Shown: piece after piece, positions 1-64,000 of the stretch
How the letters are laid out: the number at the start of each line of letters is the position of its first letter
Position numbering within the stretch: the stretch's first letter is position 1
Assembly (NCBI RefSeq): GCF_902833045.1
Contig: NZ_CADFDU010000021.1
Span: 28,746 to 92,745 of the forward strand
Origin: Burkholderia sp. BCC0322
GTDB taxonomy: Bacteria > Pseudomonadota > Gammaproteobacteria > Burkholderiales > Burkholderiaceae
DNA: 64,000 nucleotides
Reading direction: 5' to 3'
Translations under genes and position numbers: made by a program
Notes under the pieces: generated by a model
The model's database searches: none
Told to the model about the DNA's origin: nothing
Seen by the model: the letters and a program-made list of their open reading frames with translations, nothing else

Positions 1-190
1 ACCGCTGCCCGATAGAGTTGACTCCGGTCCCGAAGGCAATGGAATAGTCACCAGCCGCGACAGCGCCATTTCCGTTTTCCAGCGAACCGTTGCCAGCAGT
101 CTGCGCAAGCGCTTCGCCGGACGTCGATGCGAGCGCGGCGGCGATCGCGATCGATAGTCCGGTTGGTGTGGGTCTTTTCATGATTTTCAT
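1..190 (-). CDS. trimeric autotransporter adhesin, N-terminal part (runs off the window)
   Basis: Only the first 63 codons lie in the window. They begin with a hydrophobic, Ala-rich signal peptide that ends near ALAQ, followed by Gly/Asn-rich sequence and the segment GDYSIAFGTGVNSIGQ. That matches the short repeats of YadA-type adhesin heads, in which SIAxG motifs build a trimeric beta-roll on the cell surface. ATG at 190 has GGGGA six bases upstream; a second in-frame ATG lies at 181. It is downstream of the secretion operon and in the same direction, but a hairpin separates them. Family assignment rests on one repeat only. Confidence 0.6.
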   Translation of the reverse strand, partial: MKIMKRPTPTGLSIAIAAALASTSGEALAQTAGNGSLENGNGAVAAGDYSIAFGTGVNSIGQR

Positions 191-261
191 TACAATCCCC
201 GCTAAACATCGAGATCCCGGTCTACGGGACGGTTACACCTGCGTTCGCGCAGGGCCTGGAA

Positions 262-312
262 CCCTCTGTTCCTGTCCTCCGCCAAGATTCCGGGAACAGA
301 GGGGTGTTTTTT
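262..312. terminator. hairpin with T-run, end of the transfer operon
   Basis: Inverted repeat CCCTCTGTTCC (262-272) with GGAACAGAGGG (293-303), followed on the + strand by TGTTTTTT. It starts directly after the stop of the last operon gene on the minus strand. The T-run fits + strand termination, so for the minus-strand operon it may act only as an RNA-stabilising hairpin. Confidence 0.5.
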
Positions 313-503
313 CAGCAGCACCGGCGATCCGGCTCAGCTGATTTCGATGCATCTCGAGCGCGGCCCAGCGCGATCGCGTGTTGCCGCGCGGCATGGAGGT
401 ATCCGAACCGCGCCGGCGAACTGGCGTCCGTCGTGCAGACCGCATAGACGTACTGGACGCGCGCCTCGCCCGCCCGGGCAAACCGAGACAACGTGGCCGT
501 CAT
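312..503 (-). CDS. small hypothetical protein (63 aa), last gene of the operon
   Basis: A 63-aa ORF whose ATG overlaps the stop of the DsbD-like gene by four bases (ATGA), the coupling used throughout this operon. GGGGA lies upstream. It is basic, has no signal peptide and no motif I recognise. The overlap argues that it is translated, but a chance ORF is possible. Confidence 0.4.
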   Translation of the reverse strand: MTATLSRFARAGEARVQYVYAVCTTDASSPARFGYLHAARQHAIALGRARDASKSAEPDRRCC

Positions 504-982
504 CGAGCGGTCCCCGACTGGCCCAACAGCGCAGCGGCAATCACGGGAAACGTCCGCTGCATTGGCGCGTAGCAAATCTGGTTGATTGCACAGCCTTGAT
601 AGATCACGATCAGGCCGAACATGTCGTGTGCGTTGACCGGCACCCGCAACCTCACCTCGTGCTCGAACACCTCCACTGAACGCCCCGCGCTCGGATCGGT
701 GACGAAGCTGCCTGCGCCGCGCTGGATCGCGCCGAGCCGTGCCCGGCCGTCATCGCTCACGACCCGAAAGCGATCGCCGTAGAGCCGATAACCATCTGCG
801 ATCGCGAAGTGGAGGACGACCGCGCCGCGTTCTTCGGTCATACGAACTCGAAACGCTTGGTCCGGAGAAAGAAATTCCTGGGCGTGTGCGGAACGTGCGA
901 GCAGGGTGCTCAGGATGCAAGCCAGCAACGCCAGCGACGAGGCCACGGCGAAACGAAGCACAACCCGAGTTCGGTTAGTCAT
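500..982 (-). CDS. DsbD N-terminal (alpha) domain-like periplasmic protein
   Basis: 160 aa: a signal peptide ending near SAHA, then a single domain like the N-terminal alpha domain of DsbD. The start FLSPDQAFRVRM and the late segment YQGCAINQICYAP carry two Cys in the relative positions of the DsbD-alpha redox pair. In DsbD this domain passes electrons from the membrane part to DsbC-type partners in the periplasm; here the membrane and thioredoxin domains are absent. The operon also carries a DsbC-like protein and a thioredoxin-like TraF, so a role in disulfide folding of the Cys-rich TraN, TraU and TraH proteins is a reasonable inference. Start ATG at 982 overlaps the upstream stop by four bases. 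Confidence 0.7.
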   Translation of the reverse strand: MTNRTRVVLRFAVASSLALLACILSTLLARSAHAQEFLSPDQAFRVRMTEERGAVVLHFAIADGYRLYGDRFRVVSDDGRARLGAIQRGAGSFVTDPSAGRSVEVFEHEVRLRVPVNAHDMFGLIVIYQGCAINQICYAPMQRTFPVIAAALLGQSGTAR

Positions 983-1464
983 CGCGCACCTCGCTTCTTC
1001 CACGCCAATTCCGCACGGACCAGGCCATGCAAGATCGGCAGCACCAATAAGCTCCAGAGGGACAGCGTTGCGCCTGCTACCATCCCGTCGAAACACAAGT
1101 CGAATGCAGTTTCGGCGATGGCTGCCCGCGGCGCTGCCGGCGGCGAATCAAAGTTCCAGACGATGACGATCATCGCCAGCATGCAAAGCAGGGCGACGCC
1201 CATGCCAAAATCACGCAGCCCGCGCTGCGCACGGCGTAGCGCGCTCCATGACCCGCGCTGGGTACACGTCAAACGTACCGCCGGTAAGAAAAGGAATGCC
1301 GTAAAAATCGTGGCGATGAACAAGGGTTCCGCGCTGTTCCAGAAGCCGAGCGCATCCAGGGAAGCAATGGGTGCTATCAGCATCCAGGTGCCGACCGTCA
1401 GCACGGCGAGCATGATCCGCACATGTCGGCGATGAGCTGAATGGCGACGGGAGAGTGTGCGCAT
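979..1464 (-). CDS. membrane protein of unknown function
   Basis: 161 aa with four likely membrane spans (about residues 18-38, 49-65, 88-105 and 125-146) and no motif I recognise. Position directly before the DsbD-alpha-like gene suggests it may replace the missing DsbD membrane part, but it lacks a clear conserved Cys pair, so this is only a suggestion. Start 1464 is preceded by AAAGGAGAA; an alternative ATG at 1518 overlaps the upstream stop by four bases but has no good ribosome site. Confidence 0.55.
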   Translation of the reverse strand: MRTLSRRHSAHRRHVRIMLAVLTVGTWMLIAPIASLDALGFWNSAEPLFIATIFTAFLFLPAVRLTCTQRGSWSALRRAQRGLRDFGMGVALLCMLAMIVIVWNFDSPPAAPRAAIAETAFDLCFDGMVAGATLSLWSLLVLPILHGLVRAELAWKKRGAR

Positions 1465-1514
1465 ACAAAGTTCTCCTTTACGCGCTGCGTGCATGTCGAA
1501 TTGCATCGTGCTGG

Positions 1515-2036
1515 TCATTTGTCAGAATGGGTGAGCACGTAGCGCAGGGCGTCCTGATTACCTGCCGCTGCGGCGCGCCGCATGAGCCGCATTCCGCTCT
1601 CACCATCCGGATCGACTCCAGCCGACGCATGACCTGCGGCAGACTTGGCGTCAGCGTGTTTCTGCAGTTGCATGCGGGCAACCAGGTACATCGCAGTCGG
1701 CTCACCTGCGTCGGCCTCCGTCTGCAGCAAACCCGGATAGTCGCGATTGAAATGAACGGCGAGCCAGGTACCTGCAGCGCGATTCCCGTCCCTCATCGCA
1801 GACTCCATCGCGGGGCGCATGTCAAGGTAGTCGCGCGAACGCCCCCACTTTTGCAGGGGACCGTCGGTGCCGGTGATGGCGAACAGGCAAGCCGCGGCCG
1901 CCAAAGCGATCCCGAGTCGCTTCAGCGTGCGTTGCGCAGCAGGATCGGGATTGGTGAGGATCAGCGTGCCATCGGGCCACGCGATCGCTGCGGCCGCTCG
2001 CCGGCGCTCGATGGAAGATGCGCGATGTCGATTCAT
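1515..2036 (-). CDS. membrane-anchored protein with Sel1-like segments
   Basis: 173 aa. One membrane span near residues 42-57, then a periplasmic part with helical, Ala-rich segments such as AGEPTAMYLVARMQLQ and RLMRRAAAAGNQDALRYVL that resemble Sel1/TPR-type repeats (AxxGxxxA...). Such repeats usually bind proteins. GGAGG precedes the start at 2036. It lies behind a predicted terminator, so it may start a new transcript. Function unknown. Confidence 0.55.
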   Translation of the reverse strand: MNRHRASSIERRRAAAAIAWPDGTLILTNPDPAAQRTLKRLGIALAAAACLFAITGTDGPLQKWGRSRDYLDMRPAMESAMRDGNRAAGTWLAVHFNRDYPGLLQTEADAGEPTAMYLVARMQLQKHADAKSAAGHASAGVDPDGESGMRLMRRAAAAGNQDALRYVLTHSDK

Positions 2037-2068
2037 TGCTGGTGCCTCCGCAGATACGTGATGTCGGG

Positions 2069-2098
2069 AAAAAAAGACCAGCCGGGCCAGCCGGCTGG
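2069..2098 (-). terminator. rho-independent terminator
   Basis: On the minus strand CCAGCCGG, loop CTGGC, CCGGCTGG is followed by TCTTTTTTT. It stands 60 bases past the stop of the BamE-like lipoprotein gene (2158-2556) and should end that transcript. Confidence 0.75.
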
Positions 2099-2157
2099 CG
2101 TCAAAGGAAGTGCGAAATGGGTACACACACTTCCGGGGATCAATTCAGTGATGGCGC

Positions 2158-2556
2158 TTATTGGCCGATGCCTCCCTTGGCCACATCCGTCGTTTCAGCA
2201 AAGGTGTATTTCTTGACGACACCGCTGTCGTCGAAAAGCACGGTCAAAGTCTTCTTGCGCACGTCGGCGCCGTGCGCAAACGCGCCGACGATCGGCACGA
2301 AGTTGATCGCGTGCGGCGTGGCGTGCGCCAGCTCGTAGGTCCAGATTTCCAGTCCCGAATCGGTGAACGTGGTTTTGTTCGGCGAACCGAAGGCATCCTG
2401 AACTTCCTGCTTCGTGCTCTTGCCCTGCTGGATCTGCGACTGAACGCTCGCCTGGGTGGCAGATTCGAGATGCTCGTTACCAGTGGTGGCGCAGCCAGCG
2501 AGCAACGTGGCGGCCGACAGCGCGACGATCAGGAGCGTGTTCTTCGTGAATTTCAT
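2158..2556 (-). CDS. BamE/SmpA-like lipoprotein
   Basis: 132 aa with a lipoprotein signal peptide (lipobox LLAGC at residues 17-21), so probably anchored in a membrane facing the periplasm. The body fits the BamE/SmpA fold: a helix with IQQGKSTKQEVQDAFGSP, the usual xGxTxxxVxxxxGxP signature, then TFTDSGLEIWTYEL and a final beta-strand pair. BamE helps outer-membrane protein assembly; plasmid copies have no settled role. GAGGAAG precedes the start. Confidence 0.7.
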   Translation of the reverse strand: MKFTKNTLLIVALSAATLLAGCATTGNEHLESATQASVQSQIQQGKSTKQEVQDAFGSPNKTTFTDSGLEIWTYELAHATPHAINFVPIVGAFAHGADVRKKTLTVLFDDSGVVKKYTFAETTDVAKGGIGQ

Positions 2557-2608
2557 GGTCTTCCTCGCAGTGTGATGAACAGTCAAAAAATGGTGATTCG
2601 TTGTTCGG

Positions 2609-3025
2609 CTAATACAGTCGACCGGATCGCTCGGCTTCACATACAGCGCGATACCAGTCGTCCATGTGGCGCCTCACTTGCAGCTCGACATAGCTGATGT
2701 ACGGTCGCCATCTGACGTAGAGCAGCGAGACGACGATGCCGGCGAGCGCGTACTTCGCTAGCGACGAGTGCGGCACGACGACGATCGGGTCATCCAGGTG
2801 GAATCCGTTCGCGATCAACTGCCCCCAGAGGAACAGCGAAGGCGCCCACGCCAGCCAGCAGAACGCGAGCCATTGCGCGACGTAGCGCGTTGCCCAGTCC
2901 GCTTCGATGCGAAGCAGCCGCGGGCTGGTCCACATCCTTCGGCGAACATGGCGGCGCTCGGCGAGATACAGCCGCGTGAAATGCGGGACCGGTCGCAGAC
3001 GTTTGGGGCGGTTGAATGGGAACAT
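2609..3025 (-). CDS. membrane protein of unknown function
   Basis: 138 aa, basic at both ends, with two membrane spans (about residues 51-72 and 88-104) and a Trp/Tyr/Arg-rich C-terminal tail. GGAG lies seven bases before the ATG. It follows the zeta-toxin fusion gene by nine bases, suggesting co-transcription. No family recognised. Confidence 0.55.
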   Translation of the reverse strand: MFPFNRPKRLRPVPHFTRLYLAERRHVRRRMWTSPRLLRIEADWATRYVAQWLAFCWLAWAPSLFLWGQLIANGFHLDDPIVVVPHSSLAKYALAGIVVSLLYVRWRPYISYVELQVRRHMDDWYRAVCEAERSGRLY

Positions 3026-3033
3026 GGCAGCTC

Positions 3034-5013
3034 CTATCGCTCGATCGCATGCTGGTGGTCGTACGATCGATCCGCACGCTCGGCCTCGTGATCGCGCTCC
3101 TTGACCTGGTGCAGCGCGCTATCCGGCGAATACTGAATCGCCACCTGCTCGCCCACCTCGACGTCGCGGGACAAGCGATCGCGCGGATAGACGATGCCGA
3201 CGGTCTGACCGATCTTGACCAGCGAGTGGTGCGTCGAGTTGGCCAGCACCTCGCCGCGGTAATGGCGTTCCAGCTGCTGCGCGTCGCGCAGGATCAGGTT
3301 GTGGTGATCGCCGGCCAGGCCGATCGCCCGGCGAGAGACGTCGTCCGGCACCTCGCCCTCGGGCAACTGGCCGCGGTGAATCTGCTCGGACAGGTTGGCG
3401 CGCTCGATTTCGCTGTGCGGGACCGTGCTGATCGAGGTCCGCGTTTCGAGATGCTGGTAAGCGGCGTCGAGCTCGGGGAAGAGGGCAAGCGCTTGATCCC
3501 GACCCAGCGTGTCGAAGGCGCGGCCGCGCTCGGCGTCGCGAGCGTGGTCGACGACGTGCCGGCGCGGCGCCCGCACCGTGTCGACTTCGACCTCCGACTT
3601 TGCCTGCTCGGGTTGGTGCGTAGGTGCCAGCGCTTGCCGCTCGCGCGCCGGTTCGATGCCGCCCGGATCCACGACGACGACACGACCATCCACGACGCCC
3701 ACATTGTCGACACCCTGATCACCCCAGTGATACCCGCGCTGCCGAAGTGCTTCGGCCGTGCGCTCGACATCGGCGGGTGTAATGCCACGCATATCCGCGC
3801 GGGGCATAACCTCGTATCGCAGATTTCCTTCCGTGCCGCTCGCAACCGGCTGCAGGACTTCGGGATTCTTCGGTCGAACAGCAAGATCACCGGTACCGAG
3901 CCTCACCACGTGTTTGTCGTCGGCCGCCAGTACCACAGACGACGCGCCGGCATCCAGCGGCGTCAGGCGGGACATTCCGAGTTCGCGCAACTTGGCCTCG
4001 AGCGCCGGCAGGTGCCTGGACGCAGCGATTTCCGCGGCGACCGGATCGGAATAGTGCCCCCCGAGGTTCGGCACGTCGCGCGTCATCGAACGGAGGATGT
4101 CGCGCAAGCCAGGTTCCGGCGACGAGCTATCCTCGCCGGGCGCTCGAGGGGTCAGTACTTGCGCAGTACCGTGCTGGATTGCCAGCGCGTGTTCGCGACG
4201 CTGCACGATGTCGGCGATCTCCGGGGCGGGTGCGCCGCGCAAGGTACGCGCCTCCTGGATGTCATCGAGCATTCGAACGTGATTGGTGAGCTCGTCGTGC
4301 GTCATCGGACGCTCGCGCTCACGTACGATCGACGCCGCGGCGGCCTGCGGCTCCCGCCACTCGCCCTGATGCAATTCGTTGCGGTACACCTCGCGGTGGT
4401 GCCGATCGACGACCAGGATTCGATCCACCGCCTTCTCGCGCTCGAGCAACGCGACGGTTTCCACCATGCCGGCATACGCCTGATCATGCTGCTCGGGATT
4501 GACCACGCGCCCAACACCCATCGTGGCGATCTCCCGCTCGGTTCGCATTTGCGCGCGCGTAAGCGACACTTCGGCTGGCATGGCCACGCCTCGAACCTCC
4601 AGCGTGTAGCCGCGCTCGTTGAGCCGCCGCGCGAGATTGCGAAGGCTCTCGGGATTGCGCATCGTGCCGTCGACCACAAGATCGCGGCGTGCTTCGGATG
4701 CAGCCGTGGTCAACCGGCCCGCCCAGCGACCGGCGTCGACATGCGTCAGGTCTGCGGCGTGTTGCGGATCGTCGCGAAGAAGCCGGCTGTACTGCGGGAG
4801 GTTCTCTCTCATACGGTCCGCATCAATCAACACGGCACCGCCACGTTCTTTGAGCTCCCCCATCGCCTGGCGCGCGAGGGCTGTCTTACCGGCACCAGGC
4901 TGGCCACCGATGAGGATCGCCTTCGGTTCGGCCTGCTCGCGGCTGCCCTCGATTGCCTCCCGCTCCACGCGCGCATACGCGCGTTGCATCACGACATCCG
5001 GAATTGTGTCCAT
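3034..5013 (-). CDS. zeta-toxin / kinase-like / KfrB-domain fusion protein
   Basis: 659 aa. Residues about 25-230 are a zeta-toxin (UNAG kinase) domain: Walker A GGQPGAGKT at 36-44, then VLIDADRMR with the expected acidic residue. Residues about 340-460 hold a second kinase-like fold: a Val-rich loop VVLAADDKHVVRLGTG, then HWGDQGVDNVGV and VVVVDPGG, resembling the HxDxxxxN and DxG motifs of aminoglycoside-phosphotransferase-like kinases (here HWGD). Residues about 575-640 match the KfrB domain seen at the end of plasmid polyvalent proteins. The middle is linker-like. Free zeta toxins poison peptidoglycan precursor synthesis; in this fusion the activity may serve plasmid or conjugation control. 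The small gene just upstream could be its antitoxin. Confidence 0.75.
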   Translation of the reverse strand: MDTIPDVVMQRAYARVEREAIEGSREQAEPKAILIGGQPGAGKTALARQAMGELKERGGAVLIDADRMRENLPQYSRLLRDDPQHAADLTHVDAGRWAGRLTTAASEARRDLVVDGTMRNPESLRNLARRLNERGYTLEVRGVAMPAEVSLTRAQMRTEREIATMGVGRVVNPEQHDQAYAGMVETVALLEREKAVDRILVVDRHHREVYRNELHQGEWREPQAAAASIVRERERPMTHDELTNHVRMLDDIQEARTLRGAPAPEIADIVQRREHALAIQHGTAQVLTPRAPGEDSSSPEPGLRDILRSMTRDVPNLGGHYSDPVAAEIAASRHLPALEAKLRELGMSRLTPLDAGASSVVLAADDKHVVRLGTGDLAVRPKNPEVLQPVASGTEGNLRYEVMPRADMRGITPADVERTAEALRQRGYHWGDQGVDNVGVVDGRVVVVDPGGIEPARERQALAPTHQPEQAKSEVEVDTVRAPRRHVVDHARDAERGRAFDTLGRDQALALFPELDAAYQHLETRTSISTVPHSEIERANLSEQIHRGQLPEGEVPDDVSRRAIGLAGDHHNLILRDAQQLERHYRGEVLANSTHHSLVKIGQTVGIVYPRDRLSRDVEVGEQVAIQYSPDSALHQVKERDHEAERADRSYDHQHAIER

Positions 5014-5027
5014 GATGGGCTCCGGTA

Positions 5028-5276
5028 TCAGGCGCGATCGGCGTTCAGCTGCCGGGCGCGCGGGCCGTACTCGGCCAGCGCATGTGCAATCGCGACGTCG
5101 TCGTCCGGCTGCAGAGCGTCGCGCGCGGCGACCAGCACCTTGCGTTCAGCATCCGCGGTAGCCACGCGCGCAACATCCGGCTGGCTGCGCGACTCTTCTT
5201 CCGCGATGACCGTGACCTGGTGGGCGATCAGTTGGCCGATCGTTTGGCAGGCGACTTCGTAATCGACGTGAGGCAT
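5028..5276 (-). CDS. small helical protein, possible antitoxin partner of the zeta fusion
   Basis: 82 aa, acidic, predicted almost wholly helical (for example DYEVACQTIGQLIAHQ), ending 14 bases before the zeta-toxin fusion start. CAGGAG precedes the ATG at 5276; an upstream in-frame start at 5303 lacks a ribosome site. Epsilon antitoxins are small helical proteins encoded upstream of zeta, so position and shape fit, but I see no direct epsilon motif. Confidence 0.5.
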   Translation of the reverse strand: MPHVDYEVACQTIGQLIAHQVTVIAEEESRSQPDVARVATADAERKVLVAARDALQPDDDVAIAHALAEYGPRARQLNADRA

Positions 5277-5321
5277 CGTGTTCTCCTGTGAAAAAGTGGG
5301 CATGCGTGCGTACGTCCCGGA

Positions 5322-5948
5322 TCAAACAGCCGGGAATGGTTTGGATTCGTTCCAGAGCCGCATCCAGGCAGTGCGCACTGCGGCGGCAACCGTCGCGTGG
5401 TGCCAGATGACGAGGACGTTTTCGGCGTTGTGGTACGCGCCGGCCTGCGTGTAGTTCATCGACCCGGTCTGCGTCGTATCCCCATCGGCGACGATGAACT
5501 TGTCGTGCATAAGCGGCACGGCCATGTCGATGCGCACCGGGATGCCAGCGGCCACGAGATCGGCGAGCTTCGAGCCGCGGCCGTCGAGCTGGGAGCGGTC
5601 GAGGACGACGCGGACCTGCACGCCTGCGTGGGCGCGCTCAATGAGGTGGGTGACGATCCGGCGATTGGTGAGCTCGTATGCGGCGACGTCGAGCTCCGAC
5701 TGCGCGCTGTCGATCACGCTCAGCACGAGCGCCTCGGCCTGGCCATCGGGCGAGGTGGCGAATTGCACCGAGGCGCGGTCGGCGAAGCCAGAGCTTTCCG
5801 AATGTGCGGAGCTTTCCGCCGGATGCTTCAGGCCGCTCGCAAAATGACCAACCGACGACGGCAGACTGCCCAAATCTGGCGTCGAGCCGTCGTGCAGCAC
5901 GTAATAGCCGACACCGGCGACGACCGCCAGGCAGAGAAGGAATTTCAT
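5322..5948 (-). CDS. phospholipase D-family endonuclease (Nuc-like)
   Basis: 208 aa. An N-terminal membrane anchor or signal peptide (residues 1-19) is followed by a single PLD domain. The HKD motif MHDKFIVADGDTTQTGS (H148, K150, D155) is complete, with GSMNYT after it. This is the short one-HKD nuclease class carried by many conjugative plasmids; it acts as a dimer and is exported to the periplasm. It may degrade incoming DNA or support transfer; this is not established. Its start overlaps the stop of the small lipoprotein gene by four bases. Confidence 0.85.
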   Translation of the reverse strand: MKFLLCLAVVAGVGYYVLHDGSTPDLGSLPSSVGHFASGLKHPAESSAHSESSGFADRASVQFATSPDGQAEALVLSVIDSAQSELDVAAYELTNRRIVTHLIERAHAGVQVRVVLDRSQLDGRGSKLADLVAAGIPVRIDMAVPLMHDKFIVADGDTTQTGSMNYTQAGAYHNAENVLVIWHHATVAAAVRTAWMRLWNESKPFPAV

Positions 5949-6082
5949 ACAGGCCTCCCGACGTGGGAGGTCTGGCCCGCAGCGGCATAGGGTCCGGGGC
6001 AGCTGTCACCGGTGTGCGGCGCCGCGCAGGCGGCGAGAAGCAGAGCGGGAATGGTGAGCGCCACAGCGCGAACTCGACTCAC
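5945..6082 (-). CDS. small lipoprotein (45 aa)
   Basis: A 45-codon ORF from a GTG at 6082 (another GTG at 6094). It has an N-terminal hydrophobic stretch ending in the lipobox LLAAC, then a short Pro/Gly-rich tail. Its stop overlaps the nuclease start by four bases. Plasmid transfer regions often carry such small lipoproteins for pore assembly or entry exclusion, but the sequence gives no specific role. The start is uncertain because no strong ribosome site precedes it. Confidence 0.45.
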   Translation of the reverse strand: MSRVRAVALTIPALLLAACAAPHTGDSCPGPYAAAGQTSHVGRPV

Positions 6083-6211
6083 CGTCGATATCACGCAAAT
6101 ACGAGACGTAAACGAATTAACGCCGCGGCGAATTACGTCATTAACGATTAACTTGCCACTACGCCAAATAAGGCGTAACGTCAACATTAATTGCGTACGG
6201 GGACGCTCATC

Positions 6212-6604
6212 ATGGATTATGTGCTTGCGAATTTCATGGCCGTATTGGCCGCAATTATTTTCTCGGTTTTCACATCGTTCATTGCGTCGCGAAGTGGCCG
6301 GACCGCTTACCGAAAAATCATGTGGAGCTACCTGATTACATTGCTGATTGCAGCCATCGTCATTACGGGAATGCAGCTGCCTTTTGCCATTTTGGCATTC
6401 GGCGCGCTCCTTTCCTGCATCTTCGGCGTGTTCGCCCAGTTGGCCATTGCAGTCAAGCTTGGCCATCTCGTCATGACTGACGGGCACTACGGTGACGGCT
6501 GGAACAAGGCTAGTTCGAGCGACAATACAAGCAGCGATCTTTGTAACGATTGGTTCTGGAGAGACCAACGAAATCAGATGAGTCATAGCGATTGGCGTCA
6601 TTGA
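6212..6604 (+). CDS. small inner-membrane protein, opposite to the tra operon
   Basis: 130 aa on the + strand inside a minus-strand region. Three hydrophobic spans (about residues 4-24, 37-54 and 58-82), then a polar tail rich in Ser, Asn and Trp. Its base composition is lower in GC than its neighbours, suggesting a separate origin. A strong + strand terminator follows the stop. Plasmid membrane proteins in this position can be exclusion or immunity factors, but nothing in the sequence decides this. A second ATG lies 21 bases upstream. Confidence 0.6.
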   Translation: MDYVLANFMAVLAAIIFSVFTSFIASRSGRTAYRKIMWSYLITLLIAAIVITGMQLPFAILAFGALLSCIFGVFAQLAIAVKLGHLVMTDGHYGDGWNKASSSDNTSSDLCNDWFWRDQRNQMSHSDWRH

Positions 6605-6621
6605 TTAATGATTTAGCTTCC

Positions 6622-6642
6622 GGGGGCTGCAAGCCCCCTTTT
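6622..6642 (+). terminator. rho-independent terminator
   Basis: GGGGGCT, loop GCA, AGCCCCC followed by TTTT, 18 bases after the + strand membrane protein. It ends exactly at the traG stop codon. Confidence 0.85.
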
Positions 6643-9600
6643 CATTGGTCAGTGGGGTTAATGCCTTCCGCATCCGTACTTGGAATCGCCTTCACCACAC
6701 GTCCGTCCTCCCCAACCCCGCGCTCAGGCCGATTCAACGACGCAAGAGCACTTGGCGAAGTTGCCGGCCCGCTTACCTCCGATTCGCCCCGTGCTGCATT
6801 TGCCGATGCCGCCCCAGCGTTCGATGGTTCGACGTACTGCGAGGGAGCAACGGGCATCGCGCCTCCAACTGCTGGCAACTGGCTGACCGGTACGTGGTCG
6901 AACTTCGCGTTGCCTTGCCCCCCCGCACCTTGCGGTACAACGCTCGGGCTGTTGCCACCATCCGCCCTCGAATCCCTGCCGCCTGCAATTGCTGATGCGA
7001 CCGTCGAACTCCCTGGGGCGGCTGGCCGTGCGGGGGTGGACGTACTCGGCCCAGCGCGATCAGATTTCGCGTTGTCAATCCGTGCACCGCTGCGTCCCGT
7101 CCCGGTTGTCGGCACCATCTCCGAAACGCCGCCGCTACGCTCGATGGAAGCGGTCGGCGCAGCAGTCACTGACCTGGTGGAACCCGCAACTGGCGGGATT
7201 CGACTCGCAACAGTGGGGCGGGCCGCTCCGTCTTGCTTCGAAGCCGCTTGGGTCGTCGAAATAGGGGAGACAGAACCTGGTTGCACGATTGCGCCTGGTG
7301 CGGCCGCGACCGAGCGAGCTTTGTCGCCTGCAGCCCCGCGCTGACTGTTGGTATTCGCCGCAGCCGACGAAGGGAGGCCGCCACTTCGGTTAATCATGGC
7401 GGTCGGCGAGGCAGCAGTGGGCGTCCCAGCGCCAGCCGACCGCTGCTCACGATTCGAGTCAATCGGACGCGCCACGCCCCCATGCTCCGCGCCAGCATCG
7501 ACCGTGGTGGTGGGAGCTGATACCGGTCGCGAAACTACCGGCGCCTCACCGGGTACAGGGGTCGCTTTGTGAGTGCCGGCGCCGGTCAGACTAGTTGTGT
7601 TCGTCGGCGCCGAGATAGCCTCGCCGTCGCCGCGCTTCACGGACGTCGCAGGAGTCGGTCGCATTGCAGGCGAGGCCGTCGTGGCTCGGCCAAAAGCACC
7701 GCCAGCCTGACTGCCACCTTGCCCATCAGGCAGCTGGTCGTTGCCCGCCGGCAAAGCCACGATCCTGAAATCAGACTCTGACAGGCGCGGTTGCGAGCCA
7801 GAGGAGGACGTGCCAATACCCGCCCCGCGAGCGGCTTCCAACGTCGGTCCATTTCCCGTCGCATTCGGGTTCAGGAACTTTTCAACTACTGTGGGGGATG
7901 CTGCTGCACCAGCCGGTGCGAACGGCTGAATCGAATTTCTCCACGCCGTGAGGGGCGCCGTGTCGTCAGACGCTGGCGCCGACGTCGGCGCAGGTGAAAG
8001 CGCGCGGCCTGGTGCCCGCTCGGACGTCATGAGTGGCTTGTTGTTCCCGGAAGGATCGACGTGATCGTGTACCTGTTTGATCGGCGCGGCGGACTCGTTT
8101 GTGACCCGTTGTCGCGTGGCGTCTACCCGCTGTTGCGCGTCGGTTACGACTTGGGGCATCAGCGTCGCAATATCGAGGGGTGTCGTGTCCGCGGGGCCAA
8201 CAGCGCCCGCAAAACGCTGAAACGCGGTGGGCGCGCTTGCGCCAACACCGGCCTGATTGCGTTGGTTCTGGCGAACCACATCGGCCCCGCTCGCGGGCAG
8301 AGCAGATCCGTCGCGCGCCGTGGTCGGCAATGTGGAATTGCGTACGACGAGCTCACGCATCTGTCCGTCTTCGGCGACGAGCCGTGCAATCTCCGGCGTG
8401 GGCAGGGTCATCAACTGGCTATACCGCATGCCGTTTCGCGCTGCGACCGCCTGCAGGTTCTCCGGCGTCATCAGGTTGGTCGAGGTATCGACGCGGTAAA
8501 CCGTTTGCGTCGATCCACGCTGACGCACATCTGCGCTTCGGGACAGATCCGCCGCAACACGTGAGCCAGAAGAAACCTGGTCCGTCAGTGACGCAGTGTG
8601 GTCCCGACGAACATGCTGGCCCGAATCCATCCCGGTGGAGTCGCTGTGCATCTGCGTCCCTTCGTGGCTGACCTGATCGCTTTCGGTGTACGCACCCAAA
8701 CTACTGTATTGATCGACAAATTTTTGTGCGTCCGAATTTCGCCATGACTTGGTATATCCACCTTCACCAGAGAGATCGAGACCGAGCTTCAGACTCGACT
8801 GCCCCTTTCCTGTACCTCCTCCATTTGCATAGTCGGCAGCACGCACCTTCGAGCGATAGGCATCTCGAATCGCCTGCACTTCCTGCGGCGATTTACCAAG
8901 TGACTGTGCTTTTCCTGCAAGCTTGTCTTCCTCCGCCTGGTTGAACAACGGCGAGTTCACAGCCGGATTACTTGCGCCCGGCCGGCCACTTCCAGAAGTC
9001 CCACGCCCGTTACCACCAGACGAGCCGCCCGCTCCACCGCCTGCGTTGCCGGCCGGCGACCCATCGTCACCAAACGACTTGGAAAAGCCGCCTCCAAGCA
9101 TGATCGACCCTTTGGCACCCGCCGACGTTACTCCGTCGACAGAGTGCGACTGATCTATCGCGTACTGCTGATCATGCGCGGTTCGCCGCTCACCAGATTG
9201 GGTAGACGACCCACGCGTTCCCGAGCTGGAATCATCCGACGCACGTTGCGTGTTGCCGCGCTCTTGGCTATTCGTGACGCTGTTCGTGCTCGACGCGAGC
9301 TGCTCGCGGCCCGAGAACGTGGAGTTGGTTCGGTTTGCGGCGACGCCCGTCGACGAATCGGTGCCGAGCGACCGCTCGAACGAATCCTGCGAGCTAGCCG
9401 ACACGCCCAGATTGTTCTGATAGTCGGTTCGTGCGATGAGCCCATTCGCGAAATTCGTGAAGGCCGATCCAGTCCCGGTATCGACGTTCATCGAGCCGGT
9501 GCGCGACTGCACCGTGCTGTCGTACTTGTTGGCCGACGTCACGTTGCGCGAAGCGTTGTCGATCGACGACGAATCCATATGGACATTGCCAATGTTTTCG

Positions 9601-11024
9601 TCACCTTGCGCCTGTTGGCCGCCGATTTGCTGCGCCGGGCCGGTCAGCACGCTGCTAAGTTGAGAGAAGGCGCCGACGACACCCGTCGATGCAAAGTTGA
9701 TCAGCATCCACGCCAGTGGCGGGGTAATGATCACCATGTATCCAAGCAGCGCCTGCTCGTCGAGCAACGTCGAGCCGAACTTCGCCGACATCCCGAACGG
9801 CACGCCGGCCTGCAGCGACATCGAGCGCATCACATGGCTGAGGTGGATCATCGATAGCCCATTGATCACGGCAAAGAGCAACGGCCAAATCGATATCCAC
9901 GCCACCGATTTCGCGTACATCGCGAGAATTCGCTTCGCCGCATCCGCGCCGCTGATCAGACACAGCACCAGAACGAGCGGGAAGACCGCGTAGATGATCG
10001 CCTCGGCGTAGTTCCGAACGGTCGGCAGCGTGTTCTTCGCCAGGATTGCCATGCTGGACAGTGAACCGTTCGTGGCGACAGCCGCCTGCGCCGAACTCAT
10101 CAGCGCATTAACCTCGGCGACGCGTGCGGGATCATTCAGCATCGCGGGCAGCTCGGCACCTGCCTGGCGCCACACGTTGTTGAACATCGCCTGACGCAGC
10201 GCCGACGACGCGTTCTGCGACGACTGAAGGATGAAGCCGTACGAATCACCAATCGCGTTGACGAATTCCGCCTTCGCCATGGTGGGATTGGAGATCTCCG
10301 GATACATTTCGCTGCCGTACATCTGCTCGGCTGCTTGTTCCGCGTCCTGCACGCGCATCAGCAGCAACGTGCCAATAGCCGAACACGTGTCCGTCGTCGG
10401 GTTCGCGGTGAGGGTGTTCGTGGTGACGTACCGCGCCGGGCTGGTAGACGTGAACACGGTATTAAACGGGTCCGTCCCGCTCATGATGGTCTTCGGATCG
10501 ATCGCGCCGTCTTGAATGTCGTAGACCGTGCATTCCTTGAAGAACTGGATCAGATCGGCATGCAGACCCGGATCGGTGATCTCGGCCCTATCGACCTTTT
10601 GCAGCACCGAAATGCCAAATCCAACGTCTCCCTTCTTCAAGGTGAGCGTATCCGGTACGCCGAACACCGTCTCGTAGGACTGTGTCAGCACGCGGGAAAT
10701 CAGCGTGAAGCTCTGTGCGACCGCCGCCAGGTAGACCGGGACGTGATCCACCTCCCGGGTCGGCTGCACATTGTTCACGTCGGTGATGAACACGTTCTCC
10801 ACGGGAAGTAACAGCAGCTGCGTCATCAGGAGCGCGCCGATGAACCATCGGAAAATCTCGTAACCCTTCCGACCGATCGCCACGATCGTCCAGATCACCA
10901 CACCGCTCAGCAACGTGTAGCGAATGAGGCCCGTCCACGTGCCGCTGCCCATGAACGACGCGATGCCTTGCATCACGTAGTACAAGGTATCGACGTTGCC
11001 GTAGGTGTCTATCTCCATGTTCAT
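6642..11024 (-). CDS. traG: F-type mating-pair stabilisation protein TraG, with very long C-terminal tail
   Basis: 1460 aa, against 938 aa in F. The first 450 residues have the TraG layout: membrane spans near 36-55 and 62-78, a periplasmic part with YETVFGVPDTLTLKKGDVG, then further spans around 340-365, 372-400 and 430-455. In F this N-terminal part is needed for pilus assembly, and the C-terminal part for mating-pair stabilisation and exclusion. Here residues 480-1460 are Ser/Thr/Ala/Gly/Pro-rich and look largely disordered; the first half of the tail is Ser/Gln-rich, the end Ala/Pro-rich. ATG overlaps the traH stop by four bases. Confidence 0.9.
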   Translation of the reverse strand: MNMEIDTYGNVDTLYYVMQGIASFMGSGTWTGLIRYTLLSGVVIWTIVAIGRKGYEIFRWFIGALLMTQLLLLPVENVFITDVNNVQPTREVDHVPVYLAAVAQSFTLISRVLTQSYETVFGVPDTLTLKKGDVGFGISVLQKVDRAEITDPGLHADLIQFFKECTVYDIQDGAIDPKTIMSGTDPFNTVFTSTSPARYVTTNTLTANPTTDTCSAIGTLLLMRVQDAEQAAEQMYGSEMYPEISNPTMAKAEFVNAIGDSYGFILQSSQNASSALRQAMFNNVWRQAGAELPAMLNDPARVAEVNALMSSAQAAVATNGSLSSMAILAKNTLPTVRNYAEAIIYAVFPLVLVLCLISGADAAKRILAMYAKSVAWISIWPLLFAVINGLSMIHLSHVMRSMSLQAGVPFGMSAKFGSTLLDEQALLGYMVIITPPLAWMLINFASTGVVGAFSQLSSVLTGPAQQIGGQQAQGDENIGNVHMDSSSIDNASRNVTSANKYDSTVQSRTGSMNVDTGTGSAFTNFANGLIARTDYQNNLGVSASSQDSFERSLGTDSSTGVAANRTNSTFSGREQLASSTNSVTNSQERGNTQRASDDSSSGTRGSSTQSGERRTAHDQQYAIDQSHSVDGVTSAGAKGSIMLGGGFSKSFGDDGSPAGNAGGGAGGSSGGNGRGTSGSGRPGASNPAVNSPLFNQAEEDKLAGKAQSLGKSPQEVQAIRDAYRSKVRAADYANGGGTGKGQSSLKLGLDLSGEGGYTKSWRNSDAQKFVDQYSSLGAYTESDQVSHEGTQMHSDSTGMDSGQHVRRDHTASLTDQVSSGSRVAADLSRSADVRQRGSTQTVYRVDTSTNLMTPENLQAVAARNGMRYSQLMTLPTPEIARLVAEDGQMRELVVRNSTLPTTARDGSALPASGADVVRQNQRNQAGVGASAPTAFQRFAGAVGPADTTPLDIATLMPQVVTDAQQRVDATRQRVTNESAAPIKQVHDHVDPSGNNKPLMTSERAPGRALSPAPTSAPASDDTAPLTAWRNSIQPFAPAGAAASPTVVEKFLNPNATGNGPTLEAARGAGIGTSSSGSQPRLSESDFRIVALPAGNDQLPDGQGGSQAGGAFGRATTASPAMRPTPATSVKRGDGEAISAPTNTTSLTGAGTHKATPVPGEAPVVSRPVSAPTTTVDAGAEHGGVARPIDSNREQRSAGAGTPTAASPTAMINRSGGLPSSAAANTNSQRGAAGDKARSVAAAPGAIVQPGSVSPISTTQAASKQDGAARPTVASRIPPVAGSTRSVTAAPTASIERSGGVSEMVPTTGTGRSGARIDNAKSDRAGPSTSTPARPAAPGSSTVASAIAGGRDSRADGGNSPSVVPQGAGGQGNAKFDHVPVSQLPAVGGAMPVAPSQYVEPSNAGAASANAARGESEVSGPATSPSALASLNRPERGVGEDGRVVKAIPSTDAEGINPTDQ

Positions 11025-12466
11025 TGCGTGCCCCCACCATTCAAGGTCTGGCCGAACGCGAGCGAGTTACGCAGCGACGACGAGACATTGGCGTGCACGG
11101 CACGCTCGATCGACTGGAGCTGCTCGACCAGTTGCCATGCATTCGATGTCTGGCTAAACGCCTGCATCACGACACTGCGTGCTTCCGCTTCGACCGTGTC
11201 GATATTGGTGTTGAGCTTCGTGGCCTGGTCCAGCAGCGACGTGCTGGATTTCACCGTGCCGTAGCGCGCGATCGCACGCCGAAGGTCTTCAGCAGATCCG
11301 TGGATATACGCCTCGGCGTACTTGGCTGCGATCAACGATTGGTAGGTGCTCATCAGCTGATCGGCAAGCGTCGAGTTGTTCAGCCGCGTGCCGACCGCAA
11401 TCATCTTGTAGACCGGCAGGTCCGTCATGCTCAGGAAGCGGAACGTGTCGTCCGGGTTGGGCATTGGCGAGCGGGCTGCGATCGCATCCGTGATCACCTG
11501 CAGCTTCTGCTGAACGAGCGCACGGAAAGGGGTGTAGCCGATCTCCTGCACCGACGGGTTCAGGCATTTGGTGTTCTCGTCGCAGACGTACACCTGGATC
11601 GTATTGCCGGTATTCGACGAAGGATCATTGCCGACCAGGTCCTGCACCGTGAGGCTACCGATGCGCGGCAGGAAGACCGGATTCACCTCATTGCCGCCCG
11701 AGTCGGACGGGTCCGGGAAGATGACCGTACCGACCAAAGACATCAAGAACTCTCGATCGGAAATGCTCAGGTCCGGCAGTTGCTGCAGTGCCTGCCAGGT
11801 CACATTTCCGTAGGGTGCCTTGGCTGCGAGGTTGGCGTCAGACGCGGTAGCCGTGTTGATCGTCTGGGCCGCTTGTGCCGAGTTGTTCGAGATATTCGTC
11901 CAGGCATCGGTCATATCCGAATACAGGTTCGTGAAGGGACCCAGGGTGTCGGCCAGATTTGCCTGCTCTTTCTTCCATGCAACCGGCGTGACGGCATTGA
12001 CAATGCCCTCGGCAGCCTGGCACGAATCGATATTCATGCGGTTGACGTCACGTGCGATGGTTTGCAAGGACTGCATCACGTTGTCACACGTCGGGCACAG
12101 GTTCTGCAGGGCAAGCTTGAACGCGTAGCCCAGGGCATTCGAACCGATGTTGCGCAGCAGCGCGACGAATTGCTCCTTGTTGATGAAGCTGAAGCCACCG
12201 GTGAACAGGTCGATGCCACCGCAGCCGGCACCCCATTCCGGCGCAGTGACACTCGCCAGTTGGTAGGTCTTGTGTGGCGTGCGCATGAACACGCTGCCGC
12301 CGCTGTACATATTCATCGTCTCACCCTGCAACGCGCGCGGGCTCGATACGTTGCCCATTGCGTTGATCGAATCGAAGACTTGCTGCATCGACATCGCCTG
12401 CGCATAAATCGGGGCGATGGCGAGCACGGCAGCAGTGAGCGCGGCAATCCAGCGTGTCGGTTTCAT
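11021..12466 (-). CDS. traH: pilus assembly protein TraH
   Basis: 481 aa, close to F TraH. Signal peptide ending near AQA, then the family start MQQVFDSINAMGNVSSP and SGGSVFMRTP. CGGIDLFTGGFSFI and LCPTC give the conserved Cys pairs, which suits a periplasmic disulfide-bonded protein. TraH works with TraF, TraW, TraU and TrbI in pilus extension and retraction at the outer membrane. The start shares one base with the traF stop (TGATG). Confidence 0.95.
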   Translation of the reverse strand: MKPTRWIAALTAAVLAIAPIYAQAMSMQQVFDSINAMGNVSSPRALQGETMNMYSGGSVFMRTPHKTYQLASVTAPEWGAGCGGIDLFTGGFSFINKEQFVALLRNIGSNALGYAFKLALQNLCPTCDNVMQSLQTIARDVNRMNIDSCQAAEGIVNAVTPVAWKKEQANLADTLGPFTNLYSDMTDAWTNISNNSAQAAQTINTATASDANLAAKAPYGNVTWQALQQLPDLSISDREFLMSLVGTVIFPDPSDSGGNEVNPVFLPRIGSLTVQDLVGNDPSSNTGNTIQVYVCDENTKCLNPSVQEIGYTPFRALVQQKLQVITDAIAARSPMPNPDDTFRFLSMTDLPVYKMIAVGTRLNNSTLADQLMSTYQSLIAAKYAEAYIHGSAEDLRRAIARYGTVKSSTSLLDQATKLNTNIDTVEAEARSVVMQAFSQTSNAWQLVEQLQSIERAVHANVSSSLRNSLAFGQTLNGGGTQ

Positions 12467-13278
12467 CAGAAGAGCTCCCCTGGCTGCGAGGCAGTCAGAA
12501 CGAAGATGCGATCGATGATGTCCTGGAGAGACATCGTTCCCGAGCCGATCATGGCGTGATCTCCGGTCTCTTTCGACGCGATGAAAAGCGCAGGCACCTG
12601 CTTCACGCCCCAGACCGATGCCTGACCGTGGTCGGCGGTAGGGCTTGGAAACTCAGCGATACCGCGACCGTCGAGCGACACCGGCAGCACATCAACGCCG
12701 TAACGTTTCGCCAGCAACACAATGGTTGGGGCCATCGCATGGCAGTACGGGCAGTCCGACCGGAAGAAGAAGATCAGACCGTGCTTCTGTGCGAGCGCAC
12801 GCAGCTGCGCGTCCTGGTCGGAGTCGCGCGTTTGGTCGTAGGTATGGACCGCGACGTTGTTGGTCGGCCGCTTGAGCGAGTAGTCGAGGGCCGGGTTCTG
12901 CCACACGACACGGCGCCATTGATCAGCGAACACGGCGCTCTTTTGCTGCACGTACTCCCAGAGCTTGATGTACGCCTTGATGTGCTCGGGCGTCGGGTCC
13001 ATGTTGGCGACGTCGAGGCGGTGCTTCAACGCCTCACGCATCTCGTCGGCCGACTTGATCTGATCGAAGTCGTCGGGATCGGCTGGCTTGATCGCACTCG
13101 CGCCGGTCGGTGCCGCCGGCTTGTCATCGTCATCGCAGTACCAGTTGAATTTCTCCTGGCCATCGCAGTGCCACGCAGACTGGTAGTTCAGACCGTCTGC
13201 GCGTGCGGTGTTCGACACCAGCATCGCGCCGGCAAGGACGATCGACGCGGCCGCGTCGATTCGACGGAATCTGATCAT
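12466..13278 (-). CDS. traF: pilus assembly protein TraF with thioredoxin-like active site
   Basis: 270 aa. Signal peptide, then WYCDDDDKP and FDQIKSADEMREALKHRLD as in F-type TraF, and a C-terminal thioredoxin-like domain. Unlike F TraF, which lacks the Cys pair, this one keeps FRSDCPYCHAM, a CPYC site as in DsbA-like enzymes, so it may be an active oxidoreductase or isomerase for TraH, TraU and TraN. An upstream in-frame start at 13395 overlaps the previous gene and lacks a ribosome site; AGGG precedes 13278. Confidence 0.9.
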   Translation of the reverse strand: MIRFRRIDAAASIVLAGAMLVSNTARADGLNYQSAWHCDGQEKFNWYCDDDDKPAAPTGASAIKPADPDDFDQIKSADEMREALKHRLDVANMDPTPEHIKAYIKLWEYVQQKSAVFADQWRRVVWQNPALDYSLKRPTNNVAVHTYDQTRDSDQDAQLRALAQKHGLIFFFRSDCPYCHAMAPTIVLLAKRYGVDVLPVSLDGRGIAEFPSPTADHGQASVWGVKQVPALFIASKETGDHAMIGSGTMSLQDIIDRIFVLTASQPGELF

Positions 13279-13339
13279 GAATGCACCCTGTCTGAGGATG
13301 CATGCACCGCGTGCATGCTGGTGATCGCGATCTGGAGCT

Positions 13340-13837
13340 TCACTTGGCCGCTCCCTCACCGTTTCCACGGCTCTGTTCAGCGCGCCGGCGTCCAATCCAG
13401 TCCAGGCGTCGACGCAACGCGAGAGGCGATGACGGCGAATAGATCAGATCCAGCACGAGCATGACCGTCGCCACAAAGAGCCACACCGTGATCAGACCGC
13501 GGCCGAGCTGAGGCGCAAGCGTTGAAATGGAAACGTCTGCGGTGCGCTTCTGAGTGCAGACAGGGGAGGGCGCGTGTTGCCCAACCGGGTCAGCGCACGA
13601 CTCGACGCGAATCGTGTCCGGACTCGTGCCCGTGCCCGCTGCTTTTTCGAGCACGGTCGTCGCGATGCCAGTGAACGACCCATGATTGAGCATCGCGAGC
13701 CCAATCCCGGGCAACGCCGCCGGCATAATCACGCAGGTCACGACCAGGCGACGGACGTAGCACGGCAGGCTAGCGAGCAGCGCCTGGTGCCAGTTCGAAT
13801 GGACATGCGAAGAAGGAAACATACTTTCGATGGACAT
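13340..13837 (-). CDS. membrane protein of F-type transfer cluster, unknown role
   Basis: 165 aa with two membrane spans (about residues 31-49 and 114-133) flanking a periplasmic loop with two Cys (residues 81 and 94) that could pair. The C-terminal tail is Arg-rich and cytoplasmic. Perfect spacing from CAGGAG to ATG at 13837. Its place between traN and traF corresponds to small membrane genes such as trbE in F, but I cannot show homology. Confidence 0.6.
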   Translation of the reverse strand: MSIESMFPSSHVHSNWHQALLASLPCYVRRLVVTCVIMPAALPGIGLAMLNHGSFTGIATTVLEKAAGTGTSPDTIRVESCADPVGQHAPSPVCTQKRTADVSISTLAPQLGRGLITVWLFVATVMLVLDLIYSPSSPLALRRRLDWIGRRRAEQSRGNGEGAAK

Positions 13838-13895
13838 GGTCAGAGCTCCTGCGTGACGAAGGGTGGGATATGAGCGATCGATGCGTGCCGCGACA

Positions 13896-14288
13896 TCACC
13901 GTATTTCTCCAGCGGGTTGCGTTGGTGCGGCCGGCATCAATCCGATGGGCGGCACGCGATCACGGCAGTAGTTCATCTTCACGTCGAGACGACCGCTCGT
14001 TTCACCGGCCTCGGTCTGCACGCCACGGATGTCGAACAGGACATCGAGACGCTTGCAACCAGGGCGCGGCAAGTCGTCGATCGGGCGAGCGGTGACGTAA
14101 ACCGGGCCATTTGCGCGCAGCTTGGCAATCAGGGAGTTAGCGACGGGTCCACGCAGTGCGCCGAATGCCGAGCCGTGATCAATCGCGTCCACGAGCACCG
14201 CGCTGAAGTCGTCGTAGCTGCCCGCGTGCGCCGCCTGGGCGGATACGAACAACATCGCGGCGCATGTGAGAGAGGCAATGCGTTTCAT
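13896..14288 (-). CDS. exported small protein in the traN-traF interval
   Basis: 130 aa with a clear signal peptide (cleavage near AAHA) and two Cys (PGCKRL and NYCRDR) that probably pair in the periplasm. The ATG overlaps the stop of the traN C-terminal half by four bases, so it is co-translated with the mating-pair genes. No family known to me. Confidence 0.6.
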   Translation of the reverse strand: MKRIASLTCAAMLFVSAQAAHAGSYDDFSAVLVDAIDHGSAFGALRGPVANSLIAKLRANGPVYVTARPIDDLPRPGCKRLDVLFDIRGVQTEAGETSGRLDVKMNYCRDRVPPIGLMPAAPTQPAGEIR

Positions 14289-15568
14289 TGGAACGCCCCC
14301 TTACCGCCGGAGCCGATCGATTGCCGTACGCGCTGCAGAATCGCGTCCTGGTCGACGGCCTTGGACTGGATGGAATTGACGAATTCTGTAAAGTCGATCT
14401 TCGAAAAGTCGATCTGCTGCAGTTGATCCGCAGTGAGGCCACCACAGCCTGCAAACGGGATGCCAAGCTGCGCCTTGCCCTGCTGGTTGACGAGCTTCGC
14501 GATCAGCGAGTTGAAGCAGCAGTAGCTTTTCTTCTCCTCGACACACACGCCGAGCACGCGCTTGGAGCAGCCCTGGTTGTACTGAACGCACAGGTTCTGG
14601 CCGCGCTTGAGGCTGAGCACCTGCTCATCAGACGTACATGCGAGCCACATCTGGACAAGTTGCGCGGCGATCTCGGCGCCGAACACGTACGGATTGAAGT
14701 CGACGAAGGAAATACCGTTCGACAACGAGAACGAGAATTGAAACCCGAAGGCCCCAAAATTTCCGGAGGTGGCCAGCGCTCTATCGGCCCAGGCACCCAT
14801 CTGCAGAAGCCCGGAGTTGACGATCGAGCTGTCGACTGTTTCGTAAAGCTGGTCGAAGACATATTTCGACCCAAGCGCGATGCCCTGTTTGGCTCCCGTA
14901 CCGGCGATCGACAGGCCTGCGCTCACCGCGGCGCTGCCGATCGCATTGTTCGAATACGCGGCGCCGCCACCGTTGCTGGTGCAGCAACTCTTGATTTCCA
15001 GGCCGCCCAGCACCTTGATCGAGCAGCTGCTGTCGTAACCCTTGAAGATGTTCACGTTACCCCCGCCGACGCCGTAGGCACCCGCTTCGCGCCCGGTCTC
15101 GAGGCCGGTCACGACCTTGCCGAGCGCACCGTCCGCTCCGCTGCTCGAGGAGAAGCAACCGGCGCCCGGCGCGCACATCGTGTTGGTGCATTGGGTCACG
15201 GTCGTCGTATGCGCGGGCGTATCTAGACACTGATAGGTGTACTGCATCGTGTCGCAGCTGCCTGGCGACGCATCGTTGTATGACACGCACTGCTGGCCGA
15301 CCACGCCGCAGCCTTGCTGCACCAATGGCGTACAGTCGTTAACGGTGGAGGCCGCTTGACATTCGTAGGTATCCTGGTAGTTCCAGCAATCCTGATAGAG
15401 CGGGATTCCGTTGATGACACGGGTAGCTGCCGGCTCGACGCAGGTTGATCCGGTGCGCTGGCAGGTGGGTGTGGCATGCGCAACCGGTGTCGCGACAAGC
15501 GCGATCGTCATCGCGAAGCCAATGCAGCCGACGGCGCGGGCGAGGATCATGAGCGGGCGAGTCATCAT
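14285..15568 (-). CDS. traN: TraN-like protein, C-terminal half (split traN)
   Basis: 427 aa. It has its own signal peptide (cleavage near VAHA), then a run of Cys motifs and the end of the TraN family: LGGLEIKSCC, NPYVFGAEIAAQLVQ, CVQYNQGCSKRVLGVC and KKSYCCFNSLIAKLVNQQG. Twenty-odd Cys suit an outer-membrane protein with many disulfides. F TraN is one 602-aa protein that binds the recipient OmpA; here the N-terminal half is a separate gene just upstream, joined by an ATGATGA overlap. Because each half has a signal peptide this looks like a stable two-gene arrangement, not a frameshift. Confidence 0.85.
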   Translation of the reverse strand: MMTRPLMILARAVGCIGFAMTIALVATPVAHATPTCQRTGSTCVEPAATRVINGIPLYQDCWNYQDTYECQAASTVNDCTPLVQQGCGVVGQQCVSYNDASPGSCDTMQYTYQCLDTPAHTTTVTQCTNTMCAPGAGCFSSSSGADGALGKVVTGLETGREAGAYGVGGGNVNIFKGYDSSCSIKVLGGLEIKSCCTSNGGGAAYSNNAIGSAAVSAGLSIAGTGAKQGIALGSKYVFDQLYETVDSSIVNSGLLQMGAWADRALATSGNFGAFGFQFSFSLSNGISFVDFNPYVFGAEIAAQLVQMWLACTSDEQVLSLKRGQNLCVQYNQGCSKRVLGVCVEEKKSYCCFNSLIAKLVNQQGKAQLGIPFAGCGGLTADQLQQIDFSKIDFTEFVNSIQSKAVDQDAILQRVRQSIGSGGKGAFQ

Positions 15569-16854
15569 TGCACGGCCCGCTGTTCGAATGAGCTGCACTG
15601 GTCAATCCAGTTCGGTGTACAGATTGCCGTGCAGATTTGGTTCATCGTCAGCTGGACGCGAGCCTGGCCACCACCGTTGAAGCCGTACCCGCCAATCGCA
15701 GCCTGGATCTCTACCGTGTTGACGCCTTCGTGCAGATACTGACGGATGTCGATCCCCGGCGAGATGGTCGAAGGGTTTCCCTCGTATTCGTTACCGAATC
15801 GGAAGAATGCGCGGTATTCGGTCAGACCTCCGTCCGCTTTGAAGGCGGTTTTATCCGAACACACGCTCCGAATCCCGTTGTTGAGCGTCCCGTAGGTGAA
15901 CACTGCACCGGCAACGGGGGCGGCGAGACTGCCGGCCGACTGCATTCCGGTGGTATCAGGTGGGACCGGCGGCAACAGCGCCAGCCCGCACTGCAGCACG
16001 CGACCGCCGTCTCGTGTGTCGGTGTAGACGGTCACACCATTGATATCCACGCTTCGCAACGTATTGTTCGCGGTGATCTGGCTGATGACCGCGGTGCCGA
16101 CCTGAGCCAGGTTCTGTACGCTGAAGCTCATCGAACCGTAGACTGTGAATCCCGTGTAGCCCGAGTTGTCGTGATAGCCGGTGTCGGCGCCGAAGTTCCA
16201 AAACGCCGAGTTCGATGCCAGACGGGACGCGAAGCCACCGCTGAAGCTGCCCTCGACCACACCACCAGCCGCACAGTCCTGGTAGGGTTCCTTGCAGACA
16301 GGATCGTTGATGCGGTTGCAGGTATAGGTCTGCGTGCCCACCGCCTGCTCGCAGGTTTCCTTCCGGTAGGTCGCCGGCACCGTCGACGTCACGTTGTGGC
16401 AATCCTGCGAACTCGTCGTCGTGCCGGGATTGTTGATCGTGCCCTTGCTGCCCGTCACAATCGGATCGCTCGCGGTGATCGGCATGCGATTCGGGGGTTT
16501 CTTCGCGAGATAGTTCACGGCGTCGCACTCCTGCCGCCAGTACGCGCTCGGATTGGCCGGCTGCGTCGAACAGTCCGCTTCCTTCCCGGTGCCGGCCGGC
16601 CCGAGGCTACCTTGGCCTCCGCCATACAGCGGCGAGAGCTGGCCGTCCTGGTTCGTGTAGTTCGGCACGTTCGAGCCACCGCCGGCGATGCTCCCGTGAG
16701 CGGCGTTCATCCCCGATCGGCCAAACGACTGTCCGCTGGAAAATGCCGATGCAGTAGACGGGCTGTCGGCGGCCGCGCGGACACCGATCGCAGCGAGCAC
16801 GGTCGCGATGCCCAGGGGAGTGAATCGGCGCAGCGCCGACGTCAGCGCATTCAT
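15565..16854 (-). CDS. traN: TraN-like protein, N-terminal half (split traN)
   Basis: 429 aa, signal peptide at the start, then Ser/Gly-rich sequence, a TraN-like stretch (WRQECDAVNYLAKKP, DPIVTGSKGTINNPGT) and a Cys-rich core (ETCEQAVGTQTYTCNRI, DPVCKEPYQDC). The distal part has beta-rich sequence and ends with CTAICTPNWIDQC. It would form the recipient-contact part of the mating-pair stabilisation protein. Its start overlaps the trbC stop by four bases. The two halves together (about 855 aa) exceed F TraN, so an expanded variable tip is likely. Confidence 0.8.
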   Translation of the reverse strand: MNALTSALRRFTPLGIATVLAAIGVRAAADSPSTASAFSSGQSFGRSGMNAAHGSIAGGGSNVPNYTNQDGQLSPLYGGGQGSLGPAGTGKEADCSTQPANPSAYWRQECDAVNYLAKKPPNRMPITASDPIVTGSKGTINNPGTTTSSQDCHNVTSTVPATYRKETCEQAVGTQTYTCNRINDPVCKEPYQDCAAGGVVEGSFSGGFASRLASNSAFWNFGADTGYHDNSGYTGFTVYGSMSFSVQNLAQVGTAVISQITANNTLRSVDINGVTVYTDTRDGGRVLQCGLALLPPVPPDTTGMQSAGSLAAPVAGAVFTYGTLNNGIRSVCSDKTAFKADGGLTEYRAFFRFGNEYEGNPSTISPGIDIRQYLHEGVNTVEIQAAIGGYGFNGGGQARVQLTMNQICTAICTPNWIDQCSSFEQRAVQ

Positions 16855-17639
16855 TCCACGTCTCCGAGCGCGCGCAGATAACGGCTGGCGATATCCGCGT
16901 AGGCCGGGCTGTGATCAACGATCTGGCGCAATGCGTAGGCCGGCGTCACATCACCCGAGATCGAGACGTACGACGCCGGCAGAGCGCAGCCGCTGCTGTC
17001 GACCTGAGTGTTGGCATCTCCACCGTGGGTGACGACATATGCCGGCACCCGTGCGACGCGATATTGGGTGAACGCCTTCGGGTTCACGACGATCCCACCC
17101 GATGCGATCCCGAGCCGTTGCATCTCCGCGGCCGTGGATTTGAGAGAGTCGCCCTTGAAACCCCGAAACACCACGGTGCCGCCCGCCTGGTTCATGGTCT
17201 TGACCAGGCGCACCAGCGACGCTGCCGGCATCGAGAAGCTGGCGAACGCGACGAACGAGTCCGTGACCCGGCGCTGGGCCCGGCCCTCGTACCGTTTTGC
17301 GACCGCGAGGGGATCCGCCGCAGCGGCAGCTGGTGCAGGGGTGGGGAGGTTCGGAAACGCGTTGCCGTCGTGCGCGGCTTTCGCGGCTGCCCGCTCCATC
17401 TGCCGACCGCGATCACCCTGAATCCGGCGCATCTCGGCGTCGATTGCGCTGGATGACGGCATTGCCGAGCGGTACCGCTCGGCACCGCTGGCGGCCGCGT
17501 CAAAGGTGGCCCGGCGCGTCGTGTTGATCTGTTGCTGCTCACGAGCGAGCGCGTCGTTCGACACTGTCTGCGCGGCGACCGGAATGGCAGCGACGCCCAA
17601 CGTGCTGGCGACCGTGAACGAGAAAATGAACCGATTCAT
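16851..17639 (-). CDS. trbC: pilus assembly protein TrbC (F type)
   Basis: 262 aa with signal peptide. The F-type TrbC domain covers the second half: VAFASFSMPAASLVRLVK, GGTVVFRGF, VVNPKAFTQYRVARVPAYVV and a final helix. TrbC is a periplasmic, thioredoxin-like protein that joins TraW in pilus assembly. The open frame extends upstream to 18080 but that part is the traU gene read in another frame; ATG at 17639 overlaps the traU stop by four bases. Confidence 0.92.
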   Translation of the reverse strand: MNRFIFSFTVASTLGVAAIPVAAQTVSNDALAREQQQINTTRRATFDAAASGAERYRSAMPSSSAIDAEMRRIQGDRGRQMERAAAKAAHDGNAFPNLPTPAPAAAAADPLAVAKRYEGRAQRRVTDSFVAFASFSMPAASLVRLVKTMNQAGGTVVFRGFKGDSLKSTAAEMQRLGIASGGIVVNPKAFTQYRVARVPAYVVTHGGDANTQVDSSGCALPASYVSISGDVTPAYALRQIVDHSPAYADIASRYLRALGDVE

Positions 17640-18667
17640 TGCGGGAGAGCTCCAAGGTTGGCGCCCATGCAGCAGTTGCGCTTGCGGAAGATCTCGTAGG
17701 CGAAGTCCTCGCCGGTGTACGGGATCATTTTTCCGGCGCCCCAGAGGGCCGAAGTTCGCCCATACGGCTGGCAGCACTGACCGTTGATCTGGTCGGTTTG
17801 CGCGACCGGGTAGAGCATCGTGTACTTGTATTGGGTCTTGTCCATCACGGGCTGCAGGTAGTAGCCGCACATGGCGCCGTCGCCCGTCGTTCCCCACATC
17901 AAGCCCTCCCGATGCAGCTTCGCGGTCATGCGTTCGACGAGCAGCGACGACGCCTGAATGGCCGACACGTGGGCCTGCACGTGGCCGTTGAACGGGTAGA
18001 TCGAGCCGTTGCAACCCGCGCACCAGAAGAGCAGGTTGCTGCCGAACCCGAGGCTCGACTGCACGCAGTCGCCGGCGCACGCGGCTTGAGCGATCGGGCT
18101 GCCGAACAGATAGGTTTCCGGTTCGAGCAGCATGGTGAGGTCGTCGTCGCTCCAGGTCGGATCGACCTCTGTCATGTACGCGACGTCGAAACTACCGGTC
18201 TCCATGCACGGGTCGTCAAGCAGGATCTCGGTGTAGTACATGACCGGGTCCGTGTACCAATGGACCTGATAGAAGCTCTGCTTGGTGTCGTCCTTCTGCT
18301 CGCGCACCTCACCTTCAGCCGCATGAATGCCGGGGTTGAGCGTGATCCCGCCGAGAGACACGAAGCAGTAGGGCGAGCGAGTGACGTCGACTCGTCGGAT
18401 CGGTTCCCAAAAGCTGAATTTCACGCCGAACGTGCCGTTGCAGAAGCAAAGGAAGCCGCCCGGGTTCGAGGTATCGTCCTGACCCATGTTCATGAACGTC
18501 ACACTTCCGATGGCCATCGGAAACGCGCACTCCCAGCAGATGTCGGTGATCGGATTGGCGAATCGCCCGACACACTGGCCAGCATCGGCCGGTGCGGAAA
18601 ATGAGAAGCAGCTGGCCAACAGGGCGAGCGAGACGAGCCACCGTCGAAGCAGAAGGGTGGTGCTCAT
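17636..18667 (-). CDS. traU: conjugal transfer protein TraU
   Basis: 343 aa, near the usual length. Signal peptide, then the strongly conserved start GQCVGRFANPITDICWECAF and PIRRVDVTRSPYCFVSLGG. Many Cys recur in TraU proteins and need periplasmic disulfide formation. TraU is needed for mating-pair formation and for DNA transfer. It is coupled by four-base overlaps at both ends. Confidence 0.95.
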   Translation of the reverse strand: MSTTLLLRRWLVSLALLASCFSFSAPADAGQCVGRFANPITDICWECAFPMAIGSVTFMNMGQDDTSNPGGFLCFCNGTFGVKFSFWEPIRRVDVTRSPYCFVSLGGITLNPGIHAAEGEVREQKDDTKQSFYQVHWYTDPVMYYTEILLDDPCMETGSFDVAYMTEVDPTWSDDDLTMLLEPETYLFGSPIAQAACAGDCVQSSLGFGSNLLFWCAGCNGSIYPFNGHVQAHVSAIQASSLLVERMTAKLHREGLMWGTTGDGAMCGYYLQPVMDKTQYKYTMLYPVAQTDQINGQCCQPYGRTSALWGAGKMIPYTGEDFAYEIFRKRNCCMGANLGALPQ

Positions 18668-19677
18668 GGCAGCAGCTCCCGCAGCGTCGGATACACGTCA
18701 AAGGCGACTTCGATCAGGTACGCGCTAAGGTGATGACCTATCCGAAAGGCGATCGGAAGGAGGACCACGGCTGCCCCAATCACTGCCGCGGTTGCAAGAG
18801 CGAACACGATTACCCGAACCGCACGGCTTGCCGCATTGGTTGCTGACTCAAGCAACGTGGTAATCAAGGCGCGTCGTGCCGGTTCAACGGAAGCGACCAC
18901 GTGAGCCGACTCGTCAAGCTGAACCACGCATTCCGGCGGCGCACCAATTCCGAGTGCGCCCTTCACGCCGTTGTGGATCCGCTCGATGAGATCGATCGCC
19001 TCCGCCTCGCTCAGGTTGTCGGCGAGGATCGAAGAGGGGCGGTGGACATCAGCGACGTCACCCGCGACTACTCGGTAGGTGTCGTCATGACTCGCCCCGA
19101 CGAACTGGCGCATGGGCTGAATGGAGAGACGGGCGACCCTGTTGTCGTAAGCACCGGCGCGCCAGTTATAGGTAGCTAGCGATCCTTTCGCTGCCACGAC
19201 AACCTGGTCATTCGCGACGTCTACCTCAATCCGGCCAGGCTCGCGCTTACTGCCGGTCGGTCCAGCCTGGATGACTTCGAGTTCGGTCGTTTCTGCCTCG
19301 TCGAGCGGCGGGGCGGTAAAACCGTCGCCCTGCGCGGCCCTTGCGCCGCGTCGCAATTGCTCGACCCGAAGGAGGCCAACTGTCGACGGCCCCATGTGCA
19401 TGAAAATGCCCTCGACTGCCAGCGCAACGAGCAGGTCGTCGGCCAACTTCCGGCCAGCCACGCCTTCTTCGATGTCATCCAGCGCCTCGCCGAGCACCTC
19501 CATAGCCGTGTCTGGCAGAGAGGCAGCGATCGGATGCCGCGCAAACAGATAGTCGAGCCGCTCCGCCGCCGTCTTGAGAATCTGAAGCACGACGATGCCA
19601 TTTGCCGTGTTGAGGTTGCCGATGACTTCGCTAGCGATTGGGCCTGCCGTGATGTCGAGCCGTTCCATGTGATTCAT
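18664..19677 (-). CDS. unknown protein with two C-terminal membrane spans, between traW and traU
   Basis: 337 aa. The first 270 residues look soluble and mixed alpha/beta (VIGNLNTANGIVVLQILKTA, ADDLLVALAVEGIFMHMGP, EAEAIDLIERIHNGV). The last 65 residues hold two membrane spans, so it is a tail-anchored or hairpin membrane protein. Its place in the middle of the core pilus genes, coupled to traU by a four-base overlap, is unusual. No family recognised. Start 19677 or the ATG nine bases later. Confidence 0.6.
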   Translation of the reverse strand: MNHMERLDITAGPIASEVIGNLNTANGIVVLQILKTAAERLDYLFARHPIAASLPDTAMEVLGEALDDIEEGVAGRKLADDLLVALAVEGIFMHMGPSTVGLLRVEQLRRGARAAQGDGFTAPPLDEAETTELEVIQAGPTGSKREPGRIEVDVANDQVVVAAKGSLATYNWRAGAYDNRVARLSIQPMRQFVGASHDDTYRVVAGDVADVHRPSSILADNLSEAEAIDLIERIHNGVKGALGIGAPPECVVQLDESAHVVASVEPARRALITTLLESATNAASRAVRVIVFALATAAVIGAAVVLLPIAFRIGHHLSAYLIEVAFDVYPTLRELLP

Positions 19678-19730
19678 CGCGGATCCGATAAGGTGGTAGC
19701 TAAAAGTTCTTGCGGCGCAGATTCGCCCCG

Positions 19731-20375
19731 TCAACGCAATTGCGCGGCCGGCTCTTCCTCGAGCAGCAGCTGATTGCCACGCTGACTGATCACGGCCGGC
19801 ACGCGAGTGATTCCAAAGCGCTGTGTGAGCCGTCCCTGCTGGTCGAAATACACCTGGCGCTTCCACGCTTTCGTCAGGTCAAACCACGATCCGGCGGTCA
19901 GGATCGGCTTGATCGCTTCGCCGGACTTAGCAGTCATCGCCTGCACTGCCTTAACTTGCGCCGCGTCGCGGCCGTCGAAGAACACCAGGCGCTCATGCAG
20001 CGTCACGATGTCGAGCGGATTGATGCGCGTGCCGGCGGGCACGATGACAGCACCCTCATCGTTGGTGACCGGCTTCGCGTATGTCACGGTCGGATCGATC
20101 AGCCGGCTGGCGTATTCCGTGACGGTGGACAGACCAGGCACGGCGGGCAGGGACGTGATGTCATGCAGCGCGCGTTGGCGAGCCCGGCGCTCGATGGCCG
20201 CGAGCCCGCCATTGGCTCGCAGCGCGAGTAGACGTTGCTTCAGCATGGCGATCGCGTCGTGTTCAGCGATCGGGTACGTCGGGCCGACCACACCCAGGTC
20301 GTCCGCGATCGCGGCAACGGGAGAGGCCGTCAGCATCAATGCGGCAAACCATGCGATTGCGGCGCGCTGCACCAC
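19731..20375 (-). CDS. traW: pilus assembly protein TraW
   Basis: About 214 aa, the normal size. A short signal peptide, then DLGVVGPTYPIAEHDAI, the hallmark start of TraW. Later ITSLPAVP, VVTLHE-like LDIVTLHERLVFFDGRD, GSWFDLTKAWKRQVYFDQ and RFGITRVPAVI follow the family pattern. TraW works with TrbC in the periplasm. Two adjacent GTG codons (20375, 20372) just after the upstream stop are the best starts; the longer frame to 20843 is antisense or shadow sequence. Confidence 0.9.
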   Translation of the reverse strand: MVQRAAIAWFAALMLTASPVAAIADDLGVVGPTYPIAEHDAIAMLKQRLLALRANGGLAAIERRARQRALHDITSLPAVPGLSTVTEYASRLIDPTVTYAKPVTNDEGAVIVPAGTRINPLDIVTLHERLVFFDGRDAAQVKAVQAMTAKSGEAIKPILTAGSWFDLTKAWKRQVYFDQQGRLTQRFGITRVPAVISQRGNQLLLEEEPAAQLR

Positions 20376-20377
20376 GC

Positions 20378-20662
20378 CTATCTCTCTGTCCAGTAGTCGG
20401 CAAGCAAAGAGACGACGCTTGCCGCCGCCCAGCAGATGAACCAGGCTGCCAAAATCCCCACACCGAGACAGCAAAGCGTCACGACGGCCGGCACGTAATA
20501 CGTGGTGCCAATCAGGCCGTTCCCCGGGCCATCGAGCGCTACCTGCGCTTGCAGTAGCTGAAACATCTCGCCGTGCGTGAAAAATGTGAGCAGTGGCTGA
20601 AGTCCTGAGCACATCAACCAGGCGGAGATCAACAAGCCGATCGCAAGTATCGGAATAATCAT
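20378..20662 (-). CDS. small membrane protein between S26 peptidase and traW
   Basis: 94 aa with two membrane spans (about residues 2-20 and 58-84) and little soluble sequence. TGGAGCTCC eight bases before ATG at 20662. It stands between the peptidase and traW and may be a pilin-processing partner, but the sequence gives no direct clue. Confidence 0.6.
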   Translation of the reverse strand: MIIPILAIGLLISAWLMCSGLQPLLTFFTHGEMFQLLQAQVALDGPGNGLIGTTYYVPAVVTLCCLGVGILAAWFICWAAASVVSLLADYWTER

Positions 20663-20712
20663 CTGGAGCTCCAGTAGAAGCGACGGGCGAGTGGACGAAC
20701 GCACGGCAACGG

Positions 20713-21222
20713 TTAGAAAACTTCATACGCCTCCCCAACAATCGCGGATTGAGGAACGGTGCCGGCGATCGCGTACCGCGAATCGAGGCTGTTCGGGTTC
20801 GGTGTCGCGACAAAGTAGTGATCGGGCGGGATCTCACCGGCATTGGTCGGGAAGAGTGCGAGGCCGGCGAGCGAGAGGGGCTTGGCGTAGCCGATGTAGG
20901 TCTGATTGACCCATACGTCGCGACCGACTACCTGCACGACGTCACCGGGCAGACCGGCGACGTGCTTGATGAACGTGAGGCCCGCGGGATAGGTAGCGCC
21001 ACCGTGCCACCGAAACGCGATCGTGTCGCCCAGGCGCGGATGGCATGGCCCCTTGCGGATGAAATACAGCGTCCCCGGCAGGCTCGTCGACATGTTGAAG
21101 GTCAAGCCGTACCAGGGCGTCAGGCCCCAAGTGATGGCCGCGACGATCGAAAGCACCGCGACGATGCGCACAAACCGGCGGTAGCGGGCCAGACCCGCAG
21201 CGCGAGCGACGAGCACGATCAC
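20713..21222 (-). CDS. S26-family peptidase, TraF(RP4)/TrhF-like
   Basis: 169 aa. One membrane span (residues 20-33), then MSTSLPGTLY with the catalytic Ser (S47) and LTFIKHVAGLPGDVV with the catalytic Lys (K86), the S26 signal-peptidase dyad. The size and the end of the protein fit RP4 TraF, which cuts and cyclises the TrbC pilin. F itself lacks this enzyme, but some related F-like systems (TrhF) carry it, so the pilin here may be processed by it, possibly to a cyclic form. Starts at a GTG overlapping the upstream stop. Confidence 0.85.
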   Translation of the reverse strand: MIVLVARAAGLARYRRFVRIVAVLSIVAAITWGLTPWYGLTFNMSTSLPGTLYFIRKGPCHPRLGDTIAFRWHGGATYPAGLTFIKHVAGLPGDVVQVVGRDVWVNQTYIGYAKPLSLAGLALFPTNAGEIPPDHYFVATPNPNSLDSRYAIAGTVPQSAIVGEAYEVF

Positions 21223-21440
21223 TGGGCGTCTCCGTTGTTGCCTGTTTCCCTTACGTCGATCGGATCCTGGTCATGCAAGACGATGTGCGCAGTTGCATTG
21301 GCAACGATTCCGGCAGCGGTCGCCTCCGGGCATTCGCGGCAGGAGCGAGCATCGGCGGATGCAAATCGCTCGATACGGGTCGCCGATCCGGCGAGGGAAC
21401 AGGAGGCCGGAATCAGCGATTCCAATGGGCGATGGCTCAT
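21219..21440 (-). CDS. small hypothetical protein (73 aa)
   Basis: 73 aa, start ATG at 21440 overlapping the trbI stop by four bases and preceded by GGAGG. Contains three Cys (ASCSLAG, SCRECPE) and an even, soluble composition. Both neighbours overlap it, so it is probably translated. Function unknown. Confidence 0.5.
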   Translation of the reverse strand: MSHRPLESLIPASCSLAGSATRIERFASADARSCRECPEATAAGIVANATAHIVLHDQDPIDVRETGNNGDAQ

Positions 21441-21805
21441 TTCGCGATCCTCCGTGCGATCAGGTCCGTCAGATCGGGAGCATCCCCAGCGAGTACCGCG
21501 GCCTTGTTGACGACAACGCACCCGCACTGCGTGCCGAGCTGGTCCAGAGCCGCCGACAGCCGCTTGGCGTAGTCGCCGGCATGCTGGGTCGCCTTGTTCT
21601 TCGCGTCATCGGTCATATGGACCGGATCGCCGTTGTTGAACGTCTTCAACAGGGTTTCCTGTTCATCGCTGATGAGCTTTTGCACGTCGACGACGACCAC
21701 CGGCGCAACCTTTTCGCGTTGCGTCCAGAAGTAGACGAGCGGGGAACCCAGCACCAATGAGGCGCCGATCGAGATAAGGCTTGTGAGTACGAGGTCGTGT
21801 CGCAT
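21437..21805 (-). CDS. trbI: pilus assembly protein TrbI (F type)
   Basis: 122 aa from the ATG at 21805, or 124 from a GTG overlapping the traC stop. An N-terminal membrane span is followed by VVVVDVQKLISDEQETLLKT and a helical C-terminal part ending GCVVVNKAAVLAGDAPDLT, the pattern of F TrbI, an inner-membrane protein affecting pilus retraction. Position right after traC matches F. Confidence 0.85.
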   Translation of the reverse strand: MRHDLVLTSLISIGASLVLGSPLVYFWTQREKVAPVVVVDVQKLISDEQETLLKTFNNGDPVHMTDDAKNKATQHAGDYAKRLSAALDQLGTQCGCVVVNKAAVLAGDAPDLTDLIARRIAK

Positions 21806-21807
21806 GG

Positions 21808-24402
21808 TCACTTCCGTTTGGCGTGGATCAGGGCGCGGATCGCGTCCTCGGTGGGCGTACCGCCGGCACGCAGACGTTCCATGAATTCGAAGTCCGGCCC
21901 TTTGGTGGTCGCCATGGCGAGCGTGAATTCATCGGGGATATGGCGCAGCAAGTGAGTGCCGCCGGCGGGATCCACGAGAATGAACTCGCTGTAACGACCG
22001 GGCACCGGGCGCAACGACTTGAGCATGCGTTTCAGGCCCGGAGAGAGGTCCATCACGTCACCCTTCTCAATCTTCTTGAGCGTGTCGTCGCTTTGCTTGA
22101 GGTGGAACTTCCACGCCGAGTTGTCGAAGGCCGCCTGTGTCGCCTTATTCATCGCGGCATCGGTGATGCCCTGCGTCGCGAAGAAGAAGCTGCCCTCGTA
22201 CTTTCTCGCACGACGGTAGCCCTCTTCCATGAAGTCCGCGGTCTCCTGATCGTCCCCAACGATTTGCCACCCCTCGTCCTGCAGGAAGAGCTTCGGTCTC
22301 GACCGGTCGAAGCGATACATCTCATTGGTGACCTGGTTGGTCAGGCCGAGCATGATCACGGTGCGCAGCTGTGGGTCGCTGTTGAGGTGCTCGAGCTCGA
22401 GCCCGACCACTTCGTTGTCGAGTCGAACGTTGGTGCGCCCGTTGACGTAGTCGCCGTAAACGCCGCCCTTGCAGAACGGTTCGAGCCGCACCGCAAGCTC
22501 ATACGCGATGCGTTCAGGTTGACCGTTCTGATCCTTCAGGGTCAACAGGGCGTCTCGCACCAAGGTGGGATTGCCCTCTTGGGCGTACTCTTTCCAGACG
22601 ATGCGTACCGCGATGTCGAGCAGCGCACCCTCGAAAGGCGTGATCGGCTCGGTCGGCGAAACCATGCGCGCGATAATCGGACGAATGAACTTCACCTCGC
22701 TGTCGAGACCATTTTCCTCATCGGCGCCGGCAGTCGAAAATGCGTTGATAATGATTCGCGAGCCAGGCTTGAAGTCGATGTATTGGCCGCCCGCCATGGC
22801 GATCTGCTTCTCGTACGAATAGCCCACATCGCAGATGCGGATGATCCCGCCGACCGAACGAAATGCGCCGATGATGTCGTTCATCAGCACCGATTTACCG
22901 GCACCCGAGGTGCCATCGACGAACCCGTTGTAATTCGTGCCGCTCGAATAGATATCAACGAGCGCGGGCGTGCCGCGACGACCAAAGAACATCAGACTGG
23001 GACGCCCGTCCGTGCCAGACCATTCGCCGAGCACGGGCGCCATATCGGTGGCGTTCACCGTGGTCTTGGTGGTGATTAGCCGAAACTTCTTCAGGTCGTC
23101 GCGCATGTCGCTGGTCAGCATCATGGGCATGGCCGACAGGAACGTCGTGAGCTGCTGCGTGAGCATCGGGAAGAGCTTGAAGCGCTCGGCCCGCCAGATG
23201 CCTCTCGCGGCCGCCACGCACTGCTCGATTCTCTTGCTCGGGGCGAACAGCGTGAGCGTGTGATAGAGCTCGCACATCGAACCACCCAGCTGCAGCTGCA
23301 TTGAGACAGCTTTCCAATCCTGGTTCTGCAGCGCGAGCTCCGGCTGCAGCTTCGCGATCTTCGATTCGGCGTTCTGGGTCGCGCGCGCACCGCGCAGAGC
23401 GGCACGCGTCTCGACGGCGTTTTGGTCGAGAATCATCACGCCGAGGGTGATCAAATACGGACAGGGGTACTGATGGACATCGTTGAAGAGCGAGCCAACG
23501 ATGTTGTTCATCTCCCATAGCTCTTTGATTTTCGGATACTGATGCACGCCGAAGGTGCGCACGGCGATACGTGCGTCTGGTTCGTCCGGTTCCTCCGGCG
23601 GCAGCCCGAACATCAGTTGTTTGGCTTTCACGCGCACGCGGTGACCGAAGACCGTCAACTGGTCCCGGATCGACTTGTCGTCGCTGTAGGTCTGATCGAG
23701 CGTGTCAGCGCCGTCACCAAAGAGGGCGCCCGGGTTGAGAATCGGCCAGAGAAAGCGAATCAGATCGTCGGGTTCGGCCGTGCGGCTCGCGAGGCTGGCG
23801 GATTGCAGCGTTGCGCCCACGACATCGCGCAGATTCTGGATTTCCTCGCGCAGCTTCAGATCATTGAACGCGCCCTTGCGCACGATCGAGAGCATCAGCC
23901 GCTTGTCGGTGATCGAGTAGTTCTGACCGAGAAACAATGGCTGACCAAGTTTGGTGCGGATGGACGCAGCGCGGCGCTCGGCCTGCTCGAGATAAAACGA
24001 CGGAACTGTTCCCGCTTCAGCATACTGGCGACGAAGGTCGACGTAGGCATTCAGCGACTCTTCGATGATCGGGTCGCCGAACAGCATCCACTGGACGCCA
24101 TACCCGGCCGGCACCGAGTCGTATAGCCCATGCAGACTGCGGGTGAGTTCGGTGTCAGCGCCAGTCTGAGGTGCGACAGCGAGCACGAAACCCACCGAGT
24201 CGGTGTTGTAATAAAGTGCGGTGGCCGGGTCATACTGGTCGTATGGCAGAAGCTGATGAAGGCCGATTGTGTCGATCCGACGCTGGTCAGCTGCTGTTGG
24301 CGCCGGAGGCCCAAGATCGTCATCGGTGCCGAGAATCGCTTCGCTAATGGCCGTTCGCGCGAGCGATTTCGCGTCATCGATCCAGGTCTGCAGGGTGCTC
24401 AT
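21808..24402 (-). CDS. traC: type IV secretion ATPase TraC (VirB4 family)
   Basis: 864 aa, close to F TraC (875 aa). The N-terminal 450 residues are the VirB4 N domain (DDLIRFLWPILNPGALFG). Walker A DGTSGAGKSVLMND is near residue 495 and Walker B RPKLFLQDEGWQIV near 705, followed by SFFFATQGITDA. TraC energises pilus assembly at the inner membrane. GGGAG stands before the ATG. Confidence 0.97.
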   Translation of the reverse strand: MSTLQTWIDDAKSLARTAISEAILGTDDDLGPPAPTAADQRRIDTIGLHQLLPYDQYDPATALYYNTDSVGFVLAVAPQTGADTELTRSLHGLYDSVPAGYGVQWMLFGDPIIEESLNAYVDLRRQYAEAGTVPSFYLEQAERRAASIRTKLGQPLFLGQNYSITDKRLMLSIVRKGAFNDLKLREEIQNLRDVVGATLQSASLASRTAEPDDLIRFLWPILNPGALFGDGADTLDQTYSDDKSIRDQLTVFGHRVRVKAKQLMFGLPPEEPDEPDARIAVRTFGVHQYPKIKELWEMNNIVGSLFNDVHQYPCPYLITLGVMILDQNAVETRAALRGARATQNAESKIAKLQPELALQNQDWKAVSMQLQLGGSMCELYHTLTLFAPSKRIEQCVAAARGIWRAERFKLFPMLTQQLTTFLSAMPMMLTSDMRDDLKKFRLITTKTTVNATDMAPVLGEWSGTDGRPSLMFFGRRGTPALVDIYSSGTNYNGFVDGTSGAGKSVLMNDIIGAFRSVGGIIRICDVGYSYEKQIAMAGGQYIDFKPGSRIIINAFSTAGADEENGLDSEVKFIRPIIARMVSPTEPITPFEGALLDIAVRIVWKEYAQEGNPTLVRDALLTLKDQNGQPERIAYELAVRLEPFCKGGVYGDYVNGRTNVRLDNEVVGLELEHLNSDPQLRTVIMLGLTNQVTNEMYRFDRSRPKLFLQDEGWQIVGDDQETADFMEEGYRRARKYEGSFFFATQGITDAAMNKATQAAFDNSAWKFHLKQSDDTLKKIEKGDVMDLSPGLKRMLKSLRPVPGRYSEFILVDPAGGTHLLRHIPDEFTLAMATTKGPDFEFMERLRAGGTPTEDAIRALIHAKRK

Positions 24403-24416
24403 CGACGGCTCCCGGA

Positions 24417-25094
24417 TCAGTGATCCACGCCAGCGGGCATCGTGCCCGCCCGGTCGATTGCGCCGGCCGGCGTGAGAATGCCCTGCATCACCCGGTCCGC
24501 ATTCGACATCGACGCCGACGATGAATCGGTGTTGGACGCGGTAGTTGCTGCCTTGCTACCAGATCCGCCGGCATCCTGCGCAGGTGTCGGCGGCATCACG
24601 GGCCGGAACGCTGCCTGGATACGCTGCTGGTTGTGCGCGATCGACCAGTGGCCGGCATCGACGATCAGGTAGACGTACTCCTGATCGTGCAAATCCGAGT
24701 CCGCGTCCTGCCACGGTGCGAACCAGATCCGCATCTCGCGCGATGCTGTGTGAACGGGAGCGCCGCTGTCCAGTGCTTTGGGGAGGATTCCAGCGACGCC
24801 GAAGGTGGCACGCGAGTTCGTGCCGACAGCTCCGCCCGATGTGCTCGATATCGAACTCGGTCCCCCGGTATAGCTGCCGAGCGCGATGTTGGTGGTCGCG
24901 CCGGCGGCCGTATGCACGCGCTGGTCTGGCAGGTTATGCGCCATCGCGTTGGCATAGATTCCGGACATGCTGCTGCAGAGCACACCTTCAGGCGCCTTGC
25001 AGGCGAATTGCGAACTCGCGTCGTATCCGCTGAAGCTGCAACCGGTCAGGCTAAGAGCAGCGGTGAAAGCGGTGAGAATGGCGTTGCTCTTCAT
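24417..25094 (-). CDS. traV: outer-membrane lipoprotein TraV
   Basis: 225 aa. Lipoprotein signal peptide with lipobox SLTGC, then FACKAPEGVLCSSMSGIYANA, the TraV/VirB7-like signature with two Cys. The C-terminal part (REMRIWFAPWQDADSDLHDQEYV) continues the family pattern, and the end is Ser/Ala-rich. TraV anchors the TraB/TraK core complex to the outer membrane. The ATG follows the DsbC-like stop by two bases. Confidence 0.92.
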   Translation of the reverse strand: MKSNAILTAFTAALSLTGCSFSGYDASSQFACKAPEGVLCSSMSGIYANAMAHNLPDQRVHTAAGATTNIALGSYTGGPSSISSTSGGAVGTNSRATFGVAGILPKALDSGAPVHTASREMRIWFAPWQDADSDLHDQEYVYLIVDAGHWSIAHNQQRIQAAFRPVMPPTPAQDAGGSGSKAATTASNTDSSSASMSNADRVMQGILTPAGAIDRAGTMPAGVDH

Positions 25095-25096
25095 GG

Positions 25097-25996
25097 TCAC
25101 TTTGCTCCGAGCCATTGATCGATTGCCTCGACGCTGGCTGCGCCAGGCAGTACGCGTCCGTCCTCGCTCACGAGGGCGGGCGTACCCGAAATCCCCATGC
25201 TCGCGGCCAGTGCTGCGTTCGCATCGATAGGGTTCGCACACGAGACGAGCTTCGGCTCGACTCGCGGCGGCGCAGGTGTCTTCGGGGAGCCACCCTCCGG
25301 CGATGAACCTTGATTGCGCATCCACCGTGACAAGGCGAGGGGCATCCATGCACGCCAGGTGGCCAGCCGGTCTTCCGCGCACCAGATCGCGATGGAATGG
25401 GCGCGCGCCCGCGGGTGGATCGATTCGAGTGGATACATGAACCGGTAGATCGTCACGTCCTTGAGCTTGGACAGGTCATCCTCCAAGACCAGGCAGTACG
25501 GGCAATCGGGATCGTCGAAGATCGCGAGCTTGCGGCGGCCGGTGCCGTGAACCTCGACGAATGCGTCCTGCAGCCGATCGGCGGGGAACCGAACCTTCTG
25601 CAGAGCCTGCTCGACGGGCACCGTGAGATCCTGTTGCGTTACCATGTCGAAGAGGTGGCCGAACAGGAAGTACCGACCGGTGACGTCGGTGTACGCGACC
25701 TTGTTGCCCATCACGACTTCGTAGATGCCCGTCGACGGCGTGGCGGCCACCTCGCGAAACTGTGTGGACGGGTACCGCGCATGCAGCGCCGCTTTGAGCG
25801 CGGCTACGCCGGGATCAACGTTCGGATCGGCCGGGTTGATGGCCATCGCGGGCATCGCTGCGGGTGACGTTGATTCGATGGTCGCGGGTCTCGATGCCGC
25901 GACGGGCGCCGAGACCGCGGACGTTCCCTGTGCGGTACATCCCCAAGCGACACACGTAGTCATCAGCAGAGCAAAAGTGAATTTGGCCTGTTTCAT
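25097..25996 (-). CDS. DsbC-like thiol:disulfide isomerase
   Basis: 299 aa from ATG 25996 (overlaps the preceding stop by four bases; an ATG at 26011 is also possible). N-terminal export signal ending near WGC, so possibly a lipoprotein. A DsbC-type dimerisation part (TGIYEVVMGNKVAYTDVTGRYFLFG) leads into a thioredoxin fold with IFDDPDCPYCLVLE, the CPYC active site, and the cis-Pro loop GTPALV. DsbC-like proteins are common in F-type clusters and should fix disulfides in TraN, TraU, TraH and TraV. Confidence 0.9.
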   Translation of the reverse strand: MKQAKFTFALLMTTCVAWGCTAQGTSAVSAPVAASRPATIESTSPAAMPAMAINPADPNVDPGVAALKAALHARYPSTQFREVAATPSTGIYEVVMGNKVAYTDVTGRYFLFGHLFDMVTQQDLTVPVEQALQKVRFPADRLQDAFVEVHGTGRRKLAIFDDPDCPYCLVLEDDLSKLKDVTIYRFMYPLESIHPRARAHSIAIWCAEDRLATWRAWMPLALSRWMRNQGSSPEGGSPKTPAPPRVEPKLVSCANPIDANAALAASMGISGTPALVSEDGRVLPGAASVEAIDQWLGAK

Positions 25997-27084
25997 TGGA
26001 TTGTTGAGCATGGAGAGGACAAGGTGCCGCCGGCGGACGTGGAAACCGACGTCGGGAGAAATGCGGTAGGGCGACCTGGCATCGGGAACGCGTGATGCGT
26101 GACGCCGTCGAGCATGCGGCCGGCGAGCTTCTTGCCAATGCTGAGCATGTGTGCGTCGCCTTCACTAAACGCCGTGGGATCGTTGCCCTCGTGTATCTGG
26201 CCGGTTCGTTTGACCCACGCGCCCGAACGAGCGGCATCGAGCTGAGCATTGGTAGCTTCAACACCTGGCATCCACTGGCCCCATTGCTTGAACAGGAACG
26301 GAACGCCCGCAGAAGCGCATTGATCGCGAAGCGCGCGGACCCAAGCCGGATGAGCCATCCTTGCACCGCGGCCACTCTCTCCACCGGTGATCACCCAATC
26401 GATCGTGCTCGGAAAGTCGGAGTGATTCGTGAAACCACCTTTCGGCGTGCCGAGCGCTGCCGCCTTGGCGCCGAGCGCGTAAGGCGCCTGATTCCAGTAC
26501 CCACCTCGAAGCACATCGACGCGGTGCCCTTGGAGCCCAGGCCACGCGACGGATTCGAGATTGATGGGACCAAGCAGTGGTTCCAACGACAAGAATCGCA
26601 ACGGCACCGGAATGGTGAGCAGCTTCGAGATGTCTCGATCTGCCTCGTCCTGGTTGACGACCGTGGCACCGAGCCATACGTTGACCGGTGTACCTTCGGG
26701 AAACATCTCGCCCAGCATGCGCTCGGCGTTACCGATACGCTTGGTCAAGAGAAGCCAAATGAGCCACGGAGTCTTGAGGATCAGTCGGCCGAACGCGGCG
26801 CGCGCGCCGGCCGGCGCAGCGTTGTCGAACGGATCGCATACGCTCGGAAAAACTTTGATCGGCAGACTCGCTGCTTGCGCGCGCGAGTTCCACCGAAGCG
26901 GTTTCTCCCAATGATCCAGACCATAAGTGCGACGCGGTGCGCCTGCCCCCCAGTTCTCCCCGCGGCGCAGCCAGAGGTTCATTGCCTCCGCGTAGCAGTG
27001 GTCGCAGCCCGGTCCAATCTTCTGGCAACCTTCCCACGGTGACCACGTGCGATCGCACCACTCGATCTTGCTGACCACGCTCAT
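25993..27084 (-). CDS. phage Gp37/Gp68-family (DUF5131) protein
   Basis: 363 aa. The start MSVVSKIEWCDRTWSPWEGC and the CX6CX2C cluster (C20, C27, C30, ending GCDHCYAEA) are the DUF5131/Gp37-Gp68 signature. Later WLGATVVNQ, RFLSLEPLLGPI and WVITGGESG are conserved. The three-Cys cluster is like that of radical-SAM enzymes, so an Fe-S enzyme is plausible; the function is not established. Such genes are usually phage or element cargo and here sit inside the tra operon. ATG overlaps the upstream stop by four bases; an in-frame ATG at 27102 is less likely. Confidence 0.85.
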   Translation of the reverse strand: MSVVSKIEWCDRTWSPWEGCQKIGPGCDHCYAEAMNLWLRRGENWGAGAPRRTYGLDHWEKPLRWNSRAQAASLPIKVFPSVCDPFDNAAPAGARAAFGRLILKTPWLIWLLLTKRIGNAERMLGEMFPEGTPVNVWLGATVVNQDEADRDISKLLTIPVPLRFLSLEPLLGPINLESVAWPGLQGHRVDVLRGGYWNQAPYALGAKAAALGTPKGGFTNHSDFPSTIDWVITGGESGRGARMAHPAWVRALRDQCASAGVPFLFKQWGQWMPGVEATNAQLDAARSGAWVKRTGQIHEGNDPTAFSEGDAHMLSIGKKLAGRMLDGVTHHAFPMPGRPTAFLPTSVSTSAGGTLSSPCSTIQ

Positions 27085-27434
27085 CGCCGCACCTTCATGC
27101 AAAGGTCGACGCGACGTTGGATTTCCGCCGCGTACAGGCTCAAGTCGCCCGTCATCACGAAATGCGTACGCGGCGCTGCAGGCGTGCCTACGTACTTCTC
27201 AGCAGAGGTGTCGCCACGCGGCTCGCTTCCGGCAAGGCATACGTTGTAGCCTCGAGAATTGGCAACATGCGCGAGCGACAGCGTGCCGTTCGCAACCATC
27301 TCGTCGAGTAGCGGCCGGATTCGTGCCGCGCTCAGATGAAACTCGCTTGCCAGCACGTATGCTGCATATGCGACGCGCGGTCGCATGACGGACAGCACGT
27401 CGTTCGCAGTCGGCATATATCTGGAGCGCGCCAT
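27081..27434 (-). CDS. winged-helix-like small protein
   Basis: 117 aa. Residues about 10-60 (RVAYAAYVLASEFHLSAARI, PLLDEMVANGTLSLA) look like a winged helix: three helices and a wing with a Gly turn. The remainder is basic. GGGAGGA before the ATG. Lies in the cargo cassette with the Gp37-like and HNH genes; may be a DNA-binding partner of either. Not a family I can name. Confidence 0.6.
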   Translation of the reverse strand: MARSRYMPTANDVLSVMRPRVAYAAYVLASEFHLSAARIRPLLDEMVANGTLSLAHVANSRGYNVCLAGSEPRGDTSAEKYVGTPAAPRTHFVMTGDLSLYAAEIQRRVDLCMKVRR

Positions 27435-27437
27435 GAT

Positions 27438-27551
27438 TCAGTCCTCCCTCGGCGTGATGCGTTGCATGAACTCCCGCAATGCGGTAGGTAAAACCTGCGC
27501 GTCGGCACCTCGGTGGTCGCGCACAATCTGAATTTCGTGAGGCGAGATCAT
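27438..27551 (-). CDS. 37-aa small protein, translationally coupled
   Basis: A 37-codon ORF starting MISPHEIQIVRDHRGADAQ. ATG overlaps the HNH gene stop by four bases, GGGAG lies eight bases upstream, and its stop is three bases before the next ATG. These joins on both sides support a real gene. Function unknown. Confidence 0.55.
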   Translation of the reverse strand: MISPHEIQIVRDHRGADAQVLPTALREFMQRITPRED

Positions 27552-27976
27552 TGGACGGCTCCCAAAATGGCCGCAGCTGCACCGACACGCTCGAAATAGA
27601 AGACAACGGACGCACCGGTTTCCTGAACGAGCCCGTAGCACTTCGCAAGGCGGTAGATCGGGTGGTACGCATTGAGGGATGCGACATGCCCGGCGAGCAA
27701 TTGGCGCCATTGTTCGAGCAACAGCGGTCCCTTACTGATGTTGCAAGGCGCGCAGGACGGCATGTAGTTCGACTCGACGTCGCGTTCGGGATGGATCGCC
27801 GGACCGGCCACGAGCTTCCATTGACCGTCGTCCGAACGCTTGCTTTGAACCGCCCGCACGACCGGAGTAAAGTGGTCGGCATGCCAGCGATCGGCCAGCG
27901 TGCTTCCGCAGTACGCGCAGTGCCCGTCGTACTTGTTTCGAAGCTGCTCGCGCTGCGCCTTCGTCAGTCGGCTCAT
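27548..27976 (-). CDS. HNH endonuclease
   Basis: 142 aa. The zinc-binding CAYCG, the RWHADHFTPVV motif (catalytic His in DH) and the second pair CAPCNISKG form a complete HNH/CxxC...CxxC nuclease fold. Small free-standing HNH proteins nick or cut DNA in phages and mobile elements. It is the second gene of the cargo cassette between traB and the dsbC-like gene; ATG overlaps the upstream stop. Confidence 0.85.
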   Translation of the reverse strand: MSRLTKAQREQLRNKYDGHCAYCGSTLADRWHADHFTPVVRAVQSKRSDDGQWKLVAGPAIHPERDVESNYMPSCAPCNISKGPLLLEQWRQLLAGHVASLNAYHPIYRLAKCYGLVQETGASVVFYFERVGAAAAILGAVQ

Positions 27977-29043
27977 GATTCGCGCTCCGAGACGACAGCA
28001 GCAGCTCCACGACCGAGCGCCACACATTCCTTGTCGTTGCCAGCTGAAACCGCGTTCGCACTTCGGCGCAGGTGATGCCGATGCGAGCGAGCCAGAAGCG
28101 ACGCGCATCGGACCATGATGGCGCCGCCCTCGTTGCGATACTCGATCTCGTTCGCTGCTGCCCACGCGAGCACGGTGTCCAAATCCACGCCGGCCTGAAA
28201 CGCGGCCCGGCCTGCCGCGAGCCATTCGAGCGAAGAGGGTGTTGCCGACGCGAATTCCGCCGCGGCGATCGCAGTGGATTGCGCCGTGTTCGGGGAACGG
28301 ATCACAATCTCGACCTGCTCCCACAGCAAGGGCTTGCAGTCACGCGCGAGCTCGTTGGGGAAACCGGTAATACCGATCGGACCGGCAGACGTCCTGATGT
28401 CGAGTTGACCACCCATGACTGGACTGCTTGACACCTTCGTGAGCTCGCCGGAGGCAACAATTTCGACGGGTACAGTGGCTACGGACGCGATGCCGGCATC
28501 CTTGTACCAGTGCATCATCGCGAGCACGGCAACATCAACAGGATCCCCCTTGTCCACGTGCGTGCGCAGCATTGCCGACAAGTCCTCGACAGGCGCGCTC
28601 CACCAGCCGGCACGCCCTTTGGCCCTGCCCACTGCCATCTTTTCCTTCAACGCACGATTGAATCCGTCGAGCACGGCATCGTCGAACGCTGCGGCACCGC
28701 TCAGCGCATTCGCCTCCGGCTGATCACCATCCGTTGAGGAATCCGGCGGGTCGTTGGAAAGGTCCAGGAGCCCGGTGACGTGCTCAAAAAACTTGAGGAA
28801 GCCGGATTGAAACGCGGTGTCGCCATGAAACCGAGCGTTCGCAAATTCACTGAAGCCGCGTATCTGGTCTGCGATGAGCGTGCCCGCACCGAACCAACCC
28901 GCGAGTGCCCGGCGCATTTCGGGTTGCAGGTAGTTCCCGTCCATATCCAAGGCGAACGAGACTTCGGCACCTGCTTCGTCTGCGCACCGTTGCATCGCAT
29001 CTTCGAACGCCAAACGAGGCGCGTGATTCTTTTCCTCAATCAT
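27973..29043 (-). CDS. unknown protein of the traB-distal cargo cassette
   Basis: 356 aa. Soluble, mixed composition. Segments such as LQPEMRRALAGWFGAGTLIADQIRGF, GWWSAPVEDLSAMLRTHVDKGDPVDVAVLAMMHW and AAGRAAFQAGVDLDTVLAWAAANEIEYRNEGG-like text repeat no family I know. Start ATG 29043 overlaps the traB end by eight bases and is preceded by GGAGG. Translational coupling to traB, the HNH gene and the Gp37-like gene suggests one inserted module. Confidence 0.6.
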   Translation of the reverse strand: MIEEKNHAPRLAFEDAMQRCADEAGAEVSFALDMDGNYLQPEMRRALAGWFGAGTLIADQIRGFSEFANARFHGDTAFQSGFLKFFEHVTGLLDLSNDPPDSSTDGDQPEANALSGAAAFDDAVLDGFNRALKEKMAVGRAKGRAGWWSAPVEDLSAMLRTHVDKGDPVDVAVLAMMHWYKDAGIASVATVPVEIVASGELTKVSSSPVMGGQLDIRTSAGPIGITGFPNELARDCKPLLWEQVEIVIRSPNTAQSTAIAAAEFASATPSSLEWLAAGRAAFQAGVDLDTVLAWAAANEIEYRNEGGAIMVRCASLLARSHRHHLRRSANAVSAGNDKECVALGRGAAAVVSERES

Positions 29044-30361
29044 CGGTGTAGCCTCCATCGGTTGCACGGCGATCGCTGGCGATGCCGTCGTTGATGTTGC
29101 TGATGTCCGAAAGGGCTCCGTCGTACTCGGCACCCTTCGTCACGGCAAACTCGACCACGCGGCCACCGTCCGTCTCGATCACGGGGAAGAGCTTTTCTGC
29201 CGTGCGGATGTAGTACTGCTTAAGAGCGTCAGCCCCGCCCGAGACGCCGCTGCCGATAGCGGCACGACCGACCTGGCTCGGATTGATAATTGAAGTCGAC
29301 CCCAGCGCGGTGTTGCTGAGGGTGTTGGCTGATTGATTGAACGCTTGCCCAATACCGGACGAGATGCCGGCGAGCACCGACATGGCCAGCGCCGATCCTG
29401 CTTTGGAGACCAGGCGGCCGCGCACGCCTTCATGGCCGTCCTCCCCCATGACATTGCCCTTGATGGGCATTTCGATGGTGCGGCCGTTCTTCAAGATGCA
29501 GTCGATGGTCTCGCCACGCATATGGGTGCGCTCGCTTGAGACATCGCCGTATGCTTGCGTGAGGATCCGGCACTCCTTGATGTCGAGCTTGCGGCTGTTC
29601 GGCAGGTTGGCTGCGTCGAGCACCTGGAGGAACACGGGGAGGGGATCGTGCTGAGCTTCACCCCCAGTCGGTGCATCGACGCCGTTCATCATGAACACGC
29701 GGACGAAGGACGTTGCGGGAATGAAGTTAATCTTCTTCTTCCCATTGGCCTTGAGGCAGTCCTGCTGCGCGCGAGTCGCCTGGTCCATTGGTAACGACGA
29801 GTAGCGCGGATCGACACAATCGGTCGCGCTGCCGCTCGGCGCACTGAACTGAATGATGTCAAGCCTCGGAGGTGCTGCGACCGTGTCGACCGTACCCGCC
29901 TTGCCCGACTTGCCGAACGGCGGGTTCAGGATGGCGCCAGCCTTGGTCGGCGCGCCGTTGAGGGGGATCGGCTTTTCGAGCAGCGCGCGATCGGTCGCTG
30001 GTGCAGTCGTCGGCGCCGGCGCACTCGCGGGGGTGGTCTTCATCGCGTCGAGGCGCTTGCCGAGATCGTCCTGCGCCTTCGACAAGGCTTTCAGTTGCGA
30101 CAGCGTATCGTCGGCGCGCGAATTTGCACTGGAGATCTGCCGAGTCAGATCCGCCAGTTGCGCCTCCGAGTGCGCACGCCAGGCGTTACGATCATTCTGA
30201 TCGCCCAGGCTCGTGAACGGAACCTTGGTGGTGAACTGACGATTGGTCGGCCCGCCCTGGGTAAAGACCATGCCAATACCGAAGAGGGCGGCCACTACGC
30301 CGAAGCCGACCAACGTCAGGATCCGCTGGCGTCGCTTGGTTGCCTGATTGACGTCACTCAT
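29036..30361 (-). CDS. traB: core-complex protein TraB (VirB10 family)
   Basis: 441 aa. One inner-membrane span (residues 17-38), a coiled-coil stretch (about 60-100, AQLADLTRQISSANSRADDT), a Pro/Thr-rich spacer and the C-terminal VirB10-like domain (DCVDPRYSSLPMDQ..., RILTQAYGDVSSERTHMRG). TraB spans the envelope and links the ATPase complex to the TraK/TraV outer ring. Start 30361 lies inside the traK end; the longer frame upstream is a shadow of traK. Confidence 0.93.
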   Translation of the reverse strand: MSDVNQATKRRQRILTLVGFGVVAALFGIGMVFTQGGPTNRQFTTKVPFTSLGDQNDRNAWRAHSEAQLADLTRQISSANSRADDTLSQLKALSKAQDDLGKRLDAMKTTPASAPAPTTAPATDRALLEKPIPLNGAPTKAGAILNPPFGKSGKAGTVDTVAAPPRLDIIQFSAPSGSATDCVDPRYSSLPMDQATRAQQDCLKANGKKKINFIPATSFVRVFMMNGVDAPTGGEAQHDPLPVFLQVLDAANLPNSRKLDIKECRILTQAYGDVSSERTHMRGETIDCILKNGRTIEMPIKGNVMGEDGHEGVRGRLVSKAGSALAMSVLAGISSGIGQAFNQSANTLSNTALGSTSIINPSQVGRAAIGSGVSGGADALKQYYIRTAEKLFPVIETDGGRVVEFAVTKGAEYDGALSDISNINDGIASDRRATDGGYTDD

Positions 30362-31100
30362 GGTCGCCTCGCTCGCGGACGACATAGATGATCGTGCTGG
30401 CGCCGGCCGGCAGGTTTGCGTTCTCGATCGCGATGGCCAGCACCCCCGGCGCGTACAGCTCGCGCTCGTCGATGGCCATGTCGCTGTGGGAGGTATTCGA
30501 CAGCGTGTACGTTTCCCCCACGAAATCGCCGTCACCGTATTGGCGCACCAGCGTCAATACCGCTTCCTTCCAGAGCGGCACGACGGTGTCGACCGACGTG
30601 TACGACAGCTGCGGCGCGCCCTGGCCGCCGGCCATCGCGAGCATCATGAGCTTCACGCGCCGTTGAAATGCCGATGCATGCAGCGTCTGGGCAGAACGTG
30701 CCGCAGGCGGCTCGATCCGGATATCCTCGGCCGGGCGCGGGCCAGGAACGAGCAAGAGTCGATATGTCGTGCCAACGTCATCGATCACAAACACCGTGAT
30801 CGACTCATTCAGCGCGGTCGGATTCGCCGGCATAAGCCAAAGCTTGCCGCCGTCTTGCGTCCACGAGACCGAACCAGGTACAGCCGGCACGATCTTGGAG
30901 AAGCTGCGGCCACCAGACATGGACAGGACGTTGTACTCGGCTGCGGATACCGATACCTGTTGCGCCTGCCGGTCCGCGCCCTTGACGACCTGGATCGCGT
31001 GCGCGCTGGCGGTGGTCAGGAATGCCGCAGTGGCGAGGACCAGACGAGACGTCACGGCCGTGTGCGATGTCGACCGAAGTCGATCAAAGGAGAGTTTCAT
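30354..31100 (-). CDS. traK: core-complex protein TraK (VirB9 family)
   Basis: 248 aa with signal peptide (ending SAHA). QVVKGADRQAQQVSVSAAEYNVLSM and DGGKLWLMPANPTALNESITVFV follow the TraK/VirB9 beta-sandwich pattern, as does the C-terminal WKEAVLTLVRQYGDGDFVGETY. It lines the outer-membrane ring with TraV and TraB. ATG 31100 overlaps the traE stop by four bases. Confidence 0.93.
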   Translation of the reverse strand: MKLSFDRLRSTSHTAVTSRLVLATAAFLTTASAHAIQVVKGADRQAQQVSVSAAEYNVLSMSGGRSFSKIVPAVPGSVSWTQDGGKLWLMPANPTALNESITVFVIDDVGTTYRLLLVPGPRPAEDIRIEPPAARSAQTLHASAFQRRVKLMMLAMAGGQGAPQLSYTSVDTVVPLWKEAVLTLVRQYGDGDFVGETYTLSNTSHSDMAIDERELYAPGVLAIAIENANLPAGASTIIYVVRERGDHE

Positions 31101-31708
31101 GATGCGGGAGTCTCCGTGGGGACCAGCGGCGCGACGCCTTGTTTGCCGCGGGTGGCTTCTCGGATGTCGAGCAACACGAGACGGCCGAAGAGGGTGATTC
31201 CGAAATAGACCTCGAAGGTCTTTTGCTCCGAGCTCGTGCGCTTGCCCGAGATGTACGTGGTCAAGGTGCCCGTGAGCTTCACGGCTTTGTTGCGGAAATC
31301 CACCTCGCCGACACCCATCGGCTCGAAGACGTTCGTCACACCGTCGTGCTTGATCTGCAGCGCGTCGGCATCCCATTCGGTCTTGAGCGAAGCGCGGCGA
31401 TCGTCGTCGACCATGGACAGGAGAATGCGAACGTTGTTGTCGACGGTCGTCGGTGTAACGCTCTTGGACAGGGACAGCACATATGCGGCCTGGTCGGCGA
31501 GATACTGGTCATTCGCGTACCTGGCCCCGATCACGTAGGTGCCGCGAACTGCGGGGGGCATGAGGATGACGCGCTGCGTAACCACCAGCCATGCGCAGGT
31601 GAGTGCGATAACCACACTGGTGGTGCCGTTGCCCAACAGAACCTTCTTCAGGAATCGGTTTTCGGCGCGCAGCGCGTCGCGGGATTTGGCGGCATTGTTG
31701 GGTGTCAT
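31097..31708 (-). CDS. traE: pilus assembly protein TraE (VirB5/VirB8-like position)
   Basis: 203 aa, close to F TraE (188). N-terminal helix with LRAENRFLKKVLLGNG, one membrane span (about 28-50), then a periplasmic domain with YADQAAYVLSLSKSVTPTTV-like helices and a C-terminal beta part. TraE is the VirB8-like inner-membrane component. Order traA-L-E-K-B is that of F. Confidence 0.93.
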   Translation of the reverse strand: MTPNNAAKSRDALRAENRFLKKVLLGNGTTSVVIALTCAWLVVTQRVILMPPAVRGTYVIGARYANDQYLADQAAYVLSLSKSVTPTTVDNNVRILLSMVDDDRRASLKTEWDADALQIKHDGVTNVFEPMGVGEVDFRNKAVKLTGTLTTYISGKRTSSEQKTFEVYFGITLFGRLVLLDIREATRGKQGVAPLVPTETPAS

Positions 31709-31712
31709 CGGC

Positions 31713-32000
31713 TCACCCGTTCAGTTCGCGAAGGTCGGATGGCGGCAGCTTCTTCGGCCCGAACATCCCCAACACCCAGTACATGACGTGAGCCGACATG
31801 CCGGGATGCTGGCCCGAGCTGAATTTCTGCCAGGCGGCTGCAATCGCAACGCCCGCGACCAAACCCAGCAGCGTGTGGTTGGTTGCCACACCTGCGATCG
31901 TGCCGGCGAGGCCGATCGCGGCCACGTCCTTACGAAAGAAGAGAAACTTCTCCGGGTCGTCAAGGCGACTGGGCACGTAGTGACTGAGATCATCCGACAT
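31713..32000 (-). CDS. traL: pilus assembly protein TraL
   Basis: 95 aa, matching the usual TraL size. Start YVPSRLDDPEKFLFFRKD is the family signature, then two membrane spans (residues 27-42 and 46-58) and a short basic tail. TraL corresponds to VirB3 and sits next to the pilin. Confidence 0.93.
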   Translation of the reverse strand: MSDDLSHYVPSRLDDPEKFLFFRKDVAAIGLAGTIAGVATNHTLLGLVAGVAIAAAWQKFSSGQHPGMSAHVMYWVLGMFGPKKLPPSDLRELNG

Positions 32001-32012
32001 CGCCGCCCCCGA

Positions 32013-32411
32013 TCAGATCGTCGCGGTGTAGCTGGCGTCGATGATGCCGATGATCACACCGACAGCGATACCGATGCCCGACGGAATGAGGAACGCGCCG
32101 TAGTCCTTGACGAACATGGCGCGAAGGCTCCCGAACAACACACCTGCGAGGGCGCACGTCTTGCCGGGATTGCCTTTGGCCCAACCCTCAACGGTGGTAG
32201 CACCTTGCTGGAACTCTGCGCCGTCCGTTCCGAACGCGTAGCGGGCGACCATCATCAAAGTGAGCGCAAGCAGCACGGCGGTGAGGGCGTTCAGGGTTTC
32301 GCGTACTTCGGGTTTCTGCAGGAGTTCCTTGACACGGTCCTCGCAAGCAACGAGGGCGCTCGCGGCTCGTACTTCGAGCATCTCGAGCGGAGAGGTTTGA
32401 GCAGTAATCAT
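32013..32411 (-). CDS. traA: conjugative pilin TraA
   Basis: 132 aa. The long leader (about 60 residues) contains a hydrophobic span LNALTAVLLALTLMMVARYAFG; cleavage near there would leave a mature pilin of about 70 residues with a second span, GVLFGSLRAMF and a hydrophobic end GIGIAVGVIIGII. That layout and position fit the F-type pilin. The S26 peptidase in this operon may process it. GAGGA before the ATG. Confidence 0.85.
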   Translation of the reverse strand: MITAQTSPLEMLEVRAASALVACEDRVKELLQKPEVRETLNALTAVLLALTLMMVARYAFGTDGAEFQQGATTVEGWAKGNPGKTCALAGVLFGSLRAMFVKDYGAFLIPSGIGIAVGVIIGIIDASYTATI

Positions 32412-32455
32412 CTGGTCCTCACGCGTTAAGTAGCCGGTCTATCCGGCCAGGAGTT

Positions 32456-32486
32456 GTGCCCGCGCCGAAATGGACAGCGCGGGCAC
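32456..32486. repeat. 10-bp inverted repeat ahead of traA
   Basis: GTGCCCGCGC, 11-base loop, GCGCGGGCAC lies 45 bases upstream of the traA start in the 180-base gap after the preceding gene. It has no T-run. It may be an mRNA processing or partial-stop hairpin that sets pilin level. Confidence 0.55.
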
Positions 32487-32591
32487 CTTTCGGGGGAGAG
32501 TGGTTAAGCAAACAATCAAGCTATTTATTACGGATTGCTAATTACTAGATTTCCTCCTTGGTCCAGTGATGAAATCGGTCAGCTGCGCGGA

Positions 32592-32984
32592 CTAGTGGGC
32601 CGCGGGTTGCTTAGACGTCGACACGCCCGGTCCAGCAGGTGTACACAGCGCACGATTCGGCACCTTTGCGACATGACTTACATGTCGGGTGCGGATGCTA
32701 TGCGAGGTATGCCGCTTAACGATCGGGACAGTGGATGCACGTTGCGGCCAACCTTCGGCGGCCGGGGAAACAGGGAGGGAAAGATTCTCTGGAACGACCG
32801 GAGCGGAAACCGCTAGGTGCTTGATCGTGGGCTCCGGACACGTTTCTGCCGAACAAAACACGTAGTGGCCTGAGCCGGGCTGACCGATCTGCGTGACGTC
32901 GTAGTCCTGGACGCGCGAGCCCGCAAAGCTGGCTTGTGCGAGCACACCGATCACGACCGCGAGAAAAAGGGGGGAACGCATCAT
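32592..32984 (-). CDS. small exported protein, tra operon
   Basis: 130 aa. Signal peptide, then HYVFCSAETCPEPTIKHL, a Cys pair with a Pro-Glu-Pro turn that resembles the start of some conjugation-associated periplasmic proteins, and a basic Pro-rich tail. Its ATG overlaps the transglycosylase stop by four bases. Function unproven; periplasmic transfer factor is the simplest view. Confidence 0.55.
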   Translation of the reverse strand: MMRSPLFLAVVIGVLAQASFAGSRVQDYDVTQIGQPGSGHYVFCSAETCPEPTIKHLAVSAPVVPENLSLPVSPAAEGWPQRASTVPIVKRHTSHSIRTRHVSHVAKVPNRALCTPAGPGVSTSKQPAAH

Positions 32985-33502
32985 CGCGAACCTCGCTCGG
33001 TTGAGTTACCGGGCGTCGACTGCGCGCGGTAGCCGGCGTAGGCACGCTGGACGAGCCGGACGTAGCGTGCTTGGGCTGCGGCGTTCGTCGAGCCGGGCCC
33101 GGTGTTGTAGCAGCCAACAGCGGCCCAGGTTGCGCCCTTCGCTTGAATGCAGTTTGCGAGCACCCATGCGCTGAGCTTCAGGTTCACGCACGGATTGAGG
33201 AGGTCGCGCTGGGTAACGCCGTAGCTGACGAGCTCGGCCAGATGAACGTCGTTGATTTGCGCTGCGCCCCACGCACGGTGCCCGTCAGGCAACCGCGGTC
33301 CCACAGCGCTGGGCACGCCGCGTGATTCGACCCAGGTAATGGCACGCAGGAGATCCGGGTCGAGGTGATAAAGGGCTGCCGCCTCATTGAAAATATTGCC
33401 CTTGCAGACATCCGCTGCCGCAGGCGAGGTCGCGAGCAGGGCGAACGTGGCTGCAGCTGCCACGCCGAATTTGCGCAAGACGCACGGTGTGCGGCGACGC
33501 AT
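32981..33502 (-). CDS. lytic transglycosylase (VirB1-like)
   Basis: 173 aa. Signal peptide, then the SLT domain: AITWVESRGVPSAVGP (catalytic Glu in ES), GAAQINDVHLAEL, LLNPCVNLKLSAWVLANCI and GCYNTGPGS. It opens the peptidoglycan for the secretion channel. The frame extends to 33844 but that extra part has no signal peptide and no family match, so ATG 33502 is preferred. It is the first gene of the transfer operon. Confidence 0.9.
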   Translation of the reverse strand: MRRRTPCVLRKFGVAAAATFALLATSPAAADVCKGNIFNEAAALYHLDPDLLRAITWVESRGVPSAVGPRLPDGHRAWGAAQINDVHLAELVSYGVTQRDLLNPCVNLKLSAWVLANCIQAKGATWAAVGCYNTGPGSTNAAAQARYVRLVQRAYAGYRAQSTPGNSTERGSR

Positions 33503-33781
33503 GGAATAAAAAGAGTAGCGGACCTGGTCGACCCGATACGCTACGAGACCGCCTGCCGTCGAGGCACTGAGAGAGAGAAGGGGCAGGCGGGGTGCGAGCG
33601 ACTGAGGCTCGTACCGGAAGGGCGACAACACGAAAGCGGAATTCGTTTCCTCATGGGAACGAGAGAGCAGGCGGGCGCGCGGAAACACGGCACCGGGCCT
33701 GCCGATTGGACGCGAAACGCGGAGGTATGTCCTGTCCGCAATTGATACTTCCCGGCGCGTTACAAAGCGTAACAACGCACC

Positions 33782-33810
33782 ATAGAACAGGGACATATCA
33801 AATGCGTCAA
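33782..33810 (-). promoter_or_regulatory. candidate promoter of the transfer operon
   Basis: On the minus strand TTGACG, 17 bases, TTCTAT lies about 280 bases before the transglycosylase start in the 420-base gap 33503-33923. The -35 is good and the -10 moderate. It is the only well-spaced candidate I saw there. Confidence 0.4.
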
Positions 33811-33886
33811 GCCCAATGGATTGACGTACAATATCTGCAGCCACGAGTGGTCTCTCTCAGCTTTCCCAGCTATTAGCTTGTGGTCA

Positions 33887-33925
33887 GGCCGAGAAGGGTG
33901 TTGGCGCACCCTTCTCGGCCGTTTT
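33887..33925. terminator. strong hairpin terminator
   Basis: GGCCGAGAAGGGTG, loop TTGGCG, CACCCTTCTCGGCC, a perfect 14-bp stem, followed on the + strand by GTTTTACTT. On the minus strand it starts right after the stop of 33924-34256 and would insulate the tra promoter from it. Confidence 0.8.
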
Positions 33926-34256
33926 ACTTCTGGCTTTGCCTTAAAAAAATTCCATCTATCTCGACGACAATAGTCGCCGAAGGAACGCAATGCTCCCGCA
34001 CAAAATCTACGGCATCTTCAAAATGCCGCCATGATTTCGGTGTAGCGCGCTTTGTTTCTACATCTACCACCTTCCCGGATATCGTCAGCAGACAGATCTG
34101 CCAGCTTCTTAACGGTCCGAAGAAAATCTTAACTTCGTACTCTTCGCTCAATTCGTTCCGGCGCAACTCGGCCACCGTGATTCCCATATCTGTTTTGGCC
34201 TTCTTTCTGGTCAAAACAGTCTTTCTCCATCGTCGCGCCGGTCGAAGCAAGTTCAT
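33924..34256 (-). CDS. small hypothetical plasmid protein
   Basis: About 110 aa from the ATG at 34256 (an inner ATG at 34187 is also possible; the longer frame to 34421 is less likely). The C-terminal 75 residues, from EVKIFFGPLRSWQICLLT to a final IFLRQ, form a beta-rich piece followed by HFEDAVDFVREHC. The region is clearly poorer in GC than the tra genes. Divergent from the Xre gene, so it may be regulated by it. Function unknown. Confidence 0.5.
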   Translation of the reverse strand: MNLLRPARRWRKTVLTRKKAKTDMGITVAELRRNELSEEYEVKIFFGPLRSWQICLLTISGKVVDVETKRATPKSWRHFEDAVDFVREHCVPSATIVVEIDGIFLRQSQK

Positions 34257-34454
34257 TTTCCCAATTTTCGATTTCCGGGAATCGGGAATTCGCGCAATGA
34301 TCGTATCTTTGCAGTGCCCCTGTGTCAACAAGAAAGGCGTCAGGTTTGTTAGATTGTCGATGGCCAAAGTTGTACGCGGCGATCGCAACCCGGATCCCAC
34401 GTTGGATCCCCCTATCCGCACCTCTTGCTTCCGAGTCGGCTAGCTCCGGTACAA

Positions 34455-34465
34455 ATTACCGTAAT
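34455..34465. promoter_or_regulatory. candidate operator between divergent genes
   Basis: Palindrome ATTAC-C-GTAAT in the AT-rich 330-base gap between the minus-strand gene ending at 33924 and the Xre regulator. Such short palindromes are typical Xre/Cro sites. The gap (34257-34589) holds no ORF I trust. Confidence 0.35.
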
Positions 34466-34589
34466 ATATGAAAGAATCTAAAATGCCACGCGATCTGATG
34501 GTCTTTAACATTTCTCACACGTAAAAATACCCGAAATAGGCTTGCCAATCAACCATAATTAAGGATTTTGGGGGCGCTATCTTACACGC

Positions 34590-35000
34590 ATGGACAACTC
34601 AAATCAGGCGCAAGGCCGCACCCCGTTCGGCGAACGCCTTCTACTAGCTAGACGAAGGAAGGGCTACTCGCAAAAGCAAGTCGAAGCCCGCGTCGGTATC
34701 TCGCAAAGCAACCTAGGAGCGCTCGAAACAAAGGGCACCGGATCCGCTTTTACGGTTGCCCTGGCATTGCTCTATGGCGTCAGCCCGGTATGGCTCGCGC
34801 TGGGTAAAGGCCCGATGGAAGGGGCGCCGCCCGCCCCCGATTGGTTTCTGGATCTCACGGAGCGCGAGCTTGAAGCGGTACAGGATTTTGCCGCCGGCCT
34901 CATCGCCGCCCGAAAAATCTACAGCGTCCCCGCTCGTGCAAAGGCCAGCACGCCGCTTTCACTTCCATCGCCGGACAAATCAAACGACCCAACCGACTGA
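34590..35000 (+). CDS. Xre-family transcriptional regulator
   Basis: 136 aa. Helix-turn-helix near residues 15-68: RLLLARRRKGYSQKQVEARV, GISQSNLGALETKGTGS and ALALLYGVSPVWLALGKGP, the Cro/C1-type pattern. The C-terminal half (LTERELEAVQDFAAGLIAAR) is helical and probably dimerises. It stands alone between the tra promoter region and the PAS regulator and is a good candidate for transfer control. Confidence 0.9.
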   Translation: MDNSNQAQGRTPFGERLLLARRRKGYSQKQVEARVGISQSNLGALETKGTGSAFTVALALLYGVSPVWLALGKGPMEGAPPAPDWFLDLTERELEAVQDFAAGLIAARKIYSVPARAKASTPLSLPSPDKSNDPTD

Positions 35001-35007
35001 CCACGTG

Positions 35008-35967
35008 TCACGCGATCCGATGGTCCGTTCGACCATCGGTCGAGAAGTCCGCACTGATCGCAGTATGTAGGTCATATGCATCTTGGACCGCTCTCGCGGT
35101 GAGCCGCTGTGCTTGCATAACAATGCGCGGGTCAATTGGCCCCGCTTCCATCGACGCAAGCAACGCTGCGGCACCGTTGGTCAATGCAGCCCAATCCACG
35201 ATACGTGCCAGAACAGCACGGGAATACATTTCGCTGGCTGCTACTCGTTCATCGGATCTCGACGCTGAACCATCACCAATCCCGGTCTCCTCTTTCAACT
35301 CGGCGCCGGAACACATAATCAGTTCCGGTGCGTCGCTCTGCATCGGGTGGACAAATCGATTTCGAAATAGAAACGGACGCGCCCCATCGACGGTATTGAT
35401 CACTCGCTGAACATCCTGAACGTGGCCCAGCTCGAAGAAGCGGGAGATGTTCGATCGAGACTCGTTAGCCGACGCCACGGACATGAATAGTTCCTGCGCG
35501 TTCTGGCCAATCACGTCTTCTTCCCGGAATCCGGTGTACTCCTCCGCCCGACGGTTGAAGCGGTGAATCGTGCCCGCCTTGTCCAACACCACGAGAATCG
35601 CATTGGCCTCGGAAATGACTCCCTCCGAGAAGGCCATCGCACGCATCGTGATAGTCGCGACCGACTCGGGGTCCCACAGGGAGGCGCCAATTCCGGCCCA
35701 CTCTCCTGCACGGACCTTCTTGCCGAGCAAGTACAGGTCAATATGCTCACCTTGAATCACCGTGTTCAGTGTCACCATGGACATCGCGCCCGCCAGGCTA
35801 CGAATTCGTCCGGCCTGGTGAGCGCTGAGCTGAACAGAAATCGGTCGCCCGGTCTCGTCGTCGGCCGACGACAGCGTTAGCACGTGATCAGGACTTGAAA
35901 ATCGCCAGTTCGGCGTGGAGGTCCCGAAGTGATTTCTGAACCCCGCAAAAATGGTCTTCGCACTCAT
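35008..35967 (-). CDS. PAS-domain regulator
   Basis: 319 aa from ATG 35967 (GGTGG upstream). Residues about 1-110 share a module with the next gene (YLLGKKVRAGEWAGIG). Residues about 115-230 are a PAS domain: ILVVLDKAGTIHRFNRRAEE, TGFREEDVIGQNAQELFM. The last 90 residues are helical with no kinase or HTH signature I can see. PAS domains sense small molecules or redox state. Next to an Xre regulator and upstream of nothing else in its direction, it may be a sensor for conjugation control. The gene ends eight bases after the convergent Xre stop. Confidence 0.75.
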   Translation of the reverse strand: MSAKTIFAGFRNHFGTSTPNWRFSSPDHVLTLSSADDETGRPISVQLSAHQAGRIRSLAGAMSMVTLNTVIQGEHIDLYLLGKKVRAGEWAGIGASLWDPESVATITMRAMAFSEGVISEANAILVVLDKAGTIHRFNRRAEEYTGFREEDVIGQNAQELFMSVASANESRSNISRFFELGHVQDVQRVINTVDGARPFLFRNRFVHPMQSDAPELIMCSGAELKEETGIGDGSASRSDERVAASEMYSRAVLARIVDWAALTNGAAALLASMEAGPIDPRIVMQAQRLTARAVQDAYDLHTAISADFSTDGRTDHRIA

Positions 35968-35994
35968 CGCACCACCCAAACCTGTGATCGCAGT

Positions 35995-36396
35995 TCAACT
36001 TTGGCCCATACCGCTTCCGGCGCTCGCTCGACGGCGGGGGAACCGGACGACATTGTCCTGCTCGCGCACTTCCCACGCAGCGATCATCGAATCCGCCGGA
36101 ACGAACATCGGATCGGCTGACACAACACCTCGCCAGATTCGATCGTCAATCTTCTTGCCGACCAGATAAACCTCGAGCCGTGTCCCGAAAAACGCCATCT
36201 CGCATCGCACACGCGCAACCATGTCGCCGATGCCGCGGACCCGCGCTACGACGGATTCATCCAGTCCGACAGCCAGATCTGCTCTGCGAGGCAGGCTACC
36301 AAGAACGATCGCGTTGCTATCATCGGTCAGCGTCCAGATCGGACGCTCGGTCCCGATACGTACCAGAAAAGCGCCTTCCACTTCATTTTGATTCAT
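35995..36396 (-). CDS. short paralogue of the PAS regulator N-terminal module
   Basis: 133 aa. It aligns with the first part of the PAS protein: the core GTRLEVYLVGKKIDDRIWRG matches IDLYLLGKKVRAGEWAG there, after a similar run with MVARVRCEM. It lacks the PAS domain. GAGGG precedes ATG 36396. The pair probably arose by duplication and may form hetero-oligomers. Function unknown. Confidence 0.65.
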   Translation of the reverse strand: MNQNEVEGAFLVRIGTERPIWTLTDDSNAIVLGSLPRRADLAVGLDESVVARVRGIGDMVARVRCEMAFFGTRLEVYLVGKKIDDRIWRGVVSADPMFVPADSMIAAWEVREQDNVVRFPRRRASAGSGMGQS

Positions 36397-36526
36397 CACG
36401 CCCTCGCCACCCTCATTGACAAGCGAAATCAAATTCGCGCATAGCGCCGCTCAGTGCGGCCGGAAAGCAACCTCACGACGCACATGCTGCTTAACGGCAG
36501 GACTCCGCGGAAATTCAGAGGAGTAT

Positions 36527-37789
36527 TTATTCTATTTTTCGCAGTCCCATCGGTTGGGCGGTCGCTGTCGCAGCACCGGCGGGTGGTGCTTCGTCCCTGG
36601 AGAGCTTCATTGCGACGACAGCCGCAGTTGTACCCGCATACACGTTAAGCGCGGTACGCCCCATGTCAAAGAACGCGTCGACACCCAAAATCAAAAGTAC
36701 GGCGTCGGCCGGTAAGCCGATCGACGTCAAGATTACCGTGATCGCGACGATCGCGCCGGATGGTACGTTCGCTGCCCCGTCAATCGTGACAATCGCGAGC
36801 AATGCGATCGTGATCGCAAGCGGCCACGACCACGCGAGATGATAGGCATCTGCGAGATATCCGACAGCGAGAGCCGTATACAGAACTGCACCGTCCCGAT
36901 TGAAAATATAGGCGAGCGGCAGAATAGTGGACCCGACGCCGTATGGCACGCCCATGTCGGTCAGCTTCTTCAGATGCAACGGGAACGTAACTTCGGACGA
37001 TCGTGTCGTGAACGCCAAGATCAAGGGCTCACGTACCCTTTTGAGCACCGCGGCGGGCGATTGTCCGGATACCTTAATTATGACTGTCAGGACAATCGCG
37101 AGAATCGCCATCCCGACATAGGCGAGGCCAAGTAACTTCAGCAATGGGTAAATCGCGGCCATACCCTTCGACGATAAGAGCACCGCCAACGAGGCGAAGA
37201 TCGCGAGCGGTGACCATGCGATCACCCATTCGGTCATCTTAAACAGGCCCGCCAGCAACGAATCGAACACTTCGATCGCTGGCTCTGCACGTTCGGGAAC
37301 CGAGGCCAACGCCCCACCAAGGAGCGTGCCAAAGACCAGAACCGGGAGCGAGTTCCCGGACGCAAGTGCAGCGACAATGTTTGTCGGGATCAGATCGGTC
37401 ACAAACTTCATCCAGTCGATGCTCGACGCAAGATTGGCGGGCAGCGATCCGGTTTGAGCGAGACTGGCACCAACGCCGGGTCGATACAGGAAATTGAGCA
37501 GCAGGCCGAGCGACGCAGCAAATGCGGTCATCACAAGGAAGAAGCCGACGCACGAGAGCGCAACCTTGCCAAGCTGCTCTCTGCTCTGCAATGCGCGAAA
37601 GACGCCGACGGTGACAGAGAGAAAAATCAACGGGATCACGACCATCTTGATCGCATGCCCGAAAATGGTCGAAATAAAACCAAAGTCTGCAGCACTCGAC
37701 GGAAAAATAAGCCCGCACGCGACGCCCAAAATCAAGCCACCAAGCATCTGAACAGGCAATGATGTTCTTCTCTTCGTTATGCTATTCAT
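36527..37789 (-). CDS. dicarboxylate/amino acid:cation symporter (DAACS family)
   Basis: 420 aa, eight membrane spans plus re-entrant loops. Family motifs are visible: the Ser-rich hairpin TRSSEVTFPLHLKKL, LAYIFNRDGAVLYTALAV in the span that binds cation and substrate, and DGAANVPSGAIVAITVIL. It imports a carboxylate or amino acid with H+ or Na+. The serine hairpin differs from DctA (SSSEAAYP), so I do not assign substrate. Its start is overlapped by the GntR gene stop region by eight bases, which suggests the regulator controls it. Confidence 0.9.
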   Translation of the reverse strand: MNSITKRRTSLPVQMLGGLILGVACGLIFPSSAADFGFISTIFGHAIKMVVIPLIFLSVTVGVFRALQSREQLGKVALSCVGFFLVMTAFAASLGLLLNFLYRPGVGASLAQTGSLPANLASSIDWMKFVTDLIPTNIVAALASGNSLPVLVFGTLLGGALASVPERAEPAIEVFDSLLAGLFKMTEWVIAWSPLAIFASLAVLLSSKGMAAIYPLLKLLGLAYVGMAILAIVLTVIIKVSGQSPAAVLKRVREPLILAFTTRSSEVTFPLHLKKLTDMGVPYGVGSTILPLAYIFNRDGAVLYTALAVGYLADAYHLAWSWPLAITIALLAIVTIDGAANVPSGAIVAITVILTSIGLPADAVLLILGVDAFFDMGRTALNVYAGTTAAVVAMKLSRDEAPPAGAATATAQPMGLRKIE

Positions 37790-38435
37790 GTTTTTCCCGT
37801 AACAAGTTGATCCGTGCTGGCGTGCCGTCAACAACGTGATCCCACATCAGCTTGCGCGCAGCGTCAGAGTCCTTCTCCACAATCGCGGCGAAAATGGCTA
37901 GATGCTCTCTGGTGCCCCGACGAACCGTCTCCGCATCCGTTCTCGGGATCTCGTTCAACGCCAACGTCTGAGCACGAAGCAAGTTGTACGCCGTCGCGAT
38001 CCTGTCATTTTTCGCTGCTGCAAAAAGCTCACAGTGAAATACCCATCCCACGCGCTGCTCGAGCATGATGTCTGCCGTGTGCTTCTCGACGATTCCATGC
38101 ATACGCTCCGCGGCCAGTCTGAGTCCGTCTGTTGCGCCCATTTGCGCGGCGAGATAGGCCGCCGTACTTTCGAGCGCCAAACGCATCTCAAAGATGTCGC
38201 GCAGATCGGTCGTCGAGGGAGCGGATACATAGGTTCCGCTCTTGTCAACGACGTCCACCAACCCCTCCGATTCGAGCAAGTGCAAAGCGCTACGTACCGG
38301 CATCTGCCCGAACCCCAGTTCGTCGGACAAACGGCGTTGCGAAATCTTTTGCCCAGGCAAGAGCCGGCCGTCGAAGATTCGCCCGCGAATCTCGACATAG
38401 GCACGTTCGGCATCAGTTAGATTTTTCCCCGACAT
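37782..38435 (-). CDS. GntR-family (FadR type) regulator
   Basis: 217 aa. N-terminal winged helix: YVEIRGRIFDGRLLPGQKIS, RLSDELGFGQMPVRSALHLL, then the FCD effector domain with IFEMRLALESTAAYLAAQM. FCD domains bind organic acids via conserved His/Asp, fitting the adjacent carboxylate symporter, which it probably represses. It is transcribed with the symporter and divergently from the acetyltransferase across 150 AT-rich bases (38436-38585). Confidence 0.92.
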   Translation of the reverse strand: MSGKNLTDAERAYVEIRGRIFDGRLLPGQKISQRRLSDELGFGQMPVRSALHLLESEGLVDVVDKSGTYVSAPSTTDLRDIFEMRLALESTAAYLAAQMGATDGLRLAAERMHGIVEKHTADIMLEQRVGWVFHCELFAAAKNDRIATAYNLLRAQTLALNEIPRTDAETVRRGTREHLAIFAAIVEKDSDAARKLMWDHVVDGTPARINLLREKHE

Positions 38436-38585
38436 CTACGATCGCAGTTTTCGTCTATGTATGCAGCTTATTTGAACGAATCACGTTAGCTCGAATGAGG
38501 ATTGCTCACAACTGCCATTTTTGCCAGCATCAATGTTTCCCCAATAAAGTCCACAATTTCGCTACAAATCTAAATTGAAAACTAA

Positions 38586-39050
38586 ATGACAATGCCGTCC
38601 ATGCGCTTCACCATTTCTTCTGTTCAAGCAGACGACACCTACCCTCTCCGGGGTGAGATATTGCTAGATAGCGACGAAAAGGCATGCGTGTTGCCCGGGG
38701 ATGACTGCCCGACTACGCTACACCTCGCCGTCAGCTCGTCGGCCACTATCGTTGCTGTCGCAACCGTTTGTGAAGAATCCCCACCTGGTCTGCGAGATTC
38801 GAATGCGTGGCGCCTCCGCGGGATGGCCGTGCGACCGGAAGTTCGAGACCTGGGGTTCGGACGACTCCTGGTGCAGCTCTGTGTTCGTTACGCACGTGAG
38901 CATCAAGCCACGGAGATCTGGTGCACCGCCCGCGAATCCGCGCATGGCTTCTACGAAAAACTAGGCTTCATCACGGATACACCGGCACTACATATGCATG
39001 GCCGAACGGATATGCGGTTCTACGTGATGAGGCGACAGATCACGCACTAA
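38586..39050 (+). CDS. GNAT-family N-acetyltransferase
   Basis: 154 aa. Motif A is WRLRGMAVRPEVRDLGFGRLL with the RxxGxG/A acetyl-CoA loop; the final ATEIWCTARESAHGFYEKLGF fits motif B. It acetylates an amine, substrate unknown. With the divergent symporter and GntR regulator it makes a three-gene metabolic or detoxification cargo. Start could be any of three close ATGs (38586, 38592, 38601). Confidence 0.85.
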   Translation: MTMPSMRFTISSVQADDTYPLRGEILLDSDEKACVLPGDDCPTTLHLAVSSSATIVAVATVCEESPPGLRDSNAWRLRGMAVRPEVRDLGFGRLLVQLCVRYAREHQATEIWCTARESAHGFYEKLGFITDTPALHMHGRTDMRFYVMRRQITH

Positions 39051-39065
39051 CCAGCGAAAACAGCA

Positions 39066-39109
39066 GCGCAACCGGCATGTCGGCGTATTAAAATTGCCGG
39101 CGGTTGCGC
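39066..39109. terminator. hairpin between convergent acetyltransferase and relaxase genes
   Basis: GCGCAACCGGC pairs with GCCGGCGGTTGCGC around a loop rich in T and A. It lies between two converging stops and probably works on both strands. Confidence 0.5.
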
Positions 39110-39116
39110 AGTACCC

Positions 39117-42011
39117 TCAGTCGGGTTCGATCTGCATTTGCTGCGCTGCCTGCTGACGGCGCTGGCGTTGCGGCTGGATGTTCGCCTGCTCGGTCACCTC
39201 GTGCTCGCGCAATGTTTCAACCGCGCTGGACTTGTCCTGATGACGCGTCACCGCCGTGCGGGCGACACCCGCGTCGGTGGTGAAGACTTGCAGGTCTTCG
39301 ACTGCCCGCGTCAGTCCGACGTAAAAGCTGCGATCGCCGAAGATTCTCCGCACGGTCATCGCAATATCGGAGTAGCGGCGGGAGTCATCCGGATCTCGCT
39401 CCAGTTTGTGGGACGGGATGTGCAGCATCGCTTGCTCGCGGGTTGCGCCCTGCCCGGCGTGGACAGTCGCCGCGTAAGCGTGGTCCCAATGGTGCTGGGT
39501 GTCGAGATCCCATGGAATCTCCTTGCCGTCCGAGAGACGAAGGACAGCGCGGTTCTGCTCGACCGAAACGACGGTCGCCTCATGGCCGTTCTTGACGAGC
39601 TCGTCGCCGCGGGTAAAGCGAATGACGTCACGCGCCGCGAGTTTGCGAGTTTCCGAGAGATATACCTCCACCCGGTTGTACTTTTTCGGCTCCCACTCCA
39701 TCAGTGTGCCGTCGGCCTTCCGGAGAACGACGATACCCTCGTCCGGTCGAGTACTGTCAACGTCCATGTATTCACCGCGCGAGGCGAGGATCTTCTGATA
39801 GTCGCGTCCAAAGCGCACCGTCATTTCCTTGGTGTAATACTGCGCCTCCTTTTGCTTGGCGCGGGTCATGTCTCCTTCGGACGTGAAAATGGTGTGCTCA
39901 GACTCCCTGACATCCAGCTCGCCTTGCTTCTTCAATTCGGCCCGAACGGCATTGTTGATATCGATCCGGTCCTCGTTGAATGGCGTAATGATGATCGTTT
40001 GGTTTCGCGCCGTCCCCCGTTCTACATACTGTTGAGCGAGGGCATCAATCAGCTGGGCCGGATCTTCGTTTTCAGTTACGCGTCCGGCCTGCTGGAGGAA
40101 GTCAAAGGCGCGACCGTTGCGCGCGAGGTTCAGGTCGGTTAGCGGCTCGTCAGGAGCGAGATCGGCTGTGCCGACGGTGATGGCGACGGCCTGCTGCAGT
40201 TCGGGATTCCTCTGGCGCTGGATCTGGGTCATCTGCACCGTAGAAACGCCCTCGTCCTGCAGGATCTCAAACGGCTTGCCGGCCTCGATGGCCTGCAGCT
40301 GCAGTCGGTCGCCCAGGAGGATGACCTTCGCATCAGCCCGTTCCGCCATCTTGAACAGCCGCGCCATCTGCCGTTGCGAGAGGAATGACGATTCGTCGAC
40401 AAGCCAGAGCTCGCGCTCGCGTGCAAGGTCTGGGACGTACTCGCGCAGGAGCTTGAGATCGTCCTGGCGACGTTGCTCGTGGATCTCGAACATCGTCACG
40501 GTGTTGGCCTGGATACCCGAATCGTTCTCGAGTTGCTTGGCGGCCTGCCCGGTCGCAGCCATCCCGCGAACAAGCCACCCCTGCTCGTGCGCGACCTGGA
40601 CGGTACCCTTGACCATCGTGGTCTTGCCGACACCGGCGAGACCCTGCACAGCGACAATCCTGTCCTTGCTGGTCAATGCATGCTCGATCGCGCCACGTTG
40701 GCCAGTCGTGTAGTCGAAAGTCGGATCGTTACGCTCGGTACGCGCGGTGGCAATTGCCTGCTCGATGCGCGACCGGACCAGTTCTGCCGGTGCGATCGCC
40801 GGCGTCGCGTCACGCTGGGCGAGGGCATTTTCGACTGTCCACCGCTCCGTGTTGAGCATCTTCTCGGTCGTAATCTTGCCGTCCGGAAGATCGACGATCT
40901 TGCCCTGGTCGACCAGCTTCTTGTAGGCGTCGAAGATTTGGTTGGGCGACGTGCGGCCGACCGAATGCTCCAGAGCGGTTTGAACGAGGTCATATTGGTT
41001 CAGCACGATTTCGCGCTCCCCAAGGTGAGCAGCTGAGAATCGCAGCGCCTCGAGGCCAGACAACTTGACGACCCGGGCGTCCGTTCCAGCTTCTCGTGCC
41101 TCACGCGCCTTCTGCCGGATGGCGCTGTAATCCAGGTCGACAGCCGCTGCACGTGCGCGCCATTGGCCCGCCAACGCATCGTGGTCAACGCCGACTTTCC
41201 GCTCGCGTGTAGCAAGCACCGCACGTTCCTTCTCGGCGGGCGTGGCGTTTGCTGGATCGATGCCGTTGGCCCGGAGCCATCGATCACGCGCTGCCGAGCG
41301 CTGACTGAAGTGTTCGATCTGTTCCCGCGTCAGACCGACGAGTTCGAAGTTTCCGTTCTTGTCCGGTGCCGTGATGGCATAGCCGCGCTTCTGCAATCCA
41401 CGAGCAAGCGACGACGTGTAGACGGCACCGATCACCTTCTGCTGCACGTAAAGCGCGTCATTGGTGAGCGATCGCCATTCGCCGTCTGAGCGCTGGGTGG
41501 CATTCATGACCAGTGCGTGAGTATGGGTGTCGGGGTCGAGATCTCGGCTCGTATTGTGTCGGAACAAGGCAACAACCACGTTGCCAGTCTCCTCGGTGAC
41601 AGTCTGGCCATCGACGGTTTTTCGCGCCTGGGCAGCATACGCCTCGACATACTCGAGCGCCTCCTTGACGGCGTCCTCATGCGCGAGTCGGACATCACGA
41701 TCCTCGAAGACCTCGGCGGCGATGCTGACGCTCTTGGGTGCCGAAAAGGTCAAATCGATACCGGGTCGGTGAACCACCTCGGGCTCGCCATTCTCGTCGA
41801 GGACGACGCGGCCGAGCTGCTCACCACCGACCTGGCCAGACAGCAGCTTGAAGAATTCGTGGCGATCGACCTGCCCGTTCAGTCCGAGAGTCGCGGCGCC
41901 CTTGCCGAACCAGGCGGAATGCTCGAGCCCCTGATCGGTCGTGTAATAGTTGTCTTTCGAAAAATAGTGGAGCGCCTGGCCGGCGCTGCCGACGTTGTGC
42001 ATGCTCATCAT
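39117..42011 (-). CDS. traI: MOBF relaxase-helicase (TraI/TrwC family)
   Basis: 964 aa. Relaxase domain first: YFSKDNYYTTDQG holds the catalytic tyrosines, and FRHNTSRDLDPDTHTHALVMN near residue 165 is the metal-binding histidine motif. The helicase part has Walker A VQGLAGVGKTTM near 455, WLVDESSFLSQRQM and a late RecD-like region (HHWDHAYAATVHAGQGAT). It nicks oriT, stays bound to the 5' end and unwinds the T-strand. It is close to TrwC (966 aa) and shorter than F TraI. It follows traD by six bases. Confidence 0.97.
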   Translation of the reverse strand: MMSMHNVGSAGQALHYFSKDNYYTTDQGLEHSAWFGKGAATLGLNGQVDRHEFFKLLSGQVGGEQLGRVVLDENGEPEVVHRPGIDLTFSAPKSVSIAAEVFEDRDVRLAHEDAVKEALEYVEAYAAQARKTVDGQTVTEETGNVVVALFRHNTSRDLDPDTHTHALVMNATQRSDGEWRSLTNDALYVQQKVIGAVYTSSLARGLQKRGYAITAPDKNGNFELVGLTREQIEHFSQRSAARDRWLRANGIDPANATPAEKERAVLATRERKVGVDHDALAGQWRARAAAVDLDYSAIRQKAREAREAGTDARVVKLSGLEALRFSAAHLGEREIVLNQYDLVQTALEHSVGRTSPNQIFDAYKKLVDQGKIVDLPDGKITTEKMLNTERWTVENALAQRDATPAIAPAELVRSRIEQAIATARTERNDPTFDYTTGQRGAIEHALTSKDRIVAVQGLAGVGKTTMVKGTVQVAHEQGWLVRGMAATGQAAKQLENDSGIQANTVTMFEIHEQRRQDDLKLLREYVPDLARERELWLVDESSFLSQRQMARLFKMAERADAKVILLGDRLQLQAIEAGKPFEILQDEGVSTVQMTQIQRQRNPELQQAVAITVGTADLAPDEPLTDLNLARNGRAFDFLQQAGRVTENEDPAQLIDALAQQYVERGTARNQTIIITPFNEDRIDINNAVRAELKKQGELDVRESEHTIFTSEGDMTRAKQKEAQYYTKEMTVRFGRDYQKILASRGEYMDVDSTRPDEGIVVLRKADGTLMEWEPKKYNRVEVYLSETRKLAARDVIRFTRGDELVKNGHEATVVSVEQNRAVLRLSDGKEIPWDLDTQHHWDHAYAATVHAGQGATREQAMLHIPSHKLERDPDDSRRYSDIAMTVRRIFGDRSFYVGLTRAVEDLQVFTTDAGVARTAVTRHQDKSSAVETLREHEVTEQANIQPQRQRRQQAAQQMQIEPD

Positions 42012-42017
42012 GGCGCG

Positions 42018-44126
42018 TCACCCCAACAAGTCGCCGACACCGGATTGGCCTGCCGAACGTTCGTCATTGGGCCCACGTGGCACAGACCTGCCTTGAACCT
42101 CGCCGGTGTCGCCGTCGACGACTTCGCCCGTCGACAGCGAAATCACATTGGACGGCCGTGCCGCTGAACCTGCATTGTTCGGCCCGACTGCAGCATTTGC
42201 TGCGCCGGCGGAAGCGACACCCGCAGGTTGGTTTGCCGCGGCCGAACCGGATCTAGTCGCCGATTCTTGAGACGCGGCGGAAGTCGTCGGTGTCGCAGCG
42301 GTTGCAGCAGTAGCCGTCGTTCCGGGAGAGGAGCGCTGCGCCGGTGTTTCTCGTGTCGGCGCCGCCAGGTCACCAGCTTTCGCACTTGCCGGAATCCACA
42401 CATCGAGGGCACGACGGGGAATGAAAGGGATGGCAATCTCGGGGCGATGCGTATATTTGTACTTCACACGTGCGACGGGGTAATCGCTAGGCGTTACCAA
42501 ATATCCCTGCATGTCGGGCAAACGCAAGATTTCGGACGAAAGAACAAGGTCTCGAAGGTTGCGGCGCGCGAAGACACTCATGCCGTCACGACGCTCATCG
42601 ATCCCGAGATTGAGACTTTCCTCCTTTTCGTCCAGATCAGCTTGACCGATTGCATTGGCCAATGCCTTCGCTGCATCACCATCGGTTACACGCAACAGAA
42701 GCTTGGTCTGGCAGCCAGAGATGATGGTGCGGGCGAGGTATTCACCGTAGATCAAGAAGAGTTGAGCGAAGTCCTGGATTCCGATCACAAAGCACCCACC
42801 GAACTTCCGGATGTTGGTGACGGCGAGCTTCATGATCTCAAGCTTTTGCAGCGTGGGGAGCTCGTCGTAGAAATACCAAAGGCGTTCCCGATGAATCGGC
42901 TTGAGCGCAAGAAGCGCACGGATAGCGATATCGCACCATAAGCTGATCAGTGGAAGCAGGGCAGTCTTCTGATCTTCATTGACAGTAATGAAGAGCCAGG
43001 AATCATCGTCTTCGTCTTCATTTTGGATCCACTCTCGAATCGAGAATGGTTCGCCTTCATCATGCAGGTACCGAAAACAATCGAGTTGGTTCTGCACGGT
43101 CATCTTGAGGCTCATGCCTGTGCGCTCGGTGACAGGATCAACGTAAGTCGCGGCGGACTCGTTCACGAGGACGGCGTGCAGTTCCTCAAGATTGCTATGG
43201 GCAATGGCTTTGTACAAAGCGGCATTGGTTCGCTTGTTGTCGGCGCCAAGCGCGCGAACCGCGCCTTTGAAAACCATGCGCCCGGCGATCGCGAAGAACG
43301 GATCGGGGACGTTGGGTGGAAGAGGAATGAGGCCCTCGGCAAGACCGTCGTAATGGATTTCGGTCTGGATCTCGCGCCACACGTTCCAATTTGGACTGCG
43401 AGCGTCGAGCGGATTCAGGATGATGTCTTTCCCTTCACGGAAAAACGTGGCCGTAAATTCGCCTGATGGGTCATAGACGATAGCGCGCTTTCCATTGGCC
43501 CGCACCTGCTCCATCAAGCCGAAAAACTGCTGAGATTTCCCCGTTCCCTGTGCGCCGGCAAAAAGCGTGTTGAGTACTTCCGCCTTCTTGCGCATCGGCA
43601 CACCGGCGATCCGATAAGGGCTGGCGTCGTCGCGCGCCTCCAGTTCCTTGACGAGTGCTTTCGGTTTGACGAGCTTCGCACCGCGAACCTGCTTGTCAGT
43701 CAGTTTCCCACGCCCGTATTCCATCCAGAACAGGACGGTGAGAAATGTCACCGCAATGGCTGTGAGAACGGCGTAAAGGGCAGCATTACGCGCGTAGACG
43801 AAAAACTCGTCGGCGGCGTCTTCGGTAAACGAGAGCGCGGCGGCCGGCGGCAGTTCGGTGTCGTCGTTGCCAAGATGGAACGATACGTTTGGATTGGCCA
43901 TGGGCACGACGGTGAGGATTTCAGCCTCGAGGTGCTTGACGGTCAGATAGCGTGTGTGCGCCGACGTGATGAAGTAGAGGTAAACGGCACCGGCGATGGC
44001 ACCAACGAGAATCGACGCGATCACCACGGCGACGATCGCGCTGGTGAGCAGTTTGGCTTGCTGCCACCAAAGCGCAGTCCCACGGGAGAAAGTCGCGATG
44101 CCACTGGGCGAGCGTTGATCAGCCAT
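42018..44126 (-). CDS. traD: type IV coupling protein TraD
   Basis: 702 aa. Two N-terminal membrane spans (about 27-53 and 113-134), Walker A FAGAQGTGKSQQFF near residue 192, Walker B YFYDELPTLQKL near 418. The C-terminal 110 residues are Ala/Thr/Ser-rich and end acidic, as in TraD proteins that contact the relaxosome. It pumps the relaxase-T-strand complex to the secretion channel. GGGAGG before the ATG, inside the previous gene's end. Confidence 0.96.
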   Translation of the reverse strand: MADQRSPSGIATFSRGTALWWQQAKLLTSAIVAVVIASILVGAIAGAVYLYFITSAHTRYLTVKHLEAEILTVVPMANPNVSFHLGNDDTELPPAAALSFTEDAADEFFVYARNAALYAVLTAIAVTFLTVLFWMEYGRGKLTDKQVRGAKLVKPKALVKELEARDDASPYRIAGVPMRKKAEVLNTLFAGAQGTGKSQQFFGLMEQVRANGKRAIVYDPSGEFTATFFREGKDIILNPLDARSPNWNVWREIQTEIHYDGLAEGLIPLPPNVPDPFFAIAGRMVFKGAVRALGADNKRTNAALYKAIAHSNLEELHAVLVNESAATYVDPVTERTGMSLKMTVQNQLDCFRYLHDEGEPFSIREWIQNEDEDDDSWLFITVNEDQKTALLPLISLWCDIAIRALLALKPIHRERLWYFYDELPTLQKLEIMKLAVTNIRKFGGCFVIGIQDFAQLFLIYGEYLARTIISGCQTKLLLRVTDGDAAKALANAIGQADLDEKEESLNLGIDERRDGMSVFARRNLRDLVLSSEILRLPDMQGYLVTPSDYPVARVKYKYTHRPEIAIPFIPRRALDVWIPASAKAGDLAAPTRETPAQRSSPGTTATAATAATPTTSAASQESATRSGSAAANQPAGVASAGAANAAVGPNNAGSAARPSNVISLSTGEVVDGDTGEVQGRSVPRGPNDERSAGQSGVGDLLG

Positions 44127-44535
44127 GGCTGCCTCCCATCAGTTTCTTGGTGGCAGCCTCGGCCCGATCTTGAGCCTGGTGAAAGAGTTGAACGTTTCGA
44201 TCGCTGATGATCGTCGTCAGAACCTCTCGGCAGAGAAAGACCGCGCGGACGAGATCGGGAGGCAGTTCGCCGGCAGAGATTCCGCCGGCGCCCGGCGATC
44301 CGCTTTTCGATGTTTGCGCGGGATCCGGCATGACGGCCAGCAGCGCGTTGAGCCGCTTTTCGAGTTGTTCGACGTTGTCGTTGACGATTCCGCGAACGAG
44401 GATTTGGCGAAGAAAATCGGCAACAGGAATCCCAGCCTCGTTCGCTTTTCTGCGATAAAACTGGTCGGTGGGTCTGTCGAACCGAATGGTAATACGGTCG
44501 GATTTGCCTTTGCTGGCGTGACTGGAACGTGGCAT
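44119..44535 (-). CDS. small DNA-binding relaxosome accessory protein (MobC/TrwA-like)
   Basis: 138 aa. The N-terminal 45 residues (DRITIRFDRPTDQFYRRKAN, AGIPVADFLRQILVRG) look like a ribbon-helix-helix domain, as in relaxosome proteins TraY, TrwA and MobC; the rest is helical. It is the first gene of the mobilisation operon and lies next to the predicted oriT. Such proteins bend oriT DNA and repress their own promoter. GAGG precedes ATG 44535. Confidence 0.75.
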   Translation of the reverse strand: MPRSSHASKGKSDRITIRFDRPTDQFYRRKANEAGIPVADFLRQILVRGIVNDNVEQLEKRLNALLAVMPDPAQTSKSGSPGAGGISAGELPPDLVRAVFLCREVLTTIISDRNVQLFHQAQDRAEAATKKLMGGSHG

Positions 44536-44573
44536 GTGCGCCTCAGCATACACATCACCCCATTTTTCCCCGA

Positions 44574-44595
44574 CCGGCCTTCTTAAAGAGGCCGG
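44574..44595. repeat. leader hairpin of the mobilisation operon
   Basis: CCGGCC, loop TTCTTAAAGA, GGCCGG lies 40-60 bases before the accessory gene start, between it and the -10 element. It would form in the mRNA leader. Confidence 0.5.
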
Positions 44596-44614
44596 CTAAT
44601 CAAATAGTTAGGAC

Positions 44615-44649
44615 ATTATAGCTGACGAAAATGGTTTGCGGTGTCTGCC
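44615..44649 (-). promoter_or_regulatory. candidate mobilisation promoter with operator repeat
   Basis: Minus-strand TATAAT at 44620-44615. No good -35 is present, and the repeat CGGTGTCTGCC (44639-44649) covers the -35 position, so the site may be controlled by the protein that binds the repeat, for example the RHH-like accessory protein. Confidence 0.45.
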
Positions 44650-44916
44650 GTGTTCCGTTCGAGATGCACGTTGCAATCGCTCCAAATTCCTCTTTTACAT
44701 TCAATTATTTATAGCGCTTTTTTCGATTCGGTGTCTGCCATTTCGGAGTCCGACATTTAAATCTAGCTGGCCATTCTCGGCACCAATCGGCACGGTTTTC
44801 TGCGAATTTGCGGGGGCACGCGACGTTTGGCTGCCACGTTACGCCCTTATCCAACAAGACGCTCAGCGATTCGATGCGTTTTTCGGTGTCAGCGCAAATG
44901 CGTCCCGGTGTCTGCC
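44639..44916. repeat. CGGTGTCTGCC direct repeats near oriT
   Basis: Three exact copies at 44639-44649, 44729-44739 and 44906-44916, and a partial CGGTGTCAGC at 44884-44893. All are on the same strand between the mobilisation operon and the oriT hairpins. They are probably binding sites for a relaxosome protein. Confidence 0.7.
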
Positions 44917-45007
44917 AGCGTAGAGCCTTGCGCAGCAAGGCTCTACGCACCCGCAACGGAGTTGCGTGGTGTGTGACCGTCTGGTCGGGGGGTGGGGCTT
45001 GCCCCAC
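44906..45007 (+). other. oriT: predicted origin of transfer (oriT) with nic
   Basis: A perfect 12-bp hairpin (GTAGAGCCTTGC/GCAAGGCTCTAC, 44920-44946) is followed by CGCAAC-GGA-GTTGCG (44952-44966) and then TGGTGTGTGACC (44967-44978). F oriT has the same order: a small inverted repeat that ends in ...TTGCG, followed by TGGGGTGTGG with nic. A third hairpin, GTGGGGC-TT-GCCCCAC, covers 44992-45007. The site lies beside the MOBF operon, oriented so the tra genes enter last. The exact nic base cannot be set without experiment. Confidence 0.7.
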
Positions 45008-45320
45008 GGGGTGCCCCCGGACGGACGGTTTCTGGATGGTGATGACCGGACAGGTCCGGGCAGCACCGGTTTTTCAGCAGGCGTCGCGATCAGCATCGCA
45101 GCCAGCCGAAGCGAGGATTTCGTTACTGTGAGACGTTCGCCTGGTCGGAGCACAAAGGAATTTCCGGAGAACGGTGAGGATTGGAGCACCGACGCGAAAG
45201 AGAGAAAAAGTAGGCGAGCGTCGATCCGTTCAGCATAGGGAAAAAACGGAAAAGAGAGGTGGAACGTAGAGATGGAGCGGACAGCGGAAGAATTCGGAGC
45301 GGCGAGGGTGGTTATGCCAC

Positions 45321-45467
45321 GCAGGTTTTCCACATATCCACGGGTCCGGACCGAAGCCGCGATGCATGTACATCGCAAGAGCGTCGGCCGCGCGCCGTTT
45401 TCCACAACGGTGTTGGTTGTGGGAAACGGGAGAAGCGCGGGGACCGGTGGGTATGTGGAAAACCTGC
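45321..45467. other. nested inverted repeat with DnaA-box matches, candidate replication origin
   Basis: Outer arms 45321-45345 and 45443-45467 match in 22 of 25 bases. An inner pair CGTTTTCCACAAC/GTTGTGGGAAACG lies between. TTTTCCACA, which fits the relaxed DnaA box TTWTNCACA, occurs at 45326-45334 and 45398-45406, and inverted at 45454-45462. No initiator gene lies nearby, so an origin role is inference; single-strand initiation or protein binding are alternatives. Confidence 0.4.
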
Positions 45468-45594
45468 CGGCGTGCGCGGAATTCGGTCGAGGGGAGGCGG
45501 GTTGTGGGCGAGGGCCAGAAAGAAAACGCTGTGAGGGAAGGGCGGCGTTGCGGTTCACGGCGGATGCGACTGGGCGGCCGCCGGGCAGATGCAG

Positions 45595-45890
45595 CGCAAT
45601 GCGCGCATTGCGCTCTGGATGGCTGGCCCGCACGGTGGCGACGTGGAAGCCGCGGGGTCGGTGGTCCGGCGCGCGCGACGGTGGCGGCCGCCGTACGTGA
45701 GCAGCGCAATGCGCGCATTGCGCTCTGGATGGCTGGCCCGTGCGGTGGCGACGGGGAAACCGCGGGGTCGGTAGTCCGGCGCGCGGGCGGGCCGGATCGG
45801 CGGGCGCGACGGTGGCGGCCGCCGTGCGTGATCAGCGCAATGCGTGCATTGCGCTCTGGATGGCTGGTCCGCGCGGGGCGGCGACCGCGC
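45595..45890. repeat. three imperfect repeats with an 18-bp palindrome (parS-like)
   Basis: CGCAATGCGCGCATTGCG, a perfect palindrome, at 45595-45612 and 45705-45722, and with one changed central base at 45836-45853. Each copy is followed by CTCTGGATGGCTGG and sits in a unit of about 110 and 131 bp. The second and third copies are preceded by CGACGGTGGCGGCCGCCG. Perfect palindromes in phased repeats near a ParB-like gene suggest a partition or protein-loading site. The overlapping long reading frames look like by-products of high GC. Confidence 0.7.
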
Positions 45891-46080
45891 CAGGGTGCGG
45901 GTGGCGGCCCGCGCGACGCCGACGCGGAAAACACGAGCGCGCCATCTCGGCGTGGAGGGCGGGTCGGATCGGCGGGCTCGACGGGGCAGCGGTCGAGGCT
46001 GCTGGCGGGCGGCGGCCAGGGCACAGAATTCGGCTACACTTCCCGGCAAGGGGGAGGGGCACGATGGAGTAATCGACGCC

Positions 46081-46383
46081 ATGACGGCAGATACAGGAAA
46101 GACGACGCGCGCACCGAAGTCGCTGGACGACGAAATCACGCGAGCCGAGCAGAAGCTGAAGCGGCTGCAGGAGCAGAAGCGGACGAACGAGCGCAAGGCG
46201 CTCGAGCGCAACGAGCGAGCGATCTTTGATGTGCTGAAAGCCGAGAAGCTGAACGAGGTTCCGGCGGAGAAGTGGAAAACCGGGATTGCGGCGATTCGCA
46301 GTGCGCTTGGTGTTTCGCCGCCAGCGCCATCGAGTCCGCCGGCGGCGGCAGCTGTCGCAGCTGAATCAAAGCCAGGAGCCTAA
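46081..46383 (+). CDS. small coiled-coil protein, TraD(RP4)/MobS-like size
   Basis: 100 aa. Residues 15-45 are a charged coiled coil (LDDEITRAEQKLKRLQEQKR), then FDVLKAEKLNEVPAEKWKTG and an Ala/Pro-rich tail. Small coiled-coil proteins of this kind often lie next to oriT in mobilisable plasmids. It is the only plus-strand gene in the predicted leading region and is transcribed away from oriT. GGAG lies eleven bases before the ATG. Confidence 0.65.
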   Translation: MTADTGKTTRAPKSLDDEITRAEQKLKRLQEQKRTNERKALERNERAIFDVLKAEKLNEVPAEKWKTGIAAIRSALGVSPPAPSSPPAAAAVAAESKPGA

Positions 46384-46406
46384 ACGGCGCGGGTGGTTCT
46401 GGCGTA

Positions 46407-46451
46407 GGGGCAATCTGGTGTCACGGTTTTTTTGTGACACCAGATTGCCCC
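46407..46451. repeat. perfect 18-bp hairpin, possible bidirectional terminator
   Basis: GGGGCAATCTGGTGTCAC, nine-base loop GGTTTTTTT, then its exact complement. It is between convergent genes (46081-46383 and 46586-46750). The T-run is in the loop and not after the stem, unusual for a simple terminator. A second inverted repeat, 16 bp per arm, follows at 46491-46506/46530-46545. I see no gene in 46384-46585. Confidence 0.7.
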
Positions 46452-46585
46452 AAATTATTTCGCGCGTCGCGCGAACTGGACAACGCTTTGGTCGCGGGCT
46501 GGCGGGTGGTCGCGGCGCAGCGGCGAGCGCCCGCCAGCCCGCGACGCCGCGCAAAAACGCAGCGTCGTCGGACCGGACAGGCGGC

Positions 46586-46750
46586 TTAGTAACCGAGCCA
46601 GTCGAGAATTTCCCGTCCCTCGTATTCCTCACGGTCGCCGACATCGGCCAAGAATTCCGTGAAATTTCCGAAGTGCCTGCGAACCTCGGCCTCGGCCTCT
46701 GCGCGCGTGATGGTCATTTCGCACGCGTCGTTGTAGCTGTATACGGCCAT
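46586..46750 (-). CDS. 54-aa leading-region protein
   Basis: Begins MAVYSYNDACEMTITRAEAE and ends EGREILDWLGY. Strongly acidic and Tyr/Glu-rich, like DNA-mimic or small regulatory proteins of plasmid leading regions, but there is no proof. GGGAGG lies eight bases before the ATG, an excellent ribosome site, so it is probably translated. Confidence 0.65.
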   Translation of the reverse strand: MAVYSYNDACEMTITRAEAEAEVRRHFGNFTEFLADVGDREEYEGREILDWLGY

Positions 46751-46801
46751 ATCTCGATCCTCCCAATGCTGGGCGCTCGCCCGCCGGAGCGGGCGCCAAA
46801 G

Positions 46802-47014
46802 TCAAACACGCTGATACGCTTCGACGTGGACGTCGGGAATCCGTTTGAAGCGGCCGTTGTTGATTCCCCACTGGAGCACGCCACGCACGTCGAGCCAGTT
46901 CCGGATCGACATTTTTTCGCTCACGGCGGCTTTGATCTCCGACCAGTGAACCGGGTTCTCGCCAATGGTTGCGCTGAGGATAGCGAGACACTCATGCTGT
47001 TGGCCTACGTTCAT
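46802..47014 (-). CDS. 70-aa leading-region protein
   Basis: Starts MNVGQQHECLAILSATIGEN and has a helix-rich body (VHWSEIKAAVSEKMSIRNWL, DVRGVLQWGINNGRFKRIPD) that looks like a small winged-helix domain. AGGAAG precedes the two adjacent ATGs (47017, 47014). Function unknown. Confidence 0.6.
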   Translation of the reverse strand: MNVGQQHECLAILSATIGENPVHWSEIKAAVSEKMSIRNWLDVRGVLQWGINNGRFKRIPDVHVEAYQRV

Positions 47015-47045
47015 CATTCTTCCTGTCGAGTGGGTGAACGATGCT

Positions 47046-47267
47046 CTACTGCGTGAACGCACCGTTGTACGCGGCGCGCTGGTCGTCACTGAGCTTCGCC
47101 GCGTCAATCTCCGTCGCGCCGTGGAAAATCATCAGGGCGTACGGATCGGCCAGAATCCGCGCCTCACGACACAGGATCGGGTCGCCGTCCACGCTCGGCC
47201 GCCGCGAACGCCAGATATTGATCGCTCGCTCAAGCTGCTCGATGCTCAGAATCGTTGCAGTGTTCAT
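47046..47267 (-). CDS. DUF3717-like small protein
   Basis: 73 aa, starting MNTATILSIEQLERAINIWR. The sequence with REARILADPYALMIFHG fits the DUF3717 family of Burkholderiales proteins, whose function is not known. GGAGAA lies before the ATG. The longer open frame upstream is a shadow. Confidence 0.75.
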   Translation of the reverse strand: MNTATILSIEQLERAINIWRSRRPSVDGDPILCREARILADPYALMIFHGATEIDAAKLSDDQRAAYNGAFTQ

Positions 47268-47313
47268 CGTGTGTTCTCCGTGATAAGGGCTGCGGTGCAG
47301 CGCTAACGTGGCT

Positions 47314-47595
47314 TCATCCGTGATACGGACAGGGGTCGCCCCGCGCAGCAATGCAGCCTGAACAGTTTTCCATTTCTTCGCACGTCGCAGCATCTGCGCT
47401 CCCGCGCTTCCATGCGTCCCGGAGGTAGGGTTCGTCTGCGAACATCGTCGGCACCTCTTCGCAACCATTCCAGTAATCGTTGCGCCCCAGGGCCTCGGCC
47501 TCCCATTGAACTTCGATGATGTCCCAACTTTCCGGGTCCGTGATTTCTGCTATCCGGGCAAGGGCGAAGGAAACACGAATATCAAGACCGCGCAT
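47314..47595 (-). CDS. 93-aa Cys-rich leading-region protein
   Basis: Begins MRGLDIRVSFALARIAEITD, similar to the start of the next gene upstream (MRTLDLRATFVMAKIVQIT). The C-terminal half has Cys at NGCEE, ATCEEMENCSGC and DPCPYHG, which could bind a metal. GGAG precedes the ATG. Role unknown. Confidence 0.65.
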   Translation of the reverse strand: MRGLDIRVSFALARIAEITDPESWDIIEVQWEAEALGRNDYWNGCEEVPTMFADEPYLRDAWKRGSADAATCEEMENCSGCIAARGDPCPYHG

Positions 47596-47712
47596 GGTAC
47601 GACTCCGTATATGAAGGATCGAAAGCGCGTCATCGGCGTGTCGATTCGGCTTCGATCAAATGCCACTGGTTGGCCCGGCGAGGCCGGGCGCGTGCGGTCG
47701 AAGTGGCAGCGG

Positions 47713-48126
47713 TCAAACCGGCCCGTATTCGCTCCCGAGTTCAAACCCTTGCTGCCAACACCGTTCAAGAACCTGTTCGTCAGCGAGTTGAAACGACATC
47801 GAGCTGCGTTCCTGCCGCGCGCTTCTACCGCTCTCAAGTGCCATCCACATAGCGTCATCGAGAAAGGTATCGGCCGCCTCGTGTTGATCGGTAATCAACG
47901 CGAGGCGACGGTATGCAAATTGCACTCTCGCCGCGAGCGCAAGTTCGTAGCTATCGGGACAAATCGCTTTCGGTCGCTTGACATCGCCCGTCTTGCCCAC
48001 GTTACCATTCGGCATGCCAAGCACGGCCGCATCCAGCCCCACGAAACACGTATCCTCGTTCGCGGGAACGGTGATCTGTACAATCTTGGCCATCACAAAC
48101 GTGGCACGCAAATCGAGCGTTCGCAT
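47713..48126 (-). CDS. 137-aa leading-region protein
   Basis: Shares its first 20 residues' pattern with the 93-aa protein. Middle part PDSYELALAARVQFAYRRL, then QHEAADTFLDDAMWMALESG and an end LERCWQQGFELGSEYGPV, mostly helical. Ribosome site AAGGAGAAAGGAA. The longer frame to 48303 has no support. Function unknown. Confidence 0.65.
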   Translation of the reverse strand: MRTLDLRATFVMAKIVQITVPANEDTCFVGLDAAVLGMPNGNVGKTGDVKRPKAICPDSYELALAARVQFAYRRLALITDQHEAADTFLDDAMWMALESGRSARQERSSMSFQLADEQVLERCWQQGFELGSEYGPV

Positions 48127-48185
48127 TTCCTTTCTCCTTGCAGTGTGCATGGGTCGCGCCGGGTCGAGTGCCCGGCTCGAATGGG

Positions 48186-48455
48186 TTAGATGTGGAAAAT
48201 GCCGAGCGCTTCGCGAATGACGCGTTGAGCGCTCGCTGCACCGTAGCGCTCGCCGCGCGCGTGCGCCTTCTCGAAGACGCTGATCGCGACATTGATTTGC
48301 CAAGCGGTCCAGTTGATCGTAGGCAGCGTGAACGCCAGTTCGCCGTCGTCGCCGTGATGGACTGCGACGAAGGAGGCAGCGCCTTCAGGGCGCACAATCG
48401 CGAAGAATCCTTCAGCGATACCGTCAACTTCCACGTCGTCATTGCAGGTAGTCAT
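48186..48455 (-). CDS. 89-aa leading-region protein
   Basis: Begins MTTCNDDVEVDGIAEGFFAI, a beta-rich small protein; then PTINWTAWQINVAISVFEKA and REALGIFHI at the end. CGGAGAAG before the ATG. Acidic in its first half. No family known. Confidence 0.65.
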   Translation of the reverse strand: MTTCNDDVEVDGIAEGFFAIVRPEGAASFVAVHHGDDGELAFTLPTINWTAWQINVAISVFEKAHARGERYGAASAQRVIREALGIFHI

Positions 48456-48469
48456 GTTTGCTTCTCCGG

Positions 48470-48760
48470 TTAGTGCCAAACCGGCGACCATGCACCGGAC
48501 GGTTGGCGGAACAACGTGATGCGCTGCACGCGACCGGCAACGCTCGTTTCGAGTCGGACGGCGCGCGCATCGTCGTCCGGGCGCGTCCAGCGGTGCAGGA
48601 CACGAATCGGGGCGTCGGCGGTGCAGCCGAGCCAGTGAGCGGCCGTTGCACGCAGGCGATTTTTCGGTTGTCGAATGCCTGCCTGGCGGTGAGCCTCGGG
48701 GGGTGCGGGGGGAACGCCCGCGCGTGTGTGCGTGATTCGGTCGGGGGTGGTTGCGCTCAC
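48470..48760 (-). CDS. 96-aa protein with repeated AGVPPAPPEAH leader
   Basis: Starts at GTG 48760, preceded by AAAGGAC. The N-terminal RAGVPPAPPEAHRQAG matches AGVPPAPPEAHLQAG in the ParB-like protein, both at protein and DNA level. The rest (ADAPIRVLHRWTRPDDDARA, RVQRITLFRQPSG) is basic and beta-rich. It is the first gene of the block behind hairpin 1. Confidence 0.6.
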   Translation of the reverse strand: MSATTPDRITHTRAGVPPAPPEAHRQAGIRQPKNRLRATAAHWLGCTADAPIRVLHRWTRPDDDARAVRLETSVAGRVQRITLFRQPSGAWSPVWH

Positions 48761-49030
48761 GATTTCGTCCTTTTGTGTCGGGTTGTGGATCTGCCATTGG
48801 GAGCCGCCTCGACGCGTTTTTAGCGGGGTGGGGCAGGGGTGCAAGGGAACCGTGGAATACCGGAGTGCGCGAAGCGCGCGAGGATATGCCGCGAAAGTCC
48901 CTTGCACCCCTGCCCCATTCCGCTATGCGTCGAAGAGGGGCGGCTCCCAATGGCAGATCCACGCGCTTAACCCGGCGCAAAAGGATGGAGCGCAACCACA
49001 CGCCTTCCCCGGCCGGATCACGCACACGGC
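48725..49030. repeat. large leader hairpin 1 (about 125-base arms, loop type A)
   Basis: Imperfect inverted repeat: arm 48725-48849 with arm 48897-49030, around 47 bases. It includes GGGGCAGGGGTGCAAGGGA and its exact complement. The inner 65 bases (48841-48905) are nearly identical to 54063-54127. It covers the first codons of 48470-48760, so the far arm holds a decayed inverted copy of that start. 49031-49475 has GC-rich short hairpins but no gene I trust. Confidence 0.8.
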
Positions 49031-49475
49031 GCGGGGCGCACTTGCCCCGCGCCCCCTCGGCCGGCAAAGCCGGCCGCAAGACCTGCTTTCCGCCCGCGCG
49101 CAGCGGGCGCGTGTTCCACGAGCAAGCGAAGCGCGCAGCGCCGGCACGGCGCGCAGACGTCAGGGATTGACGCCCGTCAGGGGCGAGACTCGCGCAGCGA
49201 GGCTCGACGCGAAGCGCGAAAGCCCGGCCCGGAGCGCAGCGGAGGGAGACGCACAAGCCAACGAACCGGGCAAGCGCCGCCAGTGCATGCGACAAAGCGA
49301 CATGCACGCCAAGCACGGCACCGGACAGGTGAGCCTTTACGGGATCGACAGAGACAACGACGGTGAGAGATTTCGGGGGCCGGTTACGAATAGCTGTGAC
49401 TTGGTCCACCAGCGCACACGGGCAGTCGCGCGCGATGCACCAGCGGGCAGGGTCTGCCCGCTGGCGAAAGTCAGG

Positions 49476-51659
49476 TCAATCTCGCGGCGGCATGCCTTCT
49501 GCTTCTGCTACAGCCGCCTCGTCGCGGCTATCATCCGTAGCTTCGGCCACGTCGGCCGACTCGGTCCCGTCGTTCGCCTCGTCGGCATCGTGCGCGCCCG
49601 ATGCGTCGTCGTCGCCGTCCTCTTCCTCATCCACGTCCGACGACGTGGCCGTGTGATTGCGCCAGAGGGGCCGCGACCGCGTTTCGGCGCGGGCGAAGTG
49701 ATCGGGAAGCCAGCCGGTACCGCTCACGATCCGCTCGGCCTCGGTCGCGGCGTCGCCCTTCTTCAGCTTCACGATCCGCATGCCTTCGGCGGGCGACACG
49801 GCGACGGTCACGACCTCCGCGATGCGCGCTTTCGACACATGGTCGAAGTAGCTGGCGCGTGTCGGCTTCCATTCGTCTGCGAGATTGAGGTTCAGCGCGG
49901 GAATCAGCGCGTTGATGCTATGTGCGCCCTCGTCGGTCGCGACACCATCGACGCTTGCGCCGACGTACTGCGCGAGGATGAGCATGAGACGTTCGTCGGA
50001 TTGCTCGATACACCACGTGAGCAGTGCGCCGGTATCGTTCGGGACAAGCCCACCCCATGCGCCGCGTTGCTCGCAGGAAAGGCGATAGGGCAGGTCGTCG
50101 GCAAGCTCGGTCGCATGCCGCTCGACCTTGCCGGTGTGGTCGTGCCACTGAATATCGATTGCGCTAGCCATCGAGCCGGGGGCATAGTCGGTGACGAGAA
50201 AGCGGTGAACGAGCACGGCAAGCGCGACGTGCGGCTGGCGCGCGAGCGCCATGCCGACGACGGCGGTACGCCGGGCATTCAGGCGCAACGTGAGCGTTCC
50301 CGAATGCGGGTCCTTCGTGGGCGGTGCAGACTGTGCAACGCTGCCACTCGCTGCGGGTGACGTCGGCGTTTCGCCGGCGCTGGCGAGCGTACCGTCGCCG
50401 TCGGTTTCGTCGTCTCGAACCGACGTCGGCTCGGCTCGCCGGGCCCAGCCGCGCACGACTTCGAGCGCACCGTCTTGGTCGATGGTGACGACAGCACCGG
50501 CCCCGGCCATCTGGAGCGGCGTGTAGACGTACAGCGATTCCTCGATCGAAGCGTAGCGCAGAGAAAGGGCTGTCTCTTCGTCACACAGGCGCTCGTAGGT
50601 TTCTTCATCGATATCGTCGGCCTCCTGCTCCTGTTCGATGGCCTCCATCCGCGCGTCGATCGCATCCATTTCCTGCTGTTGCGCTTCGGTGGGCGGGACA
50701 GCAGTAGCAGGCACGCGCTGCAAACCTACCTTTGCGTTGTAGTCGAACACGGTAATCGGCTCGACCCAATCCCAACCTTCCTCCTGAACCTTCGCCGCAA
50801 TGGTCGTCAGTTGCTCAACCGCAACGCGTTCCATCAAGGCGTGATCGGCATACCACGCCGTGCCCTGATCGGAGAACAGGTCACGGCGCACGACACCACC
50901 TGCCGCCTCGTAAGCGTCGATCCCAACGAACAGGGCAATGCGGTTGCTCTGAAAGTCGTGTTCGCCCGCAACCAGCTTGCGGCGGATCGCATGTGGCTCG
51001 CGGTCATGGGGCTTCGCGTCAAACCATGCGCTTTCCTGCTCGGCGTGGCTGTCGGACAGTGCGAGCGCCTGCATCTGGTCGGCGCGGATTTCGTCGGCCC
51101 GGAACAGATCGACCAGCTTGGGCGAGACACGGGCGAGCTTCAGGCGACGCTGCACGAGTTGGGGGGTCGTCCCGTAGATTTCGGCAATTTCCGCCACGGT
51201 GCGCCCCGCATCGACCAGCACGCGATACGCGTCGCACTGGTCGGCGGGATGCATCGGCTCGCGCATTTCGTTCTCGCTGGTGCTGATCAGCACGGCGGCC
51301 TCGACGGACACGACCGTGCAGCGAACTTCCTCATCGAGACTGATTCGGCCACGCTCGACCAGTTCCAGCAGCGCCAGCCGCCGCGATTCGCCTGCGGCCG
51401 CGCCGAAGGTCTGCGCCCGCTTCGCACCCACCTTCATCGGATGCACGATGATGTTTTGCAACAGACCGACATGGTCGATGTTGTTGGCGAGCGCCGAAAT
51501 GCCGGTGCGCTTCGTGCGCCGGACATTGAACGGCGACGCGACGAGACGTTTCAAGGGAATGAGGCGTTCATCGCCTGCCTGCAGGTGGGCCTCGGGGGGT
51601 GCGGGGGGAACGCCCGCGTCGTGGGCGAGTGCCGGGATTTCGGTGATCACTGCGTTCAT
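49476..51659 (-). CDS. large ParB/RepB/Spo0J-family protein
   Basis: 727 aa. After the Pro-rich leader AGVPPAPPEAHLQAG comes a ParB-N domain: IPLKRLVASPFNVRRTKR and TFGAAAGESRRLALLELV, then PMHPADQCDAYRVL and an HTH (TVAEIAEIYGTTPQLVQRRL) around residues 150-185. The remaining 500 residues are unlike short ParB proteins, with acidic stretches (EQEQEADDIDEETYER) and an acidic end. Similar large ParB-like proteins sit in leading regions of F-like plasmids; partition, anti-SOS or DNA modification roles are possible. AAGGAGG precedes ATG 51659. Confidence 0.85.
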   Translation of the reverse strand: MNAVITEIPALAHDAGVPPAPPEAHLQAGDERLIPLKRLVASPFNVRRTKRTGISALANNIDHVGLLQNIIVHPMKVGAKRAQTFGAAAGESRRLALLELVERGRISLDEEVRCTVVSVEAAVLISTSENEMREPMHPADQCDAYRVLVDAGRTVAEIAEIYGTTPQLVQRRLKLARVSPKLVDLFRADEIRADQMQALALSDSHAEQESAWFDAKPHDREPHAIRRKLVAGEHDFQSNRIALFVGIDAYEAAGGVVRRDLFSDQGTAWYADHALMERVAVEQLTTIAAKVQEEGWDWVEPITVFDYNAKVGLQRVPATAVPPTEAQQQEMDAIDARMEAIEQEQEADDIDEETYERLCDEETALSLRYASIEESLYVYTPLQMAGAGAVVTIDQDGALEVVRGWARRAEPTSVRDDETDGDGTLASAGETPTSPAASGSVAQSAPPTKDPHSGTLTLRLNARRTAVVGMALARQPHVALAVLVHRFLVTDYAPGSMASAIDIQWHDHTGKVERHATELADDLPYRLSCEQRGAWGGLVPNDTGALLTWCIEQSDERLMLILAQYVGASVDGVATDEGAHSINALIPALNLNLADEWKPTRASYFDHVSKARIAEVVTVAVSPAEGMRIVKLKKGDAATEAERIVSGTGWLPDHFARAETRSRPLWRNHTATSSDVDEEEDGDDDASGAHDADEANDGTESADVAEATDDSRDEAAVAEAEGMPPRD

Positions 51660-51696
51660 AAATCCTCCTTGCTGTGGTGGAAAATCTCTGCCTTTG

Positions 51697-51860
51697 GAGC
51701 TGCCTCGACGCATAGGAGCGCCAGCGCGACGGCACGGCAGGGGCGCGAACAAGGCCGCACGCGGAGCGCAGGCGAAGCCGAGCACCGAACGGGCGCCGGG
51801 CGCGGCGTAGCGAACCCTTGCCATGCCGGCACGCAGCGCTATGCGTCGGGATGAGGCAGT
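51697..51860. repeat. large leader hairpin 2 (shared arms, loop type B)
   Basis: Arms CGACGCATAG (51706-51715) and CTATGCGTCG (51839-51848) match those of hairpin 1. Inside are GGCACGGCA/TGCCATGCC and CAAGG/CCTTG pairs. The loop 51750-51820 resembles 57215-57299, not the hairpin 1 loop. It stands 40-200 bases before the ParB-like gene. 51861-52356 is GC-rich repeats with no gene I trust. Confidence 0.75.
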
Positions 51861-52356
51861 CCGAAGGCAGCGCCACCGCAGCGCAGGGGATGGAATGCGG
51901 TGGGTCGGGTCCGAAGCCCGGTGCTCGCCGGCGCGGGCCGGTGACGGCCCGAGCCCCCTTCCGCGCGGCAGGCCGCGCGGCTGTCGGGGACGGCCTGCGC
52001 CGGGGCCGGCCGCCGGCGGCGGCCGAGCCCCAGGAGCGAACAGGCCGTGTGTCCGGCGCGCGGAAATTGGCGGCTTGCGTGCCTGGCGCGGCCAGGCGGG
52101 CAAGGTGCCGCGCGCCGGCTGGCGAAGGGGAGAGGGCTGAGATCTCACCTCGAGGCGGCGGGCGCGGCTACCGCCGCCCGCACCGGCCGCTCGAAGCGGA
52201 CGGGGTGGGCTCGCCCCGAACCGGTGGTACAGGCCGCGGTACACAAACTGGCGATCGTGTACCACTGGGCGCCCAGGGCCGCAGGCCCGGGCGCGTAGTG
52301 GAACAAGGTGAGCTGCGATCGTCGCCGGCGCCAGGAGTGCGCCTGGCGGCCGCTCG

Positions 52357-52545
52357 CTATTTCGCCGAGTTCCGCAGCCCGTGCACGACGCCGGCGTTGT
52401 ACGCGGCGATCAGCGCGGTCCGGATGCACCAGACTGCGCAATCGTGGAAATCCAGGCGATCGCGATAACGGGTCTTGAGCGTTTCGATACTCAGGTGGTC
52501 GCGCGCGATCGCAGTAAGCAGCGCTTCGAATTCGGCTTTCTTCAT
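52357..52545 (-). CDS. 62-aa leading-region protein
   Basis: Sequence MKKAEFEALLTAIARDHLSI followed by ETLKTRYRDRLDFHDCAVWC and a short end. Entirely helical and compact. AAGGA precedes the ATG, two bases after the upstream stop, so translation is coupled. Function unknown. Confidence 0.65.
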   Translation of the reverse strand: MKKAEFEALLTAIARDHLSIETLKTRYRDRLDFHDCAVWCIRTALIAAYNAGVVHGLRNSAK

Positions 52546-52547
52546 GG

Positions 52548-52715
52548 TCAGTCCTTCCGCACGCCCTGGCCGAGCTCGAACGCATCGCGCAGCGCATAGA
52601 TGAGTTCGCCGATTGTCATCGTCACTTTGTCGCCGTCATCGGTACCGGTCATGCGGGCGCCGAAATGTTTATCGACGATCGCGCACAGCAAATGCTTGAT
52701 GTAGAAGAGCTGCAT
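52548..52715 (-). CDS. 55-aa leading-region protein
   Basis: From ATG 52715 (CGGAGAAAACCA upstream, the same leader as the DUF932-like gene). Starts MQLFYIKHLLCAIVDKHFGA, ends MTIGELIYALRDAFELGQGV. Hydrophobic-helical then acidic. The longer frame upstream is not supported. Function unknown. Confidence 0.6.
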   Translation of the reverse strand: MQLFYIKHLLCAIVDKHFGARMTGTDDGDKVTMTIGELIYALRDAFELGQGVRKD

Positions 52716-52772
52716 TGGTTTTCTCCGTGTTGGCAACGCCGGCCGCGTCGAGCGGCCGGCGATCAATTTGGG

Positions 52773-53294
52773 TCAGTGGAATTGCACGGCGCCGCCCATG
52801 CGGGCAAGCGTGAAGGCTTGAAACCAATTGCGGTACAGGAGCGCGAAGCTGCCGTCTTCCGCAACGTCGACCGCATGCATAAACCGGCTGAAATCGTCGG
52901 CCAGCTTGCGGGACAGCCGCGGCCCGATCGTGCCCATCGTGGCCGAAAAATTGATCAGTTCGTGGAACGGTCCGGAGCCTGCCGCGATAGCACCGTGTTC
53001 GTGCCAAACGCCCCGGCGGCCAGGCAACGCGATCGCGGGGTAACCGGCGAGCTGCGCCAGCTGCTCGCGCCATACGTGGAAAATCGCGTAGCTGCCGGCG
53101 AAGAACTCGTACGAGTTCGTGTATCGATAAATCAGACCTGTATCGAGCCCGTCGGCATGGTCCGGAAAGCGCGGTGCGCCGTAGAAGCGCACCGCGAACG
53201 TGTCGAGCGGATCGCCGTTGCTGTCGAATCGCGGCGCTTCGATATCGATGAGGCCGCAATAGGCCGTGATCGTGAGTCCCATGATGGTATCCAT
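52773..53294 (-). CDS. 173-aa leading-region protein
   Basis: Starts MDTIMGLTITAYCGLIDIEA (an inner ATG at 53282 is also possible). It has the regular beta pattern of a compact soluble domain: RFYGAPRFPDHADGLDTGLI, GYPAIALPGRRGVWHEHGAI. The end FTLARMGGAVQFH is conserved-looking. Candidate anti-defence or regulatory protein by context only. Confidence 0.6.
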   Translation of the reverse strand: MDTIMGLTITAYCGLIDIEAPRFDSNGDPLDTFAVRFYGAPRFPDHADGLDTGLIYRYTNSYEFFAGSYAIFHVWREQLAQLAGYPAIALPGRRGVWHEHGAIAAGSGPFHELINFSATMGTIGPRLSRKLADDFSRFMHAVDVAEDGSFALLYRNWFQAFTLARMGGAVQFH

Positions 53295-53313
53295 GCGGTG
53301 AGTAGAGGAGAAA

Positions 53314-53955
53314 TCAGGCAGCGGCCTGGGCCGGCGCCGTTAGGCGCGCTTTGGCGGCCGCGAAGTAGGTCGCGTCCAGTTCGATGCCGATATACCGGCG
53401 GCCGAGCTCGCGCGCGGCAACGCAGGTCGAACCGGATCCAGCGAACGGATCAAGAACGGTGTCGCCCGGCTGCGTAAATGCGGAAATGAGTGTGCGCAAC
53501 GCGGAAACAGGCTTTTCGGTCGGGTGATGGCGATTGCCGCTGTACTGGAACGGCATCACGTCGGCGATCGGCTGCGCCGGCGCCGCGGGCCGGCCCTTGG
53601 CGAGCAGATAGGCGGATTCGTGTTGGTACTTCACCAGGCCGGCTTTCGACGCGTAGGACTTCGTGAAGACGAAGTGGCCGGCGACACGAAAGCCGGCCGC
53701 CTTCCAGGCGTCGAAAAACAGGTCGACCTTGTTCCAGCCATAGAACGAAATGCACACCGCGTCGCGCTTCAAGACGCGGAACATTTCGGCGAACGCCGGC
53801 GCCAGCCAGTCGCCATTCACGTCGTTCGCGATCGAGCGGCCGCTCCGATCGCGGAAGTTCACGAGGTAGGGCGGGTCCGTCACGATGCAGTCGACGGATT
53901 CGGGGGCGAGTTGGGGCATGGCGACCAGGCAGTCGCCGTTGTACAAATAGCTCAC
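53314..53955 (-). CDS. site-specific DNA methyltransferase (beta class)
   Basis: 213 aa from GTG 53955 (GGAG upstream; the longer frame to 54018 is less likely). Catalytic motif TDPPY at 26-30 precedes the AdoMet motif DPFAGSGST near 168-177, the order of beta-class N6-adenine or N4-cytosine enzymes; DPPY suggests adenine. EKPVSALRTLISAF and a target-recognition region between them are seen. No partner nuclease is near, so it is an orphan enzyme. In leading regions such methylases can protect incoming DNA from host restriction. Confidence 0.9.
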   Translation of the reverse strand: MSYLYNGDCLVAMPQLAPESVDCIVTDPPYLVNFRDRSGRSIANDVNGDWLAPAFAEMFRVLKRDAVCISFYGWNKVDLFFDAWKAAGFRVAGHFVFTKSYASKAGLVKYQHESAYLLAKGRPAAPAQPIADVMPFQYSGNRHHPTEKPVSALRTLISAFTQPGDTVLDPFAGSGSTCVAARELGRRYIGIELDATYFAAAKARLTAPAQAAA

Positions 53956-54062
53956 GGTCAGCTCCACAGAGTTGAGATAGGGGCAGCCGGAGCACAGCCA
54001 GAACGATCTGGCTCGCAAACCGTGCTACCCGGAGCTGGCGAGCGCCCGCGGGAGAATGGGGG

Positions 54063-54127
54063 GCAAGGGGACCGTGGAATACCGGAGTGCGCGCAGCGCG
54101 CGAGGATATGCCGCGAAAGCCCCTTGC
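54063..54127. repeat. leader hairpin 3 (loop type A)
   Basis: GCAAGGGG (54063-54070) with CCCCTTGC (54120-54127). The 65 bases differ from hairpin 1 at three places; two form a compensating pair (A-T in one, G-C in the other), the third lies in the small inner loop. It is 108 bases before the methyltransferase start. The rest of 53956-54411 shows no gene. Confidence 0.8.
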
Positions 54128-54411
54128 AGGAGCAGGGCGCCGTGCGACACTCGTCGCGCGCGGCGCAATGGTCCGTCCGCCAGGCTACGGCGGGCGAACG
54201 TGGGCTCCGGGTTGAAAGGTCGACTGCAGGGACGAGGCGAGGACATCGACCGTAGCCTGTGCGCTCGGCCGGCGAGCGGCGTTGCGTCACGGACATGAGC
54301 GCCACGGCGGTCGCAGATCGCCGGGCGCGATCGCGATTTCATTGGCGCGGCCGCGCAGCGGCCGCCGCGCGAATTCGGGAGCAGGGTAATCAGCTCCCGA
54401 CCGCAGTGGAA

Positions 54412-54873
54412 TCAGAACAGCGGCAGCTGCTGCGCCTCGACGCGAGCGGCGGGATGTTGGGCATCGATGTCCGTCGCGAGCAAGGCGATCGCCGCCAGCT
54501 CGAGATCTTCCTTGCTCGCGTCGGATAGCCCGTCTGCACGCACCGCGGCACCTGTCGCTCCAATCTGCTCAAACTCCGCACGCGAATCTGCCAAAAGCGC
54601 GCGTTTTGCATGCTCAGGGAGCACACACGTGACAGACGCGTAGCATCCGTCGAAGAATCGCTTTACAGCGTAGCGTTCGCCACTGCCATGCATGGGGCGG
54701 TAGACGGTCAGGTCGATGCATTCATTGCCCCTTCGGCGGTTGCTCCAGCTCACGGGCCCGCAGGGCACTAACCCGACTTCGGCCGCAATCCTTGCCCCTT
54801 TCGCGACGAGATCGACGTGTGCTCGATTGACGGTACAGTGCAAGTTCGGCATCTTCAGGAAAGGCTGTTCCAT
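54412..54873 (-). CDS. 153-aa leading-region protein
   Basis: From ATG 54873, with CAGGA upstream (ATG 54894 is possible). Contains NLHCTVNRAHVDLVAKGARI and CIDLTVYRPMHGSGERYAVK, mixed beta/alpha, then a helical acidic end (ASKEDLELAAIALLATDID). Function unknown. Confidence 0.55.
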   Translation of the reverse strand: MEQPFLKMPNLHCTVNRAHVDLVAKGARIAAEVGLVPCGPVSWSNRRRGNECIDLTVYRPMHGSGERYAVKRFFDGCYASVTCVLPEHAKRALLADSRAEFEQIGATGAAVRADGLSDASKEDLELAAIALLATDIDAQHPAARVEAQQLPLF

Positions 54874-54983
54874 CACGTGGTCCTGGTCGTGCATGAGCGG
54901 CCGGGCCCCAACGGCCGACCGTCCACAAGTTTCGAATTCGGGCGAAGATCGCCGGCACTCGATGTCCGGCGATCGACTCCAGG

Positions 54984-55265
54984 TCAATGCCCCTCGATGG
55001 TCCTCTTGCGCCACCCTTGTACGTCATTCATCTCGACAAGGTTGAACGGGGTCTCACCATCCGGCTCGACGCCAGGGTTCGCGAGGATCACGCGCAATGC
55101 CTCCTCATCACTCAGACCTGCGAGGGCCGTCAAAAGCCTATTCCGACCGGCTTTGGTCGCGCGGGCCCATTCGCTTCCATCCTCGTCGTCGGAATCCGGC
55201 ATGGTGCGCAACTGGAGGCTGTAGGCGCGAGCTGCGTCGGTCGCAGCGGTCTCGATCGTGGTCAT
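54984..55265 (-). CDS. 93-aa leading-region protein
   Basis: Starts MTTIETAATDAARAYSLQLR, then acidic DSDDEDGSEW and helical LSDEEALRVILANPGVEP, ending in basic GWRKRTIEGH. GAGGA before the ATG. The next gene upstream ends 22 bases away. Function unknown. Confidence 0.6.
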   Translation of the reverse strand: MTTIETAATDAARAYSLQLRTMPDSDDEDGSEWARATKAGRNRLLTALAGLSDEEALRVILANPGVEPDGETPFNLVEMNDVQGWRKRTIEGH

Positions 55266-55287
55266 GTTTCCGTCCTCGCTCTCGTGG

Positions 55288-55953
55288 TCAGTGGACGTCT
55301 CGGCGCACGAAGAGACGTGCGCCCGTGGTCGAGCGAGGAAAGCCGTGAGCGTCGGTGGTTTCCGCGAGCATTGCGTCGACGTCCATCTGTACGTTGGATC
55401 CCGATCGACGGCTGCCGGTCCGATGTACGCCGATGACCTCGATCAGCTGCAGCCGGCCGGCTCGGTAATTGTCGACCGTCATCATGGCGCGAACGTCCGG
55501 TGCCAGGAGATCTGCGTAGCGCAACGCGAGACGCTCGAGCACCTGTCCGATGGCACGATCGCTGAACCGGCGCGACAGCGTGATCCTATCCGCAGCCAGG
55601 TGGACTGTCAGACGCCCAGACGACGTCAGCATGAAGTGCTCGACGCGCTCGACCCTGCCACCGTTGGCGAGGCGCGTCGCCTGCAGCGGCAATACGAGCC
55701 GGGCGACCTGCAGGTCGCGCGGGCCGTCCATCCATTCGATTGCCAACTGCGATCCGTTGCCGCGCTTCGTAACCGTGATCGAGAAAGACGTTGCGGGAAA
55801 CGCCTCGCGCAGGATTGTCTGCACCAACTGCACGGTATCGACGAGCGTCAGTGTGTCGGCCAGAACGGCGGCAGGTGTGGCAGCGTCCGGACTGGTTCGT
55901 GCGCGAGCCGCTTCGGTGGAACGGGAGCTGCGGTTTTCGGTGGTAAGCATCAT
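55288..55953 (-). CDS. LPD29-like protein
   Basis: 221 aa from the first of two adjacent ATGs. Residues about 45-110 (QTILREAFPATSFSITVTKR, AIEWMDGPRDLQVARLVLPL) fit the LPD29-type domain found in polyvalent proteins of plasmids and phages; such domains are carried into recipients or act on host DNA processes. The C-terminal half (RRFSDRAIGQVLERLALRY) is different. GAGGTC precedes the ATG. Confidence 0.65.
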   Translation of the reverse strand: MMLTTENRSSRSTEAARARTSPDAATPAAVLADTLTLVDTVQLVQTILREAFPATSFSITVTKRGNGSQLAIEWMDGPRDLQVARLVLPLQATRLANGGRVERVEHFMLTSSGRLTVHLAADRITLSRRFSDRAIGQVLERLALRYADLLAPDVRAMMTVDNYRAGRLQLIEVIGVHRTGSRRSGSNVQMDVDAMLAETTDAHGFPRSTTGARLFVRRDVH

Positions 55954-56025
55954 GATCGACCTCGATAGAAATGGAACACGACAACGTTCGGTAAGGCGCC
56001 GGCGGATAGCGCCGGCGCATTCGGG

Positions 56026-56853
56026 TTAGCCCTTCAGCTTGCGCATCTCTTCGGCGAGCACCCACATGGCACGATTAAGGCGGAGATCCTGATCGATGCC
56101 GATCACACTGCGGGTCGACGTCCGGCGGCCAGTTGCGGACCGACCACGCAGCCCACCCTTGATCACGTTCTCCTGAACACGCTGGAACGTGGTCCAGAGA
56201 TCGGGGCGCGTATCTTCAGTGCGACGCGCGTGGAGCAGTTGGTTCTCGGTGACCGGTGCCGGTGCTTCGGTCACGTCATACCGGAGAGCCAGCACCGAAC
56301 GTGCGAAAGCCTGTTGTTCGCCTTCGTCGAGCTGCACAGCCTCCATCCCGTCCTTGCATTCGCGAATCAGGTCGAAACCGTCGAGCACCTCGTGCGCACC
56401 ATTAACGACGTGATCCACGACGTCCCCCTTGTGCGGTACGCGGATGTCGTGCGTCGTGTCGCCCCACACCAGACCGTTCTGGCAAACGTAGCGAAAGTAG
56501 CCCCCCAACATCTGGTAGCTGCTTGAGCCGTCATGTGAATTCAGGAGGATGATTTCCGGCGTTTCCGGGGAGGCGACCTGAGAGGCATGGCGCAGGCGCA
56601 GCATGTGCTTCGTATGCTCGCGCTTTGCGTCGACGCGCACCCGGGTTTGGCAAACCATGAAGGGCTGGAACCCTTCGTGCCGCAACTTCGTGAGGATCTC
56701 GATGGTGGGGATGTACGTGTAGCGGTCGGAGCGTGAGTCGTGCTTGTCGGCAGCGAAGATCGACGGCGCGACCTCACGGATCTGATCGTCGGTAAGAGGC
56801 GAAGTGGAGCGAACGATCGGGGCGTTGTTGCCAAACGTGGTTGCGAGTTTCAT
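56026..56853 (-). CDS. DUF932-like protein
   Basis: 275 aa from ATG 56853 (CGGAGAAAACC upstream). MKLATTFGNNAPIVRSTSPL leads to SRSDRYTYIPTIEILTKLRH, PFMVCQTRVRVDAKREHTKH and YRYVCQNGLVWGD-like text (GGYFRYVCQNGLVWGD), the pattern of DUF932 proteins. They are common in conjugative plasmids and phages beside oriT; the function is not known. The longer frame to 56973 lacks support. Confidence 0.8.
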   Translation of the reverse strand: MKLATTFGNNAPIVRSTSPLTDDQIREVAPSIFAADKHDSRSDRYTYIPTIEILTKLRHEGFQPFMVCQTRVRVDAKREHTKHMLRLRHASQVASPETPEIILLNSHDGSSSYQMLGGYFRYVCQNGLVWGDTTHDIRVPHKGDVVDHVVNGAHEVLDGFDLIRECKDGMEAVQLDEGEQQAFARSVLALRYDVTEAPAPVTENQLLHARRTEDTRPDLWTTFQRVQENVIKGGLRGRSATGRRTSTRSVIGIDQDLRLNRAMWVLAEEMRKLKG

Positions 56854-56912
56854 GGTTTTCTCCGTTGAAGATTCAGGTTTGATGCGAGGTGTTAGGCGTT
56901 CGCTGGTGTCCG

Positions 56913-57044
56913 TCAACACCAGACGACGTGGTCGTAAGCGACGGTGCGTCGGTAGTAGTTCCGTCCATCCCAAGGCGTGTACGTGTATTCCATGTAGGCA
57001 CAGTCAAGGACTACTATCCAATGGTGCAGTCGGTTCGTTTCCAT
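56913..57044 (-). CDS. 43-aa leading-region protein
   Basis: Starts METNRLHHWIVVLDCAYMEY, then YTPWDGRNYYRRTVAYDHVV. Rich in Tyr, Trp and Arg. Its ribosome site GGAGG six bases before the ATG is one of the best in the window. First gene of the block behind hairpin 4. Confidence 0.6.
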   Translation of the reverse strand: METNRLHHWIVVLDCAYMEYTYTPWDGRNYYRRTVAYDHVVWC

Positions 57045-57214
57045 CGTGACCTCCGTCTACGGTTGGTTTGCATTGCATGCCGCCCGGGCCCCAAGATTCG
57101 GCGCTCCCCTCGTAGGGGTTCGGGCCGGTGACGACTTGACTTCGGCAGACCTGCTGCCGCCAGTCCCCTGAGTTCGTCGTCCCGCGACTAAAGGAGCCTG
57201 CCGGCGGGCGTGTT

Positions 57215-57299
57215 CAAGGGCGGTCGCAAAGCCGCACGCGGAGCGCAGCCCGAAGGGCGAGCACCGAACGGGTGCCGCGGCCGGCGAAGCGCACCCTTG
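57215..57299. repeat. leader hairpin 4 (loop type B)
   Basis: CAAGGG (57215-57220) with CCCTTG (57294-57299). The loop has GCCGCACGCGGAGCGCAG and GAGCACCGAACGGG, both also in hairpin 2. It stands 170 bases before the 43-aa gene. Confidence 0.75.
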
Positions 57300-57344
57300 A
57301 ATGCGAACGACGGTGGGCTACGGTCGCGGTTGGGACGGCGAGAT

Positions 57345-57613
57345 CAGGGGACTGGCGGTACGCGCAAAGTTGAGACAGCACCGGCTCGCCGCGCGGCGAG
57401 CGCCGATTCGTGCGGCCTTCCGGCCGCACGACTGGAATTGCGCGTGCACCGCTCGGTGCACGCCCCGGCACTACCTGACGGGATTGACCCCGACCACGAT
57501 CCCCCCGCAGCTCGATCGGCGTTGTCTCGGCGGTCACTCGGTGACAGCCGAGCTCGTCAGGAGACTGGCGGTATGCGCAAAGTTGAGGCAGCTCCGACTC
57601 GGCGCGCGGCGAG
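57345..57613. repeat. duplicated 56-bp element with hairpins, divergent intergenic region
   Basis: Copies at 57345-57400 and 57558-57613 share ACTGGCGGTA and GCGCAAAGTTGAG, each ending in a CGCGCGGCGAG half-palindrome. Between them are GTGCGGCC/GGCCGCAC and GCGTGCACC/GGTGCACGC hairpins; after them GTGTCGCG/CGCGACAC. No gene in 57045-57731. It may hold promoters for both directions or an origin. Confidence 0.65.
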
Positions 57614-57731
57614 CCCCCTTCGAGCGGCCGTGGCCGCGAGACTGGTCAGGCAGGTGCCGCGTGTCGCGGTCGTTCGCGACACGCGGTTGCGCTATGCTTC
57701 GGCGTGATCGTGTGAAATCAGAGACGAGCCG

Positions 57732-58196
57732 ATGCTCATTCGAGAACAGGGACGCTTCATCAAGGTGCTGCGCGTCGAACCACCCACGCAGCCCCCGACC
57801 AGGGGGCGCCGGCGCGAACACGTGCTCGGCACGTTTCGCGCCTACGAACCGATACCACCCGCGCTGCTCGACGCACTGACTCGCGACGAGCGCAAAGCGC
57901 TCGCGCGCTGGCTCGCGGTCTACCAGGAAAGCCTGGCGCACACGGATGCGCGCCAGGTGGTGGCCACCGCGCCGGCGCAACTCGAGTCGCTCGTCACCGC
58001 ACTCGAGGTGGCGGCCGACACGTTGTCGGCCGCCGACGCGGACCACCTGTGGACGCAGCTGCAGGCGATCGCTCGCACTTTGAAGCGCGCAGGCCATCCG
58101 CGGCCACGTGCAGCGCGCCGGCCGCCGGCGCCACTGCCGGGACAGCAAGACTTCTTCGGCGAACGGGACGAGCTCGAGCAGCTGGCCGAGCAGTAA
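57732..58196 (+). CDS. hypothetical helical protein
   Basis: 154 aa. MLIREQGRFIKVLRVEPPTQ with Arg/Pro-rich linker, then a helical body (LLDALTRDERKALARWLAVY, SLVTALEVAADTLSAADADH) and a C-terminal LPGQQDFFGERDELEQLAEQ. The final segment looks like a clamp-binding QxxFF-type peptide (QDFF), which could contact a DNA sliding clamp; this is only a suggestion. Function unknown. Confidence 0.65.
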   Translation: MLIREQGRFIKVLRVEPPTQPPTRGRRREHVLGTFRAYEPIPPALLDALTRDERKALARWLAVYQESLAHTDARQVVATAPAQLESLVTALEVAADTLSAADADHLWTQLQAIARTLKRAGHPRPRAARRPPAPLPGQQDFFGERDELEQLAEQ

Positions 58197-58222
58197 GCCC
58201 GCGTTCCTCCAGGACAACCACC

Positions 58223-58369
58223 ATGCATCCACACCGCATCGTCAAAGACACGGGCCGCACGCGGATCCCAACTCGCCCGGCCAACGGTCAGGACGGCCAG
58301 CGCTCGACATGGCACCGCTGGTGTCTACGCGCACTCCGAGTCTTCACAGCACCATTCAAGGTCCATTGA
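58223..58369 (+). CDS. 48-aa small protein
   Basis: Starts MHPHRIVKDTGRTRIPTRPA, very basic, ends RALRVFTAPFKVH. AGGA lies nine bases upstream. It is between two hypothetical genes in the same direction. Could be a chance ORF. Confidence 0.35.
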   Translation: MHPHRIVKDTGRTRIPTRPANGQDGQRSTWHRWCLRALRVFTAPFKVH

Positions 58370-58390
58370 GAGGTCTGACGAGAGATCGCC

Positions 58391-58882
58391 ATGTCGAACC
58401 GACGCGCACCTCCATCACGACGACACCAGCCGTCCGCGCACGCGAAGCTCGCCCGGACCTTGTTACTGCCGATGCCCAGGCAGAAGGCAGAGGAACTCGC
58501 CTTGCAATATCACGCGGCATTCCAGCCGCTGCGCATGGGCAGCGGCTCGGCGCACGGACTGGCAGTTCTACTGCAGCTGGTCGTGCTTGCGGGCTTCGTC
58601 GACGAAGCCCGCAAGCACGAATTACGTGTGGAGGTCCTGGAGGCCACCGAACGCGGCATCAATGCCGCGCTCGAGCAGGGCAAGACTTGCGGCGTGTGGG
58701 TGCTGGATCCGCAGACGGATGAACTCGTTGCCGCGCTGATCGGGTGGCACGATGATCAGCTGCGCGCGGCGCCGCTGGCGGTGTTCGCCGAGGCGCTCGA
58801 GCGGCTTGAGCGGATGCGTGAGGGCCGATCGTACGATCGGCCGGCGGCACGCCGTGTTGGAACTGGATCCCGGCTCGGTTGA
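58391..58882 (+). CDS. hypothetical plasmid protein
   Basis: 163 aa. A basic N-terminus, then PMPRQKAEELALQYHAAFQP and AHGLAVLLQLVVLAGFVDEA. The pattern resembles Burkholderia plasmid proteins sometimes labelled Fis-like; I see no HTH. Helical throughout. Function unknown. Confidence 0.65.
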   Translation: MSNRRAPPSRRHQPSAHAKLARTLLLPMPRQKAEELALQYHAAFQPLRMGSGSAHGLAVLLQLVVLAGFVDEARKHELRVEVLEATERGINAALEQGKTCGVWVLDPQTDELVAALIGWHDDQLRAAPLAVFAEALERLERMREGRSYDRPAARRVGTGSRLG

Positions 58883-58933
58883 ACTCTCCTGAATCGGCAC
58901 GCCGGCGCCGGATGTTGCGAACCGCCCGCACCC

Positions 58934-58948
58934 CTGATATATATACAG
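58934..58948. promoter_or_regulatory. SOS-box-like site and promoter
   Basis: CTGATATATATACAG, one base shorter than the LexA consensus CTG-N10-CAG, in an otherwise GC-rich gap 43 bases before the 38-aa gene. Its TATATA may serve as the -10 element. Confidence 0.4.
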
Positions 58949-58990
58949 TATCTGCTGCGGCAACGGCTGCCACGCAGTGCGGAGAGCGGA

Positions 58991-59107
58991 ATGGACAATC
59001 TGATTCGGATCGGCGACGTTCGCCATCGCGACGCCTTGACGCGGCCGATGTACGAGCTCGGCGGCAAGCGCGTGGACCTGGTCCGTGCACCGCGGAGCCG
59101 AGCATGA
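58991..59107 (+). CDS. 38-aa small protein, coupled
   Basis: Starts MDNLIRIGDVRHRDALTRPM. GGAGAG six bases before the ATG. Its stop overlaps the next start by four bases (ATGA). Probably translated with the following gene from the SOS-like promoter. Function unknown. Confidence 0.5.
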   Translation: MDNLIRIGDVRHRDALTRPMYELGGKRVDLVRAPRSRA

Positions 59108-59376
59108 TCGCCGCGCCGATGCTCGAGCAGCGCGACACGATGGTCGCGCTCGGATGGACCGTGGTGAGCGACTACGGGTATTCGCATCGCAGCGGCTGGA
59201 CGATCGGCATCTGCCGTGTACGCGACAAGTGGGTCGTCGAGCTGTGGGATGGAACGTCACTCCATGCGAAGGTCAACTCGCCTGTGGCGGCCGCCCGACT
59301 TCATCGAGAGCTGGTCGCGGAAGCGGAATCGAGCACACCTGGCGATGTCGACGGACAGCACGAGGTGTCGAGCTGA
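59104..59376 (+). CDS. 90-aa small protein
   Basis: Starts MIAAPMLEQRDTMVALGWTV, then SGWTIGICRVRDKWVVELWD, a small beta-sheet, and a helical end AAARLHRELVAEAE. Coupled to the 38-aa ORF. The open frame upstream of 59104 is in another gene's shadow. Function unknown. Confidence 0.55.
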   Translation: MIAAPMLEQRDTMVALGWTVVSDYGYSHRSGWTIGICRVRDKWVVELWDGTSLHAKVNSPVAAARLHRELVAEAESSTPGDVDGQHEVSS

Positions 59377-59413
59377 TCAGGCCCAGGGCTCGGCGGGGGC
59401 CGGGCCCGGCACT

Positions 59414-59668
59414 TCAATCCCCGTCGTATGTGAGATCGTGCCACCGTTGCGAGGTACCGCCACCTGACCCGAGCTGGCCACGCGGAAATTGCTTGACGGC
59501 AATCGCATGCAGCGCGCGCTCGTCGCGCGCGGGATCGCCGCAACTGCGCCGCACTTTCAGATCGCGAACGCGACCTTCGTCGTCGAGCCAAACACGCACC
59601 AGGACATTCCGGCGCCTCTCGCTCGAACGCGGGACTGCGCGAGACAACATGCGATCGATCAGCGACAT
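59414..59668 (-). CDS. TonB C-terminal-domain-like short protein
   Basis: 84 aa. The stretch VRVWLDDEGRVRDLKVRRSC and RALHAIAVKQFPRGQ fits the TonB C-terminal fold (GxV..v.v..SSG...D.aal.Av). There is no membrane anchor, so it may be a free periplasm-lacking remnant or a shortened gene. GAGGA precedes ATG 59668. The role on this element is unclear. Confidence 0.55.
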   Translation of the reverse strand: MSLIDRMLSRAVPRSSERRRNVLVRVWLDDEGRVRDLKVRRSCGDPARDERALHAIAVKQFPRGQLGSGGGTSQRWHDLTYDGD

Positions 59669-59683
59669 AGACGTCCTCTTCAC

Positions 59684-59760
59684 TGGTGGGCCTGGCTGGA
59701 CTTGAACCAGCGACCAATCGATTATGAGTCGACTGCTCTAACCGGCTGAGCTACAGGCCC
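59684..59760 (-). tRNA. tRNA-Ile2 (anticodon CAU)
   Basis: 77 bases with encoded CCA. Seven-base acceptor stem pairs, the D arm GCTCAGCCGGTTAGAGC, anticodon loop CTCATAA and T arm GCTGGTTCAAGTCCAGC are intact. The CAU anticodon and body resemble the tRNA-Ile2 class (lysidine-modified) more than initiator or elongator Met. Ile versus Met cannot be settled fully from this. Confidence 0.9.
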
Positions 59761-59767
59761 GAATACA

Positions 59768-59844
59768 TGGTCGGAGTGGCAGGATTTGAACCCGCGACCC
59801 TCTGGTCCCAAACCAGACGCGCTACCAGGCTGCGCTACACTCCG
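59768..59844 (-). tRNA. tRNA-Pro (anticodon UGG)
   Basis: 77 bases with CCA. CGGAGTG acceptor stem, anticodon loop TTTGGGA (UGG) and T arm GCGGGTTCAAATCCTGC. It is seven bases upstream (minus strand) of the tRNA-Ile2 gene, so both are likely one transcript. Confidence 0.95.
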
Positions 59845-59862
59845 AACGGCAAATTTTCCGTG

Positions 59863-60165
59863 TTATTCCGCGTCCTGAATCAGAAACCGATCGCGGTTCT
59901 TCGCACCGGCAATCCATTGCGGTGCCTTACCACGCCCGCTCCAGGTGGCGCCGGTTTTCGGGTCACGATACTTCGGCGCTATCGGCGCGCGCGTGCTCGG
60001 CGCTGCTGCGCGCCGGCGTCCGAAGAGTTGGTCGGGCGTGATGCCGTATTCGGCGATCTGTTCGCGAATCGCGGTGATGATGCCGTCAAGCTCAGCACGC
60101 CGCGCCTCTTCGGCCTTCTGTGCCAGTGCCTCTGCCTGCGCTTTCAGTTCGAGATAGGTAGCCAT
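59863..60165 (-). CDS. H-NS-family nucleoid protein
   Basis: 100 aa. N-terminal coiled coil (YLELKAQAEALAQKAEEARR), then the C-terminal DNA-binding motif YRDPKTGATWSGRGKAPQWI, the H-NS core TWSGRGKxPxW. It oligomerises and silences AT-rich DNA; plasmid copies reduce the cost of carriage. Being shorter than E. coli H-NS is normal for Burkholderiales. The frame upstream of 60165 is not part of the gene. Confidence 0.92.
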   Translation of the reverse strand: MATYLELKAQAEALAQKAEEARRAELDGIITAIREQIAEYGITPDQLFGRRRAAAPSTRAPIAPKYRDPKTGATWSGRGKAPQWIAGAKNRDRFLIQDAE

Positions 60166-60266
60166 GAATGGGAAAGGATTTCCTTTGAGAGATAGCTCTG
60201 GAACGAGCGACCCATTATATCCGCTAGATCTGAATCGATAGCTTCGAGACTCGGCCTGCCAGCATT

Positions 60267-60458
60267 TCACTTGAGAAAGAGCTGCAGCATGATCGCGAGG
60301 CCACCGAACATTCCAACGATCCCTGCGAAACCTCCAGCAGTCCTGTTGACGCTGCCGACAAGATAGGTCAGTCCTGCGGCAACAGCAAAGGTGAGAGTAC
60401 CGCAGCACATAATCGCTAGTGGGCTGACACCGGATGCAAAGAAGCTACTTGGTACCAT
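60267..60458 (-). CDS. small two-span membrane protein
   Basis: 63 aa, two hydrophobic spans (about 14-34 and 42-61) and little else. Ribosome site weak. Codon use is lower in GC than the neighbours. Could be a small inner-membrane protein or a hydrophobic chance ORF. Confidence 0.4.
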   Translation of the reverse strand: MVPSSFFASGVSPLAIMCCGTLTFAVAAGLTYLVGSVNRTAGGFAGIVGMFGGLAIMLQLFLK

Positions 60459-60582
60459 GCGAGCGATCTCTCATTTATCAGGTATCCTGACAATTTTACA
60501 TAACAGATACTAACGTCGCATTGGTTGTAGTAGCTTTTTAGAAATGTCGTGTTCGGGGGTGCGGCGGAATTCTTGGACTGGT

Positions 60583-60635
60583 TTATGTCGTCAGCCCGAG
60601 GCTCTCCCGGTATTCAATCGGACTGAGGCGCGTTC
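60583..60635 (-). pseudogene. end of an IS3-family transposase (remnant)
   Basis: The minus strand reads RLSPIEYRESLGLTT then stop, the usual end of an IS3-family OrfB (LSPxEYR...). No more of the gene is left; an IS3-family element starts 58 bases upstream on that strand. Confidence 0.55.
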
Positions 60636-60708
60636 CTCAAACTCGGTTGCTGCCTGATCTGCTGGAATACTCTCTGAACCGCGCCGGGAGTCGTGGAGGC
60701 TGGTTGGT

Positions 60709-61563
60709 TTAAGTTAATGCAGGCACGTCAGCGGTATTTCTGAGTTGCCTGTAGTAGTTTGCCTCAGCCTCCGCGGGCGGGATATAGCCGAGGGGCACCA
60801 TCAGCCGATGATGGTTGTACCAAGCCACCCATTCCAGCGTTGCCAGTTCGACGGATTCCCTCGTTTTCCATGGGGCGCGCCGATGAATCAGTTCCGTCTT
60901 GTACAGACCGTTGATCGTTTCAGCCAGTGCGTTGTCGTAGCTGTCTCCCCGGCTGCCAACCGACGGCTCGATGCCTGCCTCAGCCAGCCGTTCGCTGTAG
61001 CGAATGCTGACGTATTGGGCCCCTCTGTCGGAGTGGTGAATCAAAGTCCCGTCCTCGCCCGGTTGCCTGGCGTACAGCGCCTGTTCAAGTGCATCCAGCA
61101 CGAAGTCCGTGGTCATCGACGAGCTGACGCGCCAGCCAACGATACGGCGGGCAAACACGTCGATCACGAATGCCACGTACAGCCGGCCTTGCCAAGTCGA
61201 GACATACGTAAAATCCGACACCCAGAGCTGATTCGGTCGATCGGCCTTGAACTGCCGGTTGACCCGGTCCAGCGGGCGTGGCGCGATGGTATCGGGAATC
61301 GTTGTGCGAACTCGCTTACCGCGAACTGCACCTCGCAAGCCCTGCAGCTTCATCAACCGCCCGACCGTACAGCGTGCGACCACGATACCTTCCCGGTTCA
61401 TCTGCTTCCAGACCTTCGGCACGCCATAGACCTGCATGTTGGCCTGCCAGACACGCTTGATCTCCGGTTGCAGAATCTCATCTCGTTTGGCGCGGGCGCA
61501 GCGTTTGGACGGATCGCGAAGCCGCGCAACGTGGCGTCGGTAGCCCGACGGGGCAATCCGCAA
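60709..61563 (-). CDS. IS3-family transposase OrfB
   Basis: 284 aa as written from a TTG, but the true product is an OrfA-OrfB fusion made by -1 frameshift. DDE core: VSDFTYVSTWQGRLYVAFVI, DRGAQYVSIRYSERLAEAG and ALAETINGLYKTELIH (D, D, E spaced as in retroviral integrases). It cuts and joins the ends of the element. Confidence 0.93.
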   Translation of the reverse strand: MRIAPSGYRRHVARLRDPSKRCARAKRDEILQPEIKRVWQANMQVYGVPKVWKQMNREGIVVARCTVGRLMKLQGLRGAVRGKRVRTTIPDTIAPRPLDRVNRQFKADRPNQLWVSDFTYVSTWQGRLYVAFVIDVFARRIVGWRVSSSMTTDFVLDALEQALYARQPGEDGTLIHHSDRGAQYVSIRYSERLAEAGIEPSVGSRGDSYDNALAETINGLYKTELIHRRAPWKTRESVELATLEWVAWYNHHRLMVPLGYIPPAEAEANYYRQLRNTADVPALT

Positions 61564-61619
61564 AGCCTTGCAGATCGGCTCGACCCCGAAGGTGTCGCGA
61601 TGCTGATCAATGAAGGCCT

Positions 61620-61946
61620 TCAGGACTTGAAACGGCGGTCGAGCTCCGCCTGGGCGAAAAACGCGCTCGCCAGCTTGAGAATCTCGTTGGTCCGGCGCAG
61701 TTCCTTAACCTCGCGCTCTAGCGCCTTGATACGCTCACGCTCGGCCGTGTTCACGCCATCGCGCTCCCCACGGTCGACCTCGTCGCGTTTGACCCAATCC
61801 AGCAGCGTCTGCGGCGTACAGCCGATCATCGGTGCAATCGATTCGACTGCCGCCCACATCGACGGGTGTTCGCTACGCTGCTCGCGTACCAGGCGCACTG
61901 CACGCTCTCGAACTTCCGGGGAAAACTTGTTTGCCTTCTTGTTCAT
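61620..61946 (-). CDS. IS3-family transposase OrfA
   Basis: 108 aa. HTH in the first 60 residues ([36 protein letters not shown]), then a leucine zipper ([20 protein letters not shown]). OrfB lies in the -1 frame after the run GTTTTTC, so frameshifting here can give the fusion transposase. Confidence 0.92.
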
Positions 61947-62031
61947 GGCTCGATTCTCTCAAGAATACGAGCCTCCACCAAATTCGGTGCGATTCACTCC
62001 GGCGGACCGAGCAGCCTTTTTGAAACCGTCT

Positions 62032-62313
62032 CTAACTCATCTCGATGACGGGAATGTGCCGATCGACAACAACTGGGTCGAAAACCAGATCCGACCGTGG
62101 GCAGTCGGTCGGTCCAATTGGTTGTTCGCCGGATCACTGCGTGCGGGCCAGCGCGCGGCCGCCATCATGAGCTTGATTCGATCGGCGCAACTGAACGGGA
62201 TCGATCCGCGCGCCTATCTGAAGGACGTCCTCACACGCTTGCCGACCCACAAGTCCAACGACATCGACGCGCTATTGCCGCATCGTTGGCAACCTCTCTC
62301 GACTGCCGCCTAA
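62032..62313 (+). pseudogene. C-terminal fragment of an IS66-family transposase
   Basis: About 93 codons: DGNVPIDNNWVENQIRPWAV, GRSNWLFAGSLRAGQRAAAI and NGIDPRAYLKDVLTRLP are the end of IS66 TnpC. The N-terminal part is lost and the IS3-family element lies just upstream. Confidence 0.85.
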
Positions 62314-62558
62314 ACTCGCTCGTCAAGACGGGTTGGCTGGTCGCTTACGCTCGATCCGATCCGCAAGACTGAATGTTCGTCGACTACGATCGAGATCTAC
62401 CCGAAGAAAAACGGTTGGTTCATGCGCTGTGAGTCGATTTGGTATATCGGGCACACGTTTCACAGCAGTACCGATCCGTATGGCGATATTTGAGAAAAAC
62501 TTTGATGCCTGGTTGCAAGATGGCCTGCGTGAACTCGGGCGATCGTAGTAGATCGACG

Positions 62559-62590
62559 TGGTGCCCGGAGCCGGGTTCGAATCGGCACGC
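62559..62590 (-). other. tRNA 3'-end-like remnant
   Basis: Minus strand reads a T-arm-like TTCGAACCC followed by GGCTCCGGGCACCA, like the end of a Leu-type tRNA with CCA. No matching 5' half is seen. It may be an attachment-site trace. Confidence 0.3.
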
Positions 62591-62598
62591 GCCGATTA

Positions 62599-62662
62599 GA
62601 GCGTGTTATGCACTTTTCATCGGCGCAGGCATCCAAGGGCGATGAAAGTGCATAACACGCTC
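62599..62662. repeat. 22-bp inverted repeat
   Basis: GAGCGTGTTATGCAC (from 62599) pairs with GTGCATAACACGCTC (to 62662); each arm extends to about 22 bases with one unpaired T, around a 19-base loop. It is probably the two ends of a lost or miniature element. 62314-62558 shows only broken reading frames. Confidence 0.65.
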
Positions 62663-62708
62663 ATAATCGGGATGACGGAAATTTCGGCGGTTCCGGCTTG
62701 GAACCCCA

Positions 62709-63017
62709 TCATGCGAAGATCATATCGGGCGCCCGCTGCACATTCTCAATACCGCGCTGACGCGCTTGCCAGAGATCATACGCACGCTGCTCGCCAAGCC
62801 AAACGTCTGCACGGCCGCCGCGCTCGGCGCCGAGCCACGCCTCGAGGCGGAGCGCCATTTCCGGCGAGATTGCCGCACGCTCATTCAAAACGCGCGACAG
62901 TGCAACACGACTTACGCCGAGTTGCTGGGCCGCTTCAGTTACCGAAAGACCGAGCGCCGGCAAAATGTCCTCGCGGAGCGCAGCGCCCGGGTGCGGCGGA
63001 TTGAACATTTGGGCCAT
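62709..63017 (-). CDS. higA: HigA antitoxin
   Basis: 102 aa. Start FNPPHPGAALREDILPALGL and the HTH GLSVTEAAQQLGVSRVALSR with VLNERAAISPEMALRLEAWL are the HigA pattern. It neutralises HigB and represses the operon. Placed after the toxin gene, as is usual in higBA. Confidence 0.95.
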   Translation of the reverse strand: MAQMFNPPHPGAALREDILPALGLSVTEAAQQLGVSRVALSRVLNERAAISPEMALRLEAWLGAERGGRADVWLGEQRAYDLWQARQRGIENVQRAPDMIFA

Positions 63018-63025
63018 GCCCCCTC

Positions 63026-63304
63026 CTAGTGATAGTCTTGGTAGTCGACAAGAATCGCGTCGTCATCCTCAAACCGAAAAGTCATTCTCCAATTGCCATT
63101 GACCTTCACCGAGTAGTGTCCCGCAAGATCGCCGGACAATGGATGGAAGTACCAGCCGGGACGATTCATGTCCTCGGGGAACCTCGATTCGTTCAAGCGC
63201 GTCAGCAAGCGAGCAAGCTTCGCCGCGTGATCAGGGCGAATACCCGCCTTGCTACCGGTCAAAAAAAAGCGTTCGAGCCCTTTGTGGATGAAGGTCTTGA
63301 TCAT
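63026..63304 (-). CDS. higB: HigB toxin (RelE superfamily)
   Basis: 92 aa. MIKTFIHKGLERFFLTGSKA, then AGHYSVKVNGNWRMTFRFED and a final YQDYH, the HigB ribosome-dependent mRNA interferase. The stop is eight bases before higA. The frame upstream of 63304 is not part of the gene. Confidence 0.95.
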   Translation of the reverse strand: MIKTFIHKGLERFFLTGSKAGIRPDHAAKLARLLTRLNESRFPEDMNRPGWYFHPLSGDLAGHYSVKVNGNWRMTFRFEDDDAILVDYQDYH

Positions 63305-63480
63305 GCGGCATTGTATCGCGCAAAGCCTCAAGATACAATAATGTAGATCCTCGCTGCTTTTATCGGGCTTGCCGAAGAAGCGTTTGCGCTCTTTGGCAAG
63401 CCGTGTCATTGTTACTGAAACAGGGGCAGATCGCACGCCTACTTTGACGATTTTGAACTGACTTTTCCACGGCAGCCCGC

Positions 63481-63768
63481 ATGAGCGATCCACTGAGCGT
63501 CGAGCCGTCCAAACCCAACGTTGTCGCCACCTGGCGGCTGACCGTCGGCACGTCCATTTTCTTGATCGACGTCCGCGACGACGGCAGCTGGCAGCCGTCC
63601 TATGTTGCACCCGGTCGCTTGAGTGGTTGGGAGCGTCACGCGATGCCCGAAGAGCCTGCGGCGACCGATGTCAGCGAAGCGATTCTCGCGTGGTCCCAGC
63701 GTTACGGAGCGGGGCCAGTGCTGCGTCCGCTACCGTTACGCCCCGTTACTATCTTCACGCCCCGATAA
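63481..63768 (+). CDS. hypothetical protein
   Basis: 95 aa. NVVATWRLTVGTSIFLIDVR and GSWQPSYVAPGRLSGWERHA suggest a small beta-rich domain. A hairpin overlaps its stop. Unlike its neighbours it is on the + strand. Function unknown. Confidence 0.5.
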   Translation: MSDPLSVEPSKPNVVATWRLTVGTSIFLIDVRDDGSWQPSYVAPGRLSGWERHAMPEEPAATDVSEAILAWSQRYGAGPVLRPLPLRPVTIFTPR

Positions 63769-63778
63769 TCGGGGCTTT
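63759..63778 (+). terminator. terminator-like hairpin
   Basis: GCCCCG, loop ATAAT, CGGGGC followed by TTT; the TAA stop of the 95-aa gene is in the loop. Confidence 0.6.
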
Positions 63779-63889
63779 GGCCAGCCAGGCCCGGCATGAT
63801 TCCCGCCCCCAGTCGCAGTCATGATCCGGGGGGTGTTGTCACCGGGCCTGGTGGGTGGCTGGTGATCGCTGATAGGGGTTTGGCCGGGA

Positions 63890-64000
63890 TGACCCTGCCT
63901 CGTTTTCACGTACAGCATGTCATGCAGCAGCGCGTAGGGTTTCGTATTCGACGGGAGTGCAGTAGTCGATCGACGTGTGCATGCGCTGTCGATTGTAATA
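63890..64000 (-). mobile_element. edge of a second IS3-family element
   Basis: TGACCCTGCCTCG at 63890 looks like a terminal inverted repeat, next to the transposase end below. The element continues past the window. Confidence 0.6.
63920..64000 (-). CDS. IS3-family transposase OrfB, C-terminal end (partial)
   Basis: Minus strand reads YYNRQRMHTSIDYCTPVEYE and LRAAA before the stop, the typical end of IS3-family OrfB (YN..R.H...G...P.eye). Most of the gene is outside the window. Confidence 0.85.
   Translation of the reverse strand, partial: YYNRQRMHTSIDYCTPVEYETLRAAA

What the first reader, a model, noticed from the sequence alone, without database searches (positions are those of the whole stretch)
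46586..57299. Predicted leading region with four oriT-facing gene blocks, each headed by a related large hairpin: candidate single-stranded-DNA promoters
Seen: four blocks of minus-strand genes (46586-48760, 49476-51659, 52357-53955, 54412-57044) each have a large hairpin 40-170 bases or directly before the first gene (48725-49030, 51697-51860, 54063-54127, 57215-57299). Known: in F-like plasmids, leading-region genes are switched on in the recipient from hairpins (Frpo, ssi type) that fold in the entering strand, and the genes then point toward oriT because that strand is the template. Inference: the oriT at about 44.95 kb, its orientation, the + strand as T-strand and the gene directions all agree with that model. 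The small unknown genes here are therefore candidate anti-defence or establishment factors.
Basis: partly seen in the sequence, partly recalled or inferred. Interest (0 to 1): 0.92.

Follow-up and report, generated by a model that had tools for sequence, protein, structure and literature searches.

The report
Single-strand start hairpins on incoming plasmid
Four DNA hairpins in front of the genes that enter a new cell first on a Burkholderia-type conjugative plasmid belong to two families also found on other plasmids and on filamentous phages, and they probably let the cell start RNA on the incoming single strand to switch on those genes and prime its copying.

Summary
Four minus-strand gene blocks right of an F-like oriT are each headed by a large hairpin, of two sequence families: A (HP1, HP3) and B (HP2, HP4). 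In the window both covariance models match strongly only there, on the + strand.

A nic-like motif shared with F lies on the hairpins' strand in 8 of 8 records that carry it. In 21 plasmid regions 52 of 60 hairpins face the next gene start. The right arm, non-template only in folded single strand, has TTG-N16-(-10-like): strong in the window's plasmid group, weak elsewhere. F has a family A hairpin before its leading-region methylase; it matches in 3,426 of 5,426 E. coli genomes.

Both cores also occur in 33 IMG/VR contigs, some verified filamentous phages or rolling-circle elements, on the main coding strand in 28. The older job is thus probably single-strand initiation, the transcript doubling as mRNA in leading regions. 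Promoter activity is inferred, not shown. A microvirus has the hairpin on the wrong strand, and HP3 lacks the outer stem. New variant of a known kind.

The parts
39117..42011 (-). MOBF (TrwC/TraI-type) relaxase-helicase
   Evidence: Pfam TrwC E 3.5e-82; NCBIfam MobF 296.6 bits over cut-off 100
42018..44126 (-). type IV coupling protein, TraD-like
   Evidence: NCBIfam TraD_Ftype E 8e-133, below its equivalog cut-off
44119..44535 (-). small relaxosome-type protein (NikA-like, sub-threshold)
   Evidence: Pfam NikA-like E 2e-4, below cut-off
44962..44975 (+). nic-like motif of oriT; + strand = presumed T-strand, leading region to the right
   Evidence: same motif in F and six other plasmid records, on the hairpins' strand in 8 of 8
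46586..48760 (-). gene block 1 (small genes, incl. DUF3717 at 47046-47267)
   Evidence: similar order in pBCJ2315
48726..49027 (+). HP1: nested ~300-nt hairpin heading block 1
   Evidence: inverted repeats I1, I3, I20; fold z -18.9
48839..48907 (+). family A core of HP1
   Evidence: R1 87.4 bits
48902..48907 (+). -35-like TTGCAC in the right arm (non-template in the folded T-strand)
   Evidence: sequence
48924..48929 (+). -10-like TATGCG, spacer 16; TTTT bulge on the template side
49476..51659 (-). gene block 2: ParB-like 727-aa protein
   Evidence: 29% to the F leading-region ParB-like protein, E 1e-64
51688..51870 (+). HP2: hairpin heading block 2
   Evidence: fold z -3.8
51739..51824 (+). 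family B core of HP2
   Evidence: R2 67.8 bits
51818..51845 (+). TTGCCA-N16-TATGCG in the right arm; AGG bulge on the template side
52357..53955 (-). gene block 3: DUF6900, unknowns, and DNA methyltransferase (53314-53955)
   Evidence: MTase 96% to a pBCJ2315 MTase, 61% to F; Pfam N6_N4_Mtase
54061..54129 (+). HP3: family A core heading block 3; no large outer stem
   Evidence: R1 85 bits; fold z -3.4
54124..54151 (+). TTGCAG-N16-GACACT (weakest promoter-like arm; the -10 lies in a separate small hairpin)
   Evidence: DUF932 56% to F
57156..57359 (+). HP4: ~200-nt hairpin heading block 4
   Evidence: inverted repeat I4; fold z -6.5
57209..57316 (+). family B core of HP4
   Evidence: R2 79.4 bits
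57297..57324 (+). TTGAAT-N16-TACGGT in the right arm; A at -10 position 2 unpaired

Best explanation
The four hairpins are single-strand initiation sites on the entering T-strand (+). When the strand enters a recipient it folds at these sites. The fold presents a conserved core (family A or B) above a stem whose right arm carries TTG-N16-(-10-like) as non-template strand, in HP1, HP2 and HP4 with a bulge or unpaired base at the -10. Host RNA polymerase is the likely reader. It transcribes towards oriT, copying the T-strand, so the RNA is both a primer for the complementary strand and the mRNA of the block. Duplex formation removes the fold and shuts the blocks off. The proteins (methyltransferase, DUF932, ParB-like, small unknowns) serve establishment. 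Shown by computation: hairpins, families, covariation, strand, gene-facing, promoter-like arm in the window's plasmid group. Inferred: RNA polymerase as reader, transcription, shut-off, functions of the small genes.
For: (1) Position and strand: the hairpins lie on the nic-motif strand in 8 of 8 records that carry the motif (25 model hits). 52 of 60 hits face the start of the next CDS, median 143 bp; with the strand flipped 15 do. Random intergenic place and strand gives mean 34.6, maximum 48 in 5,000; strand kept gives mean 43.6, p 0.006. A Serratia IncI-like plasmid has seven family B hairpins, each before a leading-region gene or block. (2) Structure: compensatory changes in 9 of 18 (A) and 9 of 19 (B) predicted pairs. 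In 24 non-redundant A hairpins the outer-stem arms pair 9.9 of 12 with their own partner, 7.2 when swapped (maximum 8.4 in 5,000). The collected strand folds better than its complement in 29 of 30 A and 18 of 21 B. (3) Promoter-like arm: on 26-27 plasmid arms the -10 score at spacer 16 has z 3.3-3.8, the best of all spacers tried; the left arm read backwards gives z 1.1. The strict consensus scan finds no excess of duplex promoters or terminators. (4) Link to known cases: F and ColIb-P9 carry a family A hairpin before the DNA methylase. They also carry a hairpin before antirestriction genes that is at most a distant B relative, with TTGCAT-N15-TAAGAT and an AAG/AAA loop at the -10. ColIb ardA is reported to be expressed from a Frpo-like promoter before duplex formation (PMC8744291, passage). 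(5) The MTase is 96% identical to one on the J2315 plasmid; M.BceJIII from that strain is reported silent in laboratory growth and to modify single strands (PMC7736820, passages).
Against: The promoter-like signal comes mainly from nine arms of six Burkholderia loci of the window's kind (z 6.1 at spacer 16; their left arms z 2.9). The 18 other plasmid arms give z 1.8, p 0.04 at spacers 15-16 and nothing at 16 alone (z 0.4). I noticed the N16 pattern by eye before testing it. Hairpins from the viral collection show no -10 signal (n=18), so there the core works, if it does, without one. HP3 lacks the outer stem and has a poor -10. Two of 17 hairpins inspected (L013 second B, L061) have a fully paired -10 without a bulge. 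In 8 of 60 cases the hairpin does not face a gene. Two MOBP plasmids carry B hairpins on both strands (L017, L018). A microvirus has family A on the strand opposite to its genes. No transcription data were available.
Confidence: 0.7

Rival explanations
1. Pure priming sites: the hairpins recruit a primase (host DnaG or PriA-type assembly, or a plasmid primase) to start the complementary strand; the facing genes use other promoters.
For: Both cores occur in IMG/VR contigs, on the majority-gene strand in 28 of 33 (several contigs are near-copies of each other). In five contigs with a Zot gene they lie on the Zot strand in 5 of 5. Tiny RepL or MobV plasmids and an IncQ1 plasmid carry them too. 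No -10 signal in the viral set. The core is conserved in sequence beyond what a -35/-10 needs. Host RNA polymerase, host primase and plasmid primase are all known routes for second-strand priming (PMC4595007, passages).
Against: In plasmids the hairpins stand a median 143 bp before gene starts in 52 of 60 cases, which priming alone does not ask for. There is a promoter-like arm at spacer 16 in the window's group, and the strict scan finds no other promoters above chance in the region (weak promoters would be missed).
Confidence: 0.2
2. RNA or duplex elements: terminators of the preceding block, attenuators or 5' leaders that act in the transcript.
For: They lie between co-directional blocks, and a microvirus carries family A just before a gene on the opposite strand.
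Against: No terminator-like site coincides with a hairpin core (6 sites found, 9.3 expected). No Rfam family at gathering score there. The strand relative to transcription differs between plasmids (opposite) and most phage or rolling-circle contigs (same), while the strand relative to the entering DNA fits in both, the microvirus apart.
Confidence: 0.06
3. Dispersed repeats (REP- or MITE-like) without a role, spread by recombination.
For: The cores recur within and between plasmids.
Against: Compensatory changes, strand and gene-facing place, and occurrence in records of Proteobacteria, Actinobacteria and Bacillota.
Confidence: 0.04

Closest known systems
Frpo1/Frpo2 of F and ssi1-3 of ColIb-P9 (single-stranded promoters)
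   Same: Hairpins on the T-strand of the leading region, before genes that face oriT; the leading regions share methylase, ParB-like and DUF932 genes.
   Different: Different sequence families: Frpo2 finds only F and ColIb loci among those held. The ColIb hairpin before ardA (probably ssi2, by its position; inference) is at most a distant family B relative (E 0.012). Activity is not tested here.
Single-strand origins (sso) of rolling-circle plasmids and complementary-strand origins of filamentous phages
   Same: Folded single-strand sites on the strand that is single; both cores occur in such elements.
   Different: M13 and phiX174 show no significant match to either model. In leading regions the same cores also head gene blocks.
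Frpo' and Frpo* candidates of Samuel et al. 2024 (PMC11541004, passages)
   Same: Leading-region hairpins before ORFs, including in Serratia marcescens.
   Different: Found there by promoter consensus and BLAST. Their list is in a supplement I could not read, so overlap with family B in Serratia is possible and unchecked.

Membership tests
Frpo/ssi single-stranded promoters | large hairpin on the transferred strand of the leading region | tested here: met
   folds; nic-motif strand equals hairpin strand in 8 of 8 records that carry the motif
Frpo/ssi single-stranded promoters | stands before genes read towards oriT | tested here: met
   4 of 4 in the window; 52 of 60 hits in 21 plasmid regions face the next CDS
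Frpo/ssi single-stranded promoters | fold restores -35 and -10 elements | tested here: inconclusive
   significant in the window's group, weak elsewhere; HP3 poor
Frpo/ssi single-stranded promoters | sequence homology to Frpo | tested here: not met
   Frpo2 BLAST finds only F and ColIb loci
Frpo/ssi single-stranded promoters | transcribed by RNA polymerase from single-stranded but not duplex DNA | not testable with these tools
   needs in vitro or in vivo transcription
sso / complementary-strand origin | lies on the strand that is single in the life cycle | tested here: inconclusive
   28 of 33 viral-collection contigs on the majority-gene strand; 5 of 5 Zot contigs; one microvirus against
sso / complementary-strand origin | homology to the M13 or phiX174 origin | tested here: not met
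   no significant match
sso / complementary-strand origin | primes complementary-strand synthesis | not testable with these tools
   needs replication assay
IncQ ssiA/ssiB primase sites | recognised by RepB' primase | not tested
   RSF1010 record not held; only a family A hit beside repC of pCCK381
intrinsic terminator | short GC stem followed by T run | tested here: not met
   none at the hairpin cores; 6 found in the region, 9.3 expected

The most novel reading that the evidence does not exclude
Family A is one ancient single-strand landing pad shared by filamentous phages, rolling-circle plasmids and conjugative plasmids of Proteobacteria, Actinobacteria and Bacillota. Its internal-loop core (27 of 77 alignment columns invariant in 30 sequences, partly set by how they were collected) binds a conserved host factor sequence-specifically, and conjugative plasmids built zygotic gene switches on top of it by adding a -35/-10 arm. 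F has carried one before its methylase all along.
Probability: 0.4. Interest if true: 0.87.

Novelty: new variant of a known kind. Interest (0 to 1): 0.74.

Why it matters
If true, a structural signal links how phages, small plasmids and large conjugative plasmids turn entering single-stranded DNA into an expressed, double-stranded replicon. It gives covariance models that find such sites, and so candidate early-expressed genes, outside the Enterobacterales. It also points to further sites in F and ColIb besides the described ones: before the methylase and before the antirestriction genes. The small unknown genes behind the hairpins become candidates for establishment or anti-defence functions.

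Tried and rejected
Rfam: no RNA family at gathering score for the hairpins. The permissive search gave only sub-threshold microRNA precursors and one sub-threshold sRNA. IncQ ssiA/ssiB as the answer: suggested by a 2.6-kb plasmid with A and B facing each other and by IncQ1 pCCK381. But the two small plasmids are annotated with RepL or MobV and no primase, so recognition by RepB' seems not to be needed; it was not tested. G4-type origin: not tested, no record. A first loose pattern search returned very many chance matches and its output was cut; replaced by a strict one. A CRISPR-spacer table in PMC12195874 held the 11 letters searched; judged chance. Terminators and ordinary duplex promoters: no excess. 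PADLOC on 10 small proteins: nothing. Core conservation is partly set by the strict pattern used to collect sequences (at most two mismatches per half for A, three for B); the BLAST searches that first showed the spread did not use it. The -10 weights were recalled, not taken from a call. Labels PromA (L017, L018), F's relaxase site and satellite (L027) are recalled.
Full report
What is there. The window holds part of a Burkholderia-type MOBF conjugative element: relaxase 39117-42011, TraD-like coupling protein 42018-44126, a small NikA-like protein, then a gap and four blocks of minus-strand genes. The 44.6-57.4 kb stretch matches 172 plasmid records, 116 of them Burkholderia, none covering 80%. 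Each block is headed by a hairpin. HP1 is a nested 300-nt structure; HP2 and HP4 are large; HP3 is a compact core without the outer stem.

Leading region and T-strand. TTGCGTGGTGTGTG at 44962-44975 follows a strong hairpin and has matches, with at most one mismatch to the pattern, in seven other listed records including F. That F's site is its relaxase site is recalled. In these 8 records the motif and all 25 model hits are on one strand. The motif was not found in 7 of the 15 records that I listed; one further match in an unlisted locus was counted but not looked at. In five of the seven (L014, L015, L059, L020, L022) the relaxase side gives the same answer by geometry for 14 more hits; this is my reading of the gene tables. 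In the other two the relaxase was not in the stretch fetched. Three block proteins are homologues of F leading-region proteins: MTase 61%, DUF932 56%, ParB-like 29%. The MTase is 96% identical to one on the J2315 plasmid. I take that one to be M.BceJIII, because the paper places M.BceJIII on the J2315 plasmid. I did not see its sequence there, and I saw only 50.0-92.7 kb of the plasmid.

Two families. HP1 and HP3 (family A) and HP2 and HP4 (family B) were searched with BLAST: 297 plasmid records match the A core query and 243 the B core query. 55 strict A matches reduced to 30 and 42 B matches to 21. For the alignments (30 A, 21 B) I put the window's HP1 and HP3 in place of two near-identical L001 rows, added HP4, and left out one odd L060 row. 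Family A has CGTGGAATACC...GGATATGCCGCGAAAG nearly invariant, with an outer stem and an inner hairpin that vary by compensatory change. Family B has GCCGCACGCGGAGC...GAGCACCGAACGGG inside a similar outer stem. The collected strand folds better than the complement in 29 of 30 and 18 of 21.

Where they sit. Over 26 plasmid sources (886 kb, window included) the models give 22 A and 48 B hits at E up to 0.05. Leaving out ten hits (the window's four, the small or sparsely annotated L006-L008, the unannotated L057), 60 hits in 21 annotated regions were tested: 52 face the next CDS start, 8 do not, 59 lie outside a CDS; with the strand flipped only 15 face. The misses are L010, L019 and L058 (one each), three in L018, one in L017 and one in L060; at L019 an insertion sequence ends close by. 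A Serratia IncI-like plasmid has seven B hairpins, before blocks with methylase, DUF3085, antirestriction, ParB-like and DUF932 genes among others. One Serratia hairpin as query hits 2,427 plasmid records, 1,643 of them Klebsiella, but only 91 records over 80% of its length. F and ColIb-P9 carry family A before the methylase, in stretches 96% alike, and a hairpin before antirestriction genes whose model score is weak (E 0.033 and 0.012 with filters off) but which shares GGCGAAGCG-ACCCTTG with family B. The F family A stretch matches in 3,426 of 5,426 complete E. coli genomes (3,375 over at least 80% of it), 5,155 of 5,209 places on plasmids.

Outside conjugation. An exact-pattern scan of IMG/VR gave 27 contigs with A and 6 with B. 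In 22 of 27 and 6 of 6 the hairpin lies on the strand with most ORF length; several contigs are near-copies, so these are not independent. The five others are L023, L025, L028, L033 and L047; L025 and L028 are near ties, and L028, L033 and L047 are short pieces of longer contigs. Proteins of 10 of the 33 contigs were tested with Pfam: five contigs carry Zot (L032, L045, L048, L052, L054), L043 passes for TspB, and L027, L031 and L032 have a G2P-type Rep (L046 one below cut-off). L023, an opposite case, carries ArdC, the kind of gene also behind the pTZC1 hairpin. A BLAST search of 50,697 phage records with one composed core gave a single hit, a microvirus, with the hairpin on the strand opposite to its genes. 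That case is against the rule. M13 and phiX174 have neither core.

Promoter-like arm. If the T-strand folds and is copied towards oriT, the non-template promoter strand is the right arm read 5' to 3'. In duplex DNA the same letters would point away from the genes. All four window hairpins have TTG and, 16 nt after the hexamer, TATGCG, TATGCG, GACACT and TACGGT. Scored with a recalled sigma-70 -10 matrix on 27 non-redundant plasmid arms (the window's own are represented by near-identical relatives), spacer 16 stands out (z 3.7-3.8). The left arm read backwards gives z 1.1 at 16 and 1.65 (p 0.05) at 15-16, and viral-collection arms z -1.0. At stricter redundancy the peak stays at 16 with z 3.3, 2.6 and 2.3. 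Split by origin, nine arms of six Burkholderia loci of the window's kind give z 6.1 and their left arms 2.9. The 18 others, among them one Burkholderia plasmid of another mobility type, give z 0.4 at spacer 16 and 1.8 (p 0.04) at 15-16. So the promoter claim is strong for the window's group and only suggestive beyond it. In the predicted folds of 17 hairpins, the A at position 2 of the -10 is unpaired in HP4 and several others. In HP1, two relatives and HP2 the template side bulges there. In F and ColIb the loop is AAG/AAA. Two hairpins (L013 second B, L061) are fully paired there, and in pTZC1 the -10 is not inside an outer stem. The region has no excess of consensus promoters or terminators; the scan is strict and would miss weak promoters.

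Literature. Frpo1 and Frpo2 are needed for early expression in F recipients (PMC9849209, passages). IncI plasmids related to ColIb have three operons read from ssi3, ssi2 and ssi1 (PMC10104558, passages and a figure legend). Samuel et al. searched leading regions by BLAST with five known sequences and added new candidates, including in Serratia (PMC11541004, passages). Fomenkov et al. proposed that M.EcoGIX is made from a single-strand promoter and report both MTases silent in laboratory growth (PMC7736820, passages and section 55). Primers for second strands can come from RNA polymerase, host primase or plasmid primase (PMC4595007, passages). PMC12826799 (passages) searched plasmids with known Frpo sequences. 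In the listings of searches and the passages read I saw no description of these two core families. Supplements and most subscription papers were not searchable, so this is no proof of absence.

Judgement. The hairpins are better described as single-strand initiation sites of two families, which the window's plasmid group uses at the head of gene blocks with a promoter-like arm. Whether RNA polymerase, a primase or both read them is open.

Noticed in passing
L021 5999-6072 (F plasmid 53998-54071), minus strand: F itself has a family A hairpin before its leading-region DNA methylase; an annotated hypothetical ORF (locus 5785-6090) overlaps it and may be spurious.
   Followed up: partly
L064 1537-1610 (microvirus PQ006669): Family A hairpin in a microvirus, on the strand opposite to its annotated genes: does not fit the entering-strand rule.
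   Followed up: partly
L006 1251-1456 (2.6-kb Salmonella plasmid): Family B and family A side by side on opposite strands in a tiny RepL plasmid, as one would expect for one initiation site per strand.
   Followed up: partly
L011 25346-25414 (Cutibacterium pTZC1): Family A hairpin 110 bp before an ArdC-like gene in an actinobacterial plasmid, with TTGCGC-N16-TATGCT.
   Followed up: partly
L017 and L018 (PromA-type plasmids, label recalled): Several family B hairpins on both strands, some not facing a gene.
   Followed up: no
L027, L031, L046: Family A hairpin near a G2P-type Rep (below cut-off in L046); L027 also has HK97-type capsid and portal genes, which looks like a rolling-circle phage satellite.
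   Followed up: partly
window 45573-45916: Three ~103-nt repeats (89% and 62% to the first), each with the palindrome AGCGCAATGCGCGCATTGCGCT or a one-base variant, between oriT and block 1.
   Followed up: no
window 45321-45467: 27-nt inverted repeat (93%) with TTTTCCACATATCCAC in one arm, arms 93 nt apart, beside oriT.
   Followed up: no
window 59684-59844 and 61549-61665: tRNA-Met and tRNA-Pro genes and an ALIL pseudoknot (IS3-type) to the right: the window end may be chromosome or an integrated element.
   Followed up: partly
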